Source: Streptomyces sp. NBC_01478 (GTDB lineage Bacteria; Actinomycetota; Actinomycetes; Streptomycetales; Streptomycetaceae). Taken from it: a DNA stretch of 64,000 nt. Of the stretch, positions 1 to 64,000 are shown piece by piece. Within the stretch, counting starts at the first letter, position 1; each line of letters opens with the position of its first letter. The translations under genes and the position numbers were made by a program. The notes beneath the pieces were generated by a model. That model was not told where the DNA came from, did not search any database, and worked only from the letters and a program-made list of their open reading frames with translations. The stretch is from contig NZ_CP109444.1 in NCBI RefSeq assembly GCF_036227225.1, positions 7,111,501-7,175,500 on the forward strand. Direction: 5' to 3'.

Positions 1-375
1 CCCCTCTTCACCCGCGACACCGCCCGCCCCGAGGGCGGCGGCCGGGCCGCCCCGGGCGACGCCCCGGCCCCGGCCCGCCAGTGGCCGATCCTCGCCGTCC
101 TCGGCACGGTCGGCCTCGGCCTGCTCCTGACCGCCTTCGACGTCTTCCGCTACGGCACGCTCCTGATCGGCGCCGCGCTGCTGGCCGGCGCCGTCCTGCG
201 CTGGGTCATGCCGGGCGTCGGCATGCTCGCCGTCCGCTCCCGCTTCACCGACATCGTCACCTACGGCGTGCTCGGCCTCGCGATCGTCCTGCTGGCGCTG
301 ATGGCGCAGCCGAAGCCGTGGCTGACGATCCCGTTCCTGAAGGACACGCTGCACTACACGGTCAACAGCAACTAG
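1..375 (+). CDS. DUF3017 membrane protein, C-terminal part
   Basis: The reading frame is open from the first base to a TAG at 373-375, giving the last 124 residues; the start lies before the window. After a short charged stretch there are three hydrophobic segments (near residues 28-46, 53-70 and 82-101), as expected for the small DUF3017 integral membrane proteins. In Streptomyces such a gene usually sits between folD and mdh, and mdh does follow here after two regulators. Function is unknown. The family call rests on topology and position rather than on a recognisable active site. Confidence 0.7.
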   Translation, partial: PLFTRDTARPEGGGRAAPGDAPAPARQWPILAVLGTVGLGLLLTAFDVFRYGTLLIGAALLAGAVLRWVMPGVGMLAVRSRFTDIVTYGVLGLAIVLLALMAQPKPWLTIPFLKDTLHYTVNSN

Positions 376-404
376 CGCCCGGCGCCCCGCAGTTCGTGAC
401 ACAC

Positions 405-448
405 GACGGCGGCCCGTCCTCTCCCCCGAGCAAGGACGCGCCGCCGTC
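405..448 (+). terminator. Probable terminator after the DUF3017 gene
   Basis: Positions 405-420 and 433-448 form a 16-bp inverted repeat with one mismatch and a 12-nt loop, starting 30 bp after the DUF3017 stop. There is no T-run behind it, which is common in Streptomyces terminators. The rest of 376-650 holds no gene that I can see. Confidence 0.55.
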
Positions 449-650
449 TGCGTTCACTGTGCCGACGTGTGAGCGCGCTGTTCAACGGCTGTCGGCGCGC
501 TGTGGCAGGGAGGTGACCGTTTCGCTACGCGGTCCGCACCGCGTGGCGACGAGGGAACCGTTCCCCTTCCGATGTCGTCATTTTGCTCGGAGCGGGCATA
601 TGGGGACGCCGGGGATACCGGCGAGGTACCGAGGGCGTCGGGGAGGTGCG

Positions 651-1124
651 ATGGGCGGCTGGCAGCCGCTGCCGGACGAACTCCCGGCGGAGGTACGGCA
701 CTTCGTGGAGCAGTTGCGCCTCCTCAAGGACCGCACCGGGCTGAGCCTGGTGGCGCTCGGCGCGCGCACCGCGTACAGCAAGTCCTCCTGGCACCGCTAT
801 CTCAACGCCACCCAGCCCCCGCCCCGGCAGGCCGTCGTCGCCCTGTGCCGGGTGGCCGGTGTCGACGCCGAACGCATCGGTGTGCGCTGGGAGTTGGCGG
901 TCCAGGCCTGGCCCCGCCCGGAGCCGGTCCCGGCGCGGGCGGAGGGTGAGGGCGAAGGCCGGGACGAGTACCGGGACGACCCGACCCTGCCCTGGTGGGA
1001 CACGCCGCCCGGGGAGCCGGAGCGGGGGCCCGGTGGACTACTGCTCCGGTATGCGGTGGCGCTGTTGCTCTTCCTCCTTCTCGTGGCTGTCGCGGGAGTC
1101 GTGACCCTTGTGTCGACGCATTGA
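651..1124 (+). CDS. HTH protein with C-terminal membrane anchor (first of a tandem pair)
   Basis: A 157-residue protein. Residues 1-80 form an XRE-like helix-turn-helix unit (LPDEL, then a VEQLRLLKDRTGLSL core and the SSWHRYLN recognition region). An acidic linker and a hydrophobic helix near residues 127-152 follow, ending 5 residues later. This looks like a membrane-tethered DNA-binding protein with no external domain. The start ATG has GGGAGG at 641-646. The N-terminal half is clearly paralogous to the next gene (shared LPDEL, DR-GLS, SW-RYLN). The targets and signal are unknown. Confidence 0.7.
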   Translation: MGGWQPLPDELPAEVRHFVEQLRLLKDRTGLSLVALGARTAYSKSSWHRYLNATQPPPRQAVVALCRVAGVDAERIGVRWELAVQAWPRPEPVPARAEGEGEGRDEYRDDPTLPWWDTPPGEPERGPGGLLLRYAVALLLFLLLVAVAGVVTLVSTH

Positions 1125-1200
1125 CACGATTGCTTGTGCGCGGCGGACCCGGCCAACAACCGCGCTAGCGTGGACAATTCAGGGCAGAAGGGGGGAAGTA

Positions 1201-2133
1201 ATGCCTCGTTGGAGGGCCTTGCCGGATGAACTCGATCCGCAGGTCAGGGAGTTCGCGGGCCAGTTGCGCAGGCTCGTGGACCGCAGCGGCCTGAGCATCG
1301 CGGTGCTGGCCGACCGCACGGGCTACGGCAAGACGTCCTGGGACCGCTACCTCAACGGCCGGCTCCTCGCGCCGAAGGGTGCGGTCATCGCCCTCGCCGA
1401 GGTCACCGGCACCAGCCCCGTCCATCTGACCACGATGTGGGAGCTCGCCGAACGCGCCTGGAGCCGCTCGGAGTTGCGGCACGACACGACCATGGAGGCG
1501 CTGCGGATCTCCCAGGCGCGCGACGCGCTGGGGGAGGGGCAGGGCAGCGGCTCGGTGCCGCCGCGGCCGACGGCGCCCGACAGCGACGTACGGGAAAGTG
1601 CTGCTCGGCCCTCCCCGCCCGGGGGCAGGCGGCGGGTGCTGATGGTCGGTGCCGGGGTCGTCGGGGTGCTGGTGGTGATCGCGGCCGTGTTCCTGTTCAT
1701 CGGCAACGGCGGCAGCGGCGGCGGGGGCAGGAAGGCCGGGGCCGCGCACGCCTCGGTCTCGCCGTCCGTGAGCACGAACCCCGAGCCGCCGGCCGGAGTG
1801 AAGTGCGTGGGCGCCGGCTGCACCGGCAAGGACGCCGAGGCGACGGGGTGCGCCACGGACGCGGGCGCGGTGACGACCGCCAGGACCGCGACCGTCGGCA
1901 CGACCGTCGTCGAGGTCCGCTACAGCAAGACCTGCGCCGCCGCCTGGGGCCGTGTCACCGCCGGTGTCCCGGGGGACTCCGTCCGGGTGAGCGCGGGGAC
2001 CGTCACGGAGACCGACAGCATCACGGCGACCGGTGACGCCATCGCCTACACCCCGATGGTGGCCGTGCAGGACGCCGCTGAGGCGAAGGCCTGCGTGACG
2101 CTGGCCTCGGGACAGAAGGGGTGCACCACCTAG
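1201..2133 (+). CDS. HTH-transmembrane-DUF2690 regulator (second of a tandem pair)
   Basis: A 310-residue protein. An XRE-like helix-turn-helix occupies residues 1-80 (LPDELDPQVREF, then the TSWDRYLNG region). A Gly/Pro-rich linker follows, then one transmembrane helix near residues 145-165 and an outer domain with paired cysteines (CVGAGC, GCATDAG, YSKTC), characteristic of DUF2690. The layout suggests a one-component regulator with an extracytoplasmic sensor. The start ATG at 1201 has a strong AGAAGGGGGGAAG ribosome site just upstream. It lies 76 bp after its shorter paralogue. No ligand is evident. Confidence 0.75.
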   Translation: MPRWRALPDELDPQVREFAGQLRRLVDRSGLSIAVLADRTGYGKTSWDRYLNGRLLAPKGAVIALAEVTGTSPVHLTTMWELAERAWSRSELRHDTTMEALRISQARDALGEGQGSGSVPPRPTAPDSDVRESAARPSPPGGRRRVLMVGAGVVGVLVVIAAVFLFIGNGGSGGGGRKAGAAHASVSPSVSTNPEPPAGVKCVGAGCTGKDAEATGCATDAGAVTTARTATVGTTVVEVRYSKTCAAAWGRVTAGVPGDSVRVSAGTVTETDSITATGDAIAYTPMVAVQDAAEAKACVTLASGQKGCTT

Positions 2134-2241
2134 GGCGCGCATCGCGTTTGTGCGGATTTGGTGAACGTGGGGAATGGCCGCCCCGGATCCGGGAAGGCGA
2201 TTCATACCCCCACGGGAGTCCGGACCCCCGGTACCCCCCAC

Positions 2242-2287
2242 GGCGGTCGTCCGGTGTTCCTCTCCCGAGCCGGACGGCCGCCTTTTT
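2242..2287 (+). terminator. Rho-independent terminator after the HTH-DUF2690 gene
   Basis: A 13-bp stem (2242-2254 with 2270-2282, one G-U pair) and a 15-nt loop are followed directly by TTTTT at 2283-2287. This separates the regulator genes from mdh. Confidence 0.75.
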
Positions 2288-2355
2288 CGTGTCCTGACGC
2301 GGGCGCTGTGGGGTGGGCCACACGGACCCGGCAGTCCGCGATCCCGGATGCGCGA

Positions 2356-3449
<1,094 letters not shown>

Positions 3450-3471
3450 CGTTCCGTTTCCGACGTTTCCC

Positions 3472-3510
3472 GAAGGTCCCCGGTAGCCGATAAGGCGGCC
3501 GGGGACCTTC
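3472..3510. terminator. Bidirectional terminator between mdh and the convergent conflict cassette
   Basis: Perfect 12-bp inverted repeats at 3472-3483 and 3499-3510 (GAAGGTCCCCGG and its complement) with a 15-nt loop lie between two convergent genes, 22 bp from each stop codon. Confidence 0.75.
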
Positions 3511-3532
3511 GTCGTGCCGTGGGTCAGGCGGG

Positions 3533-6500
3533 TCAGGGTCGGACGACCAGCTCCGCGAGGTGCAGCAAGGCGTTCGTCGTCGCCACCCGCAACTGGTCCA
3601 GCTCCCAGCGCGTCGTGCGCAGCGCGCTGTCGAAGGGCACGCGCACGATCCGGTTCGGGCGGATGCCCAGCCGCCGGACGAAGCCCGCGTGCTGGAGCCC
3701 CGTGCCGGTGGGGCTGCCGGCGGGCTGGGTGGTCACGAGGATCGCCTCGTTGGCCAAGTGGCCGCGGCCTCGCTCCCGTACCGCGCCGAGCATGCGCGCG
3801 GCCCCGTCGAGGAACCAGTCGGCGGTGCCGGAGCACAGGATCAGTTGGTCCGTGTGGTCCAGGACCACCTCCGCCGACCTGTCCAGGTTCTGCGGCGACC
3901 AGTCGGTGAGCACGAACGCGTAGTAGGGCGCGGTGTGTTCCAGCGCGCGCGAGTACTCCTGCGCGTGCAGGGGGTTCGGGCCGTAGCGGCCCGAGCGGTG
4001 GGCGACCACGTCGAGGCCGGACGCGAGCGGTGTGGCCAGCGCGCGCACGGCGTCGTAGGACGGGTGGGGCGGCAGGTCGGCGAGGTCGCGCACGGTGCCC
4101 GGGTTGCGGTCGCCGAGGAACTCGTCGAGCGCGCCCTCCGACGGGGCGCCGTCGAGGGCCAGTACGGGCTCGCCCCGCACCGTCGCGAGCAGGGAGCCCA
4201 GCGCGACCGTCGTCGTGGACCGCCCGCTGTGGTGATAGGCACCGAGCAGGGTCAGCCGCCTGCTGTACGGCAGCGGAACCCGCAGCCGCTCCAGGCGCGC
4301 CGCCATCTCCCGGCGGCCCGAGCCGAAGCGGGGCAGCCGCAGAGGCGGCGGTCCGGCGCGGTCCCCGGCCGCCCGGGGCACGGTGAGCGGAACCGGGGCC
4401 GCCGGGCGTGTGCCCCCGCCGGTCCGTACGGCGGCGGTCTGCGGGCCGGGGGTCCGGTGCTGGGCGATGTAGCGGGCCAGCAGGTCGGCGATCTCGCTCG
4501 CCGTCGGCCGCTGTCCGGGATCGGCGTCGAGGCAGCGCAGCACCAGTTTCCGCAGGGACTCCCAGGTGCCGCCCTGCCACAGATGCATGCCTTCGGACAG
4601 GCCCGCCAGGCGCAACCCGGCCTTGGTGCTGATGAGTTGGAGCAGTCCGCCCAGCGAGCGGATGTTGTCCGCCGCCGTCGGGGCCGGGCCGGGGCCCAGA
4701 TGACGTCCGTCGACGGCGCAGTCCGAGAGCCCGCCGAGGACCACGGTGCGGCGCAGCACGTAGACGCCGTCGGCGTTGAGATCCGCCAGGACCAGACCCG
4801 AGGCGTGGCACAGGGCGAGCGCGCTGGCCAGGTGATAGGCGACGAGGAGCCCGCGCAGCGTGTCGAAGGGGGCGGACCGCGACCGGATCGCCTCGTTGAC
4901 GAAGTCGACGAGCTGCGGCGGCCGGGCGAGCGGCGCCTCGCTGTCCGAGATCAGCGCCATCGCGATCCACGGCGGGGAGTCCTCGAACCCGGTGCCGAGC
5001 AGCGCGGGCGCGTACGGCCCCTGGAGCCGGGCCAGCGCCTCCGCCTCCACCTCCAGCAAGCGGGAGTTGGTGGCGGGCAGGTCCGGCCGCGGCACCCGCA
5101 GCACGGCTTCCGCGCCGTCCGTGGTGACGGCCCGGTAGAGCACCGTACGGCGGCCCCGGCGTCGTCCGCGCAGTTCGTACGGGCCGAGCCGGACGGGGTC
5201 CTCGGTGGTCAGCGGCCCCCAGTCGTCGGCCGGCCCGGCGTCGACGAGCCGCTCCTGCAGAGCCGGCGGTATCTGGGACGTGCGGTCGAAGGACACTCCG
5301 AACCGCGCGAGCAGCCGGCGTTCCACACTCGTGAACGGCTGGTGCGAGGTGGGCAGTTGGGCCGAGCCGTCCGGGTGGGCCAGCCAGGCGGGGAAGTCCG
5401 GGGAATTTCCGGCCAGTTCACTCAGGCGGTGGCCGATCAGCCGCCCGGTGCGCAGGAGTTCGGCCTGCGGCACCGCGTCCAGCAGCACCGCCTTGGACTC
5501 CTCCGAGAAGTCGAACACGCGGTGCTTGGCGGGCAGCGGACCCGGTACCGGTGCCGGATGCGGGCGGACCAGACCGCCGAGGAACACCTCCGCCAGATGC
5601 GAGGGCCGCGCCGCCAGCACCTCCCGCTGCACCAGCCGCATCACCGGCACCGACAGCGGGGACACGGCCGCGAGATGGGCGGCGAGCCGGTACGCCTCCG
5701 GAGTGGCCGCGTCCCGGAAGTGCTGGGCGCTGCCCACATCGCGCGAGGCGGCGACGGCGCCCTGCCGGCCGGGGCGGGTCAGCAGCGGCAGTTCCGCGGA
5801 GGTGCCGGGGGACGCGAGCAGATGCGCCCAGGCCCGCAGCGACACCGCCGTCGGCTCCAGCACCGCCACCGGCAGGCCGTCGAACGCGCCCAGGCCCGGC
5901 GGCAGTACCGGGTCGGAGATCTCCCAGGACGTGTTGGCGCCGCCGATCCGCCGGGTGGTGATCTGCCAGTGCTCGGCGGCGATGCCGGACGCCTCCCACA
6001 TCTCGGGCGGCAGGGTGTGCAGCACCGCGACCGGACCGTGCGCCGCCCGCGCGGCGAGCAGGGCGTGCATCGGGCCGGCCCGCCAGGCGGCGCCCATGCC
6101 GTCGCTGACGACGAGGAGGAGGGTGCGGCCCGAGGGATCGTTGACGGTGCTCAGCGGCAGCTCGGGGCTGTCGGGCCGGAACGGGCCCGCGTGCAGACGC
6201 GGCCGGCGTCCGCGCGTGTCGAGGCCGAGGACCCGGGTGGAGGCGAACGCGCCCAGGCGTTCCAGCAGGACCCTCAGCTCGGCGCCGAGCCGGTGCCACA
6301 GCAGCATGGACAGGCCGTCGTCGACGAGCAGCACCAGATGCAGCCAGCGCTCCCGCACCGGGCGCTGCACCACGTCGGGCAGCCCGGTCTCGGCGAACTG
6401 GGTGGCGGTGCGCTCCTCGTCGATCTCCAGGCGGTGCCGGCTGTCCAGACGGCGCCTGAGCGGACGTAGCGCCCGGCTGACGGCCAGTTCGTCGCCGAGC

Positions 6501-6862
6501 GCCTTGCCCTCGGGCACCCGGACCGGCATGGCCCTGCGCGGTTCCGGTCCGGCCGGCCCGGACCGCGGGGCCGGGGTCTGGCGGGCGGCCGCGTACAGGG
6601 TCGGCGGGATGAGGTCCGGCAGGTCCGGGTCGTCGGGGTCGGGCGGCTGCCCGTCGGCGGGCAGGTCCGGCGCGGGGGCGGGCGGCGGGGCGGGGTGCCG
6701 GTCGGCGGACGGTTCGGGGCGCAGCGGCGCGTCCTCGCCCACGGGCAGCCTGCGGGCCAGCCACAGCACGTCGAGGATCTGGTCGGCGTCCAGGTCGTGG
6801 CCGCAGGCCGCCAGGACCCGCAGCGCCTCGCCGAACCGCTCCTCGCCGCCCGCCACGGTCAC
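3533..6862 (-). CDS. SAV_2336-N / vWA-like / protein-kinase-like / MinD-like fusion protein
   Basis: A 1109-residue protein, the last gene of the four-gene cassette. In order: a helical N-terminal domain (residues 1-42) resembling SAV_2336 N-terminal regions; a Pro-rich linker; a vWA-like domain from about residue 170 (LVLLVDDGLSM, a degenerate MIDAS, then LLLVVSDGMG); a region typical of this family (SVPVMRLVQREVL, RPSHLAEVFLGGLVR); a protein-kinase-like domain at about 555-800; and a MinD/ParA-like domain at about 866-1109. The kinase part seems inactive: the catalytic loop reads LADLNADGVYVL, no DFG is seen, and the beta-3 lysine appears replaced. The P-loop is also atypical (SGRSTTT, no GK). 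GTG 6862 overlaps the AAA+ stop by 4 nt. A frame opening earlier, at 7726, is a shadow inside the AAA+ gene. Confidence 0.8.
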   Translation of the reverse strand: MTVAGGEERFGEALRVLAACGHDLDADQILDVLWLARRLPVGEDAPLRPEPSADRHPAPPPAPAPDLPADGQPPDPDDPDLPDLIPPTLYAAARQTPAPRSGPAGPEPRRAMPVRVPEGKALGDELAVSRALRPLRRRLDSRHRLEIDEERTATQFAETGLPDVVQRPVRERWLHLVLLVDDGLSMLLWHRLGAELRVLLERLGAFASTRVLGLDTRGRRPRLHAGPFRPDSPELPLSTVNDPSGRTLLLVVSDGMGAAWRAGPMHALLAARAAHGPVAVLHTLPPEMWEASGIAAEHWQITTRRIGGANTSWEISDPVLPPGLGAFDGLPVAVLEPTAVSLRAWAHLLASPGTSAELPLLTRPGRQGAVAASRDVGSAQHFRDAATPEAYRLAAHLAAVSPLSVPVMRLVQREVLAARPSHLAEVFLGGLVRPHPAPVPGPLPAKHRVFDFSEESKAVLLDAVPQAELLRTGRLIGHRLSELAGNSPDFPAWLAHPDGSAQLPTSHQPFTSVERRLLARFGVSFDRTSQIPPALQERLVDAGPADDWGPLTTEDPVRLGPYELRGRRRGRRTVLYRAVTTDGAEAVLRVPRPDLPATNSRLLEVEAEALARLQGPYAPALLGTGFEDSPPWIAMALISDSEAPLARPPQLVDFVNEAIRSRSAPFDTLRGLLVAYHLASALALCHASGLVLADLNADGVYVLRRTVVLGGLSDCAVDGRHLGPGPAPTAADNIRSLGGLLQLISTKAGLRLAGLSEGMHLWQGGTWESLRKLVLRCLDADPGQRPTASEIADLLARYIAQHRTPGPQTAAVRTGGGTRPAAPVPLTVPRAAGDRAGPPPLRLPRFGSGRREMAARLERLRVPLPYSRRLTLLGAYHHSGRSTTTVALGSLLATVRGEPVLALDGAPSEGALDEFLGDRNPGTVRDLADLPPHPSYDAVRALATPLASGLDVVAHRSGRYGPNPLHAQEYSRALEHTAPYYAFVLTDWSPQNLDRSAEVVLDHTDQLILCSGTADWFLDGAARMLGAVRERGRGHLANEAILVTTQPAGSPTGTGLQHAGFVRRLGIRPNRIVRVPFDSALRTTRWELDQLRVATTNALLHLAELVVRP

Positions 6863-7809
6863 ATCGCCCCGGTCAACTGGTGCAGTACGGCGTCGAGCAG
6901 CCCCTCCGCGTTCAGGTCGACGCCGCCGGTGCGCAGGAACACCGCGTTGAGCAGTTGGTCGGTGGCGAGTTCGCCCGGGGCACGGCGGCGCAGGAACGCG
7001 TCGATCAGGTCGTCCGCCGCGCGCAGCGCCTCCTCTCCCAGGTGCGCCTCGACGATGGCCCGCAGCCGCTCCTTGTCCGGCACCGGCAACTGGAGCCGGA
7101 TGCAGCGGCGCAGGAACGCGGGCGGGAAGTCCCGCTCGCCGTTGCTGGTGATGACGACGACCGGGAACTCCGCGCACTGGACGAGCCCTTGGTGCACCTG
7201 GACGGTGCCCCCGTGGTCGTAGGTCTGCACCTCGACGTCGGCCATGTCCTCGGGCAGCCGGGTCAGTTCCGGGATGTCGAAGACGCCGTCCTCGAAGACG
7301 GTGAGCAGGTCGTTGGGCAGGTCGACGTCGCCCTTGTCCATCTCGTCGACGAGCAGACAGCGCGGGGTGGCCGACGGCACCAGCGCGGTGCCGAGCGGGC
7401 CGAGCCGGACGAACGTGCCGATGGACGGCTCCCGTTCGCCCGCGTCCCGGCTGAGCGTCGTCTCGCGCAGCCTGCCGATCGCGTCGTACTGGTAGAGGGC
7501 GTCCTTGACGGTGGAGCGGCTGTTGACCGGCCAGCGCAGCAGCTCGCCCAGCCGCAGCTCGTGCGCGACGGCGCGGGCCAGCGACGACTTGCCGGTGCCG
7601 GCCGGTCCGGTGACCAGCAGCGGACGGCGCAGGTGCAGCGCGGCGTTGACGACGTCCGCGTGCTGCCGCTCGATGAGGTACGGCAGTTCGGGGCGCAGCG
7701 CCGGCACCGGTGTGAAGCGGCGCCACGGCGGGGCGGACGGCAGCGCGACGGCCCTGGGGACGCCGTCGCCGCGGAAGAGGCGCCAGTCCGCCTCGGGGGC
7801 CGATGTCAT
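6859..7809 (-). CDS. MoxR-type AAA+ ATPase
   Basis: A 316-residue ATPase. It has Walker A GPAGTGKSS near residue 70, Walker B CLLVDEMDKGDVDLPNDLL near residue 153, and a sensor-1-like VVVITSNGERDFPPAFLRRC region. This is the MoxR/RavA pattern of ATPases that remodel partner proteins, usually with vWA proteins. Here the partner is probably the vWA-like fusion encoded next. Its ATG overlaps the protease stop (ATGA, 7806-7809), and its own stop overlaps the next start (GTGA, 6859-6862), implying tight translational coupling. It belongs to the predicted vWA-MoxR-VMAP conflict class. Confidence 0.88.
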   Translation of the reverse strand: MTSAPEADWRLFRGDGVPRAVALPSAPPWRRFTPVPALRPELPYLIERQHADVVNAALHLRRPLLVTGPAGTGKSSLARAVAHELRLGELLRWPVNSRSTVKDALYQYDAIGRLRETTLSRDAGEREPSIGTFVRLGPLGTALVPSATPRCLLVDEMDKGDVDLPNDLLTVFEDGVFDIPELTRLPEDMADVEVQTYDHGGTVQVHQGLVQCAEFPVVVITSNGERDFPPAFLRRCIRLQLPVPDKERLRAIVEAHLGEEALRAADDLIDAFLRRRAPGELATDQLLNAVFLRTGGVDLNAEGLLDAVLHQLTGAM

Positions 7810-9962
7810 GCGCTCTCCTGTGGTTCGGTCAGTTGGAGCCGGGGCACGGTGCGGTCGGCGTCGGCCCAGGCGAGGACCGGCCGGCCGGGGAACTCGGGCC
7901 GGTTGGCCAGGGCGTCCGCGCGGTAACTGCGCACCCCGTCGGGCAGTTCCCGGGTGGCGACCTCCGCCATGTGCTTGACGGCGTGCGACCGCCCGTCCGC
8001 ACTGCGGTCCCACACCACCACGGGTATGCCCAGGACGAGACACGTCTGCACGATCCGGTCCCGTGCCGGACCCGGGGTCACGTCCACGGAGACGCGGACC
8101 GTGTCGAGTTGGTTGAGCAGCGTCGGATAGAGCGAGTCCGGGTCGGTGGACTCGTCGACCAGGAACGTCCGCCCCGAGTCGAGCCGGCTCCACCGGGTGC
8201 GCCAGTGGGGCAGGAACCGCCCGTGCCGGCGCAGGAGTTCGGGGCAGTGCACGACCAGCGGGAACTCCACGCCGAGCACACCGGGCACGAGTTCGCCCGG
8301 CACCCGTGCCTTCCACTCGTCGACCGGCAGATCGAGACTCTTGCGGTCCACGAGCACCTCGACCAGCGGCGGCCGGGCGTCCTTGGCGTCGGAGGTGAGG
8401 GAGGTGACGACCCGCAGCACCTCCCTGGCCGCCTCCGGCGCCGAGTACGATCCGACGCTCTCGGCCGACACCCGCCTCGGCCCGGAGCCCTCGTCGCACC
8501 AGATGCCCAGCCTGTGGCGGCCGCGCTCGGCCCGGGTCACCTCCACCAGGACCCGCCCGCGCGTGGCCCGGTCCGGTACCGAGCGGGCCCACACCTTGGC
8601 GTCCCAGCGCCGCTCGTCCAGGGCGGCCTGCGCGACGCCCAGCCGCGAGGTCACCCCGTTCGCCCACAGGCGCAGTTCCGACTGCTGGGGCTCCACAGAG
8701 AGCGCGGCGACGTACTCCATGACCCGCAGCAGCGCCGGCACCCTGGCCTCCCCGCCGGTGGAGCGGCCGTCGCCGGGGTGTGCCTCCAACTGGTCTAGCA
8801 GCGCGTCGAGATCCTCGCCGTCCGGGAAGACCGCGAGATGCGGCAGCGCGGCCCGCACCGCCTCGGCCAGCCGTCCGAGCACGGCGGGGTCCAACAGCCG
8901 CAACCGCTCGCGCAGTTCGACGTACTCCTGCGGGGTCAGCAGCTTGGCGGAGCGGACCAGACCGGCCACGGCCAGCACGCGCCGGGAGGCGCCGCCGGGT
9001 TCACGGCGCAGCACCGCGGCGAGCGCGGCCAGGGCCCGTGGATGCGCGAGCAGGAAGGAGGCGAACTCCTCGGGCGTGGGCGGCGTGACGTCGCTGCCGT
9101 ACCGGACACCGCACGCGCGGGCCAGCCGACGGCCGAACTCGACGCGTGTGTTCCCCGAGGGCAGCAGGTCCGCGACGAGGTCCGCCAGCACCCCGAACGC
9201 CGGGTCCTCGGGGTCCACGGGCTCGGGCGACAGCGCGTCCAGGGCGCCCAGCGGGCGCAGTTCGGCCTCGACGCGCTGCCAGGGGATGGCCCAACTGCGC
9301 CGGGTCATGTCCTGGGGGCTGTGCGGCAGCCGGGCTCCGGAGTCGGGGTCCCGGCCCGGCAGGAAGGCGGCGGCCACGAGGCCGACCACGGCGCGGTGGG
9401 AAGGGGACCAGAGGGGGCCGCCGCTGTAGCCGGGGCCGACGGCCATGCCGGTGGGCGCTCCGTCGAGGTAGCCGACGGGGCCGGCGAGCAGGGTGACGGT
9501 GAGGTCGGCGTACGTGGCGTCGGCGCCGCTGCCGTGCCACGCCCGCACCTTCTGGTCCCGCGTCATCGCGGTCCTGCGCGGTGGTGCGGGCATGTCGCTC
9601 GCCACCGCTTCGAGCCGCAGCACCGCCAGGTCGCCGAGCCAGGTGACGGCTCCGGCGAGCACCTTCCCGCCGTTCTCGGAGCGTGGCGGAATCCAGTGCT
9701 CGATCTGCGCGTAGTGGCGGTTGAAGCCGAGCGTCCCGTGTACCTCGACGGGGATCGCGTCCCGGTCCGGAGCACGCGACTCGAACAGGGAGCGCCCCAG
9801 CGAGTCGTTGACGACATGGGCGCAGGTGAGCACGGTGTCGGGGCCGATGACCAGGCCCGCTCCCGCGATCGTGCCGTCGTCGGTCCGCCGCACGGTCACG
9901 ACGTGGTGGGAGTTGACGGCGTGCAGGGCCGTCCCGGCCAGCAGGAACCAGCCCATGCTCAC
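7806..9962 (-). CDS. Trypsin-like serine protease fused to a VMAP-C-type domain
   Basis: A 718-residue protein. The N-terminal protease domain has all three catalytic positions: TCAHVV (His near residue 45), DLAVLRL (Asp near 111) and GPGYSGGPL (Ser near 177). There is no signal peptide, so it should be cytoplasmic. A helical middle region (about 270-460) leads to a C-terminal domain (about 470-718; LVEVLVDRKSLDLPVDEW, then FPGRPVLAWADADR) that resembles the VMAP C-terminal domain of MoxR-vWA systems. GTG 9962 is preferred because it forms a GTGA overlap with the upstream stop, like the downstream junctions; ATG 9956 is the alternative. Confidence 0.82.
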   Translation of the reverse strand: MSMGWFLLAGTALHAVNSHHVVTVRRTDDGTIAGAGLVIGPDTVLTCAHVVNDSLGRSLFESRAPDRDAIPVEVHGTLGFNRHYAQIEHWIPPRSENGGKVLAGAVTWLGDLAVLRLEAVASDMPAPPRRTAMTRDQKVRAWHGSGADATYADLTVTLLAGPVGYLDGAPTGMAVGPGYSGGPLWSPSHRAVVGLVAAAFLPGRDPDSGARLPHSPQDMTRRSWAIPWQRVEAELRPLGALDALSPEPVDPEDPAFGVLADLVADLLPSGNTRVEFGRRLARACGVRYGSDVTPPTPEEFASFLLAHPRALAALAAVLRREPGGASRRVLAVAGLVRSAKLLTPQEYVELRERLRLLDPAVLGRLAEAVRAALPHLAVFPDGEDLDALLDQLEAHPGDGRSTGGEARVPALLRVMEYVAALSVEPQQSELRLWANGVTSRLGVAQAALDERRWDAKVWARSVPDRATRGRVLVEVTRAERGRHRLGIWCDEGSGPRRVSAESVGSYSAPEAAREVLRVVTSLTSDAKDARPPLVEVLVDRKSLDLPVDEWKARVPGELVPGVLGVEFPLVVHCPELLRRHGRFLPHWRTRWSRLDSGRTFLVDESTDPDSLYPTLLNQLDTVRVSVDVTPGPARDRIVQTCLVLGIPVVVWDRSADGRSHAVKHMAEVATRELPDGVRSYRADALANRPEFPGRPVLAWADADRTVPRLQLTEPQESA

Positions 9963-10348
9963 CCCGCGCCCGGTGCCGTCGTGCCTCCGTCGGCCCGGGG
10001 TGGCTGCCATGTCGCGGTGACCGTGAGATGCGCCTGTCCGCCGCCGCTCACGATCCCGAACTTCAGGTCGTGCCCGACCTGTACGCCGAACGTCACGCTC
10101 ATCTCGCTCGGCGGCTCCGGTACGGCGTTGACGGTGCCGTGCACCTCCTGGAGCAGGACGCCGAGCGGGGCCAGGGCACTGCGCAGGGCACCGGTCGCGA
10201 AGTCCGCGACGCCGCGCCGCCCGGCGGCCACGGGCACCGCCGTCCCCATCCCCGCGGGGAGATCGTCGTCCCGTTCGGAGGCCGCGCCGGGCGGCGCGGG
10301 AGAGAGCAGGAACCGTACGGGCGTACCGTCGTCGAACTCGGACTGCAT
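9959..10348 (-). CDS. Trypsin-co-occurring (Trypco1 / CU044_2847-like) protein
   Basis: About 129 residues, first gene of the cassette. It begins with a short beta-rich segment (SEFDDGTPVRFLL) and ends with a block (VTFGVQVGHDLKFGIVSGGGQAHLTVTATW) that resembles the C-terminal strands of CU044_2847/Trypco1 proteins. Those small proteins are known to sit beside trypsin-like and NTPase genes of predicted conflict systems. Start uncertain: ATG 10348 fits the family N-terminus but lacks a clear ribosome site; a TTG at 10378 with GAGGCGGG close upstream would add 10 residues. Its stop overlaps the protease start by 4 nt. Confidence 0.65.
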   Translation of the reverse strand: MQSEFDDGTPVRFLLSPAPPGAASERDDDLPAGMGTAVPVAAGRRGVADFATGALRSALAPLGVLLQEVHGTVNAVPEPPSEMSVTFGVQVGHDLKFGIVSGGGQAHLTVTATWQPPRADGGTTAPGAG

Positions 10349-10546
10349 CGCGGTGACCACGTCAACATTGTGGACCAACCCGCCTCATTAGACAGCGAGT
10401 TCACAGCTCCTGATCGCCGCCTCCGGCTGTTTCGCCGTCACAGGTCTGCACGGACCCTGTCCCGGTTTGCGACGAAACATGATCGTTCCTCTTTTCGCCA
10501 CTACCGTCACGAGCAGTACAGGGTGGTGCGATTCGGGGGTTTCGTG

Positions 10547-11344
10547 ATGAGCGACTGGGACGGCTTCGGGACCGGGCGCGGGCCGAGCGAGGAGAGAGGG
10601 CAGGCGGCCTGGTCGGTGTGGTCGACGGCGGAGACCCAGACCTCGCTGACCCCGCCCCCGTGGGTGTCGCCACCGACGCCCGTCCCTGCTCCGGCGCCAG
10701 CCCCGACTCCCGCGCCCGCACCCGGCCGCCGGGCCTGGCGGGTGGTCCTCGGGGTCGTCGTCGCGGTCGTGCTGGGCGCGGGTGCCGGCGGCGGCTTCTG
10801 GTACGTCACGCACGAGCGCGCCGCCCGGGACCATGTGGCCGGGAGCGGGAGCACCGGCGGGAGTGGGAGCGGGAGTACGACCGGGCCCGGATCGTCGTAC
10901 CGCACCGCCCAGGACCCCACCGGCTACACCCTCGACATCCCCCGTGGCTGGACCCGCGCCCAACGGCAGGGCGCGAAGGCCCCGGTGGTCTCCTACGACT
11001 CCCCGGACGGAACCCGGCGACTGCAGATCTTCCGCGTCTCCGAGAACTCCCCGGCCGAGTCCCTCGACCTCGCCGAGAACGACCCCGGCTACGGATTCGC
11101 CCGGCAGCCCGGATACCGCGTCCTCGGCCGCGCCTCCGGTCCCACCTGGGCCGAACTCACCTACCGCTACGACGACTTGGGCCATGGCGGTCGTCGGGTG
11201 ATCGACCACCGCTTCCAGGCGGCGGACGGCTCGCTCTACGCGATCCGGTCCAGCGGTCCCGAGTCCCTCGACCCCGCGCTGGTCCGTACGCCGCTCACCA
11301 CCGCGATCGGTTCCTTCTGCCCGACGGGGGCGAACTGCGGGTAG
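10547..11344 (+). CDS. Membrane-anchored protein with extracellular domain, unknown function
   Basis: A 265-residue protein. The cytoplasmic N-terminus is Trp/Pro-rich with PAPAPAP-type repeats. One transmembrane helix lies near residues 63-87, followed by a Gly/Ser linker and an outer domain of about 150 residues (GYTLDIPRGWTR, then LQIFRVSENSPAESLDL) ending in two cysteines (FCPTGANC). Similar outer domains occur behind the transmembrane helix of some Streptomyces Ser/Thr kinases, but no kinase is fused here. It starts at ATG 10547 behind GGGGG at 10535-10539 (GTG 10544 also possible). It diverges from the conflict cassette across about 200 bp, so a shared control region is possible. Confidence 0.6.
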   Translation: MSDWDGFGTGRGPSEERGQAAWSVWSTAETQTSLTPPPWVSPPTPVPAPAPAPTPAPAPGRRAWRVVLGVVVAVVLGAGAGGGFWYVTHERAARDHVAGSGSTGGSGSGSTTGPGSSYRTAQDPTGYTLDIPRGWTRAQRQGAKAPVVSYDSPDGTRRLQIFRVSENSPAESLDLAENDPGYGFARQPGYRVLGRASGPTWAELTYRYDDLGHGGRRVIDHRFQAADGSLYAIRSSGPESLDPALVRTPLTTAIGSFCPTGANCG

Positions 11345-11379
11345 ACGGGAGGGGGTTCTACTCCAGGCGGTCAACTCCA

Positions 11380-11399
11380 GGGGGTCTACTCCAACCCCC
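11380..11399 (+). terminator. Weak hairpin between convergent genes
   Basis: GGGGGT at 11380-11385 pairs with ACCCCC at 11394-11399 around an 8-nt loop. It lies 36 bp after the membrane-protein stop and overlaps the 3' end of the convergent siderophore-interacting gene. Confidence 0.3.
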
Positions 11400-12075
11400 G
11401 CTTCCCCGGCGCCCAGAACGGCTTCGTGAGGACGGAGCGCCGGTCCCAGCCCAACTCCCGTACGAGCACCTGCCGGACGGCCTGTACGGTACGGGCCTCC
11501 CCGGCGACGTAGGCGACACCGCCCGGCTCGGGGGCGAGGTCCTGTACGGCCGCCGGGAGTGAAGTCCCGCCCCTGGTCAGCCAGTTGAGGCGGTCGGAGT
11601 GGGCCAGCGGCAGCCGGTCCCGGTCCGACTCCGTCTCCACGGCACCGGAGACGCGCGCCCCCTCGGGCAGCGCGGCCAGCATCGCCCCGAAGGCGACGGA
11701 GGCCGTCTCCTCGCCGACGAAGACATGGTGGGCGGCGTCAGGACGCAGGGTGAAGGTGCCCTCGGGCCTGCGCAGACGCACCTGCTCGCCGACGCCGACG
11801 CTCTTGCCCCAACGGGCCCCGGGTCCCCCCTCGGAGTGGTCCAGCACGCACAACTCGACGGCGCCGGACGGGTCGTAGCGCCACACGGAGTACGTCCGCA
11901 GGGTCAGCCCGCCGACCAGGACGCGGACCTGCCGGCCGGGGCGGACGTCGAGCCCGGTGAGGGCGTCGCCCTCGATGCGCAGCCTGCGCATCCGGGCGGT
12001 GACGGGTTCGGTCGCGGTGACGGTGGCGCGGAGGGTCAGCAGGTCGAGGACGGGGTTCAGGAGGGCGGTGGGCAC
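11386..12075 (-). CDS. Siderophore-interacting protein (ferric-siderophore reductase type)
   Basis: A 229-residue flavoprotein of the SIP/ViuB type that reduces imported ferric siderophores to release iron. The N-terminal FAD-binding barrel carries RTYSVWRY (the usual RxYT/S flavin motif), and GGPGARWGKSVGVGEQV is the typical phosphate-binding loop region. The C-terminal NAD(P)H half has HHVFVGEETASVAFGAML and a GEARTVQAVRQVL segment. GTG 12075 has GAGGAG 5 nt upstream. The protein is slightly short for the family (250-280). No siderophore cluster is visible nearby. Confidence 0.85.
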   Translation of the reverse strand: MPTALLNPVLDLLTLRATVTATEPVTARMRRLRIEGDALTGLDVRPGRQVRVLVGGLTLRTYSVWRYDPSGAVELCVLDHSEGGPGARWGKSVGVGEQVRLRRPEGTFTLRPDAAHHVFVGEETASVAFGAMLAALPEGARVSGAVETESDRDRLPLAHSDRLNWLTRGGTSLPAAVQDLAPEPGGVAYVAGEARTVQAVRQVLVRELGWDRRSVLTKPFWAPGKRGLE

Positions 12076-12134
12076 GGGGGCTCCTCAACTGGGTCGCGCG
12101 TGAGGGGAGTTGATGATCGGCCGCGACGGGATGG

Positions 12135-12176
12135 ACGCGATAGTACGTGTTTCCCGTCGAACGCGATAGTGCGTGT
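12135..12176. repeat. Pair of 16-bp direct repeats upstream of the siderophore-interacting gene
   Basis: ACGCGATAGTACGTGT (12135-12150) recurs with one change at 12161-12176, a period of 26 bp (about 2.5 helical turns). The pair lies 60-100 bp upstream of the GTG of the siderophore-interacting gene and just before a LysR remnant. It could be a regulator site; it does not look like the usual DmdR/DtxR iron box. Confidence 0.4.
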
Positions 12177-12234
12177 GGTGGTGGTCCGGTCGCGGTGTCC
12201 GACGATCACGAGTGCGGTGGCCGCGAGGGCGATC

Positions 12235-12405
12235 ACCAAATCGTCTCGCGGCGCGGCAAGCCGCACGGTCCGGTCGACGAGCGGCTCGCCGAACTCGGCC
12301 TGAAACGCCGGGTGGTGGGCACCGGCGGCACCTTTCCCGCCTCGCTGTTCGTGCCGCGCGACACCGGCCTGATCGGCTACTGGACCGTGCCGCCGGCCTG
12401 TGTAC
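12235..12405 (+). pseudogene. Remnant of a LysR-type regulator
   Basis: One frame reads VSRRGKPHGPVDERLAEL followed by a GLKRRVVGT-type stretch and FPASLFVPRDTGLIG. This is the pattern of the effector-binding domain of many LysR regulators. Upstream there is no HTH domain and no start codon with a ribosome site, and downstream the frame runs antisense through the 3' end of the MarR-GNAT gene. Roughly 55 of the expected 300 codons remain. The call is by pattern only; a search with the fragment would settle it. Confidence 0.55.
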
Positions 12406-13345
12406 GGGAGTTGCCGGGCGAGGAGGGTCGGCGGGCGCCGGCCAGCCGCTTCTCGAACCAGTGGGACGCGTAGACGTGGTCGACGTAGGCCGGGATCTCC
12501 GCGTACCCGCACGCCCGGTACATCGCCTGCGCCTCGGTGAGCGTCGCGTGCGTGTCCAGTCGTACGACGGTGAAGTGGTGCGCCACGGCCGCCTGTTCCA
12601 GCTCCGCGAGGATGCGGCGGGCCAGGCCCAGGCGGCGGGCCTCGGGGTGGACCCAGACGTGCCGGATCTCGCCCGCGCCGGGCTCCAGCGTCCGTAGCGC
12701 CCCGCACGCCACCGGCCGCCCCTCCTCGTACGCGACGAAGAACGCGCCCGCGTCCCTGGTGACCTCCTCGGGCCGTACGAGATCGGTCTTGTCGAAGCCC
12801 TCCGGGAAACGGGCGTCGATGTCGGCGGCGTAGGCGTCCAGGCAGGCGCGGGCGTCCTCGGTGGCTCCGTCCACCAGGGTGACCGTGATGCCGGCCAGCC
12901 GCAGGAGGCGTCGGGCGGTCGCCAACGCGTCGGTGAGCTCGGCGCGTTGGGGTGCGGTGAGGGTGGCGAGGAGACCGGCGGCGAGCGCGTCGGCACGGCG
13001 GTGCTGCTCCTCGACCTCGGCGCGGCCGGCCCGGGTCAGCTCGATCAGGCGCAGCCGGGTGTCGTGCGGGGGCACGGTCAGCCGGACCAGGCCCTGCGCC
13101 TCCAGGGACTTCGCCATCCGGCTGAGATAGCCCGCGTCCAGGGCGAGCCGGCCACGCAGTTCGCGCAGCGAGACACCGTCACCGATCTCGAAGAGCAGCC
13201 GGGCCTCGCCCAGGGGGCGGTCCTGGCCGAGGTAGTGGTCGTCGAGGGCGCCGATGCGGCGGGTGAAGTAGCGGTTGAAGCGGCGGAAGGCGGCGATGTC
13301 CTCCGGCGGTACCGGTTCCGTCGGGGTGTCCGTGGCTGGCTCCAT
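12377..13345 (-). CDS. MarR-GNAT fusion: winged-helix regulator with acetyltransferase domain
   Basis: A 322-residue protein with two domains. Residues 15-145 form a MarR winged helix (FNRYFTRRIGALDDHYLGQ, then LSRMAKSLEAQGLV and DTRLRLIELT). Residues 155-305 form a GNAT fold with the acetyl-CoA loop around VHPEARRLGLARRILAEL. Such bifunctional proteins are widespread in actinobacteria; the acetylated substrate is unknown. The last dozen codons (GNSRTQAGGTVQ) read through the antisense LysR remnant, so the native C-terminus may have been altered. The ATG lies only 4 bp from a palindromic operator, which points to autoregulation and a leaderless or nearly leaderless mRNA. Confidence 0.85.
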   Translation of the reverse strand: MEPATDTPTEPVPPEDIAAFRRFNRYFTRRIGALDDHYLGQDRPLGEARLLFEIGDGVSLRELRGRLALDAGYLSRMAKSLEAQGLVRLTVPPHDTRLRLIELTRAGRAEVEEQHRRADALAAGLLATLTAPQRAELTDALATARRLLRLAGITVTLVDGATEDARACLDAYAADIDARFPEGFDKTDLVRPEEVTRDAGAFFVAYEEGRPVACGALRTLEPGAGEIRHVWVHPEARRLGLARRILAELEQAAVAHHFTVVRLDTHATLTEAQAMYRACGYAEIPAYVDHVYASHWFEKRLAGARRPSSPGNSRTQAGGTVQ

Positions 13346-13349
13346 AGTT

Positions 13350-13367
13350 CTTTGACTTTAGTCAAAG
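13350..13367. promoter_or_regulatory. Palindromic operator of the MarR-GNAT gene
   Basis: CTTTGACTTTAGTCAAAG is an 18-bp dyad with a single central mismatch. It ends 4 bp before the start codon of the MarR-GNAT gene, where it would overlap the promoter -10 region. A MarR dimer is the natural ligand. Confidence 0.7.
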
Positions 13368-13420
13368 GAGTCGGAGGAGTCCATGGTGGTGCGGCTTGTC
13401 CGCCCCTGCTGTGCCTCTGT

Positions 13421-14305
13421 TCAGTGGGTTTCTTCGAGTTGTTCGGGCAGCAGGGCGATGGCGGCGTCGACGAACTCCCGGACCAGGCCGACGGCCCGCC
13501 CGGAGGGCCAGGCCACCGCGACATGGTTGGGGCCGAGGTCTTCGACCGGGATCGCCCTGATGTCGGGTCTGGTGTAGAAGTTCGCGGTGGACGCCGGGAT
13601 CACGGCGATCCCTTGTCCGCCGGCGACGAGTTCGAGTTTCTCCTCGACACTGTGGATCGCCGGCGCCGGGCGGCGCTCACCGGTTCGCAGCTCCACCGCG
13701 ATGTCGCGCCATTCGGGGACGGCGTCGGGGTTCTGAAGGAGGTGATCGGCCGCCAGGTCGGCGACCCGCACGGTCTCCTTGCCGGCGAGGCGATGGGACG
13801 AGGCCACCATGACGAGGCGCGGTTCGGTGTAGAGCGGCCTGATCTCCAGGCCTGCCGGGTCGATCGGCAACCGGACGATGCCGACATCCGCGCGGCCGTC
13901 GTGGAGCACCTCCACCTGGTCGTGCCAGCCGGTGCGCAACATCCGCACGTCCAGCCCGGGGTGGCGCTCGCGCAGCAGGCGGACGACGGCGGTCAACGTG
14001 ATTCCCGGCATGAACCCGATCGTGAAGCGGGTGACGCTCTCGCCCGCGGCGCGTACCCGCCGCAGCAGTGCGTCCGCGCCCGCCAGCAGGGGCCCGGCGT
14101 CGTGGAGGAGTTGTTCGCCCGCCGGTGTGAGCACGGTGCTGCGGCGGTCGCGCGTGAACACGTCCACGCCCAGCTCGCTCTCGAGCATCCGGATCTGCCG
14201 GGAGAGCACGGGCTGGGTGATGTGCAGGCGCTCCGCGGCGCGTCCGAAGTGGAGCTCCTCGGCCACCGCGAGGAAGTAGCGAAGCTTGCGCAGATCGACG
14301 TCCAT
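13421..14305 (-). CDS. LysR-family transcriptional regulator
   Basis: A 294-residue protein of standard LysR length. The N-terminal winged helix (LRKLRYFLAVAEELHFGRAA, then LHITQPVLSRQIRMLE) is complete, followed by the two-lobed effector domain (FTIGFMPGITL, ADVGIVRLP, GQGIAVIPAS). It starts 17 bp after the epimerase gene on the same strand, so the two probably form one transcript. This is unusual, as most LysR genes diverge from their target. The inducer is unknown. Confidence 0.9.
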   Translation of the reverse strand: MDVDLRKLRYFLAVAEELHFGRAAERLHITQPVLSRQIRMLESELGVDVFTRDRRSTVLTPAGEQLLHDAGPLLAGADALLRRVRAAGESVTRFTIGFMPGITLTAVVRLLRERHPGLDVRMLRTGWHDQVEVLHDGRADVGIVRLPIDPAGLEIRPLYTEPRLVMVASSHRLAGKETVRVADLAADHLLQNPDAVPEWRDIAVELRTGERRPAPAIHSVEEKLELVAGGQGIAVIPASTANFYTRPDIRAIPVEDLGPNHVAVAWPSGRAVGLVREFVDAAIALLPEQLEETH

Positions 14306-14322
14306 GCGGTTCCTCCGGGTGG

Positions 14323-15180
14323 TCAGCCGCGCGCGATGGTGGCGAGCGGGTCACCGTGCGCCGGTGCCCAGCCCAGCTCGCGGCGGGCCTTGGCCGAGGT
14401 GAGGCGCTGGTCCAGCGCGAACGCGTCCGCGACGGGCCCCATCTCGGCGCGGGCCTGCTCCAGTGTGATCGAGACCGTCTTGCCGTCGAGTCCGGCACCG
14501 CGCGCCGCCGCTTCGGCGACCTGCTTCATCGTCGGGTGGCCCTCGCCGACCCCGATGTAGACCGATCCCGCCTTCGCCGAGAGCGCGGCGACGTAGAGCG
14601 TGGCCATGTCGTCGATGTGCACCAGCCCCCACCGGTTGGCGCCGTCACCGATGTACGGGACAGCACGCCTCATTTTGCCTGGCGCGATGAAGAAATGCTC
14701 GATCAGCCGGTTGTCGCCTCCGTAGAGCAGCCCGGGTTGCACGATGACGGGGCGACCGCCTTCGGCGGCACGTGCCGAGACCGCGTCCTCGACCGACCTG
14801 CGCCATGCCACCACGCCGGGTGCGTTCCACGGCGCGGTCTCGTCCTGTACGCCGTCGGTGTCGCCGTAGACCCAGGTGCCGCCGGTGTGCACGTAGGTTC
14901 CGGCCCCGACGCCGTCCTGCATGGCCGTGGCCGCGGCGAGATCCATGTCCGCGGAGCTGGCCTGCGCGAGGTGGATCACCGCCTCGGCGCGTGCGGCCGC
15001 GTGGTTGAGCACGTCCAGGTCGGTGAGTCCACCGCGCACCTCGGCCGCCCCGGCGCCCGTCACGGCCTCTGCCGCCTGCTCGCTGCGCGCCAGCGCCTCC
15101 ACGGTGTGGCCTCGTCGCACCAGTTCGGCGATCGTGGCCCGGCCGATGTAGCCGGATCCGCCCGTCAGGAAAATCCTCAT
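14323..15180 (-). CDS. NAD(P)-dependent epimerase/dehydratase (extended-SDR-like)
   Basis: A 285-residue Rossmann-fold protein. The cofactor motif TGGSGYIGRATI is at residues 6-17, followed by YVHTGGTWVYGD and a WRRSVEDAV segment in the active-site region. The usual YxxxK is not obvious, so it may be an atypical short-chain reductase or an NmrA-like sensor. LLYGGDNRLIEHFF and WGLVHIDDMATLYVAAL match the C-terminal part of NAD-dependent epimerases. It is the first gene of a two-gene unit with the LysR regulator. Substrate unknown. Confidence 0.8.
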   Translation of the reverse strand: MRIFLTGGSGYIGRATIAELVRRGHTVEALARSEQAAEAVTGAGAAEVRGGLTDLDVLNHAAARAEAVIHLAQASSADMDLAAATAMQDGVGAGTYVHTGGTWVYGDTDGVQDETAPWNAPGVVAWRRSVEDAVSARAAEGGRPVIVQPGLLYGGDNRLIEHFFIAPGKMRRAVPYIGDGANRWGLVHIDDMATLYVAALSAKAGSVYIGVGEGHPTMKQVAEAAARGAGLDGKTVSITLEQARAEMGPVADAFALDQRLTSAKARRELGWAPAHGDPLATIARG

Positions 15181-15251
15181 GCCATTCCTCGCTGTCCATC
15201 AGGTTCGCTGTTGATCAGGTTCGACTCCACCGTGCGGCCTGATCGCCCGTC

Positions 15252-15369
15252 CCGTCCAAGACCTGTTTCGTGCTCTGTGATGCCCGCGGGGCATGACGCG
15301 CCCGTGAAGCGAGCTGAGCCGCGTTGATGCCCTGCGGGCATCGCAGGGGACGTAAAGGGTCTTGGACGG
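15252..15369. repeat. MITE-like imperfect inverted repeat, about 118 bp
   Basis: Left arm 15252-15300 and right arm 15320-15369 are imperfect complements over about 49 bp. The outer 12 bp (CCGTCCAAGACC and its complement) are perfect, and the inner GATGCCCGC/GCGGGCATC portions match closely. About 19 bp of loop remains and no transposase is encoded. Long paired arms with perfect tips suggest a miniature mobile element or a strong hairpin. Confidence 0.6.
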
Positions 15370-15688
15370 GGCGGCCCCGGCAGATCGACAGTGGACGTGC
15401 CGCGACGGCGGGCCGAGATCCCGGTTCCCGTCCGTCGCCGGCGTTCTGATCGACAAGCCGAGACCGAGACACAGCACCGGCTCCGCGCCGCGATCCGCAC
15501 CGCGTGACGTCGATCACCCAAGCCCCCCACCCTGACGCGGCTTTTGTCCCCCTGTTCAGTGATCCGGCCCACTTTCAGCCATGGATCGTGCATGCATACG
15601 GACGTCCCCGGGCAGGCGCTCGCAGCCCCCGAGAGTGACAGTTGGGTGACACCGGGGCACTGAACAGGAACGGAAGGCGCAAGCGATC
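15370..15688. other. Intergenic region before the betaine operon
   Basis: No convincing gene is seen here. The region must hold the promoter of the operon starting at 15689. A short palindrome TGCATGCA (15589-15596) and a GGAAGG ribosome site at 15672-15677 are the only signals I can point to; no BetI-like operator was recognised. Confidence 0.4.
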
Positions 15689-17260
15689 ATGGCGGACAAG
15701 ACGGAACAGTGGGCGGGGAAGACCATCCACGCGGGCGGGGAGTGGCTGGAAGCGGTCTCCGGCGCCACGCGCGAGATCATCGACCCCGCGGACGCGCTGC
15801 CGTTCGCCGTGGTCGCGGAGGGCGACGAGAAGGACACGGACATAGCCGTCGCCGCCGCCCGCGCCGCCTTCGACGGTGGTGATGGCGCCGACGGTGAGGG
15901 AATCGGCGGTGCGGGGGTCCGCGGTGAGGGGGTCTGGCCGCGCACGCCCGTCACCGAACGCGCCGCCCTCCTCCGCCGCGTCGCCGACCTCCTCGTCCGC
16001 GACCGCGAGCGGCTCGGCCTGCTGGAGAGCCGGGACGCGGGCAAGACCGTGGAAGAGGGCCGCGTCGACATCGACTGCGTCGCCGACGCCTTCCGCTACT
16101 TCGCCGACCTCGTCGCCGCCGAGGCCCCCGGCCGGGTCGTCGACGCGGGCACACCCGACGTCCACAGCGTCGTCGTGCACGAGCCCGTCGGCGTCTGCGC
16201 GCTGATCACCCCCTGGAACTACCCCCTCCTCCAGGCGAGTTGGAAGATCGCGCCCGCTCTCGCGGCCGGCAACACCTTCGTCGTCAAGCCCAGCGAGATC
16301 ACCCCGCTGACGACGATCGCCCTCATCGACCTGCTCGTCGAGGCAGGGCTGCCGGCCGGTGTCGCCAACATCGTCACCGGGCCCGGTCACACGGTCGGCG
16401 CCCGGCTCGCCGAGCACCCCGACGTCGACCTCGTCTCCTTCACCGGCGGCCTCATCAGCGGCACGAAGGTCGCCCAGGCCGCCGCCGTGACCGTGAAGAA
16501 GGTCGCCCTCGAACTCGGCGGCAAGAACCCCAACGTCGTCTTCGCCGACGCCTGCGCCACCGAGGAGGGCTTCGACACCGCCGTCGACCAGGCCCTCAAC
16601 GCCGCCTTCATCCACAGCGGCCAGGTCTGCTCCGCGGGCTCCCGGCTCATCGTCGAGGAGACCGTCCGGGAACGCTTCGTCGCCGAGCTCGCCCGCCGCG
16701 CCGAGCGGATCCGCCTCGGCCGCGGCACCGAGGACGGCGTCGAGTGCGGCCCGCTCGTCTCCGAACAGCAGCGCGCGAAGACCGAGTCGTACGTCGCCGC
16801 CGCACTCGCCGAGGGCGCGGTGCTGCGCTCCGGCGGCAAACGCCCCGAGCCCACCGCGACCCGCCCCGCCACCGGCTACTTCTACGAGCCGACCGTCCTC
16901 GACCAGTGCCACCGCGAGATGACCGTCGTACGCGAAGAGGTCTTCGGACCGGTCCTCACCGTCGAGACCTTCCGCACCGAGGACGAGGCCGTCGCGCTCG
17001 CCAACGACACCGAGTACGGCCTCGCCGGCGCCGTCTGGACCGCCGACGCGGGCCGCGCGCGACGCGTCGCCGGACGGCTGCGGCACGGCACCGTCTGGAT
17101 CAACGACTTCCACCCCTACCTCCCGCAGGCGGAGTGGGGCGGCTTCGGAAAGAGCGGTGTGGGCCGGGAACTCGGCCCCGCCGGACTCGCCGAGTACCGC
17201 GAGGCCAAGCACGTCTACCAGAACCTGGCGCCGAGGCCGGTGCGCTGGTTCGCGGGCTGA
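15689..17260 (+). CDS. Aldehyde dehydrogenase, betaine-aldehyde type (BetB-like)
   Basis: A 523-residue NAD(P)-dependent aldehyde dehydrogenase that likely oxidises betaine aldehyde to glycine betaine. Key parts are present: PWNYPLLQ, the cofactor-site KPSE, the glycine motif near SFTGGLISG, the catalytic Glu in ELGGKNPN and the catalytic Cys in GQVCSAGSR, with EEVFGPVL towards the end. An extra Gly-rich insert (about residues 62-80) lengthens the N-terminal part relative to the usual 490. It heads an operon with a GMC oxidoreductase and an osmoprotectant ABC transporter, which supports the substrate assignment. Confidence 0.88.
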   Translation: MADKTEQWAGKTIHAGGEWLEAVSGATREIIDPADALPFAVVAEGDEKDTDIAVAAARAAFDGGDGADGEGIGGAGVRGEGVWPRTPVTERAALLRRVADLLVRDRERLGLLESRDAGKTVEEGRVDIDCVADAFRYFADLVAAEAPGRVVDAGTPDVHSVVVHEPVGVCALITPWNYPLLQASWKIAPALAAGNTFVVKPSEITPLTTIALIDLLVEAGLPAGVANIVTGPGHTVGARLAEHPDVDLVSFTGGLISGTKVAQAAAVTVKKVALELGGKNPNVVFADACATEEGFDTAVDQALNAAFIHSGQVCSAGSRLIVEETVRERFVAELARRAERIRLGRGTEDGVECGPLVSEQQRAKTESYVAAALAEGAVLRSGGKRPEPTATRPATGYFYEPTVLDQCHREMTVVREEVFGPVLTVETFRTEDEAVALANDTEYGLAGAVWTADAGRARRVAGRLRHGTVWINDFHPYLPQAEWGGFGKSGVGRELGPAGLAEYREAKHVYQNLAPRPVRWFAG

Positions 17261-17298
17261 GCCCCCACCTTCCTTCTTCGACTGGAGTGAGTACCCCC

Positions 17299-18828
17299 AT
17301 GCCCGAGAACGAGCACATATACGACTATGTCGTCATCGGCGGCGGCACGGCAGGCTCCGTCATCGCCTCCCGCCTCACCGAGAACCCCGACGTCACCGTC
17401 GCCGTCATCGAGGGCGGCCCCAGCGACGTCGGCCGCGAGGACGTACTGACCCTGCGCCGCTGGACGGGCCTCCTCGGCGGCGAGCTGGACTACGACTACC
17501 CCACCACCGAGCAGCCGCGCGGCAACTCCCACATCCGGCACAGCCGTGCCCGCGTGCTCGGCGGCTGCTCCTCGCACAACACCCTCATCGCCTTCAAGCC
17601 ACTGCCGTCCGACTGGGACGAGTGGGAGGCGGCCGGCGCGAAGGGCTGGGGCGCGATCTCGATGGAGGCGTACTACGCCCGCCTCCTCAACAACATCGTC
17701 CCCGTCGACGAGAAGGACCGGAACGCCATCGCCCGCGACTTCGTCGACGCGGCCCAGGAGGCGCTCGGCGTCCCGCGCGTCGAGGGCTTCAACAAGGCAC
17801 CCTTCGCGGACGGCGTCGGCTTCTTCGACCTCGCCTACCACCCCGAGAACAACAAGCGGTCGAGCGCGTCCGTCGCGTATCTGCACCCGGTGATGGACGA
17901 GCGCCCCAACCTCCGTATCTTCCTTGAGACTTGGGCGTACAGGCTGGAGCTGGACGGCACCCGCGCCGAGGGCGTGCACGTCCGCACCGAGGACGGCGAG
18001 GAACTCCTCGTCCGGGCCCGCCGCGAGGTCGTCCTGTGCGCGGGCGCCGTCGACTCCCCGCGCCTGCTCCTGCACTCGGGCATCGGCCCCCGCGCGGACC
18101 TCGAAGCGCTCGGCATCCCCGTCGCGCTCGATCTGCCGGGCGTCGGCGAGAACCTCCTCGACCACCCCGAGTCGGTGATCGTCTGGGAGACGAACGGACC
18201 GATCCCGGAGAACTCCGCGATGGACTCCGACGCGGGCCTGTTCGTCCGCCGCGACCCCCAACTCCCGGGCCCCGACCTGATGTTCCACTTCTACCAGGTC
18301 CCCTTCACCGACAACCCCGAACGCCTCGGCTACGAACGCCCCGAGTTCGGCGTCTCCATGACCCCGAACATCCCCAAGCCGAAGAGCCGCGGCCGCCTGT
18401 ACCTGGAGAGCGCCGACCCGGCCGTCAAACCCGCCCTGGACTTCCGCTACTTCACCGACGAGGACGACTACGACGGCCGCACCCTCGTCGACGGCATCCG
18501 CATCGCCCGCGAGATCGCGAGGACCGAGCCGTTGGCCGGCTGGTTGAAGCGGGAGGTGTGCCCCGGCCCGGAGATCCTCGGCGACGCGGAACTGAGCGAG
18601 TACGCCCGCAAGGCCGCCCACACCGTCTACCACCCGGCCGGCACCTGCCGCATGGGCGCCGGGACCGATGAACTGGCCGTGGTGGACCCCGAGTTGAGGG
18701 TTCGCGGCCTGGACGGCATCCGCATCGCCGACGCCTCCGTCTTCCCGACCATGCCCGCCGTGAACCCGATGATCGGGGTGCTCATGGTCGGCGAGCGGGC
18801 CGTCGACCTGATCGGGGGCGGTGCGTGA
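17299..18828 (+). CDS. GMC oxidoreductase, choline dehydrogenase type (BetA-like)
   Basis: A 509-residue FAD enzyme. The N-terminus has the dinucleotide motif [13 protein letters not shown]. The GMC signature region [14 protein letters not shown], the second signature [15 protein letters not shown] and the C-terminal [15 protein letters not shown] with [13 protein letters not shown] complete the family. It would convert choline to betaine aldehyde, feeding the preceding dehydrogenase. The ATG lies 38 bp after the previous stop; its own stop shares one base with the next start. An alcohol other than choline cannot be excluded from sequence alone. Confidence 0.87.
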
Positions 18829-19910
18829 TGAGTACCGCGACCAGTACCGCCGCCGTCACCGACAACCCCGTGTTCTCGGTGGACGGCCTCTGGAAGGTCT
18901 TCGGCCCCAAGTCCGAGCAGGTCCCCGCCGATCCCGAACTCACCGCCCTCGACGCCGCCGACCTGCGCACCCGCACCGGCTGCACCGCCGCCGTCCGCGA
19001 CGTCTCCTTCGACGTGCGCAAGGGCGAGGTCTTCGTGGTGATGGGCCTCTCCGGCTCCGGCAAGTCCACCCTGGTCCGCTGCCTCACCCGCCTCATCGAA
19101 CCCACGGCGGGCACCATCGCCATCGACGGCGAGGACGTCCGCGCCATGGACAAGTCCCGGCTGCGCGAACTGCGCCGCCACCGCGCCGCGATGGTCTTCC
19201 AGCACTTCGGCCTCCTCCCGCACCGCACGGTCCTCGACAACGTCGCCTACGGTCTGGAGATCCAGGGCATCGGCAAGGCCGAGCGCCGCCGCCGGGCCGC
19301 CGAGGTCGTCACCAAGGTCGGCCTGGAGGGCATGGAGCAGCGCCGCCCCGGCCAGCTCTCCGGCGGCCAGCGCCAACGCGTGGGCCTCGCCCGGGCGTTG
19401 GCGGTAGACCCCCAAGTCCTCCTCTTCGACGAGCCGTTCAGCGCACTCGACCCGCTGATCCGGCGCGACATGCAGGAGGAGGTCGTCCGGCTGCACCGCG
19501 AGGAGGGCCGCACGATGGTCTTCATCACCCACGACCTCAACGAGGCGCTGAAACTCGGCGACCGCATCGCCCTGATGCGCGACGGCCGCATCGTCCAACT
19601 CGGCACCCCCGAGGAGATCGTCGGCTCACCGGCCGACGACTACGTCCGCGAGTTCGTACGCGACGTACCGCGCGCGGACGTCATGACGGTCCGTACGGCC
19701 ATGCGGCCCGGGGACTGCGGAGGTAGGGAGCACCCCGGTGCGCTCGCGGCCGACGCGGTCGTCGCCGAGGCGATCAAGGTCGTGTCCCGCAGTGGAAAGC
19801 CCGCCTGCGTCGTCGAGGACGGCCGCTGTCTCGGCGTGGTCGACCACGCCCGGCTGCTGGACGTCGTGGCAGGGGCGGAGCTCGCCGATACCGGCAAGGA
19901 GGCGGTCTGA
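18828..19910 (+). CDS. Glycine betaine/proline ABC transporter ATP-binding protein (ProV/OpuAA type)
   Basis: A 360-residue ATPase. It has Walker [10 protein letters not shown], the Q-loop [21 protein letters not shown] signature [15 protein letters not shown], Walker [20 protein letters not shown] and the His switch [10 protein letters not shown]. The sequence around Walker A and the C-terminal CBS-like segment (about residues 285-350; [21 protein letters not shown]) are typical of osmoprotectant importers, where CBS domains sense ionic strength. Only one CBS-like unit is visible. ATG 18828 overlaps the previous stop by 1 nt; a GTG at 18825 is possible. Confidence 0.93.
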
Positions 19911-21865
19911 TGGCCACGGTCACCGCACCTGCTCCCCGCCTCGCCCTCCCCGGCGTCCTCCGGCACCGGGCCGCGCACAAACTCCTCCTGCTCGCGCTCG
20001 CTGCCGCGATCCTCGTGCCGCTCGCCGACGCGCACTGGTCCAGCGGGAGTTGGCCGCACGCGCTCACCGTCGACCTGTCCGGTCCGCTGGGCCGGGCCAA
20101 CGACTGGATCATCGACAACCGCGACAGCTCCCCGCTGTTCCTCTACTTCTTCGGCTACATCAGCAACGCCGTCGTCCTCTCCGTACGCGCCGTCTACCTG
20201 GTACTGCTCGCCGCGGGCTGGGCGGGCGTCACCGCGTTCGGCGCCCTCGTCGCCTGGCGGGTCGCGGGCGTACGGCTCGCGATCGGCACCGGCGTCGCCT
20301 TCCTCGCCTGCGGACTGCTCGGCATGTGGGTACCGACCATGCAGACGCTCGCGCTGATGGTGGTCGCGGTGCTCACCTCGGTCGTCGTGGGCGCCCTGCT
20401 CGGCCTGGCCGGCGGCCTCTCCGCACGCGCCGACCGCGCGCTGCGCCCGGTCCTGGACACCATGCAGGTGCTCCCGGCCTTCGCCTACCTCCTCCCCGTC
20501 GTCCTCGTCTTCGGCATCGGCGTCCCCGCCGCCGTCCTCGCCACCGTCGTCTACGCCGCCCCGCCCATGGCCCGCCTCACCGCGCTCGGCCTGCGCGACG
20601 CCGACCCGGAGGTCCTGGAGGCCGTCGAGTCCCTCGGCGCCACCGGACGCCAACGCCTGCTGACCGCCCGGATCCCGCTGGCCCGCAAGCAGCTCCTCCT
20701 CGGCCTCAACCAGACGATCATGATGGCCCTGTCCATGGCGGTCATCGCCTCCGTGATCGGCGCCGGAGGCCTCGGCGACCGCGTCTACCAGGCCCTCGCC
20801 TCCGTGGACGTGGGCGCGGCCCTGGCCGCCGGCATCCCGATCGTGCTCCTGGCCGTCGTACTGGACCGGGTCACGGCGGCCGCGGGCGAGCAGGCCGAGG
20901 AGCCCTCGGGGGAGCAGGGCACCGGTCTCCGCCCCTGGCTGTACGCGCTCGGCGCCACCGTGGCCGTAGCAGTGGCCGTCCGTCTGGCCGGCGCCCTGGA
21001 CTGGCCCTCCGGCTGGACCCTGGACATCGCCGAACCGGTGAACCGCGTCGTCGACTGGATGACCGCCCACCTCTACTCCGGCGTCCCCTACCTCGGCGGC
21101 ACCGCCGACTGGGCCGGCCACTTCACCACCTGGGTCCTGGACCCCGTACGCGACGGCCTGCAGTGGCTGCCGTGGTGGTCGGTGCTGCTGATCGTCGCCG
21201 CCCTCGCCTGGGTGATCGGCACCTGGCGCACCGCGCTGACCGCCGTCCTCGCCATGGCCGCGATCGGTGTCCTCGGCGTGTGGGAGCCGTCCCTCGACAC
21301 CCTGTCGCAGGTGCTCGCCGCCGTGGCCGTCACCCTCGTCCTCGGCTTCGCGACCGGCATCGCCGCCGCCCGCAGCGACCGCTTCGAACGCGCCCTGCGC
21401 CCCGTCCTCGACGTCTGCCAGACGATGCCGCAGTTCGTGTACCTGATCCCGGTCGTCGCGCTCTTCGGCGTAGGCCGCGCCCCCGCCGTCGCGGCGGCCG
21501 TCGTCTACGCCCTCCCCGCCGTCGTCCGCATCACCACCCAGGGCCTGCGCCAGGTCGACCCGGCCGCCCTGGAGTCGGCCCGCTCGCTCGGCGCGACCAG
21601 CACCCAGCAGTTGCGGCAGATCCAACTCCCGCTCGCCCGCCCGGCGTTGCTCCTCGCCGTCAACCAGGGCGTGGTCCTCGTCCTCGCCGTCGTCATCATC
21701 GGCGGCCTGGTCGGCGGTGGCGCGCTCGGCTACGACGCCGTGTTCGGCCTGGCCCAGGGCGACTTGGCGACCGGCCTGGTCGCGGGCGCCGCGATCGTCT
21801 GCCTCGGCCTGATGCTCGACCGGGTCACGCAACCGACGGAACGCCGCACCAAGAAGGGAGCGTGA
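19910..21865 (+). CDS. Double-length betaine ABC permease (two fused OpuAB/ProW-like domains)
   Basis: A 651-residue membrane protein, about twice the usual permease length. Two homologous halves each carry a six-helix-like hydrophobic region and an EAA cytoplasmic loop: DADPEVLEAVESLGATGRQR in the first and QVDPAALESARSLGATSTQQ in the second. A charged linker (EQAEEPSGEQGTG) near residue 325 joins them. Each half also keeps a VLDTMQVLPAF or VLDVCQTMPQF motif. One polypeptide could thus form the whole translocation channel. It overlaps the ATPase gene by 1 nt. Confidence 0.9.
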   Translation: MATVTAPAPRLALPGVLRHRAAHKLLLLALAAAILVPLADAHWSSGSWPHALTVDLSGPLGRANDWIIDNRDSSPLFLYFFGYISNAVVLSVRAVYLVLLAAGWAGVTAFGALVAWRVAGVRLAIGTGVAFLACGLLGMWVPTMQTLALMVVAVLTSVVVGALLGLAGGLSARADRALRPVLDTMQVLPAFAYLLPVVLVFGIGVPAAVLATVVYAAPPMARLTALGLRDADPEVLEAVESLGATGRQRLLTARIPLARKQLLLGLNQTIMMALSMAVIASVIGAGGLGDRVYQALASVDVGAALAAGIPIVLLAVVLDRVTAAAGEQAEEPSGEQGTGLRPWLYALGATVAVAVAVRLAGALDWPSGWTLDIAEPVNRVVDWMTAHLYSGVPYLGGTADWAGHFTTWVLDPVRDGLQWLPWWSVLLIVAALAWVIGTWRTALTAVLAMAAIGVLGVWEPSLDTLSQVLAAVAVTLVLGFATGIAAARSDRFERALRPVLDVCQTMPQFVYLIPVVALFGVGRAPAVAAAVVYALPAVVRITTQGLRQVDPAALESARSLGATSTQQLRQIQLPLARPALLLAVNQGVVLVLAVVIIGGLVGGGALGYDAVFGLAQGDLATGLVAGAAIVCLGLMLDRVTQPTERRTKKGA

Positions 21866-21866
21866 C

Positions 21867-22814
21867 ATGCGAGTTCGTACGACCGCTGCCATGGCGTCGC
21901 TGGTGCTGCTCACCGGCTGCGGCGCCGCCGACATGACCAAGCAGGCCTCGCCCTTCGCCAACGCGCAGGGCGCCAAGGCCGTGACCCTCTCCGTCCAGTC
22001 CTGGGTGGGCGCGCAGGCCAACGTGGCTGTCGCGCAGTACCTGTTGGAGCACAAGCTCGGCTATCGCGTCGACACCGTCCAGGTCGACGAGGTCCCCGCG
22101 TGGGACGCGCTCAGCCAGGGCAGGGTCGACGCGATCCTGGAGGACTGGGGCCACCCCGACCAGGAGAAGCGCTACGTCGACGACAAGAAGACGATCACGC
22201 GCGCGGGCGGCCTCGGGGTGACCGGGCACATCGGCTGGTACGTCCCGACGTACCTCGTCAAGCAGCACCCGGACATCACCGACTGGAAGAACCTCGACAA
22301 GTACTCCTCGCTGTTCCGCACCGCCGAGAGCGGCAACAAGGGCCAGTTGATGGACGGTTCGCCCTCCTACGTCACCAACGACAAGGCGCTGGTGACGAAC
22401 CTGAAGCTCGACTACCAAGTGGTGTTCGCCGGTTCGGAGGCCGCGCAGATCACCCAGATGAAACAGTTCGCCAAGGAGAAGAAGCCCTTCCTCACTTACT
22501 GGTACGCACCCCAGTGGCTGTTCAAGAAGGTGCCGATGACCGAGGTGAAACTCCCCGCCTACAAGGAGGGTTGCGACGCCGACGCGGCCAAGGTCGCCTG
22601 CGCCTACCCCCACACCCCGCTCCAGAAATACCTCAACACGGACTTCGCCAAGAAGGGCGGCAAGGCGGCCGCCTTCCTGAAGAAGTTCAGGTGGACGACC
22701 GAGGACCAGAACGAGGTCTCCCTGATGATCGCCGACCAGAAACTCTCCCCGGCCGACGCCGCGAAGAAGTGGGTGGACAACCACCCTTCCACCTGGAAGG
22801 CATGGCTGTCCTGA
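21867..22814 (+). CDS. Glycine betaine-binding lipoprotein (OpuAC/ProX type)
   Basis: A 315-residue extracytoplasmic solute-binding protein. The signal peptide ends in a lipobox (LVLLTGC, Cys near residue 18). The mature part has SVQSWVGAQANVAVAQYLLE, EDWGHPDQEKR and TYWYAPQWLF; these Trp/Tyr-rich stretches fit the aromatic cage that binds quaternary amines. It begins 1 nt after the permease stop, closing the operon. Its role is to deliver betaine or choline to the double permease. Confidence 0.92.
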   Translation: MRVRTTAAMASLVLLTGCGAADMTKQASPFANAQGAKAVTLSVQSWVGAQANVAVAQYLLEHKLGYRVDTVQVDEVPAWDALSQGRVDAILEDWGHPDQEKRYVDDKKTITRAGGLGVTGHIGWYVPTYLVKQHPDITDWKNLDKYSSLFRTAESGNKGQLMDGSPSYVTNDKALVTNLKLDYQVVFAGSEAAQITQMKQFAKEKKPFLTYWYAPQWLFKKVPMTEVKLPAYKEGCDADAAKVACAYPHTPLQKYLNTDFAKKGGKAAAFLKKFRWTTEDQNEVSLMIADQKLSPADAAKKWVDNHPSTWKAWLS

Positions 22815-22831
22815 CCCTGCTCAACACCCGC

Positions 22832-23554
22832 TCACCGCTTCAGCTCGCCGGCCATCCCCTGGAGCGCGAGTGCCGCCCAGCGCTGGAGCCCCGGCCCGAA
22901 CGTGATGCGAGTTGCCCCGAGTTCACCGAGTTCGGTGGGCGAGGGGCCCTTGCCGTCCAGCCGCGCGAACACGTTGACCGGCCCCTGGATACCGGACCGC
23001 AGCAACGGCAGCACACCGGCCGGAGCCGCGATCGGATACACGCAGTCGGCCCCCGCGGCGACGTACAACGCGGCCCGCTCGATGGCCCGTTCGGGGTTCC
23101 CGTCACCGTGCAGGAAGGTGTCGACCCGCGCGTTCACGAACAACAGGTCCGCCGCCTCCGCCCGCACCTCGGCGAGCCAGTCCGCGTGGAGCCGTGGGTC
23201 CTTGAGGACACCCCCGTTGGAGTCCTCAAGGTTGCACCCCACGGCCCCCGCCTCCAGGAGCCGTTCCACCAGCTCCTTCGGCGCGAGCCCGTACCCGCCC
23301 TCGACGTCCGCCGACACGGGTACGTCCACGGCCCGCACGATCCGGGCGACCGCCGCGAACATCTCGTCCGCCGGCGTCGCCCCGTCCTCGTACCCCAGTG
23401 AGGCGGCGACCCCGGCACTGGGCGTGGCGAGCGCCGTGAACCCGGCCTCCACGAGCACCCGCGCACTGGCCGCGTCCCAGGGCCCGGGCAGCACCAGCGG
23501 ATCATCGGGAAGCCGCCGCTGATGCAGACTCCGGAACAGCTCCACCTTGTTCAC
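22832..23554 (-). CDS. Isocitrate lyase/PEP mutase superfamily protein
   Basis: A 240-residue TIM-barrel protein starting at GTG 23554. PGPWDAASARVLVEAGF, the ADVEGGYG metal-binding region and GCNLEDSNGG match the short PEP-mutase-like branch. The catalytic Cys of isocitrate lyases is not seen, so it is probably not an isocitrate lyase. Reaction unknown; members act on phosphonopyruvate, oxaloacetate or methylisocitrate-like compounds. It is convergent with the betaine operon, with only 17 bp between the stops, and is followed upstream by an AhpD-like gene on the same strand. Confidence 0.85.
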   Translation of the reverse strand: MNKVELFRSLHQRRLPDDPLVLPGPWDAASARVLVEAGFTALATPSAGVAASLGYEDGATPADEMFAAVARIVRAVDVPVSADVEGGYGLAPKELVERLLEAGAVGCNLEDSNGGVLKDPRLHADWLAEVRAEAADLLFVNARVDTFLHGDGNPERAIERAALYVAAGADCVYPIAAPAGVLPLLRSGIQGPVNVFARLDGKGPSPTELGELGATRITFGPGLQRWAALALQGMAGELKR

Positions 23555-23612
23555 GGCCGACGCCCCCGCACCTCACGGTCCAACACCCGTGCGGGCGACG
23601 TCACTTGAGACG

Positions 23613-24110
23613 TCACTTGAACTGTCCCGCCTTGTAGTGACCCGGCACCATCCGCGTGCTCACCCCGAACCGGTTCCACGCGTTGATCACCGTGATCGCG
23701 GCGATCAACTGCGCCAGCTCGGCCTCCTCGAACTGCTCGGCCGCCCGCTCGAACACCTCGTCCGGCACGAAGCCGTCCGTGACCACGGTGACCGCCTCGG
23801 TCAGCTCGATCGCCGCCAGCTCCTTCTCGGTGTAGAAGTGCCGCGACTCCTCCCACGCCCCGAGCTGAATGATCCGCTCCACACTCTCGCCCGCCGCGAG
23901 CGCGTCCTTGGTGTGCATGTCGAGGCAGAACGCGCAGTGGTTGAGCTGCGAGGCGCGGATCTTCACCAGTTCCAGCAGCGTCGGGTCGAGCCCTTGCCGG
24001 GCGGCCGCGTCGAGGCGGACCATCGCCTTGTAGACCTCGGGGGCGTGCCGGGCCCAGTCCATGCGGGGGCTGTGTTCGGGGGCGTACGGAGCTTCCTGTG
24101 CTGTGGTCAT
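23613..24110 (-). CDS. Carboxymuconolactone decarboxylase/AhpD-like protein
   Basis: A 165-residue all-helical protein. It has the CxxC redox motif in NHCAFCLDMH (near residue 60), characteristic of AhpD-like alkylhydroperoxidases within the CMD family. ALAAGESVERI and a C-terminal INAWNRFGVSTRM are also typical. Likely role: thiol-dependent peroxide handling. It diverges from the MocR-type regulator at 24157 across only 46 bp, so that regulator probably controls it. Confidence 0.87.
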   Translation of the reverse strand: MTTAQEAPYAPEHSPRMDWARHAPEVYKAMVRLDAAARQGLDPTLLELVKIRASQLNHCAFCLDMHTKDALAAGESVERIIQLGAWEESRHFYTEKELAAIELTEAVTVVTDGFVPDEVFERAAEQFEEAELAQLIAAITVINAWNRFGVSTRMVPGHYKAGQFK

Positions 24111-24156
24111 GTCTCGACCCTAGAAGTCAGGCAGCCCAGGAGTATGGTCCATTTCC

Positions 24157-25605
24157 ATGGCAAAATCTTGGGCCACTTTCGGGGTCGACCTGCACCTCGA
24201 TCCAACCGGCACACAAACCGGCACCGGCACAGGCACAGGCGCCGGTGTCCGCCGCGGTCTCACGGACGCCCTGCGCGACGCCGTCCGCACCGGCCGCCTC
24301 GCCCCCGGCACTCGACTGCCCTCCTCCCGCTCCCTCGCCGCCGACCTGGGCGTCGCCCGCAACACCGTCGCCGACGCCTACGCCGACCTGGTCGCCGAGG
24401 GCTGGCTCACCGCCCGCCAGGGCTCCGGCACCCGCGTCGCCATGGGGGCACCTCCCACGCCCTTAAGGCAGTGGGGGAGCGCCGTCGTCCCGCCCACGGA
24501 CACGACCCCGCCCCGCCGCCTCAGCAACCGCCCTACCTACGACCTGGTCCCCGGCACCCCCGACCTCGCCGCCTTCCCCCGCGCCGAGTGGCTCAAGGCC
24601 GCCCGCCGCGCCTTCACCTCCGCCCCGTGCCAGGCCCTCGGCTACGGCGACCCACGCGGCCGCGTCGAACTCCGCACCGCCCTCGCCACCTACCTCTCCC
24701 GCGCCCGAGGCGTCCGCGCCGACCCCGAACACATCCTGATCAGCGCGGGCATCTCCAACGGCCTGAGACTGATCGGCACGGCACTCCGGGCCCGCGGCGC
24801 CCACACGATCGCGGTGGAGTCCTACGGCCTCGCCGTGCACTGGCAGATCCTGGCCGAGGCCGGCCTGCGCACCCGCCCGCTCCCCTTCGACGAACTGGGC
24901 ACGAACCAGGCCCAGTTGACGGACGAGTCGGCGGTCCTGCTCACCCCCGCCCACCAGTTCCCCATGGGCGTCCCCCTGCACCACGACCGCCGCTCCGCCG
25001 TGGTCGACTGGGCCCGGCGCACCGGAGGCCTGGTCCTCGAGGACGACTACGACGGCGAGTTCCGCTACGACCGCCAGCCGATCGGCGCCCTCCAGGGCCT
25101 AGACCCCAACCACGTCGTCTACCTCGGCACCGCCAGCAAGTCCCTCGCCCCCGGCCTCCGCCTGGCCTGGATGGTCCTGCCCCCCTCACTGATGGACGAG
25201 GTCACGAAGGCGAAGGGCGGCATCGACACCTGCGGCGTCCTGGACCAACTGACCCTCGCCGAGTTCATCACCTCCGGCGCCTACGACCGCCACGTCCGAG
25301 CCGCCCGCCTGCGTTACCGCCGCCGCCGGGACACCCTGGTCGACGCCCTCGCCCAGCACGCCCCCGACGTCCACGCCACCGGCATCGCGGCCGGCTTCCA
25401 CGCCGTCCTCAGCCTCCCACCCGGCACCGAACAGTCCGTGGTCCAAGCCGCCGCCTGGCAGGGCCTGGCCCTCCACTCCCTCTCCTTCTACCGCCACGAA
25501 CACGCCCTGCCCGACCCTTTGGACGCCCTGGTAGTGGGTTACGGCACACCGCCGGACCACGCGTGGACGGGGGCGGTGGAGGCACTGTGCCGGGTGCTGC
25601 CGTGA
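24157..25605 (+). CDS. MocR-type regulator (GntR winged helix fused to PLP aminotransferase fold)
   Basis: A 482-residue protein. Residues 25-95 form a GntR winged helix (TRLPSSRSLAADLGVARNTV, then AEGWLTARQGSGT). Residues 125-482 form a fold-type I aminotransferase domain with the PLP lysine in YLGTASKSLAPGLR and the pyridoxal-contacting Asp in EDDYDGEFRYDRQP. PLP-binding MocR proteins usually act as regulators rather than enzymes. A short Streptomyces-type repeat is inserted in frame in the interdomain linker (24443-24479). It probably regulates the divergent AhpD-like gene. Confidence 0.9.
   Translation: MAKSWATFGVDLHLDPTGTQTGTGTGTGAGVRRGLTDALRDAVRTGRLAPGTRLPSSRSLAADLGVARNTVADAYADLVAEGWLTARQGSGTRVAMGAPPTPLRQWGSAVVPPTDTTPPRRLSNRPTYDLVPGTPDLAAFPRAEWLKAARRAFTSAPCQALGYGDPRGRVELRTALATYLSRARGVRADPEHILISAGISNGLRLIGTALRARGAHTIAVESYGLAVHWQILAEAGLRTRPLPFDELGTNQAQLTDESAVLLTPAHQFPMGVPLHHDRRSAVVDWARRTGGLVLEDDYDGEFRYDRQPIGALQGLDPNHVVYLGTASKSLAPGLRLAWMVLPPSLMDEVTKAKGGIDTCGVLDQLTLAEFITSGAYDRHVRAARLRYRRRRDTLVDALAQHAPDVHATGIAAGFHAVLSLPPGTEQSVVQAAAWQGLALHSLSFYRHEHALPDPLDALVVGYGTPPDHAWTGAVEALCRVLP
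24443..24479. repeat. Short palindromic repeat inserted in the MocR linker
   Basis: A 37-bp segment of the form GGGGGCACCTCCCAC - spacer - GTGGGGGAG, with an internal dyad CTCCCAC/GTGGGGGAG. From memory, this motif recurs between genes in Streptomyces genomes; here it lies inside a coding region without breaking the frame (about residues 96-108). Confidence 0.55.
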
Positions 25606-25637
25606 GGGGGCGCACTCTTCAACGCAGCGGGCACTGC

Positions 25638-25860
25638 TCAGCCTGTCCGGCACCTTTCCAACACGGGCAGGCAAAGTCAGGCCGGTCCGGCGCCTCTCCA
25701 ACACAGGCCGCCAACACTCAGTCCGTCCGGTGCCTTTCCCACGCAGGCCGCCAACACCCAGCCGGTCCGGCGCCTTTTCCACGCAGGCCGCACATATTCA
25801 GCCTGTCCGGCGTTTGAGGACGAGGCCCGTTCAGGGCCGAAGGGGGGTCTGGGGGCGCAG
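25638..25860. repeat. 40-bp degenerate tandem repeats ending in a dispersed Streptomyces repeat
   Basis: Units begin at 25638, 25677, 25718, 25758 and 25798 (spacing 39-41 bp). Each starts with a TCAG/CCAG-like tetramer followed by a GTCCGG core. Units 1-4 go on to CCTTTTCC-like and ACGCAGGCC-like blocks. The fifth runs into a GTTTGAGGACGAGGCCCG stretch followed by hairpin-forming sequence up to 25860, which from memory is a common Streptomyces intergenic repeat. It fills the gap between convergent genes, so it may also act as a terminator. Confidence 0.65.
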
Positions 25861-25873
25861 CCCCCAGGGACGG

Positions 25874-26737
25874 TCACCCAGACTCACCCGCACCATCACC
25901 CGCTCCACCGCCGGAGGCCGGCGCCTCACCAAACCTGGCCAACGCCAACGCCCCCGCCACAGCCACCAGAAACCCCAACACCGCCAACCACTCCAGCCCG
26001 TCCCGCGTACGGTCCCCGAGCCACACCACCCCCACGACCGCCGGCCCGATCGTCTCCCCGATCACCAACCCCGCCGTCGCCGTCGTCACAGACCCCCGCT
26101 GCAGAGCCGTCGTCAGCAACAGAAACGCCGCACCCCCACCGACCAGCAGCGCATACGTCGCCGGGTTGCCGACCAACGCCGACGGCGAGAGCGAGTCGAT
26201 CAACCGGACCGAGACCTCGACCACCCCGAACCCGAACCCCGCCCCCAGCCCCAGCGTCAACGCCCGCCCCCGCTCCGGCAGTCGCCCCCCGACGAGCCCG
26301 AGCAGCAGCACCGCCACCGCCGTCGCCAACATCGCCCACTTCAACGCCATGGACCCGTCCTGGTGCCCCTCCGCCCCGGACGCCAGCCCGAGCATCGCCA
26401 GCCCCGCGCACACCACACCGACGGCAGCCCACTCCGTCCCGCTGAGCCGAGTTCCCAGCAGCCGCGCGGCCACCACGGCCGTCACCGCGAGGCTCGACGC
26501 CAGCGCCGCGCCCACCGCGTAGATCGGCAGGGACCGCAGCGCCGCGATCTGGAACACGAACCCCAGACCGTCCAACCCCAGCCCCGCCAGATACCGCCAC
26601 TGCCGCAGCGCCCGCAGCAACAGCGCCGCGTCCCCGCCCCCACCGGTCGTGGCCGCCCGCGTGGCGACCGCCTGCAACACCGTCGCCGTACCGAAGCAGA
26701 CCGCCGCGCCGAGCGCGCACACCATTCCAAAGAGCAC
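25874..26737 (-). CDS. DMT/EamA-like membrane transporter
   Basis: A 287-residue membrane protein from GTG 26737. About nine to ten hydrophobic helices can be traced, with small-residue-rich repeats (ALGAAVCFGTATVLQA at the start; GLVIGETIGPAVVGVVWLGDR in the second half), as in DMT-superfamily transporters. The C-terminus is Gly/Ala-rich and presumably cytoplasmic. No substrate can be named. It stands alone between the tandem repeats and rocD on the same strand. Confidence 0.75.
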   Translation of the reverse strand: MLFGMVCALGAAVCFGTATVLQAVATRAATTGGGGDAALLLRALRQWRYLAGLGLDGLGFVFQIAALRSLPIYAVGAALASSLAVTAVVAARLLGTRLSGTEWAAVGVVCAGLAMLGLASGAEGHQDGSMALKWAMLATAVAVLLLGLVGGRLPERGRALTLGLGAGFGFGVVEVSVRLIDSLSPSALVGNPATYALLVGGGAAFLLLTTALQRGSVTTATAGLVIGETIGPAVVGVVWLGDRTRDGLEWLAVLGFLVAVAGALALARFGEAPASGGGAGDGAGESG

Positions 26738-26853
26738 AAAGGGACTCTAGGGGAGGGGAGATCGCAACGGGCCTCCCCAGTGGGCCCTCTCACCCAACTC
26801 CAGGAACTCCGGCACTGCTTGGAGGAACTCCCGGGGCGGTGTCCAGATCGTGC

Positions 26854-28083
26854 CTAGACCCCCAGCACCTCGCGCAGCCGGTCCAGCCCCCAGTCCAGGT
26901 CCTCCCGGCTGATCATCAGCGGCGGCGCGATCCGGATCGTCGCCCCGTGGGTGTCCTTCACCAGCACGCCCCGCTCCAACAACCGCTCCGACACCTCCCG
27001 CCCCGACGCGACCCCCGGCGCGATGTCGACCCCGGCCCACAACCCCCGCCCACGCACCGCCGTCACCCGCCCCGTGCCGGTCAACTCCCGCAACTCCCCG
27101 TGCAGATGCTCCCCGAGCTCCGCCGCCCGCGCCTGATACTCACCCGACCGCAGCATCGCGATCACCTCCAGCCCCACCGCACACGCCAGCGGATTCCCGC
27201 CGAACGTCGACCCGTGCTCCCCGGGCCGGAACACACCCAGCACCTCCGCACTCGACACCACCGCGGACACCGGCACCACCCCGCCGCCCAGCGCCTTCCC
27301 CAGCACATACATGTCGGGCACCACCCCCTCGTGCTCGCACGCGAACGTCCGCCCCGTCCGCCCGAGCCCCGACTGGATCTCGTCGGCGACGAAGAGCACG
27401 TTCCGCTCCCGCGTCAACTCCCGTACCCCCGGCAGATATCCGGCCGGCGGCACCACCACCCCCGCCTCCCCCTGGATCGGCTCCAACAGCACGGCCACCG
27501 TGTTCTCGCTGACCGCCGACCGCATCGCGGTGAGATCCCCGTACGGCACGATCTCGAAGCCCGGCGTGTACGGCCCGAAGTCCGCGCGCGCCTCCGGGTC
27601 GGTCGAGAAGCCGACGATCGTCGTCGTACGGCCATGGAAGTTGTTGCCCGCCACCACGATCTTCGCCCTCCCGTCGGGCACCCCCTTGACCCGGTACCCC
27701 CACTTCCGGGCCGTCTTCAGCGCGGTCTCCACCGCCTCCGCGCCGGTGTTCATCGGCAGCACCAGCTCCATGCCGCACAGCTCCGCCAACTGCTCGCAGA
27801 ACGCGCCGAACCGGTCGTGGTGGAACGCCCGCGACGTCAGCGTCACCCGGTCCAACTGCGCCTTCGCCGCCGCGATCAGCCGCGGGTTGCCGTGCCCGAA
27901 GTTCAGCGCCGAATACCCCGCCAGCAGATCGAGAAAGCGCCGCCCCTCCACGTCCGTCATCCACGCCCCGTCGGCGGTGGCGACGACCACCGGCAGCGGG
28001 TGGTAGTTGTTCGCGGTGTGCGCCTCGGCGGCGGCGACGAGGGCTTCCGTACTGGCTTCGTTACTGGCTTCCGTACTGGTCAC
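26854..28083 (-). CDS. rocD: Ornithine aminotransferase (class-III, ornithine-oxo-acid transaminase)
   Basis: A 409-residue PLP enzyme that converts ornithine and 2-oxoglutarate to glutamate semialdehyde and glutamate. Recognisable parts are NTGAEAVETALKTARKW, GNNFHGRTTTIVGFSTD, the PLP Asp in VLFVADEIQSGLGRTG and the Schiff-base lysine in VLGKALGGGVVPVSAV. GTG 28083 has GGGAGAC 6 nt upstream and is preferred over an earlier in-frame start at 28281, which would run into the glyA leader. It diverges from the glyA riboswitch about 95 bp away. Confidence 0.92.
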   Translation of the reverse strand: MTSTEASNEASTEALVAAAEAHTANNYHPLPVVVATADGAWMTDVEGRRFLDLLAGYSALNFGHGNPRLIAAAKAQLDRVTLTSRAFHHDRFGAFCEQLAELCGMELVLPMNTGAEAVETALKTARKWGYRVKGVPDGRAKIVVAGNNFHGRTTTIVGFSTDPEARADFGPYTPGFEIVPYGDLTAMRSAVSENTVAVLLEPIQGEAGVVVPPAGYLPGVRELTRERNVLFVADEIQSGLGRTGRTFACEHEGVVPDMYVLGKALGGGVVPVSAVVSSAEVLGVFRPGEHGSTFGGNPLACAVGLEVIAMLRSGEYQARAAELGEHLHGELRELTGTGRVTAVRGRGLWAGVDIAPGVASGREVSERLLERGVLVKDTHGATIRIAPPLMISREDLDWGLDRLREVLGV

Positions 28084-28177
28084 GGCGTCTCCCGGGGGTG
28101 AGGGTGCCCCCTTCCTATCCTCGCCCGCATGGTGGACGCGGGAGCCGCACCGTCCGGCCCGACCGGTAGGCTGACCG

Positions 28178-28258
28178 GCGGGCCGTGACTGGCGCGCTGG
28201 GATGGGACCGACCATCGGGGAGCGGCCCGAGCTGCAATGTGTGCCGTGCGCCTGGGCC
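28178..28258 (+). ncRNA. ZTP (pfl) riboswitch in the glyA leader
   Basis: The leader contains CCGTGACTGGCG at 28183-28194, a hairpin GATGG/CCATC (28201-28205 with 28212-28216), CGGGGAGCG at 28216-28224 and CGCCTGGGC at 28249-28257. These are the conserved blocks of the pfl motif, which senses ZTP/ZMP and often precedes folate or purine genes including glyA. GGGCCG (28180-28185) can pair with CGGCCC (28223-28228) as P1. A -10-like TAGGCT at 28167-28172 would start the RNA near 28179. glyA starts 38 nt after the aptamer. Confidence 0.85.
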
Positions 28259-28295
28259 GAACCGAGAACGCCGAACGCCACGTCCGGAGGTCCCC

Positions 28296-29750
28296 ATGCC
28301 CGACAATTCTGTGCCCCTCTCCCGCGAGTCCACCGCCTTCCGTGCCGCCCTCGATGTGATCCGTGCCGTCGAGCCGCGCGTCGCCGACGCCATCGGCCAG
28401 GAAGTCGCCGACCAGCGCGAGATGCTCAAGCTGATCGCCTCCGAGAACTACGCCTCCCCGGCCACCCTGCTGGCCATGGGCAACTGGTTCAGCGACAAGT
28501 ACGCCGAGGGCACCATCGGCCGCCGCTTCTACGCCGGCTGTCGCAACGTCGACACCGTCGAGTCCCTCGCCGCCGAGCACGCGCGCGAACTCTTCGGCGC
28601 CCGCCACGCCTACGTCCAGCCGCACTCCGGCATCGACGCCAACCTCGTCGCCTTCTGGTCGATCCTCGCCGACCGCGTCGAGGTCCCGGCCCTCGCGAAG
28701 GCGGGCGTCCGCCAGGTCAACGACCTCTCCGACGCCGACTGGGCCGAACTCCGCCAGGCCTTCGGCAACCAGCGCATGCTCGGCATGTCCCTGGACGCAG
28801 GCGGCCACCTCACCCACGGCTTCCGCCCCAACATCTCCGGCAAGATGTTCGACCAGCGCTCCTACGGCACCGACCCCGTCACCGGCCTCATCGACTACGA
28901 GGCCCTGCGCGCCTCCGCTCGTGAGTTCAAGCCGCTGATCATCGTCGGCGGCTACTCCGCCTACCCCCGCCTGGTGAACTTCCGCATCATGCGCGAGATC
29001 GCGGACGAGGTCGGCGCGACCCTCATGGTCGACATGGCGCACTTCGCCGGCCTGGTCGCGGGCAAGGTGCTGACCGGTGACTTCGACCCGGTACCGCACG
29101 CCCAGATCGTCACCACCACCACCCACAAGTCGCTGCGCGGCCCGCGCGGCGGCATGGTCCTGTGCGACGACTCCCTCAAGGACCAGGTCGACCGCGGCTG
29201 CCCGATGGTCCTCGGCGGCCCGCTCCCGCACGTCATGGCCGCCAAGGCCGTCGCCCTCGCCGAGGCCAGGCAGCCCTCCTTCCAGGACTACGCCCAGCGC
29301 ATCGTCGACAACTCCCGCGCGCTGGCGGACGGCCTGATGCGCCGGGGCGCCACCCTCGTCACCGGCGGCACCGACAACCACCTCAACCTGATCGACGTCG
29401 CCTCCTCCTACGGCCTCACCGGCCGCCAGGCCGAGGCCGCCCTCCTCGACTCGGGCATCGTCACCAACCGCAACGCCATCCCCGCCGACCCCAACGGCGC
29501 CTGGTACACCTCGGGCATCCGCATCGGCACGCCCGCCCTGACCACCCGCGGCCTGGGCACGGCGGAGATGGACGAGGTCGCGTCCCTGATCGACCGTGTC
29601 CTCACCTCCACGGAGCCGGGCACGACGAAGTCGGGAGCGCCGAGCAAGGCGAGCCACGTCCTGGACGAGAAGATCTCCGACGAGATCTCCCGCAGGGCGA
29701 CGGACCTGGTGGCCGGCTTCTCGTTGTACCCGGAGATCGACCTCGGCTGA
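28296..29750 (+). CDS. glyA: Serine hydroxymethyltransferase
   Basis: A 484-residue PLP enzyme that interconverts serine and glycine with transfer of a one-carbon unit to tetrahydrofolate. It contains [24 protein letters not shown], the AHFAGLVAG stretch and the PLP lysine in [14 protein letters not shown]. It is longer than the common 420-residue GlyA because of extra segments near residues 120-170 and at the C-terminus, as in a longer Streptomyces paralogue. ATG 28296 has CCGGAGG 6 nt upstream. The ZTP riboswitch upstream links its expression to folate-dependent purine synthesis. Confidence 0.95.
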
Positions 29751-29795
29751 CAGTTGGCCTACGCCCTCTGTTGAGTTGTCGAAGATCGGCGACTC

Positions 29796-30566
29796 TCACA
29801 GATCGATGAGTTCCTGTCGTGGTTCCTCGCGCGGCGGCCCGGCCTCACGCCGGTCCGCCGCGCGGCGTATCAGCAGCGTGCCGCCCACCCCGACAGCCAC
29901 CCCCGCCGCCGCCCACCAGACAAGCCCGGCGGGCCCGGCCGATCCGGGGCCGCCCCCAACTGCCTTGCCGCCGGCACCAGTTCCGCCGAGCACCCCCGCC
30001 CGCTCCCACTGAGCGAAGACCGCGCGCGGCGCCCGATGCCAGCGGATGTCGTCGTCCGCCACCTCCGGAGCCGGATCCGTCCGCACCCACGGTGTGCCGT
30101 CCCCGGCCACGAACAACTGGTCCTCCCGCTCCACCGCCACATCACCACCCGGAGCCCGGCTCGTACGAGGCCAGCCCCCGACCCCGGTCAGCCCCCACAC
30201 CACGGTGATCCGCACCGCCGGATACCGGCCCGCCTCCCACTCCGGTGACACCTGCTCCGTCCCCGCGTACGTGGGCTGCAGCAACGTCCACAGGCGTGCG
30301 AACGACGACTCCCCGGAGTGCCACGCCTCCGTCCGGCCCGTGTCACCCGCCACGACCAGCGCGAGATCCGGGATGTCCCGGCGCGGGGCCGGGTCCTGCG
30401 CCCAGGTCCGCGTCCGATCCACAGCCCGGGTCCACGCCTGATCCGTCCCGACGGCCCGATCCGTTCCGACAGCCTGGGCCTGAGCCGCCCCGGTCAGGGC
30501 CAGCAACACCGGCCCCGCCACGAGACACAGGCCGCGCAACCGCGCCCGTCCCCTCCCGTGTTCCAT
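29796..30566 (-). CDS. Secreted, C-terminally membrane-anchored protein of unknown function
   Basis: A 256-residue protein. The signal peptide is clear (RLRGLCLVAGPVLLALTGAAQA, cleavage after AQA near residue 31). A short degenerate repeat (GTDRAVGTDQA) follows, then an outer domain with a Trp-rich strand (VVWGLTGVGGW) and DDIRWHRAPRAVFAQWERAG. A transmembrane helix near residues 214-233 is followed by RRAADRREAG. The topology resembles a sortase-independent wall or surface protein. No domain was recognised. It ends 45 bp from glyA on the opposite strand. Confidence 0.7.
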   Translation of the reverse strand: MEHGRGRARLRGLCLVAGPVLLALTGAAQAQAVGTDRAVGTDQAWTRAVDRTRTWAQDPAPRRDIPDLALVVAGDTGRTEAWHSGESSFARLWTLLQPTYAGTEQVSPEWEAGRYPAVRITVVWGLTGVGGWPRTSRAPGGDVAVEREDQLFVAGDGTPWVRTDPAPEVADDDIRWHRAPRAVFAQWERAGVLGGTGAGGKAVGGGPGSAGPAGLVWWAAAGVAVGVGGTLLIRRAADRREAGPPREEPRQELIDL

Positions 30567-30639
30567 CCGTCCCCCTCTCCGTCTCCGGCGTGGTCACCGC
30601 CGGGTCCGCCGATTCCGGTATCCGTTGCTCGGCCTCCGC

Positions 30640-30873
30640 GAACGCCGCCTCCCGGCCGGCGAGCGTGCGCCGACGCGCCGCCGTACGCACTGTGTTCCTC
30701 GTCTCATCGGCGACGATCGACAGCGGCCACGGCTTGAACGGCCGCCCTGAGCGCGATGCCCGTGTGGGCCCGCACCAGCTCCGCGTACGCCTCCGGCTCT
30801 CCCGCTCTCCGGCGCGTACATGTGCGATCACCGCGGCCTCATCGACGATGCGGCCCCCCTCCCGCGTCTTCAC
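30640..30873 (-). pseudogene. Decayed remnant resembling an ECF sigma factor
   Basis: From GTG 30873 a frame reads a [17 protein letters not shown] stretch. After an apparent frameshift near 30795 a second frame reads [19 protein letters not shown] and soon meets a stop near 30710. Together these look like the start of sigma-70 region 2. Regions 2.4 and 4 are absent. A third frame further on (RTAARRRTLAGREAAFAEAEQ) may be the degraded end. No intact gene exists between 30567 and 30984. The call is tentative and needs a translated search. Confidence 0.35.
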
Positions 30874-30984
30874 ACAAGTGGTACACCGCCCGACGCGGAT
30901 CGGTTCCCACCCGTGGCGCATCTCTTGCGAGCCGGTTCCCGGCCCGTTCCGGACCGCCCCCCAGGACCTGAGAGAATGGTGAAC

Positions 30985-32052
30985 ATGGCCTCTGACCGCC
31001 CACCCGTCGCCCACCACCGCCCTCAAACGGGGCGCTCCGCGCCGCTGCCCACATTCCGAGTGCTCTCCGGAATCCAGCCCACCGCAGGCTCGTTCCACCT
31101 CGGTAACTACCTCGGCGCCGTCCGCCAGTGGGTGGCCCTGCAGGAGTCCCACGACGCGTTCTACATGGTCGTCGACCTGCACGCGATCACGGTCCCGCAG
31201 GACCCGGCGGACCTGCGCGCCAACACCCGGCTCGCCACCGCGCAGTTGCTGGCCGCCGGTCTCGAGCCGGACCGCTGCACGCTCTTCGTCCAGAGCCATG
31301 TCCCCGAGCACGCCCAGCTCGCCTGGGTCATGAACTGCCTGACCGGCTTCGGCGAGGCCGCCCGTATGACCCAGTTCAAGGACAAGTCCGCCAAGCAGGG
31401 CTCGGACCGCGCGTCCGTCGGCCTGTTCACGTACCCGATCCTCCAGGTCGCCGACATCCTGCTCTACCAGGCGAACGAGGTGCCGGTCGGCGAGGACCAG
31501 CGCCAGCACGTCGAGCTGACCCGCGACCTCGCCGAGCGCTTCAACGGCCGCTTCGGCGAGACCTTCACGATCCCGAAGCCGTACATCCTCAAGGAGACGG
31601 CGAAGATCTACGACCTTCAGGACCCGTCGATCAAGATGAGCAAGTCGGCGTCCACCCCGAAGGGCCTGATCAACCTCCTCGACGACCCGAAGGCGACCGC
31701 CAAGAAGGTCAAGAGCGCGGTCACCGACACCGACACCGTGATCCGCTTCGACCCGGAGCACAAGCCGGGCGTCAGCAACCTGCTCACCATCCACTCGACC
31801 CTCACCGGCAGGTCGGTCGCCGAGCTGGAGCAGGACTACGAGGGCAAGATGTACGGCGCCCTCAAGACGGACCTCGCCGAGATCATGGTCGAGTTCGTGA
31901 CGCCGTTCCGGGAGCGCACCCAGCAGTATCTGGACGACCCGGAGACGCTCGACTCGATCCTGGCCAAGGGCGCGGAGAAGGCGCGAGCCGTCGCGGCCGA
32001 GACCCTCGCCCAGGCGTACGACCGGGTCGGCTTCCTGCCCGCCAAGCACTGA
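30985..32052 (+). CDS. trpS: Tryptophanyl-tRNA synthetase
   Basis: A 355-residue class Ic synthetase that charges tRNA-Trp. The HIGH-like motif is in the [18 protein letters not shown] region (HLGN), and the KMSKS motif is intact in [33 protein letters not shown] and [16 protein letters not shown] are typical. ATG 30985 is preferred: GAGAGA at 30970-30975 gives a spacing of 9 nt, whereas ATG 30976 would have almost none. It stands alone. From memory Streptomyces can carry a second, drug-resistant trpS; this copy fits the housekeeping type by position. Confidence 0.96.
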
Positions 32053-32249
32053 GGCGTACGACCGCGCCCGAGTGCCGACCGCGTACCACTGGACAGAGCG
32101 CTGCACATCACTATGGTTGCGCCTGCCCACAACTCAGGTGTGGCCGTACAGTCGATAGCCGGGTGGCCGCACGTGTGGCCGCCCCGCTCACCATCAGGAC
32201 CACCGACAACAGCACCAACACCACCACCGACAGGACGACAGGAGACGAC

Positions 32250-32828
32250 GTGGGGACCGTAACGATCGGCGTGTCGATCGCGGTCCCGGAGCCTCACGGC
32301 AGCCTGCTCCAGGAGCGGCGCGCGGGCTTCGGCGACGCCGCGGCCCACGGCATCCCCACGCATGTCACGCTGTTGCCGCCGACCGAGGTGGACGCCGCCC
32401 AACTGCCCGCGATCGAGGCCCACTTGGTCGACGCCGCCGGCGCCGGGCGCCCCTTCCCGATGCGGCTGTCCGGCACCGGGACCTTCCGGCCGCTGTCCCC
32501 GGTCGTCTACGTCCAGGTGGTCGAGGGCGGTGCCGCCTGCACCTGGCTGCAGAAGCAGATCCGTGCCGCCTCCGGGCCGCTGGCACGCGAGCTGCACTTC
32601 CCGTACCACCCGCACGTCACCGTGGCGCACGGCATCGACGACGCGTCGATGGACCGCGCCTTCGAAGCGCTCGCCGACTACTGCGCCCAGTGGTCGTGCA
32701 CCGGCTTCGCGCTCTACGAACAGGGCCCCGACGGCGTCTGGCGCCAACTGCGCGAGTTCACCTTCGGCGGAGCCGTCGTACCGCCCCAGGCGGCCCACAC
32801 CGAGCGCGGCACGATCCCCAGCCACTAG
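32250..32828 (+). CDS. 2H phosphoesterase (2'-5' RNA ligase family)
   Basis: A 192-residue protein. Two H-x-T motifs, HVTLLPP (near residue 38) and HVTVAHG (near 123), form the active site of LigT-like cyclic phosphodiesterases. Other positions match the two-lobed fold. GTG 32250 has AGGAG at 32239-32243. It probably acts on a cyclic phosphodiester in RNA or nucleotide metabolism; the substrate is unknown. It lies 197 bp after trpS; a CCACA/TGTGG repeat sits at 32127-32143 in that gap. Confidence 0.85.
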   Translation: MGTVTIGVSIAVPEPHGSLLQERRAGFGDAAAHGIPTHVTLLPPTEVDAAQLPAIEAHLVDAAGAGRPFPMRLSGTGTFRPLSPVVYVQVVEGGAACTWLQKQIRAASGPLARELHFPYHPHVTVAHGIDDASMDRAFEALADYCAQWSCTGFALYEQGPDGVWRQLREFTFGGAVVPPQAAHTERGTIPSH

Positions 32829-32843
32829 ACCCACTGGACACGG

Positions 32844-33587
32844 TCAGACCGCCAGCCGTCGGAACAGCTCCCGTGGCAGGTGCCGCAGCGCCGACGTCAG
32901 CACGCGCAGCGCCCCCGGCACCCACACCGTCTCCGAGCCCCGGCGCAGGCCCAGTTCGACGGCCGTGGCGACGGCTTCGGGAGTGGTCGTGAGGGAGGCC
33001 GCCCTCGGGTCGGCCATGGTCCTCGACCGTACGAGCCCCGGGCGTACGACCATCACGTGCACGCCCGTGCCGTACAGCGCGTCGCCCAGCCCCTGCGCGA
33101 AGGTGTCGAGGCCGGCCTTGCTGGAGCCGTAGATGAAGTTCGAGCGGCGGGCCCGCTCGCCGGCGACCGAGGAGAGCACCACCAGGGAGCCGTGGCCCTG
33201 GCTCTGCAGGGCCCGGGCGCTGATCAGGCCGGACGAGACGGCGCCGACGTAGTTGGTCCGCGCGACGCGCACCGCGGCGGCCGGGTCGCGTTCGTCCCGG
33301 GCCTGGTCGCCGAGGACGCCGAAGGCGAGCAGCACCATGTCGATGTCGCCCTCGGCGAAGACCTTGCCGAGCACGGTCTCGTGGGAGTCGGGGTCGAGCG
33401 CGTCGAAGGCGACCGTGTGGACCTCGGCCCCCAGGGCACGCAGTTGGGAAGCGGCACTCTCCAGGGCGGGCGACGGGCGGCCCGCCAGCCATACCGTGCG
33501 GGTGCGGCGGGCGATCAGCCGGCGGGCGGTGGCCAGCGCGATCCGGGACGTACCGCCGAGGACGAGCAGGGACTGTGGAGGACGCAT
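32844..33587 (-). CDS. SDR-family reductase, DprE2-like
   Basis: A 247-residue short-chain dehydrogenase. The cofactor loop is LGGTSRIALATARRL, LAFGVLGDQ sits near the middle, and the catalytic Ser, Tyr and Lys are in VLSSVAGE and YGSSKAGLD. SSKAGLDTFAQGLGDALYGTGV and VRPGLVRSRTM closely recall the decaprenylphosphoryl-2-keto-ribose reductase DprE2. Streptomyces do not make arabinogalactan, so the real substrate may differ. It is convergent with the 2H phosphoesterase gene, 15 bp apart. Confidence 0.8.
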   Translation of the reverse strand: MRPPQSLLVLGGTSRIALATARRLIARRTRTVWLAGRPSPALESAASQLRALGAEVHTVAFDALDPDSHETVLGKVFAEGDIDMVLLAFGVLGDQARDERDPAAAVRVARTNYVGAVSSGLISARALQSQGHGSLVVLSSVAGERARRSNFIYGSSKAGLDTFAQGLGDALYGTGVHVMVVRPGLVRSRTMADPRAASLTTTPEAVATAVELGLRRGSETVWVPGALRVLTSALRHLPRELFRRLAV

Positions 33588-33747
33588 GCCCGTGACCGTA
33601 TCGCCCGCCTATGGGTGGTTGGTCGTACGGCGTCGGCGCCCTCCCTGAAATGGGCGATTAATCGGATGCCGCACCATCCGCCGCCACGCGCGCGTGTTTG
33701 CGGGGTACTCGTACATCGGTCCCCCCGGACGAGGGCAGAATCGGATC

Positions 33748-34710
33748 ATGGACTGGCTGAAAAAGCTCCCCTTCGTCGGGCCGCTGGTGGCGCGTCTGAT
33801 GCGCACGCACGCGTGGCGGTCGTACGAGCGGCTGGACCGCGTGAAGTGGTCGCAGCTCGCCGCCGCCATGACGTTCATCAGCTTCATCGCGCTGTTCCCG
33901 CTGCTGACCGTGGCCGCCGCGATCGCCGCCGCCACCCTGAGCGCCGATCAACAGCACGAACTCCAGGACAAGATCGCCGAGCAGGTGCCGGGCATCTCCG
34001 ACCAGCTCAACATCGGTTCCCTGGTCGACAACGCGGGCACCGTGGGGCTCATCGCCGGTGCCGTCCTGCTGTTCACCGGCATCGGCTGGGTCGGCTCGAT
34101 GCGGGAGTGTCTGCGCGCGGTGTGGGAGCTGCCCGACCGCGACGAGAACCCCCTCCTGCGCAAGCTCATCGACACCGGGGTGCTGATCGGCCTGGGCGGC
34201 GCCGTCCTCGCGACGATCGCCGTCTCCACCGTCGCCTCCGCACTGGTCGACTGGATCAACGGCGAACTGGGCATCGCCCAGGGCGGCTGGGGCGGCATCC
34301 TGCTGCGCATCGCGGCGTTCGCCGTCGCCGTACTCGCCGACTTCCTGCTCCTGCTGTACGTCCTGACCCTGCTGCCCGGCGTCGAGCCCCCGCGCCGCCG
34401 GCTCTTCGTGGCCGCGCTGATCGGCGCGGTCGGCTTCGAACTGCTGAAGCTGCTGCTCAGCGGCTACATCCAGGGCGTGGCCGCGAAGAGCATGTACGGC
34501 GCGTTCGGCGTCCCCGTGGCGCTGCTGCTGTGGATGAACTTCACCTCGAAGCTGGTCCTGTTCTGTGCCGCCTGGACGGCGACGCCGAGCAAGGACGACC
34601 CCGATGACGACGACGATGACGACTACGACCCGGCCGACGAGACCGAGAACCCGAAGGTCAGGGACGAGGGCGACGACGGACCAGCTCCGGCAGCGGCCAG
34701 CGCCGGTTGA
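33748..34710 (+). CDS. YihY/BrkB-family membrane protein
   Basis: A 320-residue membrane protein with six hydrophobic segments. The N-terminal AAAMTFISFIALFPLLTVAAA helix and the C-terminal PVALLLWMNFTSKLVLFCAAW are the YihY/BrkB hallmarks. The C-terminal tail is very acidic (DDDDDDDYDPADE). Function is not established; family proteins were once mislabelled as RNase BN. Its 3' end overlaps the convergent carboxypeptidase gene by 53 bp. Confidence 0.87.
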   Translation: MDWLKKLPFVGPLVARLMRTHAWRSYERLDRVKWSQLAAAMTFISFIALFPLLTVAAAIAAATLSADQQHELQDKIAEQVPGISDQLNIGSLVDNAGTVGLIAGAVLLFTGIGWVGSMRECLRAVWELPDRDENPLLRKLIDTGVLIGLGGAVLATIAVSTVASALVDWINGELGIAQGGWGGILLRIAAFAVAVLADFLLLLYVLTLLPGVEPPRRRLFVAALIGAVGFELLKLLLSGYIQGVAAKSMYGAFGVPVALLLWMNFTSKLVLFCAAWTATPSKDDPDDDDDDDYDPADETENPKVRDEGDDGPAPAAASAG

Positions 34711-36013
34711 CCAGGAAGACACCACCGGCCAGCAGCACCAGCAGCCCGCCGACGACCGCGAGCGCGATCCCGACCCCGCTCGAACCGTCCTCCTCGGCGG
34801 CCGAGGCCGCGGAACTCGCGGACGGCTTCGCGGCCGTGTCGCCGCCCGCCTCCCCGGAGGCCGTGGCACCCGGCTGCGCGCTCGTCTGCGGCACGTTCTT
34901 CGGCGCGACCAGCTCACCCACCGGCTGCACCTTCCCGTCCGCCTGGAAGCCCCAGTCGAGGATCTTGGCGGCCTCCTTGTAGACCTCGTTGTGCTCGTCC
35001 TTCTCCGGGTTCATGACGGTGACCAGGAGCACCTTGCCGTTGCGCTCGGCGACGCCGGTGAAGGTGGCGCCCGCGTTGGTGGTGTTGCCGTTCTTGACGC
35101 CCGCGATGCCCGGGTACACCGACACGTCCGAGTCACCGCTCAGCAGCCGGTTGGTGTTGCGGATGTCGAAGGTCCCGCGGACCGACTTGCCCTTCACCTT
35201 CGTGGTCTCGCCCGGGAACTTCACGCTCACCGTCGAGCAGTACTCCCGGAAGTCCTTCTTCTGCAGCCCGGAGCGCGCGAACAGCGTCAGGTCGTACGCC
35301 GACGAGACCTGCCCCGGCTCGTCGTAGCCGTCCGGTGTCACCACGCGCGTGTCCAGCGCCTGGAGGTCCTGGGCGTGCGTGTTCATGTCGGCGACGGTCT
35401 TGTCGACGCCGCCGTTCATGTGCGCCAGGACGTGCACCGCGTCGTTGCCGGAGCGCAGGAAGACACCGAGCCACAGGTCGCGGACCGTGTAGCTCTCGCC
35501 CTCCTTTATCGGCACCACGCTGGAACCGGCGCCCATGCCGGCCAGGTCGGACGCGACGACCTTGTGCTCGGTCGTCCTCGGGAACTTCGGCAGCACGGTG
35601 TCCGCGAACAGCATCTTCAGGGTGCTCGCCGGAGGCAGCCGCCAGTGCGCGTTGTGCGAGGCGAGCACCGCGCCCGACTCGGCGTCGCTCACGATCCACG
35701 ACCGCGCGGTCACGTCCTGCGGCAGCACCGGGACGCCCGCCGCCAGATTGACCTGCGTCCCCGCCATGCCGAGACGGCTGCCGCCCACCGACGACATGTT
35801 CGCCGGGGGAGTGGCCGTAGGAGTCGCCGACGAACCCGGCGTCGCGGTCGAACCCGGACTCGCGGTCGCGGTCGGCGTCGCGGTCGGAGTCGCACTCGGG
35901 GTGGGAGTCGGACTCGGCGCCGCGAGGGCGACGGGCGCGGTCAGCGCGAGGGACGACAGGGCGGCGGAAAGCACCAGCAGGGATCGCCTGATGGTCTGCA
36001 GTGGAGCGGGCAC
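34658..36013 (-). CDS. D-alanyl-D-alanine carboxypeptidase (penicillin-binding protein, S11 type)
   Basis: A 451-residue secreted enzyme that trims peptidoglycan stem peptides. The signal peptide (SLLVLSAALSSLALTAPVALA) is followed by a long Pro/Thr/Ser linker. The serine active-site motifs are ASTLK (SxxK) and RSGND (SxN); the third motif reads VKNGNT, so KTG is KNG here. A C-terminal helix (ALAVVGGLLVLLAGGVFLV) and a basic tail anchor it in the membrane. GTG 36013 places the signal peptide correctly. Its 3' end overlaps the YihY gene by 53 bp on the opposite strand. Confidence 0.9.
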   Translation of the reverse strand: MPAPLQTIRRSLLVLSAALSSLALTAPVALAAPSPTPTPSATPTATPTATASPGSTATPGSSATPTATPPANMSSVGGSRLGMAGTQVNLAAGVPVLPQDVTARSWIVSDAESGAVLASHNAHWRLPPASTLKMLFADTVLPKFPRTTEHKVVASDLAGMGAGSSVVPIKEGESYTVRDLWLGVFLRSGNDAVHVLAHMNGGVDKTVADMNTHAQDLQALDTRVVTPDGYDEPGQVSSAYDLTLFARSGLQKKDFREYCSTVSVKFPGETTKVKGKSVRGTFDIRNTNRLLSGDSDVSVYPGIAGVKNGNTTNAGATFTGVAERNGKVLLVTVMNPEKDEHNEVYKEAAKILDWGFQADGKVQPVGELVAPKNVPQTSAQPGATASGEAGGDTAAKPSASSAASAAEEDGSSGVGIALAVVGGLLVLLAGGVFLVNRRWPLPELVRRRPRP

Positions 36014-36104
36014 GCACGTGAACGTACATGCCCAGGGACCCGAAGTCCCGTCAGCGGCCCCACCCCGGACACGGGCCCCCGGGGACGACGGCGATACTGG
36101 ACTC

Positions 36105-36344
36105 ATGAAGCTCAGCCGCCCCGTCTCCTGGTTCCTGCTCGCCTTCGGGGTGTGGAGCTGGATCATCTGGGTCACTTTCGTCAAGAATCTCGTCGCGGAC
36201 GGCAGCGGCCTGGCCTTCGACGACGGCCGCCCGACGGCCTACTTCTGGGTGCATCTGACCCTGGCCGTCGTGTCCTTCGTATTGGGGACGGTCATCGGGG
36301 GCCTCGGGTTGCGTGGACTGCGCGCACTGCGCGAGACGTCATAG
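36105..36344 (+). CDS. SCO4848-family small membrane protein
   Basis: A 79-residue protein with two transmembrane helices (WFLLAFGVWSWIIWVTFV and LTLAVVSFVLGTVIGGLGL) joined by a polar loop. Length, the MKLSRPVSWF start and the position next to the D-Ala-D-Ala carboxypeptidase match the family named after SCO4848. Function unknown. It is followed 4 nt later by the phosphoesterase gene and is probably co-transcribed with it. Confidence 0.85.
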   Translation: MKLSRPVSWFLLAFGVWSWIIWVTFVKNLVADGSGLAFDDGRPTAYFWVHLTLAVVSFVLGTVIGGLGLRGLRALRETS

Positions 36345-36348
36345 AGAA

Positions 36349-37563
36349 GTGGCCATCGTCGTCATCGCTTTCGTCGCCCTGGTCGCCCTCGCCGTCCTCG
36401 GCGGGGCGCACTGGTACGTCTGGCGCCGCCTCGTCCGCGACACCACGCGCGCGTGGGGCCCGGCCCGCGTCACCGGCACGGTCGTGCTCGCGGCCGCTCC
36501 GCTGCTGATGGTCGCGGCCCTGGCCACCGAGCGCGGCGGCGCGCCCTTCTGGCTCCAGCGCGTCCTGGGCTGGCCGGGCTTCCTGTGGATGGCCCTGCTG
36601 ATCTACCTGCTGCTGGCCGTCCTCGCGGGTGAGGTCCTACGGCCGCTGCTGCGCCGGTTCCTGGAACGGCGCGGGCAGGCCGGGACGGTCGTAGAAGAGA
36701 CGCCGTCCCGGGCTTCGGAAGAACCGCAGACCCTCGCCCCCTCCCGTCGGCTCTTCGTCTCCAAGGTCGTCGGGGGCGCGGCTGCCGCTGCCGCCGTGGG
36801 GACCGTCGGATACGGCACCTACGGCGTGCTGCGCGGGCCGAGCGTCAAGCGGGTCACCGTGCCGTTGGCCAAGCTGCCGCGGTCCGCGCACGGGTTCAGG
36901 ATCGCGGTCGTCAGTGACATCCACCTGGGGCCCGTCCTGGGGCGGGGATTCGCGCAGAAGGTCGTCGACACGATCAACTCGACGCAGCCCGACCTCATCG
37001 CGGTCGTGGGCGACCTGGTGGACGGGAGCGTCAAGAATCTGGGGCCCGCAGCGGCTCCCTTGGCCCAACTGCGGGCGCGGCACGGGTCGTTCTTCGTCAC
37101 CGGGAACCACGAGTACTTCTCCGGCGCCGAACAGTGGCTGGAAGAGGTCCGCAGGCTCGGGATCCACCCCCTGGAGAACGCCCGTACCGAACTCCCCGGG
37201 TTCGACCTCGCCGGGGTCAACGACCTCCAGGGCGAGAGCGAGGGACAGGGGCCCGACTTCGGGAAGGCGCTCGGCGATCGTGACACCACGCGCGCGTGCG
37301 TGCTTCTCGCGCATCAGCCCGTGCAGATCCACGAGGCCGTGCAGCACGCCGTCGACCTCCAGCTCTCCGGCCACACCCACGGCGGCCAGTTGTGGCCCGG
37401 CAACTTCATCGCGGCGGCGGCCAATCCGACGGTCGCCGGCCTGGAGCGCTACGGCGACACCGAGCTGTACGTCAGCAGGGGCGCGGGCGCGTGGGGACCG
37501 CCGACGCGGGTGGGGGCGCCGTCGGACATCACGGTCGTCGAACTCGCCTCGAAACAGGCCTAG
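36349..37563 (+). CDS. Membrane-bound metallophosphoesterase
   Basis: A 404-residue protein. Three to four N-terminal hydrophobic helices cover residues 1-100, followed after a linker by another hydrophobic stretch (GGAAAAAAVGTVGYGTYGV, near 142-162). The catalytic domain (about 180-404) has the metallophosphoesterase motifs SDIHLG, VVGDLVDG, GNHEYF and SGHTHGGQ. The residues for two metal ions are all there. It resembles the YkuE/YaeI group. The substrate is unknown, possibly a lipid-linked phosphate. GTG 36349 has AGAGAAG upstream. Confidence 0.88.
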   Translation: MAIVVIAFVALVALAVLGGAHWYVWRRLVRDTTRAWGPARVTGTVVLAAAPLLMVAALATERGGAPFWLQRVLGWPGFLWMALLIYLLLAVLAGEVLRPLLRRFLERRGQAGTVVEETPSRASEEPQTLAPSRRLFVSKVVGGAAAAAAVGTVGYGTYGVLRGPSVKRVTVPLAKLPRSAHGFRIAVVSDIHLGPVLGRGFAQKVVDTINSTQPDLIAVVGDLVDGSVKNLGPAAAPLAQLRARHGSFFVTGNHEYFSGAEQWLEEVRRLGIHPLENARTELPGFDLAGVNDLQGESEGQGPDFGKALGDRDTTRACVLLAHQPVQIHEAVQHAVDLQLSGHTHGGQLWPGNFIAAAANPTVAGLERYGDTELYVSRGAGAWGPPTRVGAPSDITVVELASKQA

Positions 37564-37611
37564 TTGCCGGTGTCGGGCAAGCCTGCGCATTGGCTGAGAG
37601 TCGCCTGTGAA

Positions 37612-37634
37612 ACCGGCGATTAACACCCGCCGGT
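37612..37634 (+). terminator. Weak hairpin after the phosphoesterase gene
   Basis: ACCGGCG (37612-37618) pairs with CGCCGGT (37628-37634) around a 9-nt loop, followed by a T/C-rich stretch. It lies about 50 bp after the stop codon. Confidence 0.35.
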
Positions 37635-37758
37635 AAGTTCTTTCTCATCTCGGCAGAATCCTCTTCCCCCGCATGAAACTCCTGTGGTTAGGTGATCCGC
37701 GCCACTAGGGGAGTGGCATATGCGAGGGACCCGGGAGGGTCCTTGGGAGGGCACACCG

Positions 37759-39315
37759 ATGCGGTCGGTTCGCATACGGATTCTCGCGACGCTGCTGGTT
37801 CTGGCGGCCGTGGGAGTCGGGGGCTGGCAGTTGCTGCCCTCGGACGGGAGCAAGAACAAGACGATCACGGTCGGGACGACGGACGCTGTCACGTCCCTCG
37901 ACCCGGCAGCCGCCTACGACGCCGGTTCCTGGGCGTTGTACAGCAACGTCTTCCAGTCACTGATGACCTTCGACTCGGGCGGTACGACACCCGTGCCGGA
38001 CGCGGCCAAGAGCTGCGCGTTCGTGGGCGGCGGGCTGCGGACGTACCGCTGTGTGGTGCGCGAGGGGCTCACCTTCCCGAGCGGGCGCTCGATGACCGCC
38101 GAGGACGTCAAGTACTCCTTCGACCGGGTCAAGAAGATCAACTCCGATGTGGGTCCGGTGGCGCTGCTCTCCACGCTCGGCTCGGTCGACGCCTCCGGGA
38201 TGACCGTCACCTTCCATCTGTCGTCGCCGGACGCCACGTTCCCGTTCAAGGTGGCCACCGGCGCCGGTGCGATCGTCGACAGCACCAAGTACCCGAAGGA
38301 CGCCCCGCGCAACGGCTTCCGGGTCGACGGCACCGGGCCGTACAACCTGTCGACGTATACGAAGGACAAGAAGGCGGTCCTTTCGCCGAACGGCCACTAC
38401 AAGGGTGCGGTCAAGAACACCGGGAGCCCGATCGAGCTGCGCTACTACGCCGACTCGGACGCGCTCCAGAAGGCGTACCAGGCGAAGCAGGTCGAGGTCG
38501 CCACCCGCCAGTTGCCGCCGAAGATGCTCTCCGGGCTCTCGGCGAGCGACCCGGACCAGCGGGTGTCGGAGGCGGACAGCTCCGAGACCCGCAACCTGTA
38601 CCTCAACACCCGTAAGGGCATGCCCCTGCACGACGTCCTGGTGCGGCGGGCGATGGCCTGGCTGATCAACCGCGAACAACTGGCCGCCACGGTGTACGAC
38701 GACACGGTCGACCCGCTGTACTCGCTGATCCCCGCCGGTCTCGTCGGCCACACGACGTCCTTCTTCGACGACTACCCCTCGCAGAGCACCAAGAAGGCGA
38801 AGGCCCTCCTCGAAGAGGCCGGTGTCTCCCTCCCGGTCACCTTCACCTACGGCTACGGCATCGGGCACGGTGCCGGCGCCGAGGAGGCCGCCGAGCTGAA
38901 GAAGCAGTTGGAGGCGGGCGGGCTCTTCAAGGTGAACGTCAAGGGCTTCGAGTGGACCGACTTCCAGAAGCGCTGGGCGACCGGCAAGCTGGACGCGTAC
39001 GCCGTCGGCTGGGTCGCCGACTACCCCGACCCGGACACCTTCGGCTCCCCGCTCGTCGGCACCGGCTCCACCATGAACACCGGCTACAGCAACAAGCTCG
39101 TGGACCAACTGATCCTCAGCAGCCAGCAGTACGCCGACCGCAGCCGCGTCGACGGCGACTTCCGCGACCTCCAGTCGGACGTGGCCGCGGACGTACCGCT
39201 GATCCCGCTGTGGCAGCGCAAGGAGTACGTCGTGAGCAGCGAGGACGTCGGCGGTATCTCCTACCTCACGGACGGCACCGGCGTGTTCCGGCTGTGGGCG
39301 CTGGACTGGATCTGA
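37759..39315 (+). CDS. ABC transporter substrate-binding protein, peptide/nickel (SBP family 5)
   Basis: A 518-residue extracytoplasmic binding protein. The N-terminus is a hydrophobic anchor (ILATLLVLAAVGVGGWQLL) without a lipobox Cys, so it may be membrane-tethered or secreted. Family-5 features include TSLDPAAAYD, MTAEDVKYSFDRVK, FRVDGTGPYNL and VGWVADYPDPDTF. No permease or ATPase gene lies nearby, so it is an orphan binding protein. ATG 37759 has GGGAGG at 37745-37750; ATG 37720 with its own GGGGAG is the alternative. Confidence 0.88.
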   Translation: MRSVRIRILATLLVLAAVGVGGWQLLPSDGSKNKTITVGTTDAVTSLDPAAAYDAGSWALYSNVFQSLMTFDSGGTTPVPDAAKSCAFVGGGLRTYRCVVREGLTFPSGRSMTAEDVKYSFDRVKKINSDVGPVALLSTLGSVDASGMTVTFHLSSPDATFPFKVATGAGAIVDSTKYPKDAPRNGFRVDGTGPYNLSTYTKDKKAVLSPNGHYKGAVKNTGSPIELRYYADSDALQKAYQAKQVEVATRQLPPKMLSGLSASDPDQRVSEADSSETRNLYLNTRKGMPLHDVLVRRAMAWLINREQLAATVYDDTVDPLYSLIPAGLVGHTTSFFDDYPSQSTKKAKALLEEAGVSLPVTFTYGYGIGHGAGAEEAAELKKQLEAGGLFKVNVKGFEWTDFQKRWATGKLDAYAVGWVADYPDPDTFGSPLVGTGSTMNTGYSNKLVDQLILSSQQYADRSRVDGDFRDLQSDVAADVPLIPLWQRKEYVVSSEDVGGISYLTDGTGVFRLWALDWI

Positions 39316-39420
39316 CTCCTCCGGGCGTTGACCTTTGTTCGATCTTTTGTCCGAGTGATGCCGGGTGGCCGTCGCACACAGCACCATGTGACGCAGGTGT
39401 GTGTGGGGTGAGGAGCCGAC

Positions 39421-39825
39421 GTGGTCAGACGCAACTCGTTCCGGCTGCCCCGGCACCCGGCTTCGGTGGGTCTAGCCCGGCGCCGGGTCCGGGACCATCT
39501 GGCCGACTGGGGGCACCGGAGCGACGATCCGGCGCTCCAGGACGCGGTGCTGCTCGTGTCCGAGCTGGCGACCAACGTCGTACGCCACGGGCCGCTCCTG
39601 GAGCGGGAGTTCGAGGTGGCGGTGACGGCCCTCGCGGACGGCTCCTGCCTCATAGAGGTGTCGGACGAGGGCCGGGCCGAGCCCCGGCTGCGGGTCGTGC
39701 GGGACCTGGAGGAGGCCGGCCGCGGACTCCACCTCGTGGAGGGCATCGCGGCCGCCTGGGGCGTCTGGAGCCGCGGCCCGCACGGCAAGACGGTGTGGGC
39801 CCTCGTCCAGGCCGACACCGACTGA
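39421..39825 (+). CDS. Anti-sigma-type GHKL ATP-binding protein
   Basis: A 134-residue protein with the HATPase_c fold of SpoIIAB/RsbW-like serine kinases. It has the N-box VSELATNVVRHG and the G1 box EVSDEGRAEP. GRGLHLVEGIAAAWGVW is the G2-like region, and GKTVWALV ends the fold. Streptomyces have dozens of these; most regulate alternative sigma factors through anti-anti-sigma partners. No partner lies beside it. GTG start at 39421. Confidence 0.87.
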   Translation: MVRRNSFRLPRHPASVGLARRRVRDHLADWGHRSDDPALQDAVLLVSELATNVVRHGPLLEREFEVAVTALADGSCLIEVSDEGRAEPRLRVVRDLEEAGRGLHLVEGIAAAWGVWSRGPHGKTVWALVQADTD

Positions 39826-39848
39826 CACCCCGTGAAACCCCGGGTGCC

Positions 39849-41306
39849 CTACGACGGCACGGGCGTCCGCGTCGGCAGGGTCACCGTCACCGCGAGCCCC
39901 TCGCCCGGCGCCGTCCGCACGGCCACCTCGCCGCCGTGCGCCTGGACGACGCCCTGCACGATCGCCAGCCCCAGACCGCTGCCCGCGCCGCCGCCCGCCC
40001 GGAAGAAGCGGTCGAAGATACGCGCCGCGTCGTCCTCGCCGAGCCCCGGGCCCTGGTCCGCGACACACAGCCGTACGACCCCGTCCTCGCGCTCCACGCC
40101 GAGCCGTACGGGCACGTCGGCGGGGGTGTGCGTGCGGACGTTGGTCACCAGGTTGCCGACTATCTGGCGCAGCCCCGACTCGTCGGCGCGCACCAGGAGG
40201 GAGCCGTCGGCGCCGACCGTGACGGGCCGCTCCGGCTGCTGCACCCGCAGGTCCTCGGCCGCGTCCCGCACCAGGCGGCTCAGATCGACGTTGCGGAAGC
40301 GCAGCTCGGGCCGCTGGTCCAGGCGGGCCAGCATGAGGAGTTCGTCGACGAGGTGGCCCATACGGTCCGCCTCCGCGTTCATCCGGTCCCAGGCCCGCTT
40401 GCGCTCGCCGGGCTCGGTCAGCATGCCCTTGTCGTACAACTGGAGGTAGCCGCGTATCGCCGACAGCGGGGTGCGCAGCTCGTGCGAGGCGTCGGCCACG
40501 AAGCGGCGCAGTTGGGCCGCCGTACGCTCGCGCGTGCGGTACGCCGACTCCACCTGGTGGAGCATGGAGTTGAGGGCGAGGCGCAGTTGCTCGACCTCCT
40601 GCGTCGGGTGGTGGCTGGAGGGCACGCGCCGGGTCAGATCGCCCTCGGCGATCGCCGTCGAGGTCTCGACCATGTCCTCCAGGGGCCGCAGTCGGCGCCG
40701 CACGCTGACCATGGTGAGCGTGGCGAGCAGCACGAGCAGCAGGCTGCCGAAGGCGAGGTCCAGCTTGAGGGCCTTGGCCATGCCGTGGTGCAGGCCGCCG
40801 GTGGAGGCGGCGATCAGGATGTACGTGCCGTCGGCGAGCCGGGTCCCGGTGGCGCGGTAGGAGTCGCCGAGCAGTGTGATGTCGCGCGGTGTGCTGTCCG
40901 CGGCCAGGGTGGCCGGGTCCTGGAAGGCGGCGGCGAGCGCCCGCTGGGTGGCGGTCGGCTCGAAGCCGGCGACGGTGAGCACCCGGCCCTGGGTGCTGAC
41001 CGCCGCGAACACGGTGTCCGGATTCGGCGAGTCGCCCATCTGCTTCGGGATCAGGTGGTCGCCGATGCCGGCCAGCGTGCTCAGCGTGTTGAGCTGCTCC
41101 ATGGTGAGCTGGGAACCGCCCAGTGAGTCACGGGACTTGGTCAGCTCGGTGTCGACCTGGGCGAGCAGATAGTGCCGCATGCCCATCAGGCTGACGGCGG
41201 TGGCCATGACGATGCCGAGGGCCAGCAGCGCGAGGTTCGCCAGGGTCAGCTTGGCGCGCAGGGAGTGGGCGCCGCGCTCGCAGTTCGGCAGGCGGAACTT
41301 CCTCAT
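39849..41306 (-). CDS. Sensor histidine kinase
   Basis: A 485-residue kinase. Two transmembrane helices (near residues 22-44 and 172-192) flank an outer sensor domain, followed by a HAMP linker (RRRLRPLEDMVETSTAIAEG). The H-box is ASHELRTPLSAIRGY, and GNLVTNVRTHTP, DQGPGLGEDD and GSGLGLAIV form the ATP site. ATG 41306 overlaps the regulator stop by 4 nt (ATGA). It works with the response regulator encoded just upstream; the pair faces the MMPL transporter gene, which may be a target. Confidence 0.93.
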   Translation of the reverse strand: MRKFRLPNCERGAHSLRAKLTLANLALLALGIVMATAVSLMGMRHYLLAQVDTELTKSRDSLGGSQLTMEQLNTLSTLAGIGDHLIPKQMGDSPNPDTVFAAVSTQGRVLTVAGFEPTATQRALAAAFQDPATLAADSTPRDITLLGDSYRATGTRLADGTYILIAASTGGLHHGMAKALKLDLAFGSLLLVLLATLTMVSVRRRLRPLEDMVETSTAIAEGDLTRRVPSSHHPTQEVEQLRLALNSMLHQVESAYRTRERTAAQLRRFVADASHELRTPLSAIRGYLQLYDKGMLTEPGERKRAWDRMNAEADRMGHLVDELLMLARLDQRPELRFRNVDLSRLVRDAAEDLRVQQPERPVTVGADGSLLVRADESGLRQIVGNLVTNVRTHTPADVPVRLGVEREDGVVRLCVADQGPGLGEDDAARIFDRFFRAGGGAGSGLGLAIVQGVVQAHGGEVAVRTAPGEGLAVTVTLPTRTPVPS

Positions 41307-41989
41307 GCGAGCCCGTATCCGACGCCCCGCCGGGTGGTGATCACCGGCGGTCCCAGGGTCTCCAGCTTGCGCCGCAGATAGCTGATGTAGGTCTCGACGA
41401 CGGTCGACTCCTGCGGGGTGTGCTCGTACTGCCAGACATGGCGCAGCAGTTGCTCCTTGGGCACGACCCGGCCGCCGTTGCGCACCAGGAAGCGCAGCAG
41501 GGCGTACTCGGTGGGGGTCAGCTCGACCGAGCGGCCCGCGCGGTGCACCGAGTACGTCGTCTCGTCCAGCTCCAGGTCGCCGTAGCGCAGGGGCGGGCGC
41601 TGCGGGAGGACGTCGGCGGGACGGGTGCGGCGCAGGACGGCGGTGATGCGGGCGACGACCACGTCGATGTCGAACGGCTTGGTGATGTAGTCGTCGCCGA
41701 AGCCGAGGGCGCCGACGATCTCGGCCGGCGCGTCCCGCGCGGTGAGGAAGACGATCGCCAGCTCGGGCCTGCGGGCGCGCAGTTCGTGCCCGAGCGCGCG
41801 GCCGTCGCCGTCCGGGAGCATCACGTCGAGCAGCGCGCAGTCGGGACGCGTGCGCTCGGCCAGCGCGAGCGCCTCGCGCACGGTGCCCGCGGTCATCACC
41901 TCGAAGCGGTGGTAGCGCAGCGCGATGGCGAGGACGTCGGCGATGCTCGGTTCGTCCTCGACCACCAGCACGGTTCCTGGAGCCGTCAT
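41303..41989 (-). CDS. OmpR-family response regulator
   Basis: A 228-residue regulator. The receiver domain has VVEDEPSIADVL, the phospho-acceptor Asp in CALLDVMLPDGDG and the conserved Lys in YITKPFD. The C-terminal winged helix (ELTPTEYALLRFLVRN, ESTVVETYISYLRRKLE) is complete. ATG 41989 gives the usual length; ATG 42055 would add 22 residues rich in Asp and Gly. It is the first gene of the two-component operon and diverges from the MMPL gene. Confidence 0.92.
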   Translation of the reverse strand: MTAPGTVLVVEDEPSIADVLAIALRYHRFEVMTAGTVREALALAERTRPDCALLDVMLPDGDGRALGHELRARRPELAIVFLTARDAPAEIVGALGFGDDYITKPFDIDVVVARITAVLRRTRPADVLPQRPPLRYGDLELDETTYSVHRAGRSVELTPTEYALLRFLVRNGGRVVPKEQLLRHVWQYEHTPQESTVVETYISYLRRKLETLGPPVITTRRGVGYGLA

Positions 41990-42130
41990 GCCCCCAGTAT
42001 CGGCGTCCGCACTGACATCGGGGCCGTCCGGTCTTTGGAGTTCCTTGAGAGTCATGGCCAGGACGTGTCCACGCGTGCGTGCCGCCGCCAATTCTGTAGC
42101 CCAGGACCTGGGGGACCAGCCGACCGACAG

Positions 42131-42146
42131 ACCGAGTCAACTCGGT
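42131..42146. promoter_or_regulatory. Palindrome upstream of the MMPL gene
   Basis: ACCGAGT-CA-ACTCGGT is a perfect 7+7-bp dyad 22 bp before the MMPL start and just ahead of its AAGGAG ribosome site (42153-42158). It is placed to control transcription of the transporter; a TetR-type dimer would fit such a site. The nearby two-component regulator is an alternative but would usually bind direct repeats. Confidence 0.5.
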
Positions 42147-42168
42147 TTCGAATAAGGAGCGTTGAAGC

Positions 42169-44580
42169 GTGGCGGCATTGGCACGGTGGTGCTATCGGCA
42201 CCGGTTGGTGGTCCTGTTGCTGTGGGTGGGGGCACTGTTCGGCCTGGGCTTCTCGGCGACGACGGCGGGCACGGACTACGCGAACGTCTTCTCCCTCCCG
42301 GACACGGACTCCAAGAGCGCGTACGACCTGATGCAGAAGGCCTTCCCGAACAGCTCGGGGGACACCGACACGGTGGTGTGGAAGGTCGACTCGGGCTCGG
42401 TGAAGGACCCGTCCGTCCAGTCCCGGATCCAGCCCGCGCTGGACAGGATCGCGGACATGAAGGGCGTCGGCGGAGTCACCGGCCCCTACTCGGGCGCCCG
42501 GGGCGCCGCCCAGATCAGCTCCGACGGGACGATCGCGTACGCGCAGGTCACCTTCGCCGAGCAGGCGAACGCCGTCCCCAAGGAGCTCGTCCAGAAGGTC
42601 GTCGACACCGCGCAGGACGCCAAGCGTGACGGCCTCCACGTCGAGTTGGGCGGCCAGGCCGTCCAGCGGGTCGAGGAACCGCCGGGCGGCATAGCCGAGG
42701 GCGTCGGCATCCTCGCGGCGGCGATCGTCCTCTTCCTGGCCTTCGGCTCGTTCTACGCCGCCCTGCTCCCGATCGGCATCGCGGTCTTCGGCGTCGGCAC
42801 GGGCCTGTTCTCCACCCAGCTCCTCAGCCACACCACCGACATCCCCGACCTGGCGCCCCTGCTGGCCACCCTGATCGGCCTCGGCGTCGGCATCGACTAC
42901 GCCCTGTTCATCGTCACCCGGCACCGACGCGGCCTCCAACGCGGCCTCGATCCCGAGGAGTCGGCAGTCATCGCCCTCAACACCTCGGGCCGGGCCGTGC
43001 TGTTCGCGGGCGGCACGGTGTGCATCGCGCTCGCCGGCATGCTGGTGACGAACCTGCGCTTCCTGGACGGCGTGGTCGTCGGCACCTCGCTCACGGTCGT
43101 CCTGAGCGTCCTGGCGGCCACGACCCTGCTGCCGGCCCTGCTCGGCTTCCTGGGCCCGCGTGTGCTCAGCCGCAAGCAGCGCCGCAAGCTCGCCGCGACC
43201 GGACCCGAGCCGGAGCGCACCGACAACCTCGCGGTCCGCTGGTCGGCCGCCGTGCAGAAGCGGCCGCGCCGGATCGCCGCCTTCGCCCTCGTCGTCATGG
43301 CCGTCCTCGCCTTCCCCGTGCTGTCGCTGCGCCTCGGCGCCACCGACCAGGGCAACGACAACACCTCGACGACCACCAGGCAGGCGTACGACCTCCTTGC
43401 CGACGGTTTCGGCCCCGGCTTCAACGGCCCCCTCCAGGTGGTCACTTCGAGCGGTGACACGGCCACCCTGGTCGAGGACATCCGGGCGACCAAGGACGTG
43501 GCCCGGGTCGCCGCGCTGCCGCCCACGGACGGTGTGACGGTGATCCAGGTCGTCCCGAAGACCTCACCGCAGTCCGTGGAGACCGACGACCTGATCGACA
43601 CCCTGCGGGACAAGGTGATCCCCGGGGCCGGCGCGACCGGTCACGTCGGCGGGGTGACGGCGATCTCGAAGGACTTCGCGTCGGTGACGGGCGACCGTCT
43701 CCCGCTCTTCGTCGCGACGATCATCGGCCTGAGCTTCCTGCTGCTCCTGCTCGCGTTCCGTTCCCTGGTGGTGCCGTTGACGGCCGCCCTGATGAACCTC
43801 ATCGCGGCGGCGGCCTCCTTCGGTGTCCTGGTGGCGATCTTCCAGTGGGGCTGGGGCCTGGACATGCTGGGCCTCGGCAAGGAGGGCCCGATCAACGCCT
43901 TCCTGCCGGTCATCATGCTGTCCCTGCTGTTCGGCCTCTCCATGGACTACCAGGTGTTCCTGGTGAGCCGTATGCACGAGGAGTGGGTCCACACCAAGGA
44001 CAACGCCCGCGCGGTCCGCGTCGGCCTCGCGGAGACCAGCCGTGTCATCAACTCCGCCGCCCTGATCATGGTCTGCGTCTTCCTGGCCTTCGTCCTGAGC
44101 GGCAACACGGGCGCGGCGACGGCGGGCGTCGGCCTGGCCGCCGCGGTCGCCCTGGACGCCTTCATCCTGCGTACGGCCCTGGTGCCGGCCGCGATGCACC
44201 TCCTGGGCAACTCCAACTGGTGGCTGCCGGCCTGGCTCGACAAGAGCCTGCCGCACCTCGCCGTGGAACCCGCCGAGGAGTCCGTACAGGCCGCCGTGGA
44301 GGGCCCGGCGTCGGCCGTCCACGGTTTCGTCCGCACGGCCGAGGGCGAGCCCGTGGAGGGCGCGTCCGTCACGCTGCGGACGACCGGCGGACGCGAACTG
44401 GACCGCGTCGAGTCCCTGGCGGACGGCTCGTACATCGTCTCGGTGCCGGGCCCGGGGACCTACCTCCTGGCGACGACGGCGACGTCGTACGGCTCCACCG
44501 CCCGGCAGGTGAGTGTGACGGACGGCCCGCTGATCTACGACGTCGAGCTCGTGGAGGGCGAGGTGGACGCCGTCAACTGA
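42169..44580 (+). CDS. MMPL-family transporter with a C-terminal regulatory-like domain
   Basis: An 803-residue RND-type membrane protein. It has two sets of helices with the expected outer loops: LIGLGVGIDYALFIVTRHR in the first half and LFGLSMDYQVFLVSRMHEEW in the second carry the paired polar residues of the proton pathway. MMPL proteins export lipids, pigments or drugs. Unusually, residues about 720-800 form a carboxypeptidase-regulatory-like beta-sandwich (VHGFVRTAEGEPVEGASVTL, then LADGSYIVSVPGPGTYLL). GTG 42169 has AAGGAG upstream. It diverges from the two-component genes. Confidence 0.9.
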   Translation: MAALARWCYRHRLVVLLLWVGALFGLGFSATTAGTDYANVFSLPDTDSKSAYDLMQKAFPNSSGDTDTVVWKVDSGSVKDPSVQSRIQPALDRIADMKGVGGVTGPYSGARGAAQISSDGTIAYAQVTFAEQANAVPKELVQKVVDTAQDAKRDGLHVELGGQAVQRVEEPPGGIAEGVGILAAAIVLFLAFGSFYAALLPIGIAVFGVGTGLFSTQLLSHTTDIPDLAPLLATLIGLGVGIDYALFIVTRHRRGLQRGLDPEESAVIALNTSGRAVLFAGGTVCIALAGMLVTNLRFLDGVVVGTSLTVVLSVLAATTLLPALLGFLGPRVLSRKQRRKLAATGPEPERTDNLAVRWSAAVQKRPRRIAAFALVVMAVLAFPVLSLRLGATDQGNDNTSTTTRQAYDLLADGFGPGFNGPLQVVTSSGDTATLVEDIRATKDVARVAALPPTDGVTVIQVVPKTSPQSVETDDLIDTLRDKVIPGAGATGHVGGVTAISKDFASVTGDRLPLFVATIIGLSFLLLLLAFRSLVVPLTAALMNLIAAAASFGVLVAIFQWGWGLDMLGLGKEGPINAFLPVIMLSLLFGLSMDYQVFLVSRMHEEWVHTKDNARAVRVGLAETSRVINSAALIMVCVFLAFVLSGNTGAATAGVGLAAAVALDAFILRTALVPAAMHLLGNSNWWLPAWLDKSLPHLAVEPAEESVQAAVEGPASAVHGFVRTAEGEPVEGASVTLRTTGGRELDRVESLADGSYIVSVPGPGTYLLATTATSYGSTARQVSVTDGPLIYDVELVEGEVDAVN

Positions 44581-44589
44581 CCGGATCGC

Positions 44590-45375
44590 TCAGGGGCGTT
44601 CGTCGTCGGCGGGTCCGGCGGCGGGCGCCCCGCGCTTCTTCTTCGCCGGGTCGGGCAGCGCGTGCGTCATGCCCGGCAGGAAGTCCGTGAACAGCTCGTG
44701 CACCTCCAGGACGAGCGGCCGCAGCACCCGGAAGCGCGCGAGGGACACACCGCGCGCGGTGAGGCGGGCACCGCGCTCCGCGAGCCGGTAGCTCCGTTCG
44801 CGCCCCTCGGTCCGGTCGAACACCCAGTACAGGACGAGCCCCATCTGGGAGAGCCACATCAGCTCGGGCAGCACGTCCCGCAGTTCGGGCGCCACCTTGG
44901 TCTTCGCCCCCGAAAGCACTTCCCTGTGGACGTTGATGGCCTGCACGCGTGCGTGCTCGCTCTCCGCGGAGAACGGGCTGAGCGGGCTGTCCGGGTCGGC
45001 GGCGTTCTTGAAGAACTGCACCGCGAACTCGTGGTACGGCTTCGCGATGTCCAGCCACACCCGCAGCACGCCCGCGAGCCGCGCCTCCAGATCGGTCTCC
45101 CGGTCCAGCACCTCGCGGACCGCGAGCCGGTGCTCCTCGGCGATCCGGTCGTAGAAGCCCTGGATCAGGTGCTCCTTGCCGGCGAAGTAGTAGTACGCGT
45201 TGCCGACCGAGACGCCCGCCTCCTTGGCGATCGCCCGCATCGTCGTCTTGTCGTAGCCGTGCTCCTGGAACAGCCGCATGGCCGTCTCCAGGATCAGCGC
45301 GCGGGTCTGCTCGGACTTCGCGGACTTGGCGGGCGTACCGCCGTCCTCTTCGGGGCTGTCGTTCTTCGCGGGCAC
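44590..45375 (-). CDS. TetR-family regulator
   Basis: A 261-residue protein. The N-terminal HTH is clear (TRALILETAMRLFQEHGYDK, then EAGVSVGNAYYYFAGKEHL). The C-terminal ligand domain is a long helical bundle with a Lys/Arg-rich tail (PAKKKRGAPAAG). GTG 45375 is 11 bp after the DCC gene on the same strand; a TAGGCT box overlapping that stop codon (45384-45389) could give a leaderless transcript. It is likely the repressor of its own operon through the TTGAAC sites at 46324-46383. Confidence 0.88.
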   Translation of the reverse strand: MPAKNDSPEEDGGTPAKSAKSEQTRALILETAMRLFQEHGYDKTTMRAIAKEAGVSVGNAYYYFAGKEHLIQGFYDRIAEEHRLAVREVLDRETDLEARLAGVLRVWLDIAKPYHEFAVQFFKNAADPDSPLSPFSAESEHARVQAINVHREVLSGAKTKVAPELRDVLPELMWLSQMGLVLYWVFDRTEGRERSYRLAERGARLTARGVSLARFRVLRPLVLEVHELFTDFLPGMTHALPDPAKKKRGAPAAGPADDERP

Positions 45376-45386
45376 GGAAACAGAGC

Positions 45387-45905
45387 CTATCCAGTGGCGC
45401 AGGAGCCGCCGGCGCAGCCCGGCCCGGTGTACGACCACCCACTGCTCGGGTCGTACGTCCACCCGTCCGTCTGCCGGTAGACACCGCCACCCCACCGCCC
45501 GGGGCCCCACTGCGCCCCGCGCCACTTCGCGGCGGCGAGCACGGCGCCCTTGGCGATCCTGGCCCCGGCCGGGGTGCTCAACCGGTGCGCCAGCGGCCGG
45601 TGTTCGCGCAGGGCCCACAGGGTGACGATCCAGGCGGCGGCGCCCTGGTAGACCTGTCCGGAGTCGCCGACGACGGTGATCTCGTCGAGGGTCGCGCGGT
45701 GGTCGAGCCCGGGAAAGCGCTGCCGGGCCTCTTCGGAGGAGGCCGGTACCAGCTCCAGGGGCACCAACTGTGACTGCCGTACGAGCCAGTCGCGCAGGAA
45801 GGTGCACAGGGCGCAGTCGGCGTCGTAGAGGACGGTGAGCCCGCGGACCGGGACGCGCGGGGCGTCCCGGTCCTGGGGTGCCGTGGCCGGGGCCACCCCC
45901 GTCAC
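45387..45905 (-). CDS. DCC-family thiol-disulfide oxidoreductase-like protein (DUF393)
   Basis: A 172-residue protein. The DxxCxxC motif YDADCALC near residue 28 and the following FLRDWLV are the DCC signature. The C-terminus is unusual: a Gly/Trp/Tyr-rich segment (GQVYQGAAAWIVTLWAL, then GPGRWGGGVY and PGCAGGSCATG). GTG 45905 overlaps the upstream stop by 4 nt (GTGA). Probably redox-related, partner unknown. It is the middle gene of a three-gene operon ending in TetR. Confidence 0.85.
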   Translation of the reverse strand: MTGVAPATAPQDRDAPRVPVRGLTVLYDADCALCTFLRDWLVRQSQLVPLELVPASSEEARQRFPGLDHRATLDEITVVGDSGQVYQGAAAWIVTLWALREHRPLAHRLSTPAGARIAKGAVLAAAKWRGAQWGPGRWGGGVYRQTDGWTYDPSSGWSYTGPGCAGGSCATG

Positions 45906-46309
45906 GCCCCGGCCGTCGGAGGGACCCAGCCCTGCGGTCCGACCGGCGGCACCTGCTCGTGCTCCAGGACTCCGCGCCTGCGGATCTTGTTGAGCACGAA
46001 CACGTTCCCCAGGTGCATCACCCCGAGCACCAGCAGCACCACGCCCACCTTCTTCGACAGGGCCTCGAAGATGCCCCGGGTGTCGTCGATGGTGCCGTCG
46101 CCGCTGAGGTAGAGGGCGACGAACCCGAGGTTGACCAGGTAGAAACCGACCACCAGGAGGTGGTTCACGGCCTCCGCGAGTTTTTCGTTCCCCCGTAGGA
46201 CGTCGGCCAGGAAGATCCGCCCGTTGCGGCTGAGCGTGCGGGCCACCCAGACGGTGAGTCCGATGCTGACGATCAGATAGATGACGTAGGCGATGACCGT
46301 GCGGTCCAT
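45902..46309 (-). CDS. Small integral membrane protein
   Basis: A 135-residue protein with three clear transmembrane helices (IAYVIYLIVSIGLTVWVA, HLLVVGFYLVNLGFVALYL, VGVVLLVLGVMHLGNVFVL). It ends in a Pro-rich tail with QVPPVGPQGWVPP. Family not recognised. It is the first gene of the operon behind two TTGAAC-type operators, so it is probably induced together with the DCC protein. Confidence 0.75.
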   Translation of the reverse strand: MDRTVIAYVIYLIVSIGLTVWVARTLSRNGRIFLADVLRGNEKLAEAVNHLLVVGFYLVNLGFVALYLSGDGTIDDTRGIFEALSKKVGVVLLVLGVMHLGNVFVLNKIRRRGVLEHEQVPPVGPQGWVPPTAGA

Positions 46310-46323
46310 GCGCCTCCCCCTTC

Positions 46324-46383
46324 TTGAACACGTTCAAAAACGCTGACAGGAAGAACTGTAGGAGCATTTTTGAACGTGTTCAA
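46324..46383. promoter_or_regulatory. Twin TetR-type operators (TTGAAC-N2-GTTCAA)
   Basis: TTGAACACGTTCAA at 46324-46337 and TTGAACGTGTTCAA at 46370-46383 are 14-bp dyads in mirror order, 46 bp apart. Flanks (AAAAACGCT and its counterpart AGCATTTTT) extend the mirror symmetry. The pair sits 15-75 bp upstream of the membrane-protein start, the likely promoter of the membrane-protein/DCC/TetR operon. The TetR encoded there is the obvious ligand. Confidence 0.7.
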
Positions 46384-46405
46384 CTTGCTTGCGCTGGGAC
46401 CTGCG

Positions 46406-46816
46406 TCACACCCGTCGCGCCAGCTCCGGCCGCTTCGAGTAGTCCGTGAACCCGAGGATGTTGCCCCAGGGGTCGGCGATCTCGACGGTCCACCCGGTGG
46501 CCACGGAGGAGGGTGCGTCGAGCAGCGCGATGCCGGCCGCCCCGAGGCGCTGCGCGGCCTTCCGCGCGTCCGGCACCTCCAGCCACACGCGGGGCGAGGG
46601 CCAGGCCGGCGGCCGGTGCCCGAGCCCCTCCTCCTGCCGCAGCAGCACCCCGGGCGTCTCGCCGCCGACCTTCAGGATCGCGATCCCGGCCTCGTCGAGC
46701 CGGAACCCGACGGTGAACCCGGCACGTTCGTAGAAGGGGACGGCCTCGGCGAGGTCTCCGACGGGGAGGAGGACGTTGTCGAAGCCGAGCAGTTCGTACG
46801 ACTCTTCATCTGACAT
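46406..46816 (-). CDS. VOC-family protein (glyoxalase/dioxygenase-like)
   Basis: A 136-residue single-unit vicinal-oxygen-chelate protein. Two beta-alpha-beta modules are visible: FDNVLLPVGDLAEAVPFYER at the start and RVWLEVPDARKAAQRL in the second half, with FTDYSKRPEL at the end. Metal ligands are not certain. Such proteins often bind or inactivate small metabolites. It lies just upstream of the twin operators on the minus strand but belongs to no clear operon. Confidence 0.85.
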   Translation of the reverse strand: MSDEESYELLGFDNVLLPVGDLAEAVPFYERAGFTVGFRLDEAGIAILKVGGETPGVLLRQEEGLGHRPPAWPSPRVWLEVPDARKAAQRLGAAGIALLDAPSSVATGWTVEIADPWGNILGFTDYSKRPELARRV

Positions 46817-46874
46817 GCCGTCAGGTTAGAGCGATGATCGGCGCAGGCCCGGGATTGGCGAGGGCGCGGGATTG

Positions 46875-47483
46875 TCAGTCGTTCTGGGGCTGTCCGGCCT
46901 TGAGGATCTCCGCGACGTCGAGGGTGACCTTCGCGCCGAGGGTGTCGGGGAGGGTGACGAGTTCGCCGGGGGCGTGGACGCGGTGGTTGGTGTACTCGCC
47001 TGTGGCCGGGTCCGTCAGGACGTGGAGGCGCTGGTGCTTGCGGTCGACGATGACGTAGACCGGGATCTTGGCCTGGGCGTAGGCGGTGACCTTGGTGCGG
47101 AGGTCGGCCTTCCAGTTGCTGGAGGTGACCTCCAGGACGAGTCGGAAGACCACGGGGTCGTAGCAGTTGTTCTCGACGAGGTGGTCTTCGATGTCGGCTT
47201 CGACGATGCAGAGATCGGGAATCGCGTAGTCCTCGGGGCCGTCCGGCAGCCAGACGCCGATGGCCTGGTGCACCTCGGTCTCGTTCTCATCGAGGCCGGC
47301 GGCCTCGAAAGGGCGAGTCACCTTCTTCAACGCCCTCGAATGAGCGACGTCGGGAGATGGCGTCACGAGGATCTGGCCTCCGATGATCTCGACGCGGCGG
47401 CCCGGAAGGCGATCCATGATCCGGTTCGCCTCCGCGATCAGCGGACGGTCGCCGTGCGGCTGCTCGACGGGTGCTGCGGACAT
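46875..47483 (-). CDS. Uma2-family (PD-(D/E)XK-like) protein
   Basis: A 202-residue protein of the Uma2/DUF820 family, predicted nucleases often found as many copies in cyanobacteria and Streptomyces. It has VEIIGGQILVTPSPDVAHS at the start, the acidic LVLEVTSSNWKADLRTKVTAYA core (an E-x-K-like segment) and VYVIVDRKHQRLHVLT. ATG 47483 has GGGAGG 7 nt upstream, which decides it over ATG 47519. Host role unknown. Confidence 0.88.
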   Translation of the reverse strand: MSAAPVEQPHGDRPLIAEANRIMDRLPGRRVEIIGGQILVTPSPDVAHSRALKKVTRPFEAAGLDENETEVHQAIGVWLPDGPEDYAIPDLCIVEADIEDHLVENNCYDPVVFRLVLEVTSSNWKADLRTKVTAYAQAKIPVYVIVDRKHQRLHVLTDPATGEYTNHRVHAPGELVTLPDTLGAKVTLDVAEILKAGQPQND

Positions 47484-47575
47484 CACGTGCCTCCCGTGGG
47501 CTGTTGTCGAGAGCATCATCGTAGGCCGGGCAGACCTCGGGAGTCCTGAGCGAGGCGCTTCACCCGATCGTGGTC

Positions 47576-47631
47576 CCGTACGCCCGAGGGCCCCGTTCCA
47601 GCACAGGAACGGGGCCCTCGGGGACGTACGG
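47576..47631 (-). terminator. Terminator of the sdhCDAB operon
   Basis: A long stem (outer CCGTACG/CGTACGG, inner CCCGAGGGCCCCGTTCC with its complement) with a 6-nt loop and a small bulge lies 10 bp after the sdhB stop. It is one of the strongest hairpins in the window. Confidence 0.85.
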
Positions 47632-47640
47632 GAAAGAACC

Positions 47641-48420
47641 TCAGAAGCGCCGCGTGATCAGCGCCCGCTTCACTTCCTGGATAGCCTTCGTGACCTCGAT
47701 GCCGCGCGGGCACGCGTCCGTGCAGTTGAAGGTCGTGCGGCAACGCCACACGCCGTCACGGTCGTTGAGGATCTCCAGGCGCTGCTCGCCCGCCTCGTCA
47801 CGCGAGTCGAAGATGAAGCGGTGCGCGTTGACGATGGCCGCCGGGCCGAAGTACTGGCCGTCGTTCCAGAAGACCGGGCACGAGGACGTGCACGCCGCGC
47901 AGAGGATGCACTTCGTGGTGTCGTCGAAGCGCTCGCGGTCCTCGGCCGTCTGGAGACGCTCGCGCGTGGGCTCGTTCGTGTCCTTCGTGATCAGGAACGG
48001 CATCACGTCGCGGTACGCCTGGAAGAACGGGTCCATGTCGACGACCAGGTCCTTCAGGACCGTCAGACCCTTGATCGGCTCGACCGTGATCGGCTTCTCG
48101 GGGTTGAGGTCCTTGATCAGGGTCTTGCAGGCGAGACGGTTCTTGCCGTTGATCCGCATCGCGTCCGAACCGCAGATGCCGTGGGCGCAAGAGCGGCGGA
48201 AGGTCAGCGTGCCGTCGATGTCCCACTTGATCTTGTGGAGACCGTCGAGGACGCGCTCCTTGGGGTCGATCTCCATCTGGAAGTCTTCCCAGACCGCTTC
48301 CGCCGAGACCTCGGAGTTGAAGCGGCGGACCCGGAAGGTGACCGTGATGTAGGGGGAGTCGGCGAAGCCGGGCTCGGGCTGGCCGGCCGCTTCCGCCTTG
48401 TCCAGAACAGGGGTAGCCAT
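47641..48420 (-). CDS. sdhB: Succinate dehydrogenase iron-sulfur subunit
   Basis: A 259-residue electron-transfer subunit of complex II. The ligands for [2Fe-2S] are in CAHGICGSDAMRINGKNRLAC, and those for [4Fe-4S] and [3Fe-4S] are in CILCAACTSSCP and CRTTFNCTDACPRG. It passes electrons from SdhA to the quinone site. The ATG overlaps the sdhA stop by 1 nt. It is the last gene of sdhCDAB and is followed by a strong terminator. Confidence 0.97.
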   Translation of the reverse strand: MATPVLDKAEAAGQPEPGFADSPYITVTFRVRRFNSEVSAEAVWEDFQMEIDPKERVLDGLHKIKWDIDGTLTFRRSCAHGICGSDAMRINGKNRLACKTLIKDLNPEKPITVEPIKGLTVLKDLVVDMDPFFQAYRDVMPFLITKDTNEPTRERLQTAEDRERFDDTTKCILCAACTSSCPVFWNDGQYFGPAAIVNAHRFIFDSRDEAGEQRLEILNDRDGVWRCRTTFNCTDACPRGIEVTKAIQEVKRALITRRF

Positions 48421-50174
48421 CAGTACTTACGCTCCATCGGCTGGTAGCGGGTCTGGACGACCGGCTTGTAGTCGAGACGGATGGACTCGGTGCCGTCGTC
48501 GCCGACCTCGCGGTACGCCATGGTGTGGCGCATGAAGTTGACGTCGTCGCGGTTGGGGTAGTCCTCGCGGTAGTGACCGCCGCGGGACTCCTTGCGGGCG
48601 AGCGCCGAGACCGCCATGACCTCGGCGAGGTCGAGCAGGTTGCCCAGCTCGATGGCCTCCAGGAGGTCCGTGTTGAACCGGCGGCCCTTGTCCTGGATCG
48701 AGACGTTGCGGTAGCGCTCGCGCAGCTCCGCGATCTTCTCGACCGCCGTCTTGATCGTCTGCTCGGTGCGGAACACCATGACGTTCGCGTCCATGCACTC
48801 CTGCAGCTCGCGGCGGATGACCGCCACGCGCTCGGTGCCCGTGGAGTTGCGCAGGTGCTCGACCTGGTCGATGACCTGCTGCGCCGGGTCCTCGGGCAGC
48901 TCGACGTAGGACGCCTTCTGCGAGTACTCCGCCGCCGCGATGCCCGCCCGGCGCCCGAACACGTTGATGTCCAGGAGGGAGTTGGTGCCCAGGCGGTTGG
49001 CGCCGTGCACCGACACGCACGCGACCTCGCCGGCCGCGTACAGGCCCGGGACGACCGTGGTGTTGTCGGTGAGGACCTCACCCTGGACGTTGGTCGGGAT
49101 GCCGCCCATCGCGTAGTGCGCGGTGGGCTGGATCGGGATCGGGTCCGTGTACGGCTCGATACCGAGGTAGGTGCGCGCGAACTCCGTGATGTCCGGGAGC
49201 TTCGCGTCGAGCTGCTCCGGCGGGAGGTGGGTGAGGTCGAGGTAGACGTGGTCGCCCTCGGGACCGCAGCCGCGCCCCTCACGGATCTCGGTGTAGATCG
49301 ACCGCGACACGACGTCACGGGACGCGAGGTCCTTCATGACCGGCGCGTACTTCTCCATGAAGCGCTCGCCGTCCTTGTTGCGGAGGATGCCGCCCTCACC
49401 GCGGGCGCCCTCCGTCAGCAGGATGCCCATGCGCCAGATGCCGGTCGGGTGGAACTGGAAGAACTCCATGTCCTCCAGCGGCAGTCCGCGCCGGTACACG
49501 GCCGCCTGGCCGTCACCGGTCAGGGTGTGCGCGTTCGACGTCACCTTGAAGAACTTGCCGCAGCCGCCGGACGCGTAGATCACGGCCTTCGCCTGGAAGA
49601 CGTGGATCTCGCCGGTCGCCAGCTCGTACGCGACCACGCCCACGGACGTCTTCACGCCGTCGACGTCGGCGATCAGTTGGTCGAGGACGTAGAACTCGTT
49701 GAAGAACTCCACGCCCTCCTTCACGCAGTTTTGATACAGCGTCTGGAGGATCATGTGGCCGGTGCGGTCGGCCGCGTAGCAGGAGCGGCGGACCGGGGCC
49801 TCGCCGTGGTTGCGGCTGTGACCGCCGAAGCGGCGCTGGTCGATCGTGCCGTTCGGCGTGCGGTTGAACGGCAGGCCCATCTTCTCCAGGTCGAGGACCG
49901 AGTCGATGGCCTCCTTCGCCAGGATCTCGGCGGCGTCCTGGTCGACCAGGTAGTCGCCGCCCTTGATCGTGTCGAAGGTGTGCCACTCCCAGTTGTCCTC
50001 CTCCACGTTGGCGAGCGCGGCGGCCATACCGCCCTGCGCGGCGCCCGTGTGGGAGCGGGTGGGGTAGAGCTTCGTCAGGACCGCGGTGCGGCTGCGCTTC
50101 GTCGACTCGATCGCGGCGCGCATTCCGGCGCCGCCGGCGCCGACGATGACGGTGTCGTATTTGTGGATCTTCAT
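48420..50174 (-). CDS. sdhA: Succinate dehydrogenase flavoprotein subunit
   Basis: A 584-residue subunit that oxidises succinate to fumarate. Features: FAD loop [14 protein letters not shown] at the N-terminus, [13 protein letters not shown] around the flavin-linking His, [12 protein letters not shown], and [13 protein letters not shown] near the active site. Length is standard. It lies 30 bp after sdhD and overlaps sdhB by one base. Confidence 0.97.
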
Positions 50175-50204
50175 CAGAATTCCTCAGTCCCTCAGCCCGA
50201 TGGC

Positions 50205-50687
50205 CTAGCGGATGTTCGGGTCGAAGGTGAAGATCACCAGCGTGCCCAGCAGGATGGTGAACACCGTGGCGGTGTAGAGCAGGCCCTTGAGCCACAGCCG
50301 GGTGTTCGCGCGCTCCGCGTAGTCGTTGATGACCGTGCGCAGGCCGTTGGCGCCGTGCAGCATCGCCAGCCAGAGCATCAGCAGGTCCCAGACCTGCCAG
50401 AACGGCGAGGCCCAGCGGCCGGCCACGAAGGCGAAGCCGATCTTCGAGACGCCGCCGTCGAGCACGAGCTGGATCAGCAGGTGGCCGAGGACCAGGACGA
50501 CCAGCACGACGCCCGACAGGCGCATGAAGATCCAGCCGTACATCTCGAAGTTGCCCCGGGTCGACTTCGGGGTCTTCTTGGTGCGTTTGCGGGGGGCCTC
50601 GATGAGGGGCGCGGGGTTGTCTACGGTGTAGACGGCCGCGCTCTCCACCGGGCCGATGCCCGACGTTGCGGTTTCAGTCGTGGACAT
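50205..50687 (-). CDS. sdhD: Succinate dehydrogenase hydrophobic membrane anchor subunit
   Basis: A 160-residue membrane protein. After a charged N-terminus there are three helices (FMRLSGVVLVVLVLGHLLIQLVL in part, WDLLMLWLAMLHGANGLRTV, LLYTATVFTILLGTLVIFTF). HLLIQL and LHGANGLR are the usual heme/quinone-site segments. ATG 50687 is 5 bp after the sdhC stop, so the two anchors are translated together. Confidence 0.93.
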   Translation of the reverse strand: MSTTETATSGIGPVESAAVYTVDNPAPLIEAPRKRTKKTPKSTRGNFEMYGWIFMRLSGVVLVVLVLGHLLIQLVLDGGVSKIGFAFVAGRWASPFWQVWDLLMLWLAMLHGANGLRTVINDYAERANTRLWLKGLLYTATVFTILLGTLVIFTFDPNIR

Positions 50688-50692
50688 CTGCG

Positions 50693-51073
50693 TCAGCTCC
50701 CGAAGACAACACGAGCGGCGTGGCCGAGCACGGGGTAGATCGCCCCGAGCATGAGCACGACCCACAGGCCGACGACGGACCAGAGCATCTGCTTCTGGTA
50801 GCGCGGGCCCTTCGACCAGAAGTCGACGGCGATGACGCGCAGGCCGTTGAGGGCGTGGAAGAGGATCGCGGCGACGAGGCCGTACTCCAGCAGTGCGACG
50901 ATCGGCGTCTTGTAGGTGGCTACGACCTTGTCGTAGTCCTCGGGGGAGACACGCACAAGAGCGGTGTCCAGCACATGTACGAACAGGAAGAAGAAGATGA
51001 GGACGCCGGTGACTCGATGAGCCACCCAGGACCACATTCCTTCCCGGCCGCGGTACAGCGTTCCAGCCGGCAC
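50693..51073 (-). CDS. sdhC: Succinate dehydrogenase cytochrome b556 subunit
   Basis: A 126-residue membrane protein with three helices. WSWVAHRVTGVLIFFFLFVHVLD holds the conserved SxxHR-like heme and quinone region, and LFHALNGLRVIAVDF the second His. GTG 51073 has GGAGGG 8 nt upstream. It is the first gene of sdhCDAB. A candidate promoter lies about 110 bp upstream. Confidence 0.92.
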   Translation of the reverse strand: MPAGTLYRGREGMWSWVAHRVTGVLIFFFLFVHVLDTALVRVSPEDYDKVVATYKTPIVALLEYGLVAAILFHALNGLRVIAVDFWSKGPRYQKQMLWSVVGLWVVLMLGAIYPVLGHAARVVFGS

Positions 51074-51184
51074 GGAAGAACCCTCCGGGAGCGGGGATTT
51101 AGGGCCGCGCCGGCTTCTCTGTCGGTCGGGCCCGGCCGGGTACGGTCCTCCGGCCCTCAGCATCGTAACCAGGCGCTGACGCGG

Positions 51185-51214
51185 GTCTTACGGCGGGCCT
51201 GCTTGTGTGATCAA
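51185..51214 (-). promoter_or_regulatory. Candidate promoter of sdhCDAB
   Basis: On the minus strand, TTGATC (51214-51209) and TAAGAC (51190-51185) are separated by 18 bp, a fair match to a vegetative promoter. It would give a leader of about 105 nt before sdhC. This is a pattern match only. Confidence 0.4.
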
Positions 51215-51281
51215 ACTGGCACCCAAAGGTGCGCGTATGGGCTAGTTTCGGGCGGCTGGTGGGGTGGGGGGCTTGTCTTGT

Positions 51282-51356
51282 TTGCCGGGTGCGGGCCGAA
51301 TGTGGCTGGTCGCGCCCCGCGGCGGAGCCGCACATGTCACAGCCCCGCGCCCCTTA
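51282..51356. repeat. Dispersed Streptomyces repeat at the 3' end of the OHCU gene
   Basis: The block runs GGGTGCGGGCCGAATGTGGC, GGTCGCGCC, GCGGCGGAGCCGC and AGCCCCGCGCCCCTT. From memory this is a common Streptomyces intergenic repeat. Its end supplies the last few codons of the OHCU decarboxylase. Confidence 0.55.
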
Positions 51357-51903
51357 GGGAATCCACCAACCGTCCTCTTGCCAGGCGCCGGAGTTCCTCC
51401 GCCACCACCACCCGCTCCTCCTCCGGATCGTTCGTCAACCGTGACCGGATTCCTGCCAGTACGTGGTCCAGGACCTCGTCCGGGGCAATTCCGTCCGGGC
51501 AGATGACGAACACGTGGCCGAAGCGGGCCTCGTACGCCGCGTGGGCCGCGTCGAGGGCCATGTGGGCCGCCTCGTAGGTGTCGTCCGGCAGGACCGGGAG
51601 GGACTCGCCCGCCAGCGCCTCCGCCAGGTCGCCCGGTGTGAGGTCGTACGCCGCCTCGTCGGATGCGGCGAGTAGGGCGTCCAGGTCGGGGTAGGGGCGG
51701 TGGTCGGTGAGGCGGCGGGACCAGCGGAGGCTGTGGAGGCAGGTGAGGAGGGTGCGGCGGGCGTCCTCGGGAGGCGCTGTGTTGAACGTCTCCAGCGCAT
51801 TCGGGGACGGCGAGGTGCGGGACTGCTCGGGCAGCGCCGGTATGGCCACTCGGCCGGGGAGGTGGGGGAGGCGGTGCGCAGGCAGGGTGGATCCTCGCGT
51901 CAC
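51337..51903 (-). CDS. 2-oxo-4-hydroxy-4-carboxy-5-ureidoimidazoline (OHCU) decarboxylase
   Basis: A 188-residue all-helical protein of the UraD type, which decarboxylates OHCU to allantoin in urate breakdown. FNTAPPEDARRTLLTCL, the LRWSRRLTDHRPYPD stretch, and YEARFGHVFVICPDG with EEERVVVAEELRRLA match the family. In many UraD proteins the catalytic His sits earlier (in PHPR-like motifs); here TDHRPYPD may supply it. GTG 51903 gives the full length; a GTG at 51849 is also possible. No other urate gene is near. Confidence 0.8.
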   Translation of the reverse strand: MTRGSTLPAHRLPHLPGRVAIPALPEQSRTSPSPNALETFNTAPPEDARRTLLTCLHSLRWSRRLTDHRPYPDLDALLAASDEAAYDLTPGDLAEALAGESLPVLPDDTYEAAHMALDAAHAAYEARFGHVFVICPDGIAPDEVLDHVLAGIRSRLTNDPEEERVVVAEELRRLARGRLVDSLRGAGL

Positions 51904-52070
51904 GGACGGTGCGGCAGGGGATGTGGTGAGAGAAGTGGTGAGAAGTGCGTCACCACGTTATCTGGAGTGGTCATGACGTGTTCGACAGATGCCCGAATTT
52001 CACCCGGACGGGAGAGTTTCGGAACGTGTGGTGGACACCCGCGATCCACCGGGGGCCGTAGGTTGGCGCC

Positions 52071-53753
52071 GTGAGCCAGCACAGGCGCCGCTCGTCGGCG
52101 AAGCAGGTGAAGCGGAAGCAGATGCTGAAGCAGAAGCGGGGGCTGATCGCGGTCGCCGCGGCCACCGCCGTGGTCGCGGGTGGGGTGGGGCTCGGGCTGT
52201 GGGCGTCGTCCGGGGACGACGGGAGCCCTGTCGGCGCCGCGCTGAGTCCCTCCGAGGGTGCCGCCTCGTCCTCGCGTGCCGCAGCCTCGCGCACCCCCAC
52301 TCCCACGCCGAGCCCGACCCGCGTCTATCCGCTGTCGCGGACGCCCCGCACCATTCCCGCCGTGCGCTCGCACACCCCGGCACGCGGTCCCGGCTGGCGG
52401 CCAGCCAAGGGGGAGCGGGTCGTCGTCGACGACGCTGACCTCGTCGACGAGGGGCGGCTGATCGCCGGTGAGCTGGGGCTGTCGTACGCGGGCGAGACGA
52501 GTGACGTGCGCGCCGGGGACGTACGGCTGGCGCTGAACGACGACGAGGGCGCGAACCCGGAGTCGTACGCGATGACCGTGCGCGGCGGGCGGGTCACCAT
52601 CAGCGGGCCCTCGGACGCGGGGGTGTTCTACGGCACCCGCACGCTCAAGCAGGAAGTGCACGGCGGCTCCACGGCGCCGGAGGGCGTCGTGCACGACCAA
52701 CCGGCCAAGCCGCGGCGCGGGTTCATGCTGGACATCGCGCGCAAGCCGTTCACCGCGTCCTGGATCGAGGACCGGGTACGGGAGTTGGGCGACCTCAAGT
52801 TCAACGAACTGGGGCTGCACTTCTCCGACGACCAGGGTTTCCGGATCGAGTCCACCAGCCATCCCGAGGTCGTCTCCAAGAACCATCTGACCAAGGCCCA
52901 GGTGAAGGCGATCGTCGATCTCGCCGCAAGTCGGCACATCACCGTCGTGCCCGAGATCGACTCGCCGGGGCATCTGGGCGCGGTGCTCGCCGCCCACCCG
53001 GACCTGCAACTGCGCAATGTCTCGGGTGTCGCCACGCGCGGTGCCATCGACATCTCCAAGGACGCGTCCGCCGCGATCGTCGACGAACTGCTCGACGAAT
53101 ACGCCGGGTTGTTCCCCGGCGACCAGTGGCACCTCGGCGGCGACGAGTACCAGGCGCTGACCGTCGCCAACCCCCAGGCGTCCTTCCCGCAGTTGGCCGC
53201 CGCCGCGACGAAGGCCTACGGCTCCGGCGGCACCGTCGCCGACCTCACCACCAACTGGCTCAACGACCGCGCCGACACCGTCCGCAACCACGACCGGACG
53301 ATGCGGGTGTGGAACGACGGCTTCTTCGCGGGTACGTCCGTGCAGGCCGCCAAGGATCTCCAAGTCGCGTACTGGACGGGCAAGGAGATCGGCGCCCGGC
53401 AGCCCGTCGCCTATCTGAGCGCGGGGCGCAAGGTCCTCAACTACAACGACGAGTACCTGTATTACGTCCTCGGCGAGCCGCAGACCTTCGTCTATCCGAC
53501 CGGGCGGCGGATCTACGAGCAGTGGACCCCGCGCGTGCTGCGCGGCACACAGGCCGTCCCCGCGAAGTACGACGGCCAGATCCTCGGCGGCTCCTTCGCG
53601 GTCTGGTGCGACCTCGCCAACTCGCAGACACAGGCCCAGGTCGCGGCCGGCATCCGGATGCCGCTGCGGGCCACCGTCCAGAAGCTGTGGGACCCGGGGA
53701 CACCGGCGCTGACCTGGACGCAGTTCAAGTCCCTCGCGGACAAGGTGGGTTGA
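52071..53753 (+). CDS. Beta-N-acetylhexosaminidase, glycoside hydrolase family 20
   Basis: A 560-residue enzyme. An N-terminal transmembrane anchor (GLIAVAAATAVVAGGVGLGLW) is followed by a Ser/Pro/Thr linker (RTPTPTPSPTRVYP). Then come a GH20 beta domain and the barrel. FMLDIARKPFT, VVPEIDSPGHLGAVLA and the catalytic Asp-Glu pair in HLGGDEYQA are intact. It probably trims N-acetylglucosamine from chitin- or peptidoglycan-derived oligosaccharides outside the cell, staying membrane-bound. GTG start at 52071. Confidence 0.92.
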   Translation: MSQHRRRSSAKQVKRKQMLKQKRGLIAVAAATAVVAGGVGLGLWASSGDDGSPVGAALSPSEGAASSSRAAASRTPTPTPSPTRVYPLSRTPRTIPAVRSHTPARGPGWRPAKGERVVVDDADLVDEGRLIAGELGLSYAGETSDVRAGDVRLALNDDEGANPESYAMTVRGGRVTISGPSDAGVFYGTRTLKQEVHGGSTAPEGVVHDQPAKPRRGFMLDIARKPFTASWIEDRVRELGDLKFNELGLHFSDDQGFRIESTSHPEVVSKNHLTKAQVKAIVDLAASRHITVVPEIDSPGHLGAVLAAHPDLQLRNVSGVATRGAIDISKDASAAIVDELLDEYAGLFPGDQWHLGGDEYQALTVANPQASFPQLAAAATKAYGSGGTVADLTTNWLNDRADTVRNHDRTMRVWNDGFFAGTSVQAAKDLQVAYWTGKEIGARQPVAYLSAGRKVLNYNDEYLYYVLGEPQTFVYPTGRRIYEQWTPRVLRGTQAVPAKYDGQILGGSFAVWCDLANSQTQAQVAAGIRMPLRATVQKLWDPGTPALTWTQFKSLADKVG

Positions 53754-53805
53754 GGGCGGGCAGTATGTTCCTCCCTGTCGCTCGCACTCGGGGGGTTGTT
53801 TCATC

Positions 53806-54498
53806 GTGTCCGTTCCCATATCCACGCCCAGACCCGTGTCCCGTCTCCGCTCACCGGTCGGCATGGGCCGGGCCGCCGCCGCGCTGCTCGGGATCGTCGT
53901 CGCCGCCGATCTGTTCGCCGTCTACACCGGATTCAGGCTGTACGGCGTGACGGGCGACCTCATGAACGGCGCGACCGGCGGTGCGGTCCTCCGGCGGGCC
54001 GACGCCGCGGAGTCGCTCGACTCGCTGGCCGGGAAGGTCCATTCGGGCTCGGTGCTCGTGTGCGTCATCGTGTACGTGTCCTGGTTCGTGCTGGTGCGGG
54101 GCAACGCCGAGGTGTTCGATCCGGCCGAGCAGAGCATGAAGTCCTGGTGGGCGGTCGTCGGGTGGTTCGCCCCGGGGCTGAACCTCTGGTACCCGCGCCG
54201 GATCACCCTGGAGATCTGGGACGCCAGCAGGCCGCCCGCGGGCGCTCGCAGGTCGCATCTCCTGGTCAACGTGTGGTGGACGCTGTGGCTGTTCCTGCTC
54301 TTCGCCTACTGGCTGGGCCACCAGCACTACGAGAAGAACCGCGCGCCCGACTACAACCACGCCGTCCTCCAGTTGTCGCTGTTCGCCGACGTTGTCGAGA
54401 TCGCGGCCGGCGTCCTCGCGATCCTCGTCGTCCTGCGCCTGACCCGCATGCAGCGGGACAAGGCACTGGCGGGGCCGGGTGTTCGGCTCACGGTCTGA
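53806..54498 (+). CDS. DUF4328-type membrane protein
   Basis: A 230-residue protein with about five hydrophobic segments. VCVIVYVSWFVLVRGN, then WWAVVGWFAPGLNLWYPRRI and LLVNVWWTLWLFLLFAYWL match DUF4328 proteins (the W-FxPxxNLW-P region is the landmark). Function unknown. GTG 53806 is preceded by GGGGGG at 53790-53795. It stands alone between the hexosaminidase and a hypothetical gene. Confidence 0.85.
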   Translation: MSVPISTPRPVSRLRSPVGMGRAAAALLGIVVAADLFAVYTGFRLYGVTGDLMNGATGGAVLRRADAAESLDSLAGKVHSGSVLVCVIVYVSWFVLVRGNAEVFDPAEQSMKSWWAVVGWFAPGLNLWYPRRITLEIWDASRPPAGARRSHLLVNVWWTLWLFLLFAYWLGHQHYEKNRAPDYNHAVLQLSLFADVVEIAAGVLAILVVLRLTRMQRDKALAGPGVRLTV

Positions 54499-54635
54499 CG
54501 ACCAGTTGGCCGAAAACCTCTTCTTCCGTTTCTCGACCTGCCCAGGGTGCTCCCGTGTGACACTCCCGGGGTGGAGCACGCAGTTCGGGGAAAGGCGGGC
54601 TCCATAGGGGAGGCGCCCCGAAGAGGGAGGTCTGG

Positions 54636-55205
54636 ATGAGTCTGGCGGAACTGATCGCGCAGGCCGACGAACGCGCGCTGGCCGTCGGCGGACTGGCTTG
54701 TTTGGATCGGTGCGTGCCGCTGCTGGGCGGCGACGACGAGGTGCTGCGGCCCCTGTGGTCCAGCCTCGCGGACGGCGCCGAGGGGGAGACGTGGGGCGAG
54801 TGCCTGGAGCAGGCGCGTGCCAAGCTGCCCGCCCTCTTCGAGGAACCCGACGAGGACCGTGCCGTGGCGCTGGCCCGCACGATGCTCGCGACCGCGCCGG
54901 CGATTCCGGCCGGCCCCGCGGTACGGGAGTGGGCCGACGCCTGCTCGCTCGCCTCGCTGCGGATCCACCGGCTGCTGGAGGTCATGGCCCCCGCCGACGA
55001 CGCGGACGCGATCGACTCGCGCCGTGAGGGTCGTACGGACGGAATGTCGCCCCTCGTCGCCGCCGAGCTGCGGCGCCAGATCGCCGTCCTGGAACTCCTC
55101 GCCGTAACCGGCCCCGGCGGACTGCGCCAGGTGCTCGCGGTGTCGACGGAGGGACGCCGGGTGCTGCGCGCGGTGGTCTCGCGGCGGGCGCGCGGGCGGA
55201 GTTGA
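54636..55205 (+). CDS. Conserved hypothetical protein, helical
   Basis: A 189-residue soluble, Ala/Leu/Glu-rich protein with mostly helical character. Strong ribosome site GAGGGAGG at 54623-54630. No catalytic motif or known domain was recognised. It begins MSLAELIAQADERALAVGG and ends in a basic RRARGRS tail. Codon use matches the neighbours, so I take it as real. It precedes an MFS gene by 156 bp on the same strand but is probably separate. Confidence 0.7.
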   Translation: MSLAELIAQADERALAVGGLACLDRCVPLLGGDDEVLRPLWSSLADGAEGETWGECLEQARAKLPALFEEPDEDRAVALARTMLATAPAIPAGPAVREWADACSLASLRIHRLLEVMAPADDADAIDSRREGRTDGMSPLVAAELRRQIAVLELLAVTGPGGLRQVLAVSTEGRRVLRAVVSRRARGRS

Positions 55206-55361
55206 GGACGGGACCGGGACGGGGCCTGTGAACGACGCGCGGGGACAAGGGAGTTCGGTGGCGCGGGGCTCGGCAAAATCGAGGTAATAAGAGACGCTGG
55301 CGTTCCCCAACGGTGGGGTCCGGGAGGACGATGAAGGCGGCCGCCGGACCGGGGAGGGCAT

Positions 55362-56837
55362 ATGGGCGAGAACCGTCGTTGGTGGGCGCTGGTCGTCATC
55401 GCGCTCGCGCAGTTGATGGTCGTCCTCGACATGACCATCGTGAACATCGCGCTGCCGTCCGCCCAGGTCGACCTCAACATGTCGGACGGGAACCGGCAGT
55501 GGGTCATCACCGCCTACACGCTCGCCTTCGGCGGACTGCTGCTGCTCGGCGGCCGGGTCGCCGACCTCGCCGGGCGCAAGAACACCTTCATGATCGGGCT
55601 GATCGGCTTCGCCGCCGCGTCCGCGCTCGGCGGTGCCGCCGCCAACCAGGGCATGCTGTTCGGCGCCCGGGCGCTGCAAGGAGTATTCGCCGCCCTGCTG
55701 GCCCCCTCCGCGCTGTCGCTGCTGACGACGACGTTCACCGACCCCAAGGACCGCGGCAAGGCCTTCGGCGTGTTCGGCGCGATTGTCGGCGCGGGCGCGG
55801 CAGTCGGCTTGCTCGCCGGCGGTTTCCTCACCCAGTACCTGGACTGGCGCTGGTGCCTCTACGTCAACGTGCCCATCGCGCTGGTCGCGTTCGCCGGCGC
55901 CTGGGTCCTCCTCAGCGACAGCTCCCGGCACCCGGAAGCGCACCTCGACATCCCCGGCGCGCTCCTCGGCTCGGCCGGCATGCTCACCCTCGTCTACGGC
56001 TTCTCCGAGGCGGAGTCGCGGAGTTGGGGCGACGGGCTGGTGCTGACGCTGCTCGCCGCCGGGGTCGTGCTGCTCGGCGCCTTCGGGTTCTGGCAGACGC
56101 GGGCACGGGTCCCGCTGCTGCCGATGACGGTGGTGAAGGACCGGCAGCGGGTCGGCGCGTTCCTGACCATCCTGTTCGTCACCATCGGCATGTTCGGTGT
56201 GTTCCTCTTCCTCACCTACTACATGCAGCGCGTCCTGGGCTATTCGCCGGTCAAGACGGGCGTCGCCTATCTCCCCATCACCGTCGGCATGATCACCGGC
56301 TCCACGCAGGTCGCGGCCCGGCTGCTGTACAAGGTCCCGCCGCGCACCCTGATGGTCCCGGGCCTGCTGGTCGCGGCGGGCGCGCTCGCGCTGATCGCCC
56401 AGGTCGGGGTGGAGCCCGCGTACGCCACGTACATCCTGCCCGGCATGCTGATGCTCGGCCTCGGCATGGGTACGGCGATGATGACCTCGGTGTCCCTGGC
56501 CACCGGAGGCGTCGCCCCGCGCGACTCCGGCGCGGCCTCCGCCACCTTCAACACGGCCCAGCAGGTGGGCGGTTCGATCGGTACGGCCCTCCTCAACACG
56601 ATCGCCGCCACGGTCACCACGCGCTACGCCACCGCCCACGCGGGCCCCGGCGTGAACAAGCAACTCCTTGAGGCGAAGGCCGCGGTGCACGGCTTCAACG
56701 TCGCCACCTGGTGGGCGATGGCCTCGATCCTGCTGGCCGCGCTCATCGCGGGCGTCCTGGTCGACGCGGACCGCGTGCCCACGCCGGGCGCCGTTCCGAC
56801 GGAGAAACCCCAACAGCCGGTGGACACAACGATCTAG
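55362..56837 (+). CDS. MFS drug exporter, DHA2 (14-helix) type
   Basis: A 491-residue membrane protein. The DHA2 markers are present: motif D1 around LDMTIVNIALPSAQ, motif A (GGRVADLAGRKNTF) between helices 2 and 3, and motif C (GAIVGAGAAVGLLAGGFLT) in helix 5. ASATFNTAQQVGGSIGTALLN lies in the C-terminal half. It probably exports a toxic compound by proton antiport. No regulator gene is adjacent. Confidence 0.92.
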   Translation: MGENRRWWALVVIALAQLMVVLDMTIVNIALPSAQVDLNMSDGNRQWVITAYTLAFGGLLLLGGRVADLAGRKNTFMIGLIGFAAASALGGAAANQGMLFGARALQGVFAALLAPSALSLLTTTFTDPKDRGKAFGVFGAIVGAGAAVGLLAGGFLTQYLDWRWCLYVNVPIALVAFAGAWVLLSDSSRHPEAHLDIPGALLGSAGMLTLVYGFSEAESRSWGDGLVLTLLAAGVVLLGAFGFWQTRARVPLLPMTVVKDRQRVGAFLTILFVTIGMFGVFLFLTYYMQRVLGYSPVKTGVAYLPITVGMITGSTQVAARLLYKVPPRTLMVPGLLVAAGALALIAQVGVEPAYATYILPGMLMLGLGMGTAMMTSVSLATGGVAPRDSGAASATFNTAQQVGGSIGTALLNTIAATVTTRYATAHAGPGVNKQLLEAKAAVHGFNVATWWAMASILLAALIAGVLVDADRVPTPGAVPTEKPQQPVDTTI

Positions 56838-57016
56838 GGTCCACGGCGTCCGGCCCCGCTCGAAGCAGGCGGCCAACTCCGGGTCGAGGGGCGGTACTTC
56901 ACGCGGGGCGCCGCCGTGTTCGCCGTGGCCGAGGACACCGATCCGGAGGCCGGACACGGGTCTCCCGCGGTCGCGGGACGCCACGGGCTGTGACGTTTCT
57001 GTGAGGCCCGGCGCTG

Positions 57017-57739
57017 ATGGCCATGGGGGGATCGGGGGACCGTCGCGGGGGTGCGCGGGCCGCCCGGCCCGGTCGGGATTCTTCGCGCACTCGGTACGGA
57101 CGAGGACAGTCCTTGGGTCAGACAGGCGAGCCCCGGCGCGGGCACGCGTACGACGGGGAACTCGGCGCGGCCGTCGCGCGCGCCCAGCAGGGCGACGACA
57201 GCGCTTTCGCGGTCGCGTACCGGATCGTGCAGCCCGGGCTGCTCGGGTATCTGCGCGGGCTCGTCGGCGACGAGGCCGAGGACGTGGCGTCCGACGCCTG
57301 GCTGGAGATCGCCCGGGACCTGGGCCGGTTCCGTGGCGACGGGGCGGGCTTCCGGGGCTGGACGGCGACCATCGCCCGGCACCGGGCGCTGGACCATCTG
57401 CGCAGACAGCGGGTGCGTCCGCGATCGGCGACGCTGGAACAGGACGTACTCGAACTGCCGGACCCGCACAGCACCCACGACCAGGCACTGGAGTCCCTCT
57501 CCACCGAGTACGCCCTCGGTCTGGTCCGGGGGCTCCCGCCGGACCAGGCCGAGGCCGTCCTGCTCCGCGTGGTCGTGGGACTCGACGGCCCCGCCGCCGC
57601 GCGGGTGCTGGGCAAACGGCCCGGCGCGGTGCGTACGGCGGCCTACCGGGGGCTGAAGCGGCTGGCCCGCGAACTGGGCGGGACGGGGCGTGAATTGGGC
57701 GAGACGGAAAGGGACGGAGACGGACATGGACATGGCTGA
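57017..57739 (+). CDS. ECF sigma factor (first of two paralogues)
   Basis: A 240-residue sigma-70 family protein. Region 2 (VAYRIVQPGLLGYLRGLVGD, then EDVASDAWLEIARDLGRF) and region 4 (LPPDQAEAVLLRVVVGLDG, GKRPGAVRTAAYRGLKRLA) are both complete. The first 40 residues are Arg/Gly-rich and may not be translated: ATG 57017 has GTGAGG at 57001-57006, but a start nearer 57114 would also leave an intact sigma factor. It overlaps the next small gene by 14 nt. The paralogue at 58215 has the same region-4 core. Confidence 0.88.
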   Translation: MAMGGSGDRRGGARAARPGRDSSRTRYGRGQSLGQTGEPRRGHAYDGELGAAVARAQQGDDSAFAVAYRIVQPGLLGYLRGLVGDEAEDVASDAWLEIARDLGRFRGDGAGFRGWTATIARHRALDHLRRQRVRPRSATLEQDVLELPDPHSTHDQALESLSTEYALGLVRGLPPDQAEAVLLRVVVGLDGPAAARVLGKRPGAVRTAAYRGLKRLARELGGTGRELGETERDGDGHGHG

Positions 57740-57947
57740 CCATGAAACGGGCCTCCCGGGCCCTGCTGACACGGGCCTCCCGGCGCTGCTGGGCGCGGCG
57801 CTGCGCGAGGGCGAGGTGGACGGCGAGGCCGAACGGCGAGCGGTGGCGGCGTTCGTGGCGGAGTTCAAGGCGGCGAGGGACGCGGGGCTCCGGCCGGCGC
57901 CGACCCGCAGCCAGGACGACTGGCGGCCCAGGGGCAGTGCACCGTAG
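57726..57947 (+). CDS. Truncated partner protein of the first ECF sigma factor
   Basis: A 73-residue soluble protein (ATG 57726; ATG 57732 also possible). The core EAERRAVAAFVAEFKAARDAG with QDDWRP resembles the N-terminal part of Streptomyces proteins that follow such sigma genes and continue with a transmembrane helix and outer domain. Here it stops right after DDWRPRGSAP, so the anchor and outer part are missing. It may be a decayed anti-sigma-like gene or a soluble variant. It overlaps the sigma gene. Confidence 0.6.
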   Translation: MDMADHETGLPGPADTGLPALLGAALREGEVDGEAERRAVAAFVAEFKAARDAGLRPAPTRSQDDWRPRGSAP

Positions 57948-57989
57948 GCGAAGAGGCTTATCAGCGACAGAGGCAGAGACACCGCGGAG

Positions 57990-58031
57990 ACGGCCGGGGC
58001 CGCCACCCCCCACAGGAGAGGCCCCGGCCGT
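57990..58031 (+). terminator. First of two tandem terminators after the ECF unit
   Basis: Perfect 12-bp arms ACGGCCGGGGCC (57990-58001) and its complement (58020-58031) enclose an 18-nt loop, 43 bp after the small gene. Confidence 0.65.
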
Positions 58032-58037
58032 CGCGCT

Positions 58038-58067
58038 GTACGGGCCGCGCGGCGGCCCGTACTTTTT
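58038..58067 (+). terminator. Second tandem terminator, with T-run
   Basis: GTACGGGCC (58038-58046) pairs with GGCCCGTAC (58054-58062) around a 7-nt loop and is followed at once by TTTTT. A classic rho-independent terminator isolating the two sigma units. Confidence 0.85.
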
Positions 58068-58214
58068 ACAGCGCCATGAGTGCGTTTTCTGTCACACCGC
58101 ACCGCCGAACCAAGTAGTTGCAGCTTGTACTGACATGGACGAGGAACAGTTTCAGGTCGTAACGTGCCTTTCGCGCCGGAGGGCGGACGCGACCAACACC
58201 ATTCGAGGGACCAC

Positions 58215-58877
58215 GTGCTGGGGGACGACGCGGAGCTGACCGCCGCGGTGCTTGCGGCACAGGACGGGGACGAGACCGCGTTCCGGACTGTGTACCGCAC
58301 GGTGCACCCACGGTTGCTCGGATACGTACGGACGCTGGTCGGCGATCCGGACGCCGAGGACGTCGCGTCCGAGGCCTGGCTGCAGATCGCCCGTGACCTG
58401 GACCGGTTCAGCGGGGACGCGGACCGGTTCCGCGGGTGGGCGGCCCGGATCGCCCGCAACCGTGCCCTGGATCACATACGGATGCGCGGCCGGCGCCCCG
58501 CGATAGGCGGCGACGAGAGCGAACTCACCGGTCGCGCCGCCGATTCCGACACCGAGGGAGAGGCCATCGAGGCCCTGGCCACCGACAGCACCCTCTCCCT
58601 CATCGCCCAACTCCCGCAGGACCAGGCCGAGGCCGTCGTCCTGCGGGTGGTCATGGGACTCGACGCCAAGACCGCCGCGGAGACCCTGGGCAAGCGGCCC
58701 GGCGCCGTCCGCACGGCCGCGCACCGCGGTCTGAAACGGCTGGCGGAACTGCTCGGCGGCGACCCGGAATCGGCCGCTGCCCTCGATGCCCTGCCCCCCC
58801 AGCGAGACCCGCGCGACCGCGCGGTGACGTCCGCCACTGTGACGCATACGCGCACGCGGACGCAGAAGGACATGTGA
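58215..58877 (+). CDS. ECF sigma factor (second paralogue)
   Basis: A 220-residue sigma-70 family protein. Region 2 (FRTVYRTVHPRLLGYVRTLV, then EDVASEAWLQIARDLDRF) and region 4 (LPQDQAEAVVLRVVMGLDA, GKRPGAVRTAAHRGLKRLA) are intact and closely match the paralogue at 57017. GTG 58215 has GAGGGA 6 nt upstream; GTG 58164 would add 17 residues without a good ribosome site. Its stop shares one base with the next gene, which probably encodes its membrane partner. Confidence 0.9.
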   Translation: MLGDDAELTAAVLAAQDGDETAFRTVYRTVHPRLLGYVRTLVGDPDAEDVASEAWLQIARDLDRFSGDADRFRGWAARIARNRALDHIRMRGRRPAIGGDESELTGRAADSDTEGEAIEALATDSTLSLIAQLPQDQAEAVVLRVVMGLDAKTAAETLGKRPGAVRTAAHRGLKRLAELLGGDPESAAALDALPPQRDPRDRAVTSATVTHTRTRTQKDM

Positions 58878-60055
58878 TGGCCGACGAGCGCTCTGCTTTT
58901 CCGGGGGACACCGAATCCACCGGCGGCTCCGCCGCGGGCCGGAACCCCGGCCGATGGCTGGACCGTGGGACCGCCGAGCTGTTGCTGCGCGGCGAGTCCC
59001 CCGAAGCCGTCGATCCGGCCGCCCGCGAACAGGCCGAGCGGCTCGCCAGGGCCCTCGGCGCACTGTCCGTGGAACCCTCGCCCAAGGTCGAACTCCCGGG
59101 CGAGGAAGCCGTGTTGGCCGCCTTCAGGGCCGCGCGCACCGGCAACGACGTCGCGCGGGCGGCCGTCGGCCGGCGCGGCCGTACGGCGTCCTCCGACGCC
59201 GGGCTCGTCCGGCTCGGGCGGCCCGCCTCGGCCGTCCCGGGTCCCCGCTGGGGAAGATCCGTGCGGTTCGGACTCACCGCCGCGCTCGCCGCCGGGGTGT
59301 TCGGCGGGGTCGCGGTCGCCGTCGGCACGGGCGCGCTGCCGACGCCGTTCCACGACGACCCGGCGCCCGCCGCCTCGATCTCCGCCGCCGAGACACCGCC
59401 CGACCGCACCCTCGTCTCGCCCGCGCCGAGCGGCACCCGCGGCCCGGGCACGCCGACGACGGGCAGCGGTTCCGACGACTCCTCGGGCGAGGCCTCCGGA
59501 AGCGGCACGAACCCCACACCGAGCGCCGGCACCGACGACGACAAGTCCGCCGGTTCGGGCACCTGGTGGCGCGGTGTCGCCTCGTCCTGCCAGGCCGTGC
59601 GCGAGGGCACGCCCCTGACCCCCGGCCGCAGGCGCGCCCTGGTGGGTGCGGCGGGCGGTACGTCCCACGTGTCGACGTACTGCGACAAGCTCCTGAAGCG
59701 CACCGGCACCGGCACGGACGACTCGGACGACAAGAGCACCGGCGGCAAGGGCAGCGGCACCGGCGACGGCAAGACCGGCGACGGTCAGACCGGTTCCGGC
59801 GGTCAGGGCGGTGAGTCCGACGGGCAGGGGCACATATCCCCGCTCGCACCGGGCGGCGGTGGCAGCGGTGGCGACAGCGGTGGCAGCGATGGCGGTGGCT
59901 CCGGCGGCGGGTTCGACGACAGCAGCGCCGCCAGTCCCGCCCCCTCCACCTTCACCCCGCTCATCCGGCACCGGTCGCCGTCCGACCCGGCCCCGGCGCA
60001 CACCACCGACACCCGGCAGACCCCGGCCCCGAGCCCGACGTACAGCGCGCTCTGA
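58877..60055 (+). CDS. Membrane-anchored partner of the second ECF sigma factor
   Basis: A 392-residue protein. The N-terminal cytoplasmic part (about 1-130) holds an EEAVLAAFRAARTG segment like that of the truncated partner at 57726. One transmembrane helix lies near 132-155 (FGLTAALAAGVFGGVAVAVGT). A long outer region of low complexity follows: Ser/Thr/Pro, then a two-Cys segment (WWRGVASSCQAVREG, STYCDKLL), then Gly/Ser/Asp-rich repeats. The likely role is an anti-sigma or sensor factor, by context; no ZAS zinc motif is seen. Confidence 0.7.
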   Translation: MADERSAFPGDTESTGGSAAGRNPGRWLDRGTAELLLRGESPEAVDPAAREQAERLARALGALSVEPSPKVELPGEEAVLAAFRAARTGNDVARAAVGRRGRTASSDAGLVRLGRPASAVPGPRWGRSVRFGLTAALAAGVFGGVAVAVGTGALPTPFHDDPAPAASISAAETPPDRTLVSPAPSGTRGPGTPTTGSGSDDSSGEASGSGTNPTPSAGTDDDKSAGSGTWWRGVASSCQAVREGTPLTPGRRRALVGAAGGTSHVSTYCDKLLKRTGTGTDDSDDKSTGGKGSGTGDGKTGDGQTGSGGQGGESDGQGHISPLAPGGGGSGGDSGGSDGGGSGGGFDDSSAASPAPSTFTPLIRHRSPSDPAPAHTTDTRQTPAPSPTYSAL

Positions 60056-60291
60056 ACTCGGCGCGCGCCGTTGACCTGCGCTTTTGTGAGGCGCGGAGAT
60101 TTTTTCCCGGAAAGTGTGACGTTTCCGGCCGCCGCGGCGCAGTACTGAGTGAGCCGACTGGTCATCGGCCATCGCACGGAGCCGGGGGTTCCCCCCGTAC
60201 CTACGGCTCGTGCACCCGGCGCGGGTGGGACACGTTCCCCCGGTCCCGCCCGCGCCTCATACCTCTCACCGCCTCGTATCCCTCACTTCCC

Positions 60292-61119
60292 TCACTGATG
60301 GACGACGACCTTGTCGCCGGTCCGCACCTGCGCGAAGAGACTCGCGATCGCCGCCTCGTCCCGTACGTTGACGCAGCCGTGCGAGCCGCCCGCGTAGCCC
60401 CGGGCCGAGAAGTCGTAGGAGAAGTGCACCGCCTGGCCGCCGCTGAAGAACATCGCGTACGGCATGGGGGAGTGGTAGAGCGTGGACACCCAGTCCCGGG
60501 CCTTCCAGTAGACCTGGAACACACCGTCGCGGGTCGGGGTGTACTGCGCGCCGAACCGTACCGACATCGTCGACACCGTCCGGCCGTCGATCATCCAGCG
60601 CAGGGTGCGGCTCGTCTTGTCGATGCACAGCACCCGGCCGGTCAGACAGCGCGGGTCGGGGGCGCCGGCCGGCTGGCCGCCCATCAGATACAGGTCCCAC
60701 TTGCCCGGCTCGTGCGTCATCTTCAGCAGCCGCTGCCAGGTGACGGTGTCGGTCTCACCCGTCTTCGGCAGCCCGCGCTTGCCCTGGAAACCCGCGACGG
60801 CCTGCTCGGTGAGATCGTCGTACGTCCCCGTCGGCCCGTCGAAGAGCCAGTCGGCCTGGCGCAGCCGCGCCTGCAACTCGCGTACGTCCGTGCCGCTGTC
60901 GCCGCGCGCCCACAGGACGTTCGCGGCGCGGACGGTGCCCGGAGTGCTCGCGGTGGCGGTGGCCGAGGGCTTGGCATCCGCACCCGGCAGCTCGATGTGC
61001 ACGGGCAGATGGTGCCCGCCGTCGGCGTCCGTGCCCTGCACCGTGCAGCCGCACACCGCCACCAGGGCCGACAGGGCCGCCGCGGCGGCGAGCGCTCTCC
61101 CCATGCCCGTAGTACGCAT
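60292..61119 (-). CDS. L,D-transpeptidase with peptidoglycan-binding domain (lipoprotein)
   Basis: A 275-residue secreted enzyme. The signal peptide ends in a lipobox-like ALVAVCGC. A PG_binding_1 domain (WARGDSGTDVRELQARLRQ) and a YkuD domain follow. The catalytic SHGCVNVRDE is intact, with the supporting His in AVHFSYDF. It forms 3-3 cross-links or attaches proteins to peptidoglycan. ATG 61119 has AGGGG 7 nt upstream. It stands alone; the 236 bp upstream of 60292 hold no gene. Confidence 0.92.
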   Translation of the reverse strand: MRTTGMGRALAAAAALSALVAVCGCTVQGTDADGGHHLPVHIELPGADAKPSATATASTPGTVRAANVLWARGDSGTDVRELQARLRQADWLFDGPTGTYDDLTEQAVAGFQGKRGLPKTGETDTVTWQRLLKMTHEPGKWDLYLMGGQPAGAPDPRCLTGRVLCIDKTSRTLRWMIDGRTVSTMSVRFGAQYTPTRDGVFQVYWKARDWVSTLYHSPMPYAMFFSGGQAVHFSYDFSARGYAGGSHGCVNVRDEAAIASLFAQVRTGDKVVVHQ

Positions 61120-61240
61120 CGCGGACCCCTGTCGTCTCACCGGCGTCGTACGCCGAAGACGTACCCCTGAGGTCCGCCCCGGATGCCGGGTCGCGAACGA
61201 CACCTTCTGGGCCGTCGGACCCCGTGCGACACTCGTGCTC

Positions 61241-61897
61241 ATGTTCGGTGTCATAGACCTCCCCACCTACCTCGCCGGCCTGGTCCTGATCGTCCTGCTG
61301 CCCGGCCCCAACTCCCTCTACGTCCTCTCGGTCGCCGCCCGCCGCGGCACCCGTGCCGGCTACACGGCCGCCGCCGGTGTCTGGTGCGGGGACACCGTGC
61401 TGATGACGCTCTCCGCGGCCGGGGTCGCCTCGCTGTTGCAGGCCAACGCCGTGCTGTTCGGGATCGTGAAGTACGCGGGGGCCGGGTATCTGACCTGGCT
61501 GGCGTTCGGGATGCTGCGGGCCGCCTGGGCGATGTGGCGGACCCGGAAGGAGCGGGCGGCCATGGAGGCGGCGCCCGCCGAGGAGGCGGCCGAGGAGCGG
61601 CCGTACCGCCGTGCCTTCGTCGTGAGCCTCTTCAACCCGAAGGCGATCCTGTTCTTCGTCGCCTTCTTCGTTCAGTTCGTCGATCCTGGGTACGCCTACC
61701 CCGCGCTGTCCTTCGTCGTGCTCGGTGCCTTCGCGCAGCTCGCGAGTTTCTTCTACCTCAGTGCCCTGATCTTCGGCGGGACCCGGCTGGCGACCGCCTT
61801 CCGCCGTCGCAGGCGGCTCGCGGCCGGGGCCACCTCGGCGGCCGGGGCGCTGTTCCTGGGCTTCGCGGTGAAGCTGTCACTGGCCAGTTCGGTCTAG
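61241..61897 (+). CDS. LysE-family amino-acid/metabolite exporter
   Basis: A 218-residue membrane protein with about six helices. YLAGLVLIVLLPGPNSLYVLS at the start and GYTAAAGVWCGDTVLM are LysE/RhtB marks, as are FVVSLFNPKAILFFVAFF and FVQFVDPG further on. It probably exports an amino acid or its derivative (leucine-type in LeuE relatives). A charged cytoplasmic loop (EAAPAEEAAEERPYRR) follows helix 3. It ends 5 bp from the convergent monooxygenase gene. Confidence 0.88.
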   Translation: MFGVIDLPTYLAGLVLIVLLPGPNSLYVLSVAARRGTRAGYTAAAGVWCGDTVLMTLSAAGVASLLQANAVLFGIVKYAGAGYLTWLAFGMLRAAWAMWRTRKERAAMEAAPAEEAAEERPYRRAFVVSLFNPKAILFFVAFFVQFVDPGYAYPALSFVVLGAFAQLASFFYLSALIFGGTRLATAFRRRRRLAAGATSAAGALFLGFAVKLSLASSV

Positions 61898-61902
61898 CGG
61901 AT

Positions 61903-63318
61903 TTAGCGGATGCCGTGGCGCTCCGCGTACTCCGCGAGGCCGTCCTCCGTGGCGCCCGCCCAGCCGACGTAGCCGTCGGGACGGACCAGGAAGAGGCCCG
62001 TGCCGTACGGCTCGGTGGCCGGGCCCTCGACGACCCGCACCGACTCGCCGACGCCCGCCGGGGCCTTCGTGCCCAGGGCTAGCAGGGTCCAGTGCGGGCC
62101 GCGGAAGGCGTCGAAGAGGCGGACGCCGTCGATCGTGCGGTCCGGAGCGCGGTCGCCCGCCCGTAGCGCGTCCTCGGTCAGGTCGCCGCGGGTCTCCACC
62201 GAGAGGGAGCGGTCGCGGTAGCCGAGGCCGAGCTGCTGGGTGGCCCTGCCGCGCCGCACCTCGCCGCGGTGGACGCGGGTGGAGAGGCCGAGCATGTCGG
62301 CCGCGTTGGGCAGCCGCTCCTCCTCGTAGGTGTCGAGCAGCGACTCGGGGGCGCCCTCGCGCAGCACCGCGCCGAGCTTCCAGCCGAGGTTGTAGGCGTC
62401 CTGGACGCTGGTGTTGAGGCCCTGCCCGCCGGCCGGCGAGTGGACGTGCGCCGCGTCCCCGGCGAGGAAGACCCGCCCGGCGCGGAAGCGGTCGGCCAGT
62501 GCGGCCCGGGGCCGGAAGTTCGAGGCCCAGCGCAGTTCGGTCACGTCCTCGGGGGCGAGGTGGCTGCGGTCGGCGACGGTCTTGCGGACCCCGTCGAGGG
62601 AGAGGTCCACGTCGGTGCCGTCCGGGTACTGGGCGATGACCTGGAAGTCCTCGGTGCCGGCCAGCGGGAAGACCGCGAGGAAGCCGTCGCCGTCGGCGCG
62701 CGGCGGGAAGACGTGCACGCTGTCGCGGTCCAGGCCGGTGATCCGGACGTCCGCCACCAGCATCGGGTTCGGGTCGACCGTCTCGCCCGTCATGCCGATC
62801 CCCAGCGTCCGGCGTACGACCGAGCGACCGCCGTCGCCCGCGACGACGTACCGGGCGCGGACGGCGGCACCGGAGGCGAACTCCACGCTCACGCCGGCCC
62901 CGTCCTGCGCGAAGCCGGTCACCTCCCGCCCGAAGGCCACCTTTCCGCCCAGCTCCGTCAGCCGTCCGAAGAGGATCTCCTGGGTGCGCCACTGCGGCAC
63001 CATCCACGGCCTGCCGTACGGCGAGTCCGGGACCGTCTCGGACGGCTCGAACATCTGGTGCTCGCCGACCTTTCGACCGTCCTGCCAGACCGCCCCGGTC
63101 GGGTAGGTGCCGCCCTTCGCGAGGATCTCGTCGATCACGCCGAAGTCGTCGAAGACCTCCATCGTGCGCGGCTGGAGTCCCTTGCCGCGAGAGCCGGGGA
63201 ACAGCGCGTCCGCCTTCTCCACGACCAGCGCGTCCACCCCGCGCCGGGCCAGGTCGATGCCGAGGGTGAGGCCGGTCGGGCCCGCGCCGACGATCAGCAC
63301 CTCCACGTGTTCTGCCAT
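61903..63318 (-). CDS. FAD-dependent aromatic monooxygenase
   Basis: A 471-residue class A flavin hydroxylase. The Rossmann loop VGAGPTGLTLGIDL at the N-terminus, a YVVAGDGGRSVVRR segment and the GDAAHVHSPAGGQGLNTSVQ motif are complete. This is the p-hydroxybenzoate-hydroxylase-like group that also includes polyketide hydroxylases and Tet(X)-type enzymes. Substrate unknown. It diverges from a TetR gene across two matching dyads (63331-63382), so it is probably substrate-induced. Confidence 0.9.
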   Translation of the reverse strand: MAEHVEVLIVGAGPTGLTLGIDLARRGVDALVVEKADALFPGSRGKGLQPRTMEVFDDFGVIDEILAKGGTYPTGAVWQDGRKVGEHQMFEPSETVPDSPYGRPWMVPQWRTQEILFGRLTELGGKVAFGREVTGFAQDGAGVSVEFASGAAVRARYVVAGDGGRSVVRRTLGIGMTGETVDPNPMLVADVRITGLDRDSVHVFPPRADGDGFLAVFPLAGTEDFQVIAQYPDGTDVDLSLDGVRKTVADRSHLAPEDVTELRWASNFRPRAALADRFRAGRVFLAGDAAHVHSPAGGQGLNTSVQDAYNLGWKLGAVLREGAPESLLDTYEEERLPNAADMLGLSTRVHRGEVRRGRATQQLGLGYRDRSLSVETRGDLTEDALRAGDRAPDRTIDGVRLFDAFRGPHWTLLALGTKAPAGVGESVRVVEGPATEPYGTGLFLVRPDGYVGWAGATEDGLAEYAERHGIR

Positions 63319-63330
63319 GATCCCTGTCTC

Positions 63331-63382
63331 CTTAACGCCGTTAAGTTGCTCCGGCCATCAGGGTGCCCTTAACGCTGTTAAG
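63331..63382. promoter_or_regulatory. Twin TetR operators between the monooxygenase and TetR genes
   Basis: CTTAACGCCGTTAAG at 63331-63345 and CTTAACGCTGTTAAG at 63368-63382 are 15-bp dyads with the same half-sites (CTTAACG/GTTAAG), 37 bp apart centre to centre. One lies close to each start codon of the divergent pair. This is the expected layout for repression of both genes by the TetR protein. Confidence 0.8.
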
Positions 63383-63391
63383 CTGTCAACC

Positions 63392-64000
63392 GTGAGTACG
63401 GAACGACGCACGCCCCTCGACCGCAAGCGGGTCGCGGACACCGCCCTGGAGCTGCTGAACGAGGTCGGTCTCGACGGACTGTCCCTGCGAGCCATCGCCA
63501 AGAAGCTGGACGTCAAGGCGCCCGCGCTGTACTGGCACTTCAAGGACAAGCAGGCCCTGCTCGACGAGATGGCGACGGAGATGTACCGGCGGATGGTCGC
63601 CGGCGCCTCGTCCACTCCCGAGAACACCTGGCAGGAGCGGCTGCTGAACTCCAACCGCGCCCTGCGCGCCGCGCTGCTCGGCTACCGCGACGGCGCCAAG
63701 GTCTTCAGCGGCTCCCGCTTCACCGGCACCCTGCACGCGGTCGAGATGGAACGCACCCTGCGCCTGTTCACCGAGGCCGGCTTCACCCTCGCCCAGGCGG
63801 TCCGCGCGACCTCGACGTCGTACCTCTACACGATCGGGTTCGTCAGCGAGGAGCAGGGCGTCCAACTGCTCCCGGACGAACGCCGGGAGGGCTACGACGT
63901 GAACGAACGCGCCCGCCTGCTGGCCGACTTCCCTCTGTCGGCAGCGGCGGGCGCGGAGATCTTCGAGGACTACGGCAAGCACTTCGAGGAGGGGCTGGCC
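63392..64000 (+). CDS. TetR-family regulator (C-terminus beyond the window)
   Basis: 203 codons are visible, with the frame still open at 64000. The HTH (RVADTALELLNEVGLDGLSL, AIAKKLDVKAPALYWHFKDK) and the following helices (ATEMYRRMVAGAS, KVFSGSRFTGTLHAVEMERT) match the classic TetR/TetR_C group rather than AcrR. GTG 63392 lies 10 bp after one of two operator dyads. It likely represses itself and the divergent FAD monooxygenase; the inducer could be that enzyme's substrate. Confidence 0.9.
   Translation, partial: MSTERRTPLDRKRVADTALELLNEVGLDGLSLRAIAKKLDVKAPALYWHFKDKQALLDEMATEMYRRMVAGASSTPENTWQERLLNSNRALRAALLGYRDGAKVFSGSRFTGTLHAVEMERTLRLFTEAGFTLAQAVRATSTSYLYTIGFVSEEQGVQLLPDERREGYDVNERARLLADFPLSAAAGAEIFEDYGKHFEEGLA

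Follow-up and report, generated by a model that had tools for sequence, protein, structure and literature searches.

Gene content and layout

Within the window (the whole 64,000-nucleotide stretch of DNA analysed), four minus-strand open reading frames encode Trypco1, a trypsin-VMAP protein, a MoxR ATPase and a vWA protein of SAV_2336 type that also carries kinase and MinD domains, as a preliminary description of the locus had proposed. Its identification of a vWA-MoxR-VMAP system was upheld, the Trypco1, VMAP-C, Trypsin_2, AAA_5 and SAV_2336_NTERM models all being matched; profile searches returned the families VMAP-C, Trypco1, SAV_2336-N and MoxR, which disposes of the possibility that the proteins have no significant hits to them. 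The vWA assignment held in part: the NF041121 model was matched, whereas vWA, kinase and MinD were without a Pfam match above cut-off in the window protein, and the assignment of these three domains relies on NCBIfam, on aligned residues and on the predicted fold. The gene order VMAP, MoxR, vWA is shared by the window and all 23 cassettes placed, 20 of the cassettes compared being the highest-scoring from a MoxR search of 295 genomes beyond those found earlier, which is not a random sample. Four further cassettes (L033-L036, MoxR 67-70% identical) were excluded from the 23-cassette counts. Assignment to MADS or another PADLOC system was rejected, similarity being weak for kinase and AAA (MAD6-type kinase, 14.0 bits against a cut-off of 460).

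The Trypco1 gene (9959..10360, minus strand, 133 aa) matches PF19493 (E 7.9e-18, 65.3 bits against a cut-off of 24.6), so that the trypsin-type VMAP is accompanied by Trypco1. Translation probably starts at the GTG at 10360; the TTG at 10378 proposed earlier is less likely, because a CACAAT-type box (10367..10372, minus strand) precedes an in-frame GTG or ATG by 6-7 nt in 20 of the 23 related cassettes, against about 0.02 expected in shuffled upstream DNA for a pattern picked after alignment of related sequences. The box is likely the -10 element of a leaderless transcript. It does not extend to all Trypco1 cassettes: of seven more distant ones (L033-L035, L039-L042), only L034 shows it by eye.

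As previously described, neighbouring genes share 4 nt at each of the three junctions (GTGA at 9959-9962, ATGA at 7806-7809 and GTGA at 6859-6862). With automatically chosen starts, the VMAP/MoxR overlap (7806..7809, minus strand) is found in 21 of the 23 cassettes, and only 3 have all three at once (the window, L079 and L085). The window holds 653 RTGA words where 647 are expected, close to chance, so the overlap word alone proves nothing and its conservation is what counts. Since wide conservation is limited to the VMAP/MoxR overlap, the earlier claim that the proteins are made in fixed ratio finds no support; the overlaps suggest translational coupling instead.

The VMAP protein (7806..9962, minus strand, 718 aa) comprises a trypsin-like protease, a helical middle and VMAP-C. 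The trypsin-like domain (residues 16-243, 9234..9917, minus strand; Trypsin_2, PF13365, E 1.9e-8) has an HtrA-type fold in a fold search, and its catalytic triad (H49, D111, S180) was intact, as claimed, and kept in all 52 homologues. VMAP-C (residues 482-702, 7857..8519, minus strand) matches PF20028 (E 3.8e-37, 128.8 bits against a cut-off of 27), and by sequence no solved relative of it was found with a match better than E 0.89. Residues 254-460 between them are mostly helical in a model of middling confidence (whole chain, mean pLDDT 73.5), diverge fast and match VMAP-M0 below threshold (16.5 bits against 25.9). Whole-chain fold-search matches of the VMAP and vWA proteins were taken up by the trypsin, kinase and ParA domains.

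The MoxR AAA+ ATPase (6859..7809, minus strand, 316 aa; AAA_5 above cut-off) carries the N-terminal motifs WRLFRG and PPWRRF, which agree with the WxhapG and PsWRxa motifs given for VMAP-system MoxR proteins in the main text of PMC7159879. In 23 of 23 relatives WRLFRG keeps its W, F and G, PPWRRF keeps its P, P, W, R and F, and Walker A (T-G-K-S) and Walker B (D-E) are both present, in line with the intact Walker motifs reported before.

The vWA protein and its degenerate tail

The vWA component (3533..6862, minus strand, 1109 aa; NF041121, E 6.3e-108) consists of a SAV_2336/vWA region, a pseudokinase and a degenerate MinD-type domain, as judged from the profile, the model and fold matches; its whole-chain model has a mean pLDDT of 67.7, with most of residues 35-171 and 366-545 below 50. 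In the SAV_2336 N-terminal and vWA region (residues 26-484, 5411..6787, minus strand), metal-site residues D181, S185 and D254 are invariant in 41/41 and 23/23, so that both metal-site aspartates of VMAP-system vWA proteins are present. Where the N-terminal motif [D/E]xxx[D/E]xxxa would lie, the protein has D27 (D/E in 31/41), D31 and W34 (both 41/41), but the aromatic residue comes one position early.

An active Ser/Thr protein kinase has a catalytic Lys, an HRD Asp and a DFG Asp. In the pseudokinase domain (residues 555-805, 4448..5200, minus strand) the catalytic Lys is Arg in 40/41; in the window the DFG Asp is Gly and the HRD Asp is kept. Across the family the HRD Asp persists in 27/41 and the DFG Asp in 31/41, so the domain might still bind nucleotide. 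Active MinD/ParA ATPases have the deviant Walker A motif KGGxGKT; in the degenerate MinD/ParA-fold domain (residues 864-1108, 3539..4273, minus strand) the window has HHSGRST, the second Lys is Arg in 41/41, and the P-loop Lys is retained in 1 of 23 relatives. Most or all relatives lack the tail's catalytic residues, so the tail is unlikely to act as an enzyme, and the working kinase and MinD implied by the preliminary description give way, by residue alignment, to domains that are degenerate across the lineage.

Of 27 cassettes whose MoxR is 67% identical or more, 25 have the kinase-MinD tail, and neither kinase nor MinD matches were found in the 14 loci with MoxR 44-60% identical (L037-L050). 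The window's own genome has three VMAP systems with three tails, namely kinase-MinD, NTPase-trypsin-VMAP-C and FxSxx-TPR.

Distribution and insertion sites

A close MoxR relative was found in 48 of 295 genus genomes, with at most 7 first-look candidates scored per genome; other genome searches likewise scored part of their first-look candidates (37 in one, 6 in another). VMAP-C had no match in 7 of 37 same-genus genomes and none in any of 14 control genomes. Together with cassette-free loci, this patchy presence rules out core housekeeping genes, an objection foreseen to a conflict role.

At the window site, the cassette lies between mdh (malate dehydrogenase; 2460..3449, plus strand), which is beside it in 6 of 23 cassettes, and a right-hand neighbour gene (10547..11344, plus strand) that directly adjoins mdh in the cassette-free loci L099 and L102. 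These come from 35 mdh loci found, of which 20 were compared, including two known cassette carriers (G007 and G032) and one locus (L101) with only about 4 kb on the relevant side. The immediate flanks are housekeeping genes and no defence island. Grouping by blastn of the flanks placed related cassettes at many different sites, based on about 6 kb of flank, where divergence could mask shared sites. In the Trypco1 tree the window groups with mostly mdh-site copies (support 0.85), and the VMAP tree differs.

The differing sites and the patchiness point to transfer between genomes. Plasmids are a possible vehicle, MoxR relatives being present on 37 plasmid records. Carriage by phage was rejected, phage records yielding just 2 distant matches, of 34% identity, at E<=1e-15. 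A target-site duplication at the cassette ends was also rejected, the longest direct repeat of 8 nt being equalled in 137 of 200 shuffles. The ends also show an inverted match of 11 nt, a length reached in 5 of 200 shuffles.

We are nearly certain that the cassette is a VMAP ternary conflict system, that it belongs to the accessory part of a Streptomyces-type genome, and that its chromosomal site differs among relatives. A RavA-ViaA-like or HtrA-like chaperone-protease of the stress response, acting on damaged proteins with no conflict role, would account for the HtrA-type fold and for the pairing of MoxR with vWA, such pairs elsewhere being chaperones according to the main text of PMC7159879; the accessory distribution, the lack of VMAP-C in all 14 control genomes and the degenerate-enzyme tails make it highly improbable.

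Host counterparts of the tail

Searching the 12.1 Mb genome with the cassette MinD domain gave exactly one other relative at E<=0.001 (51/51 candidates scored), and a profile search of the same genome again gave one relative at E<=1e-5 (66/220 candidates scored). This relative is a MinD-type ATPase with an intact KGGVGKT motif, adjoining eccE and eccB. A non-cassette protein of this type was found with the MinD profile in 24 of 25 same-genus genomes (E 1.2e-58 or better). These similarities mark the MinD domain of the cassette as a degenerate copy of a single host ATPase, itself conserved and with an intact P-loop.

We then examined host-ATPase neighbourhoods at 20 loci in 19 genomes, out of 29 genomes with a profile match. 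The host ATPase lies within a type VII secretion locus in the window's genome and at 13 of these 20 other loci; in the remaining 7, neither eccB nor eccE was found in the 20-kb stretch, so the link of the mimicked protein to type VII secretion is partial. In the sister cassette L035, the single cassette on which an EccC replacement is based, the place of MinD is taken by a degenerate EccCa-like domain; the best non-cassette relative of this domain in that genome is EccC.

For the pseudokinase, the AfsK model gave E 1.3e-5 and the nearest own-genome kinase E 1e-6, the latter having, by eye, intact HRD and DFG motifs and a repeat-rich C-terminus; kinship to any particular host kinase is at best weakly indicated. 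These resemblances to host signalling and to the type VII-locus ATPase would also suit a host regulator with no part in defence, which would bind the cell's own kinase signalling or that ATPase in a dominant-negative manner and couple this to regulated proteolysis. Presence in 48 of 295 genomes, differing sites and rapid divergence are more in keeping with conflict than with core regulation, and we find such a role improbable.

Proposed mechanism

We propose a mechanism built of a bait tail, a vWA-MoxR switch and a trypsin executioner, and put its probability as a whole at a little under one half. The tail, a pseudokinase joined to a degenerate copy of a host MinD-type ATPase, would be bait that mimics host targets. 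Once an invader protein engaged it, the vWA/MoxR chaperone pair would spend ATP on remodelling the complex with VMAP, and this remodelling would activate the trypsin domain, with Trypco1 possibly permitting or curbing the protease activity. Trypsin is cast as executioner because, the MoxR motor aside, it is the sole domain with intact catalytic residues; it could cleave invader or host proteins and so halt the infected hypha. The triad is invariant although the trypsin domain diverges fast, which supports the mechanism, as do the different tails of the three VMAP systems in the genome and the accessory spread. Against it, the tail is stable, where a fast-changing sensor might be expected to vary more, and the flanking genes are housekeeping ones. 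Literature searches on the system found no experiments on VMAP ternary systems, and we infer complex formation, sensing, protease activation and any phage effect, as well as the defence or self-killing role put forward before, from sequence.

The sequence fits equally well a model proposed in the main text of PMC7159879, in which the variable VMAP middle senses the invader, MoxR and vWA restructure, and trypsin cuts the vWA protein, setting free the tail domains, which would diffuse and act as effectors, possibly as decoys or in a dominant-negative way. Few parts diverge as fast as VMAP-M (median identity among 13 close relatives 57%, with trypsin at 58% and MoxR at 88%), and the kinase-MinD linker, where residues 806-846 have a median identity of 39%, is poorly conserved. 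The released degenerate domains would nevertheless have to act, and we hold this model possible but doubtful.

The bait mechanism has a more specific form, which we offer as speculative and rather unlikely: an integrated-decoy system guarding a host machine, with a dead copy of the type VII-locus MinD-type ATPase and an AfsK-like pseudokinase in the window and a dead EccC in the sister cassette, such that an invader attacking the real ATPase would be caught on the copy and the VMAP trypsin would fire. In plants, integrated-decoy immune receptors are switch proteins in which an inactive copy of a host target serves as bait. Their proteins are unrelated to those of the cassette, and the likeness is one of logic, an unproven analogy. 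Knowing the mimicked host protein makes sensing testable, and the promoter-like box and cassette-free loci offer clean constructs and natural controls.

Comparison with known systems

The cassette is of a type already known: Kaur et al. 2020 (PMC7159879) predicted VMAP ternary systems, their vWA-MoxR subsystem 1, kinase-MinD tail included, and these systems are reported there to be widespread in multicellular bacteria. As presented in the main text of that paper, they share with the window the order VMAP-MoxR-vWA with Trypco1 beside trypsin-VMAP, the MoxR N-terminal motifs, the vWA metal-site aspartates, and a kinase coupled to a MinD/ParA tail whose enzymes are mostly inactive; we found no structural difference from that account, which also raised the idea of inactive enzymes as decoys.

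The DGR-linked VMAP systems of PMC10907252 likewise combine trypsin-VMAP, MoxR and vWA. In the model of that paper, the tail is the sensor and the VMAP protease the effector, close to the mechanism preferred above; those systems carry vWA-CLec sensors, whereas the window has a tail of pseudokinase and degenerate MinD, and family-model searches found no C-type lectin domain in its four proteins.

In PMC7159879, MinD and FtsK domains are filed under cell division, and the terms 'type VII', 'ESX', 'EccC', 'T7SS' and 'WXG' are absent from its main text. Relative to that text, tracing the MinD domain of the window to one conserved host ATPase is new, and with the tail traced to one host protein and a sister cassette carrying another secretion ATPase, the candidates for the trigger form a short list.

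VMAP ternary system assignment

In the available portions of Kaur et al. 2020 (PMC7159879), a VMAP ternary system is characterised by its gene order, a VMAP-C domain, a pair of N-terminal motifs in MoxR, metal-site aspartates in vWA and tails that vary; the paper also records Trypco1 next to trypsin-VMAPs, and pairings of an S/T/Y kinase with MinD/ParA or wHTH. The preliminary description had placed the four minus-strand genes at window 3533..10378 among the vWA-MoxR-VMAP systems, and gene order, VMAP-C, MoxR motifs, vWA aspartates, Trypco1 and the kinase-MinD pair all agreed with this; one vWA motif is present with its spacing off by one, and the VMAP middle region (VMAP-M) is mostly helical in the model but stays below the VMAP-M0 cut-off (16.5 bits against 25.9). 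As homologues are also already named VMAP-C, SAV_2336 or CU044_2847 family in the databases, the cassette is a VMAP ternary system, a kind already known, labelled Streptomyces-type because all organism-named homologues among the best 120 listed per search were from Streptomyces. A VMAP-C match was present in 35 of 61 relatives (same genus, 30/37) and in 0/14 controls, and 48 of the 295 genomes of the genus, the own one among them, hold a close MoxR relative (E<=1e-110). Plasmid records matching MoxR at E<=1e-40 numbered 37 of 72,556; relatives on Streptomyces plasmids (including NZ_CP081497.1, NZ_CP109155.1 and NZ_CP109035.1) reached 66-76% identity in the best five.

The same genome (G000) carries two further VMAP systems. 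The 1419-aa vWA protein of the second (L037:10843-15102, G000:C1:7694842-7699101) adjoins a trypsin-VMAP with GASGGP (L037:7821-9746) and carries at its end an NTPase, a trypsin-like domain in which GSAGGP stands for GxSGGP (by eye) and VMAP-C; this tail appears to be a dead trypsin-VMAP fused to the vWA protein, and among 150 genus genomes it was full length only in the own genome, with one partial match (G102). The third (L038:5786-12292) comprises EAD2-VMAP-M0-VMAP-C, MoxR and a vWA protein whose tail is a TPR of the FxSxx-COOH system.

Genomic sites

Six of 23 cassettes (the window's and related ones) adjoin mdh (window, L031, L032, L080, L085, L087). In four of these the stretch that was fetched also includes the betaine-aldehyde dehydrogenase gene, across the cassette from mdh. 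No cassette was found beside mdh in 20 mdh loci from other genomes (only ~4 kb on the relevant side for L101). In loci L099 and L102, mdh is directly followed by the gene that flanks the window cassette on the right, and blastn similarity between L099 and the window breaks off at the stop codon of mdh (3449), to restart at 10492. Target duplication was not found at the cassette ends. In FastTree phylogenies the mdh-site cassettes were not monophyletic, and the window copy grouped with other-site cassettes (support 0.95 for VMAP+MoxR+vWA, 0.97 for VMAP, 0.85 for the vWA protein); MoxR left its grouping without resolution, and the Trypco1 copy joined mostly mdh-site copies (0.85). This pattern fits a cassette that has moved, inserted more than once or been exchanged in place.

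The interval from mdh to the betaine-aldehyde dehydrogenase gene (window 3450-15688) differs between genomes of the genus, being ~0.3 kb long in L109 and reaching many kb, with other genes, elsewhere; it is likely an insertion hotspot. Before mdh, at window 81-2133, lie two tandem ORFs with similar HTH-like N-termini (LPDEL..VR.F..QL..L.DR.GLS, by eye); 18 of the 20 loci used for comparison hold a relative of the second close to mdh.

Start site and translational coupling

A [C/G]A[C/T]AAT box precedes an in-frame Trypco1 GTG/ATG in 20 of 23 cassettes, against ~0.02 expected from shuffled upstream DNA, although the pattern was picked after viewing the alignment and the count is inflated by kinship. 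The cassettes nevertheless form ~13 flank groups. Spacing to the start is 6 nt in 14 cassettes and 7 nt in 6, so conserved codons do not account for the box; among seven more distant cassettes only L034 has it (by eye). Under the -10 rule for leaderless transcripts, we read the box as a putative -10 element of a transcript starting at GTG 10360. It is an addition absent from the portions of the literature examined.

The four proteins had been thought to be made in fixed ratio through 4-nt overlaps at all three junctions, which is not supported here, as all three occur together in only 3/23 cassettes; the VMAP/MoxR overlap, found in 21/23, suggests that these two are probably translationally coupled.

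Catalytic residues and divergence

The trypsin triad was invariant in 52/52 homologues and 23/23 cassettes, as were vWA metal-site residues D181, S185 and D254 (41/41 and 23/23). The kinase catalytic Lys is replaced by Arg in 40/41 homologues and 23/23 cassettes; the window kinase domain also lacks the DFG Asp, as do 10/41 overall. In the MinD P-loop, Arg takes the place of Lys in 41/41 homologues and 21/23 cassettes (of the other two, one has Lys and one Cys). By these counts, besides MoxR, trypsin is the only cassette domain whose catalytic residues are intact. Compared with the window, 13 close relatives had a median identity of 88% for MoxR, 79% for the C-terminal extension, 78% for vWA and 73% for VMAP-C, then 64% for Trypco1 and kinase, 58% for trypsin and MinD, 57% for VMAP-M and 39%, the lowest, for the kinase-MinD linker; the switch thus diverges slowly, the protease and tail fast.

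The tail and its host counterpart

With the MinD domain as query, the complete own genome gave one protein besides the tail itself (30% identity, E 3.7e-23; 51/51 candidates scored), a proline-rich, 1007-aa MinD-type ATPase with intact KGGVGKT, whose neighbours in a type VII secretion (T7SS) locus are EccE (E 4.5e-78) and EccB (E 9.9e-52). The alignment spans 265 columns and begins ahead of the fold proper. At E<=1e-5, a 21-tail profile matched two own-genome proteins, namely the tail itself and the host ATPase (8e-59; 66/220 candidates scored); in 24/25 same-genus genomes it matched a protein outside the cassette with E 1.2e-58 or lower. The P-loop was intact in 20/20 host-ATPase loci fetched as 20-kb stretches from 19 genomes; 13 have eccB and eccE within the stretch and 7 have neither. 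We take this ATPase to be SCO5717 or an EspI-like ATPase; SCO5717 was not named among the best 8 of 235 literature matches listed. Judged by similarity, the MinD tail is thus traced to one conserved host ATPase, an addition absent from the portions of the literature examined. A 1170-aa protein (L123:37-3549, G000:C1:8399036-8402548) lies beside ribF and this T7SS-locus ATPase; it has a trypsin-like domain (PF13365, the only Pfam name at E<=0.001) and, by eye, an NTPase-like part.

Among the 27 cassettes whose MoxR is 67% identical or more, 25 have the kinase-MinD tail. In the sister cassette L035 (L035:6483-10460, genome G034, MoxR ~70% identical), the vWA tail combines a kinase above the Pfam cut-off, a degenerate domain in the MinD slot best matched by EccCa (E 1e-15) and TPR; the best relative of this domain outside the cassette in G034 is EccC (E 3.2e-11), and where EccC has the P-loop GATGSGKS the cassette domain reads GGTDAGRR. 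This EccC replacement of MinD is likewise absent from the portions examined. L036 has kinase and TPR, with MinD giving no match. The window kinase domain comes closest to an AfsK model (E 1.3e-5); within the own genome even the nearest relative is a weak match (E 1e-6), an intact kinase with, by eye, a repeat-rich C-terminus.

Proposed mechanism and comparison with known systems

The sources, available in part, offer two models: the tail as sensor with the VMAP peptidase as effector (PMC10907252), or VMAP as sensor with the protease liberating tail effectors (Kaur, PMC7159879). For this lineage, because the tail is degenerate and matches a host protein and the protease is invariant, we favour, at roughly 45%, a tail that would sense an invader as bait and a VMAP trypsin that would act as effector; release of tail effectors seems rather unlikely, a role in host regulation more doubtful still, and general proteostasis very improbable. 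The available part of PMC10910872 reports that the CARF-linked genes around type III CRISPR loci include vWA-MoxR-VMAP ones. No experimental test of VMAP ternary systems was found in open-licence PMC text, judged from listings. Tracing the tail to a host ATPase, together with the EccC-like domain in its place in L035 and the box at the start site, makes the question of sensing testable.

As in the systems of Kaur et al. 2020 (PMC7159879, available portions), the cassette couples a kinase to a MinD tail. Those portions raise decoy action of inactive enzymes in general; 'type VII', 'ESX', 'EccC' and 'T7SS' are absent from the main text. MinD and FtsK tails are called inactive and placed there under cell division, whereas the MinD tail here is traced to the host ATPase of a T7SS locus.
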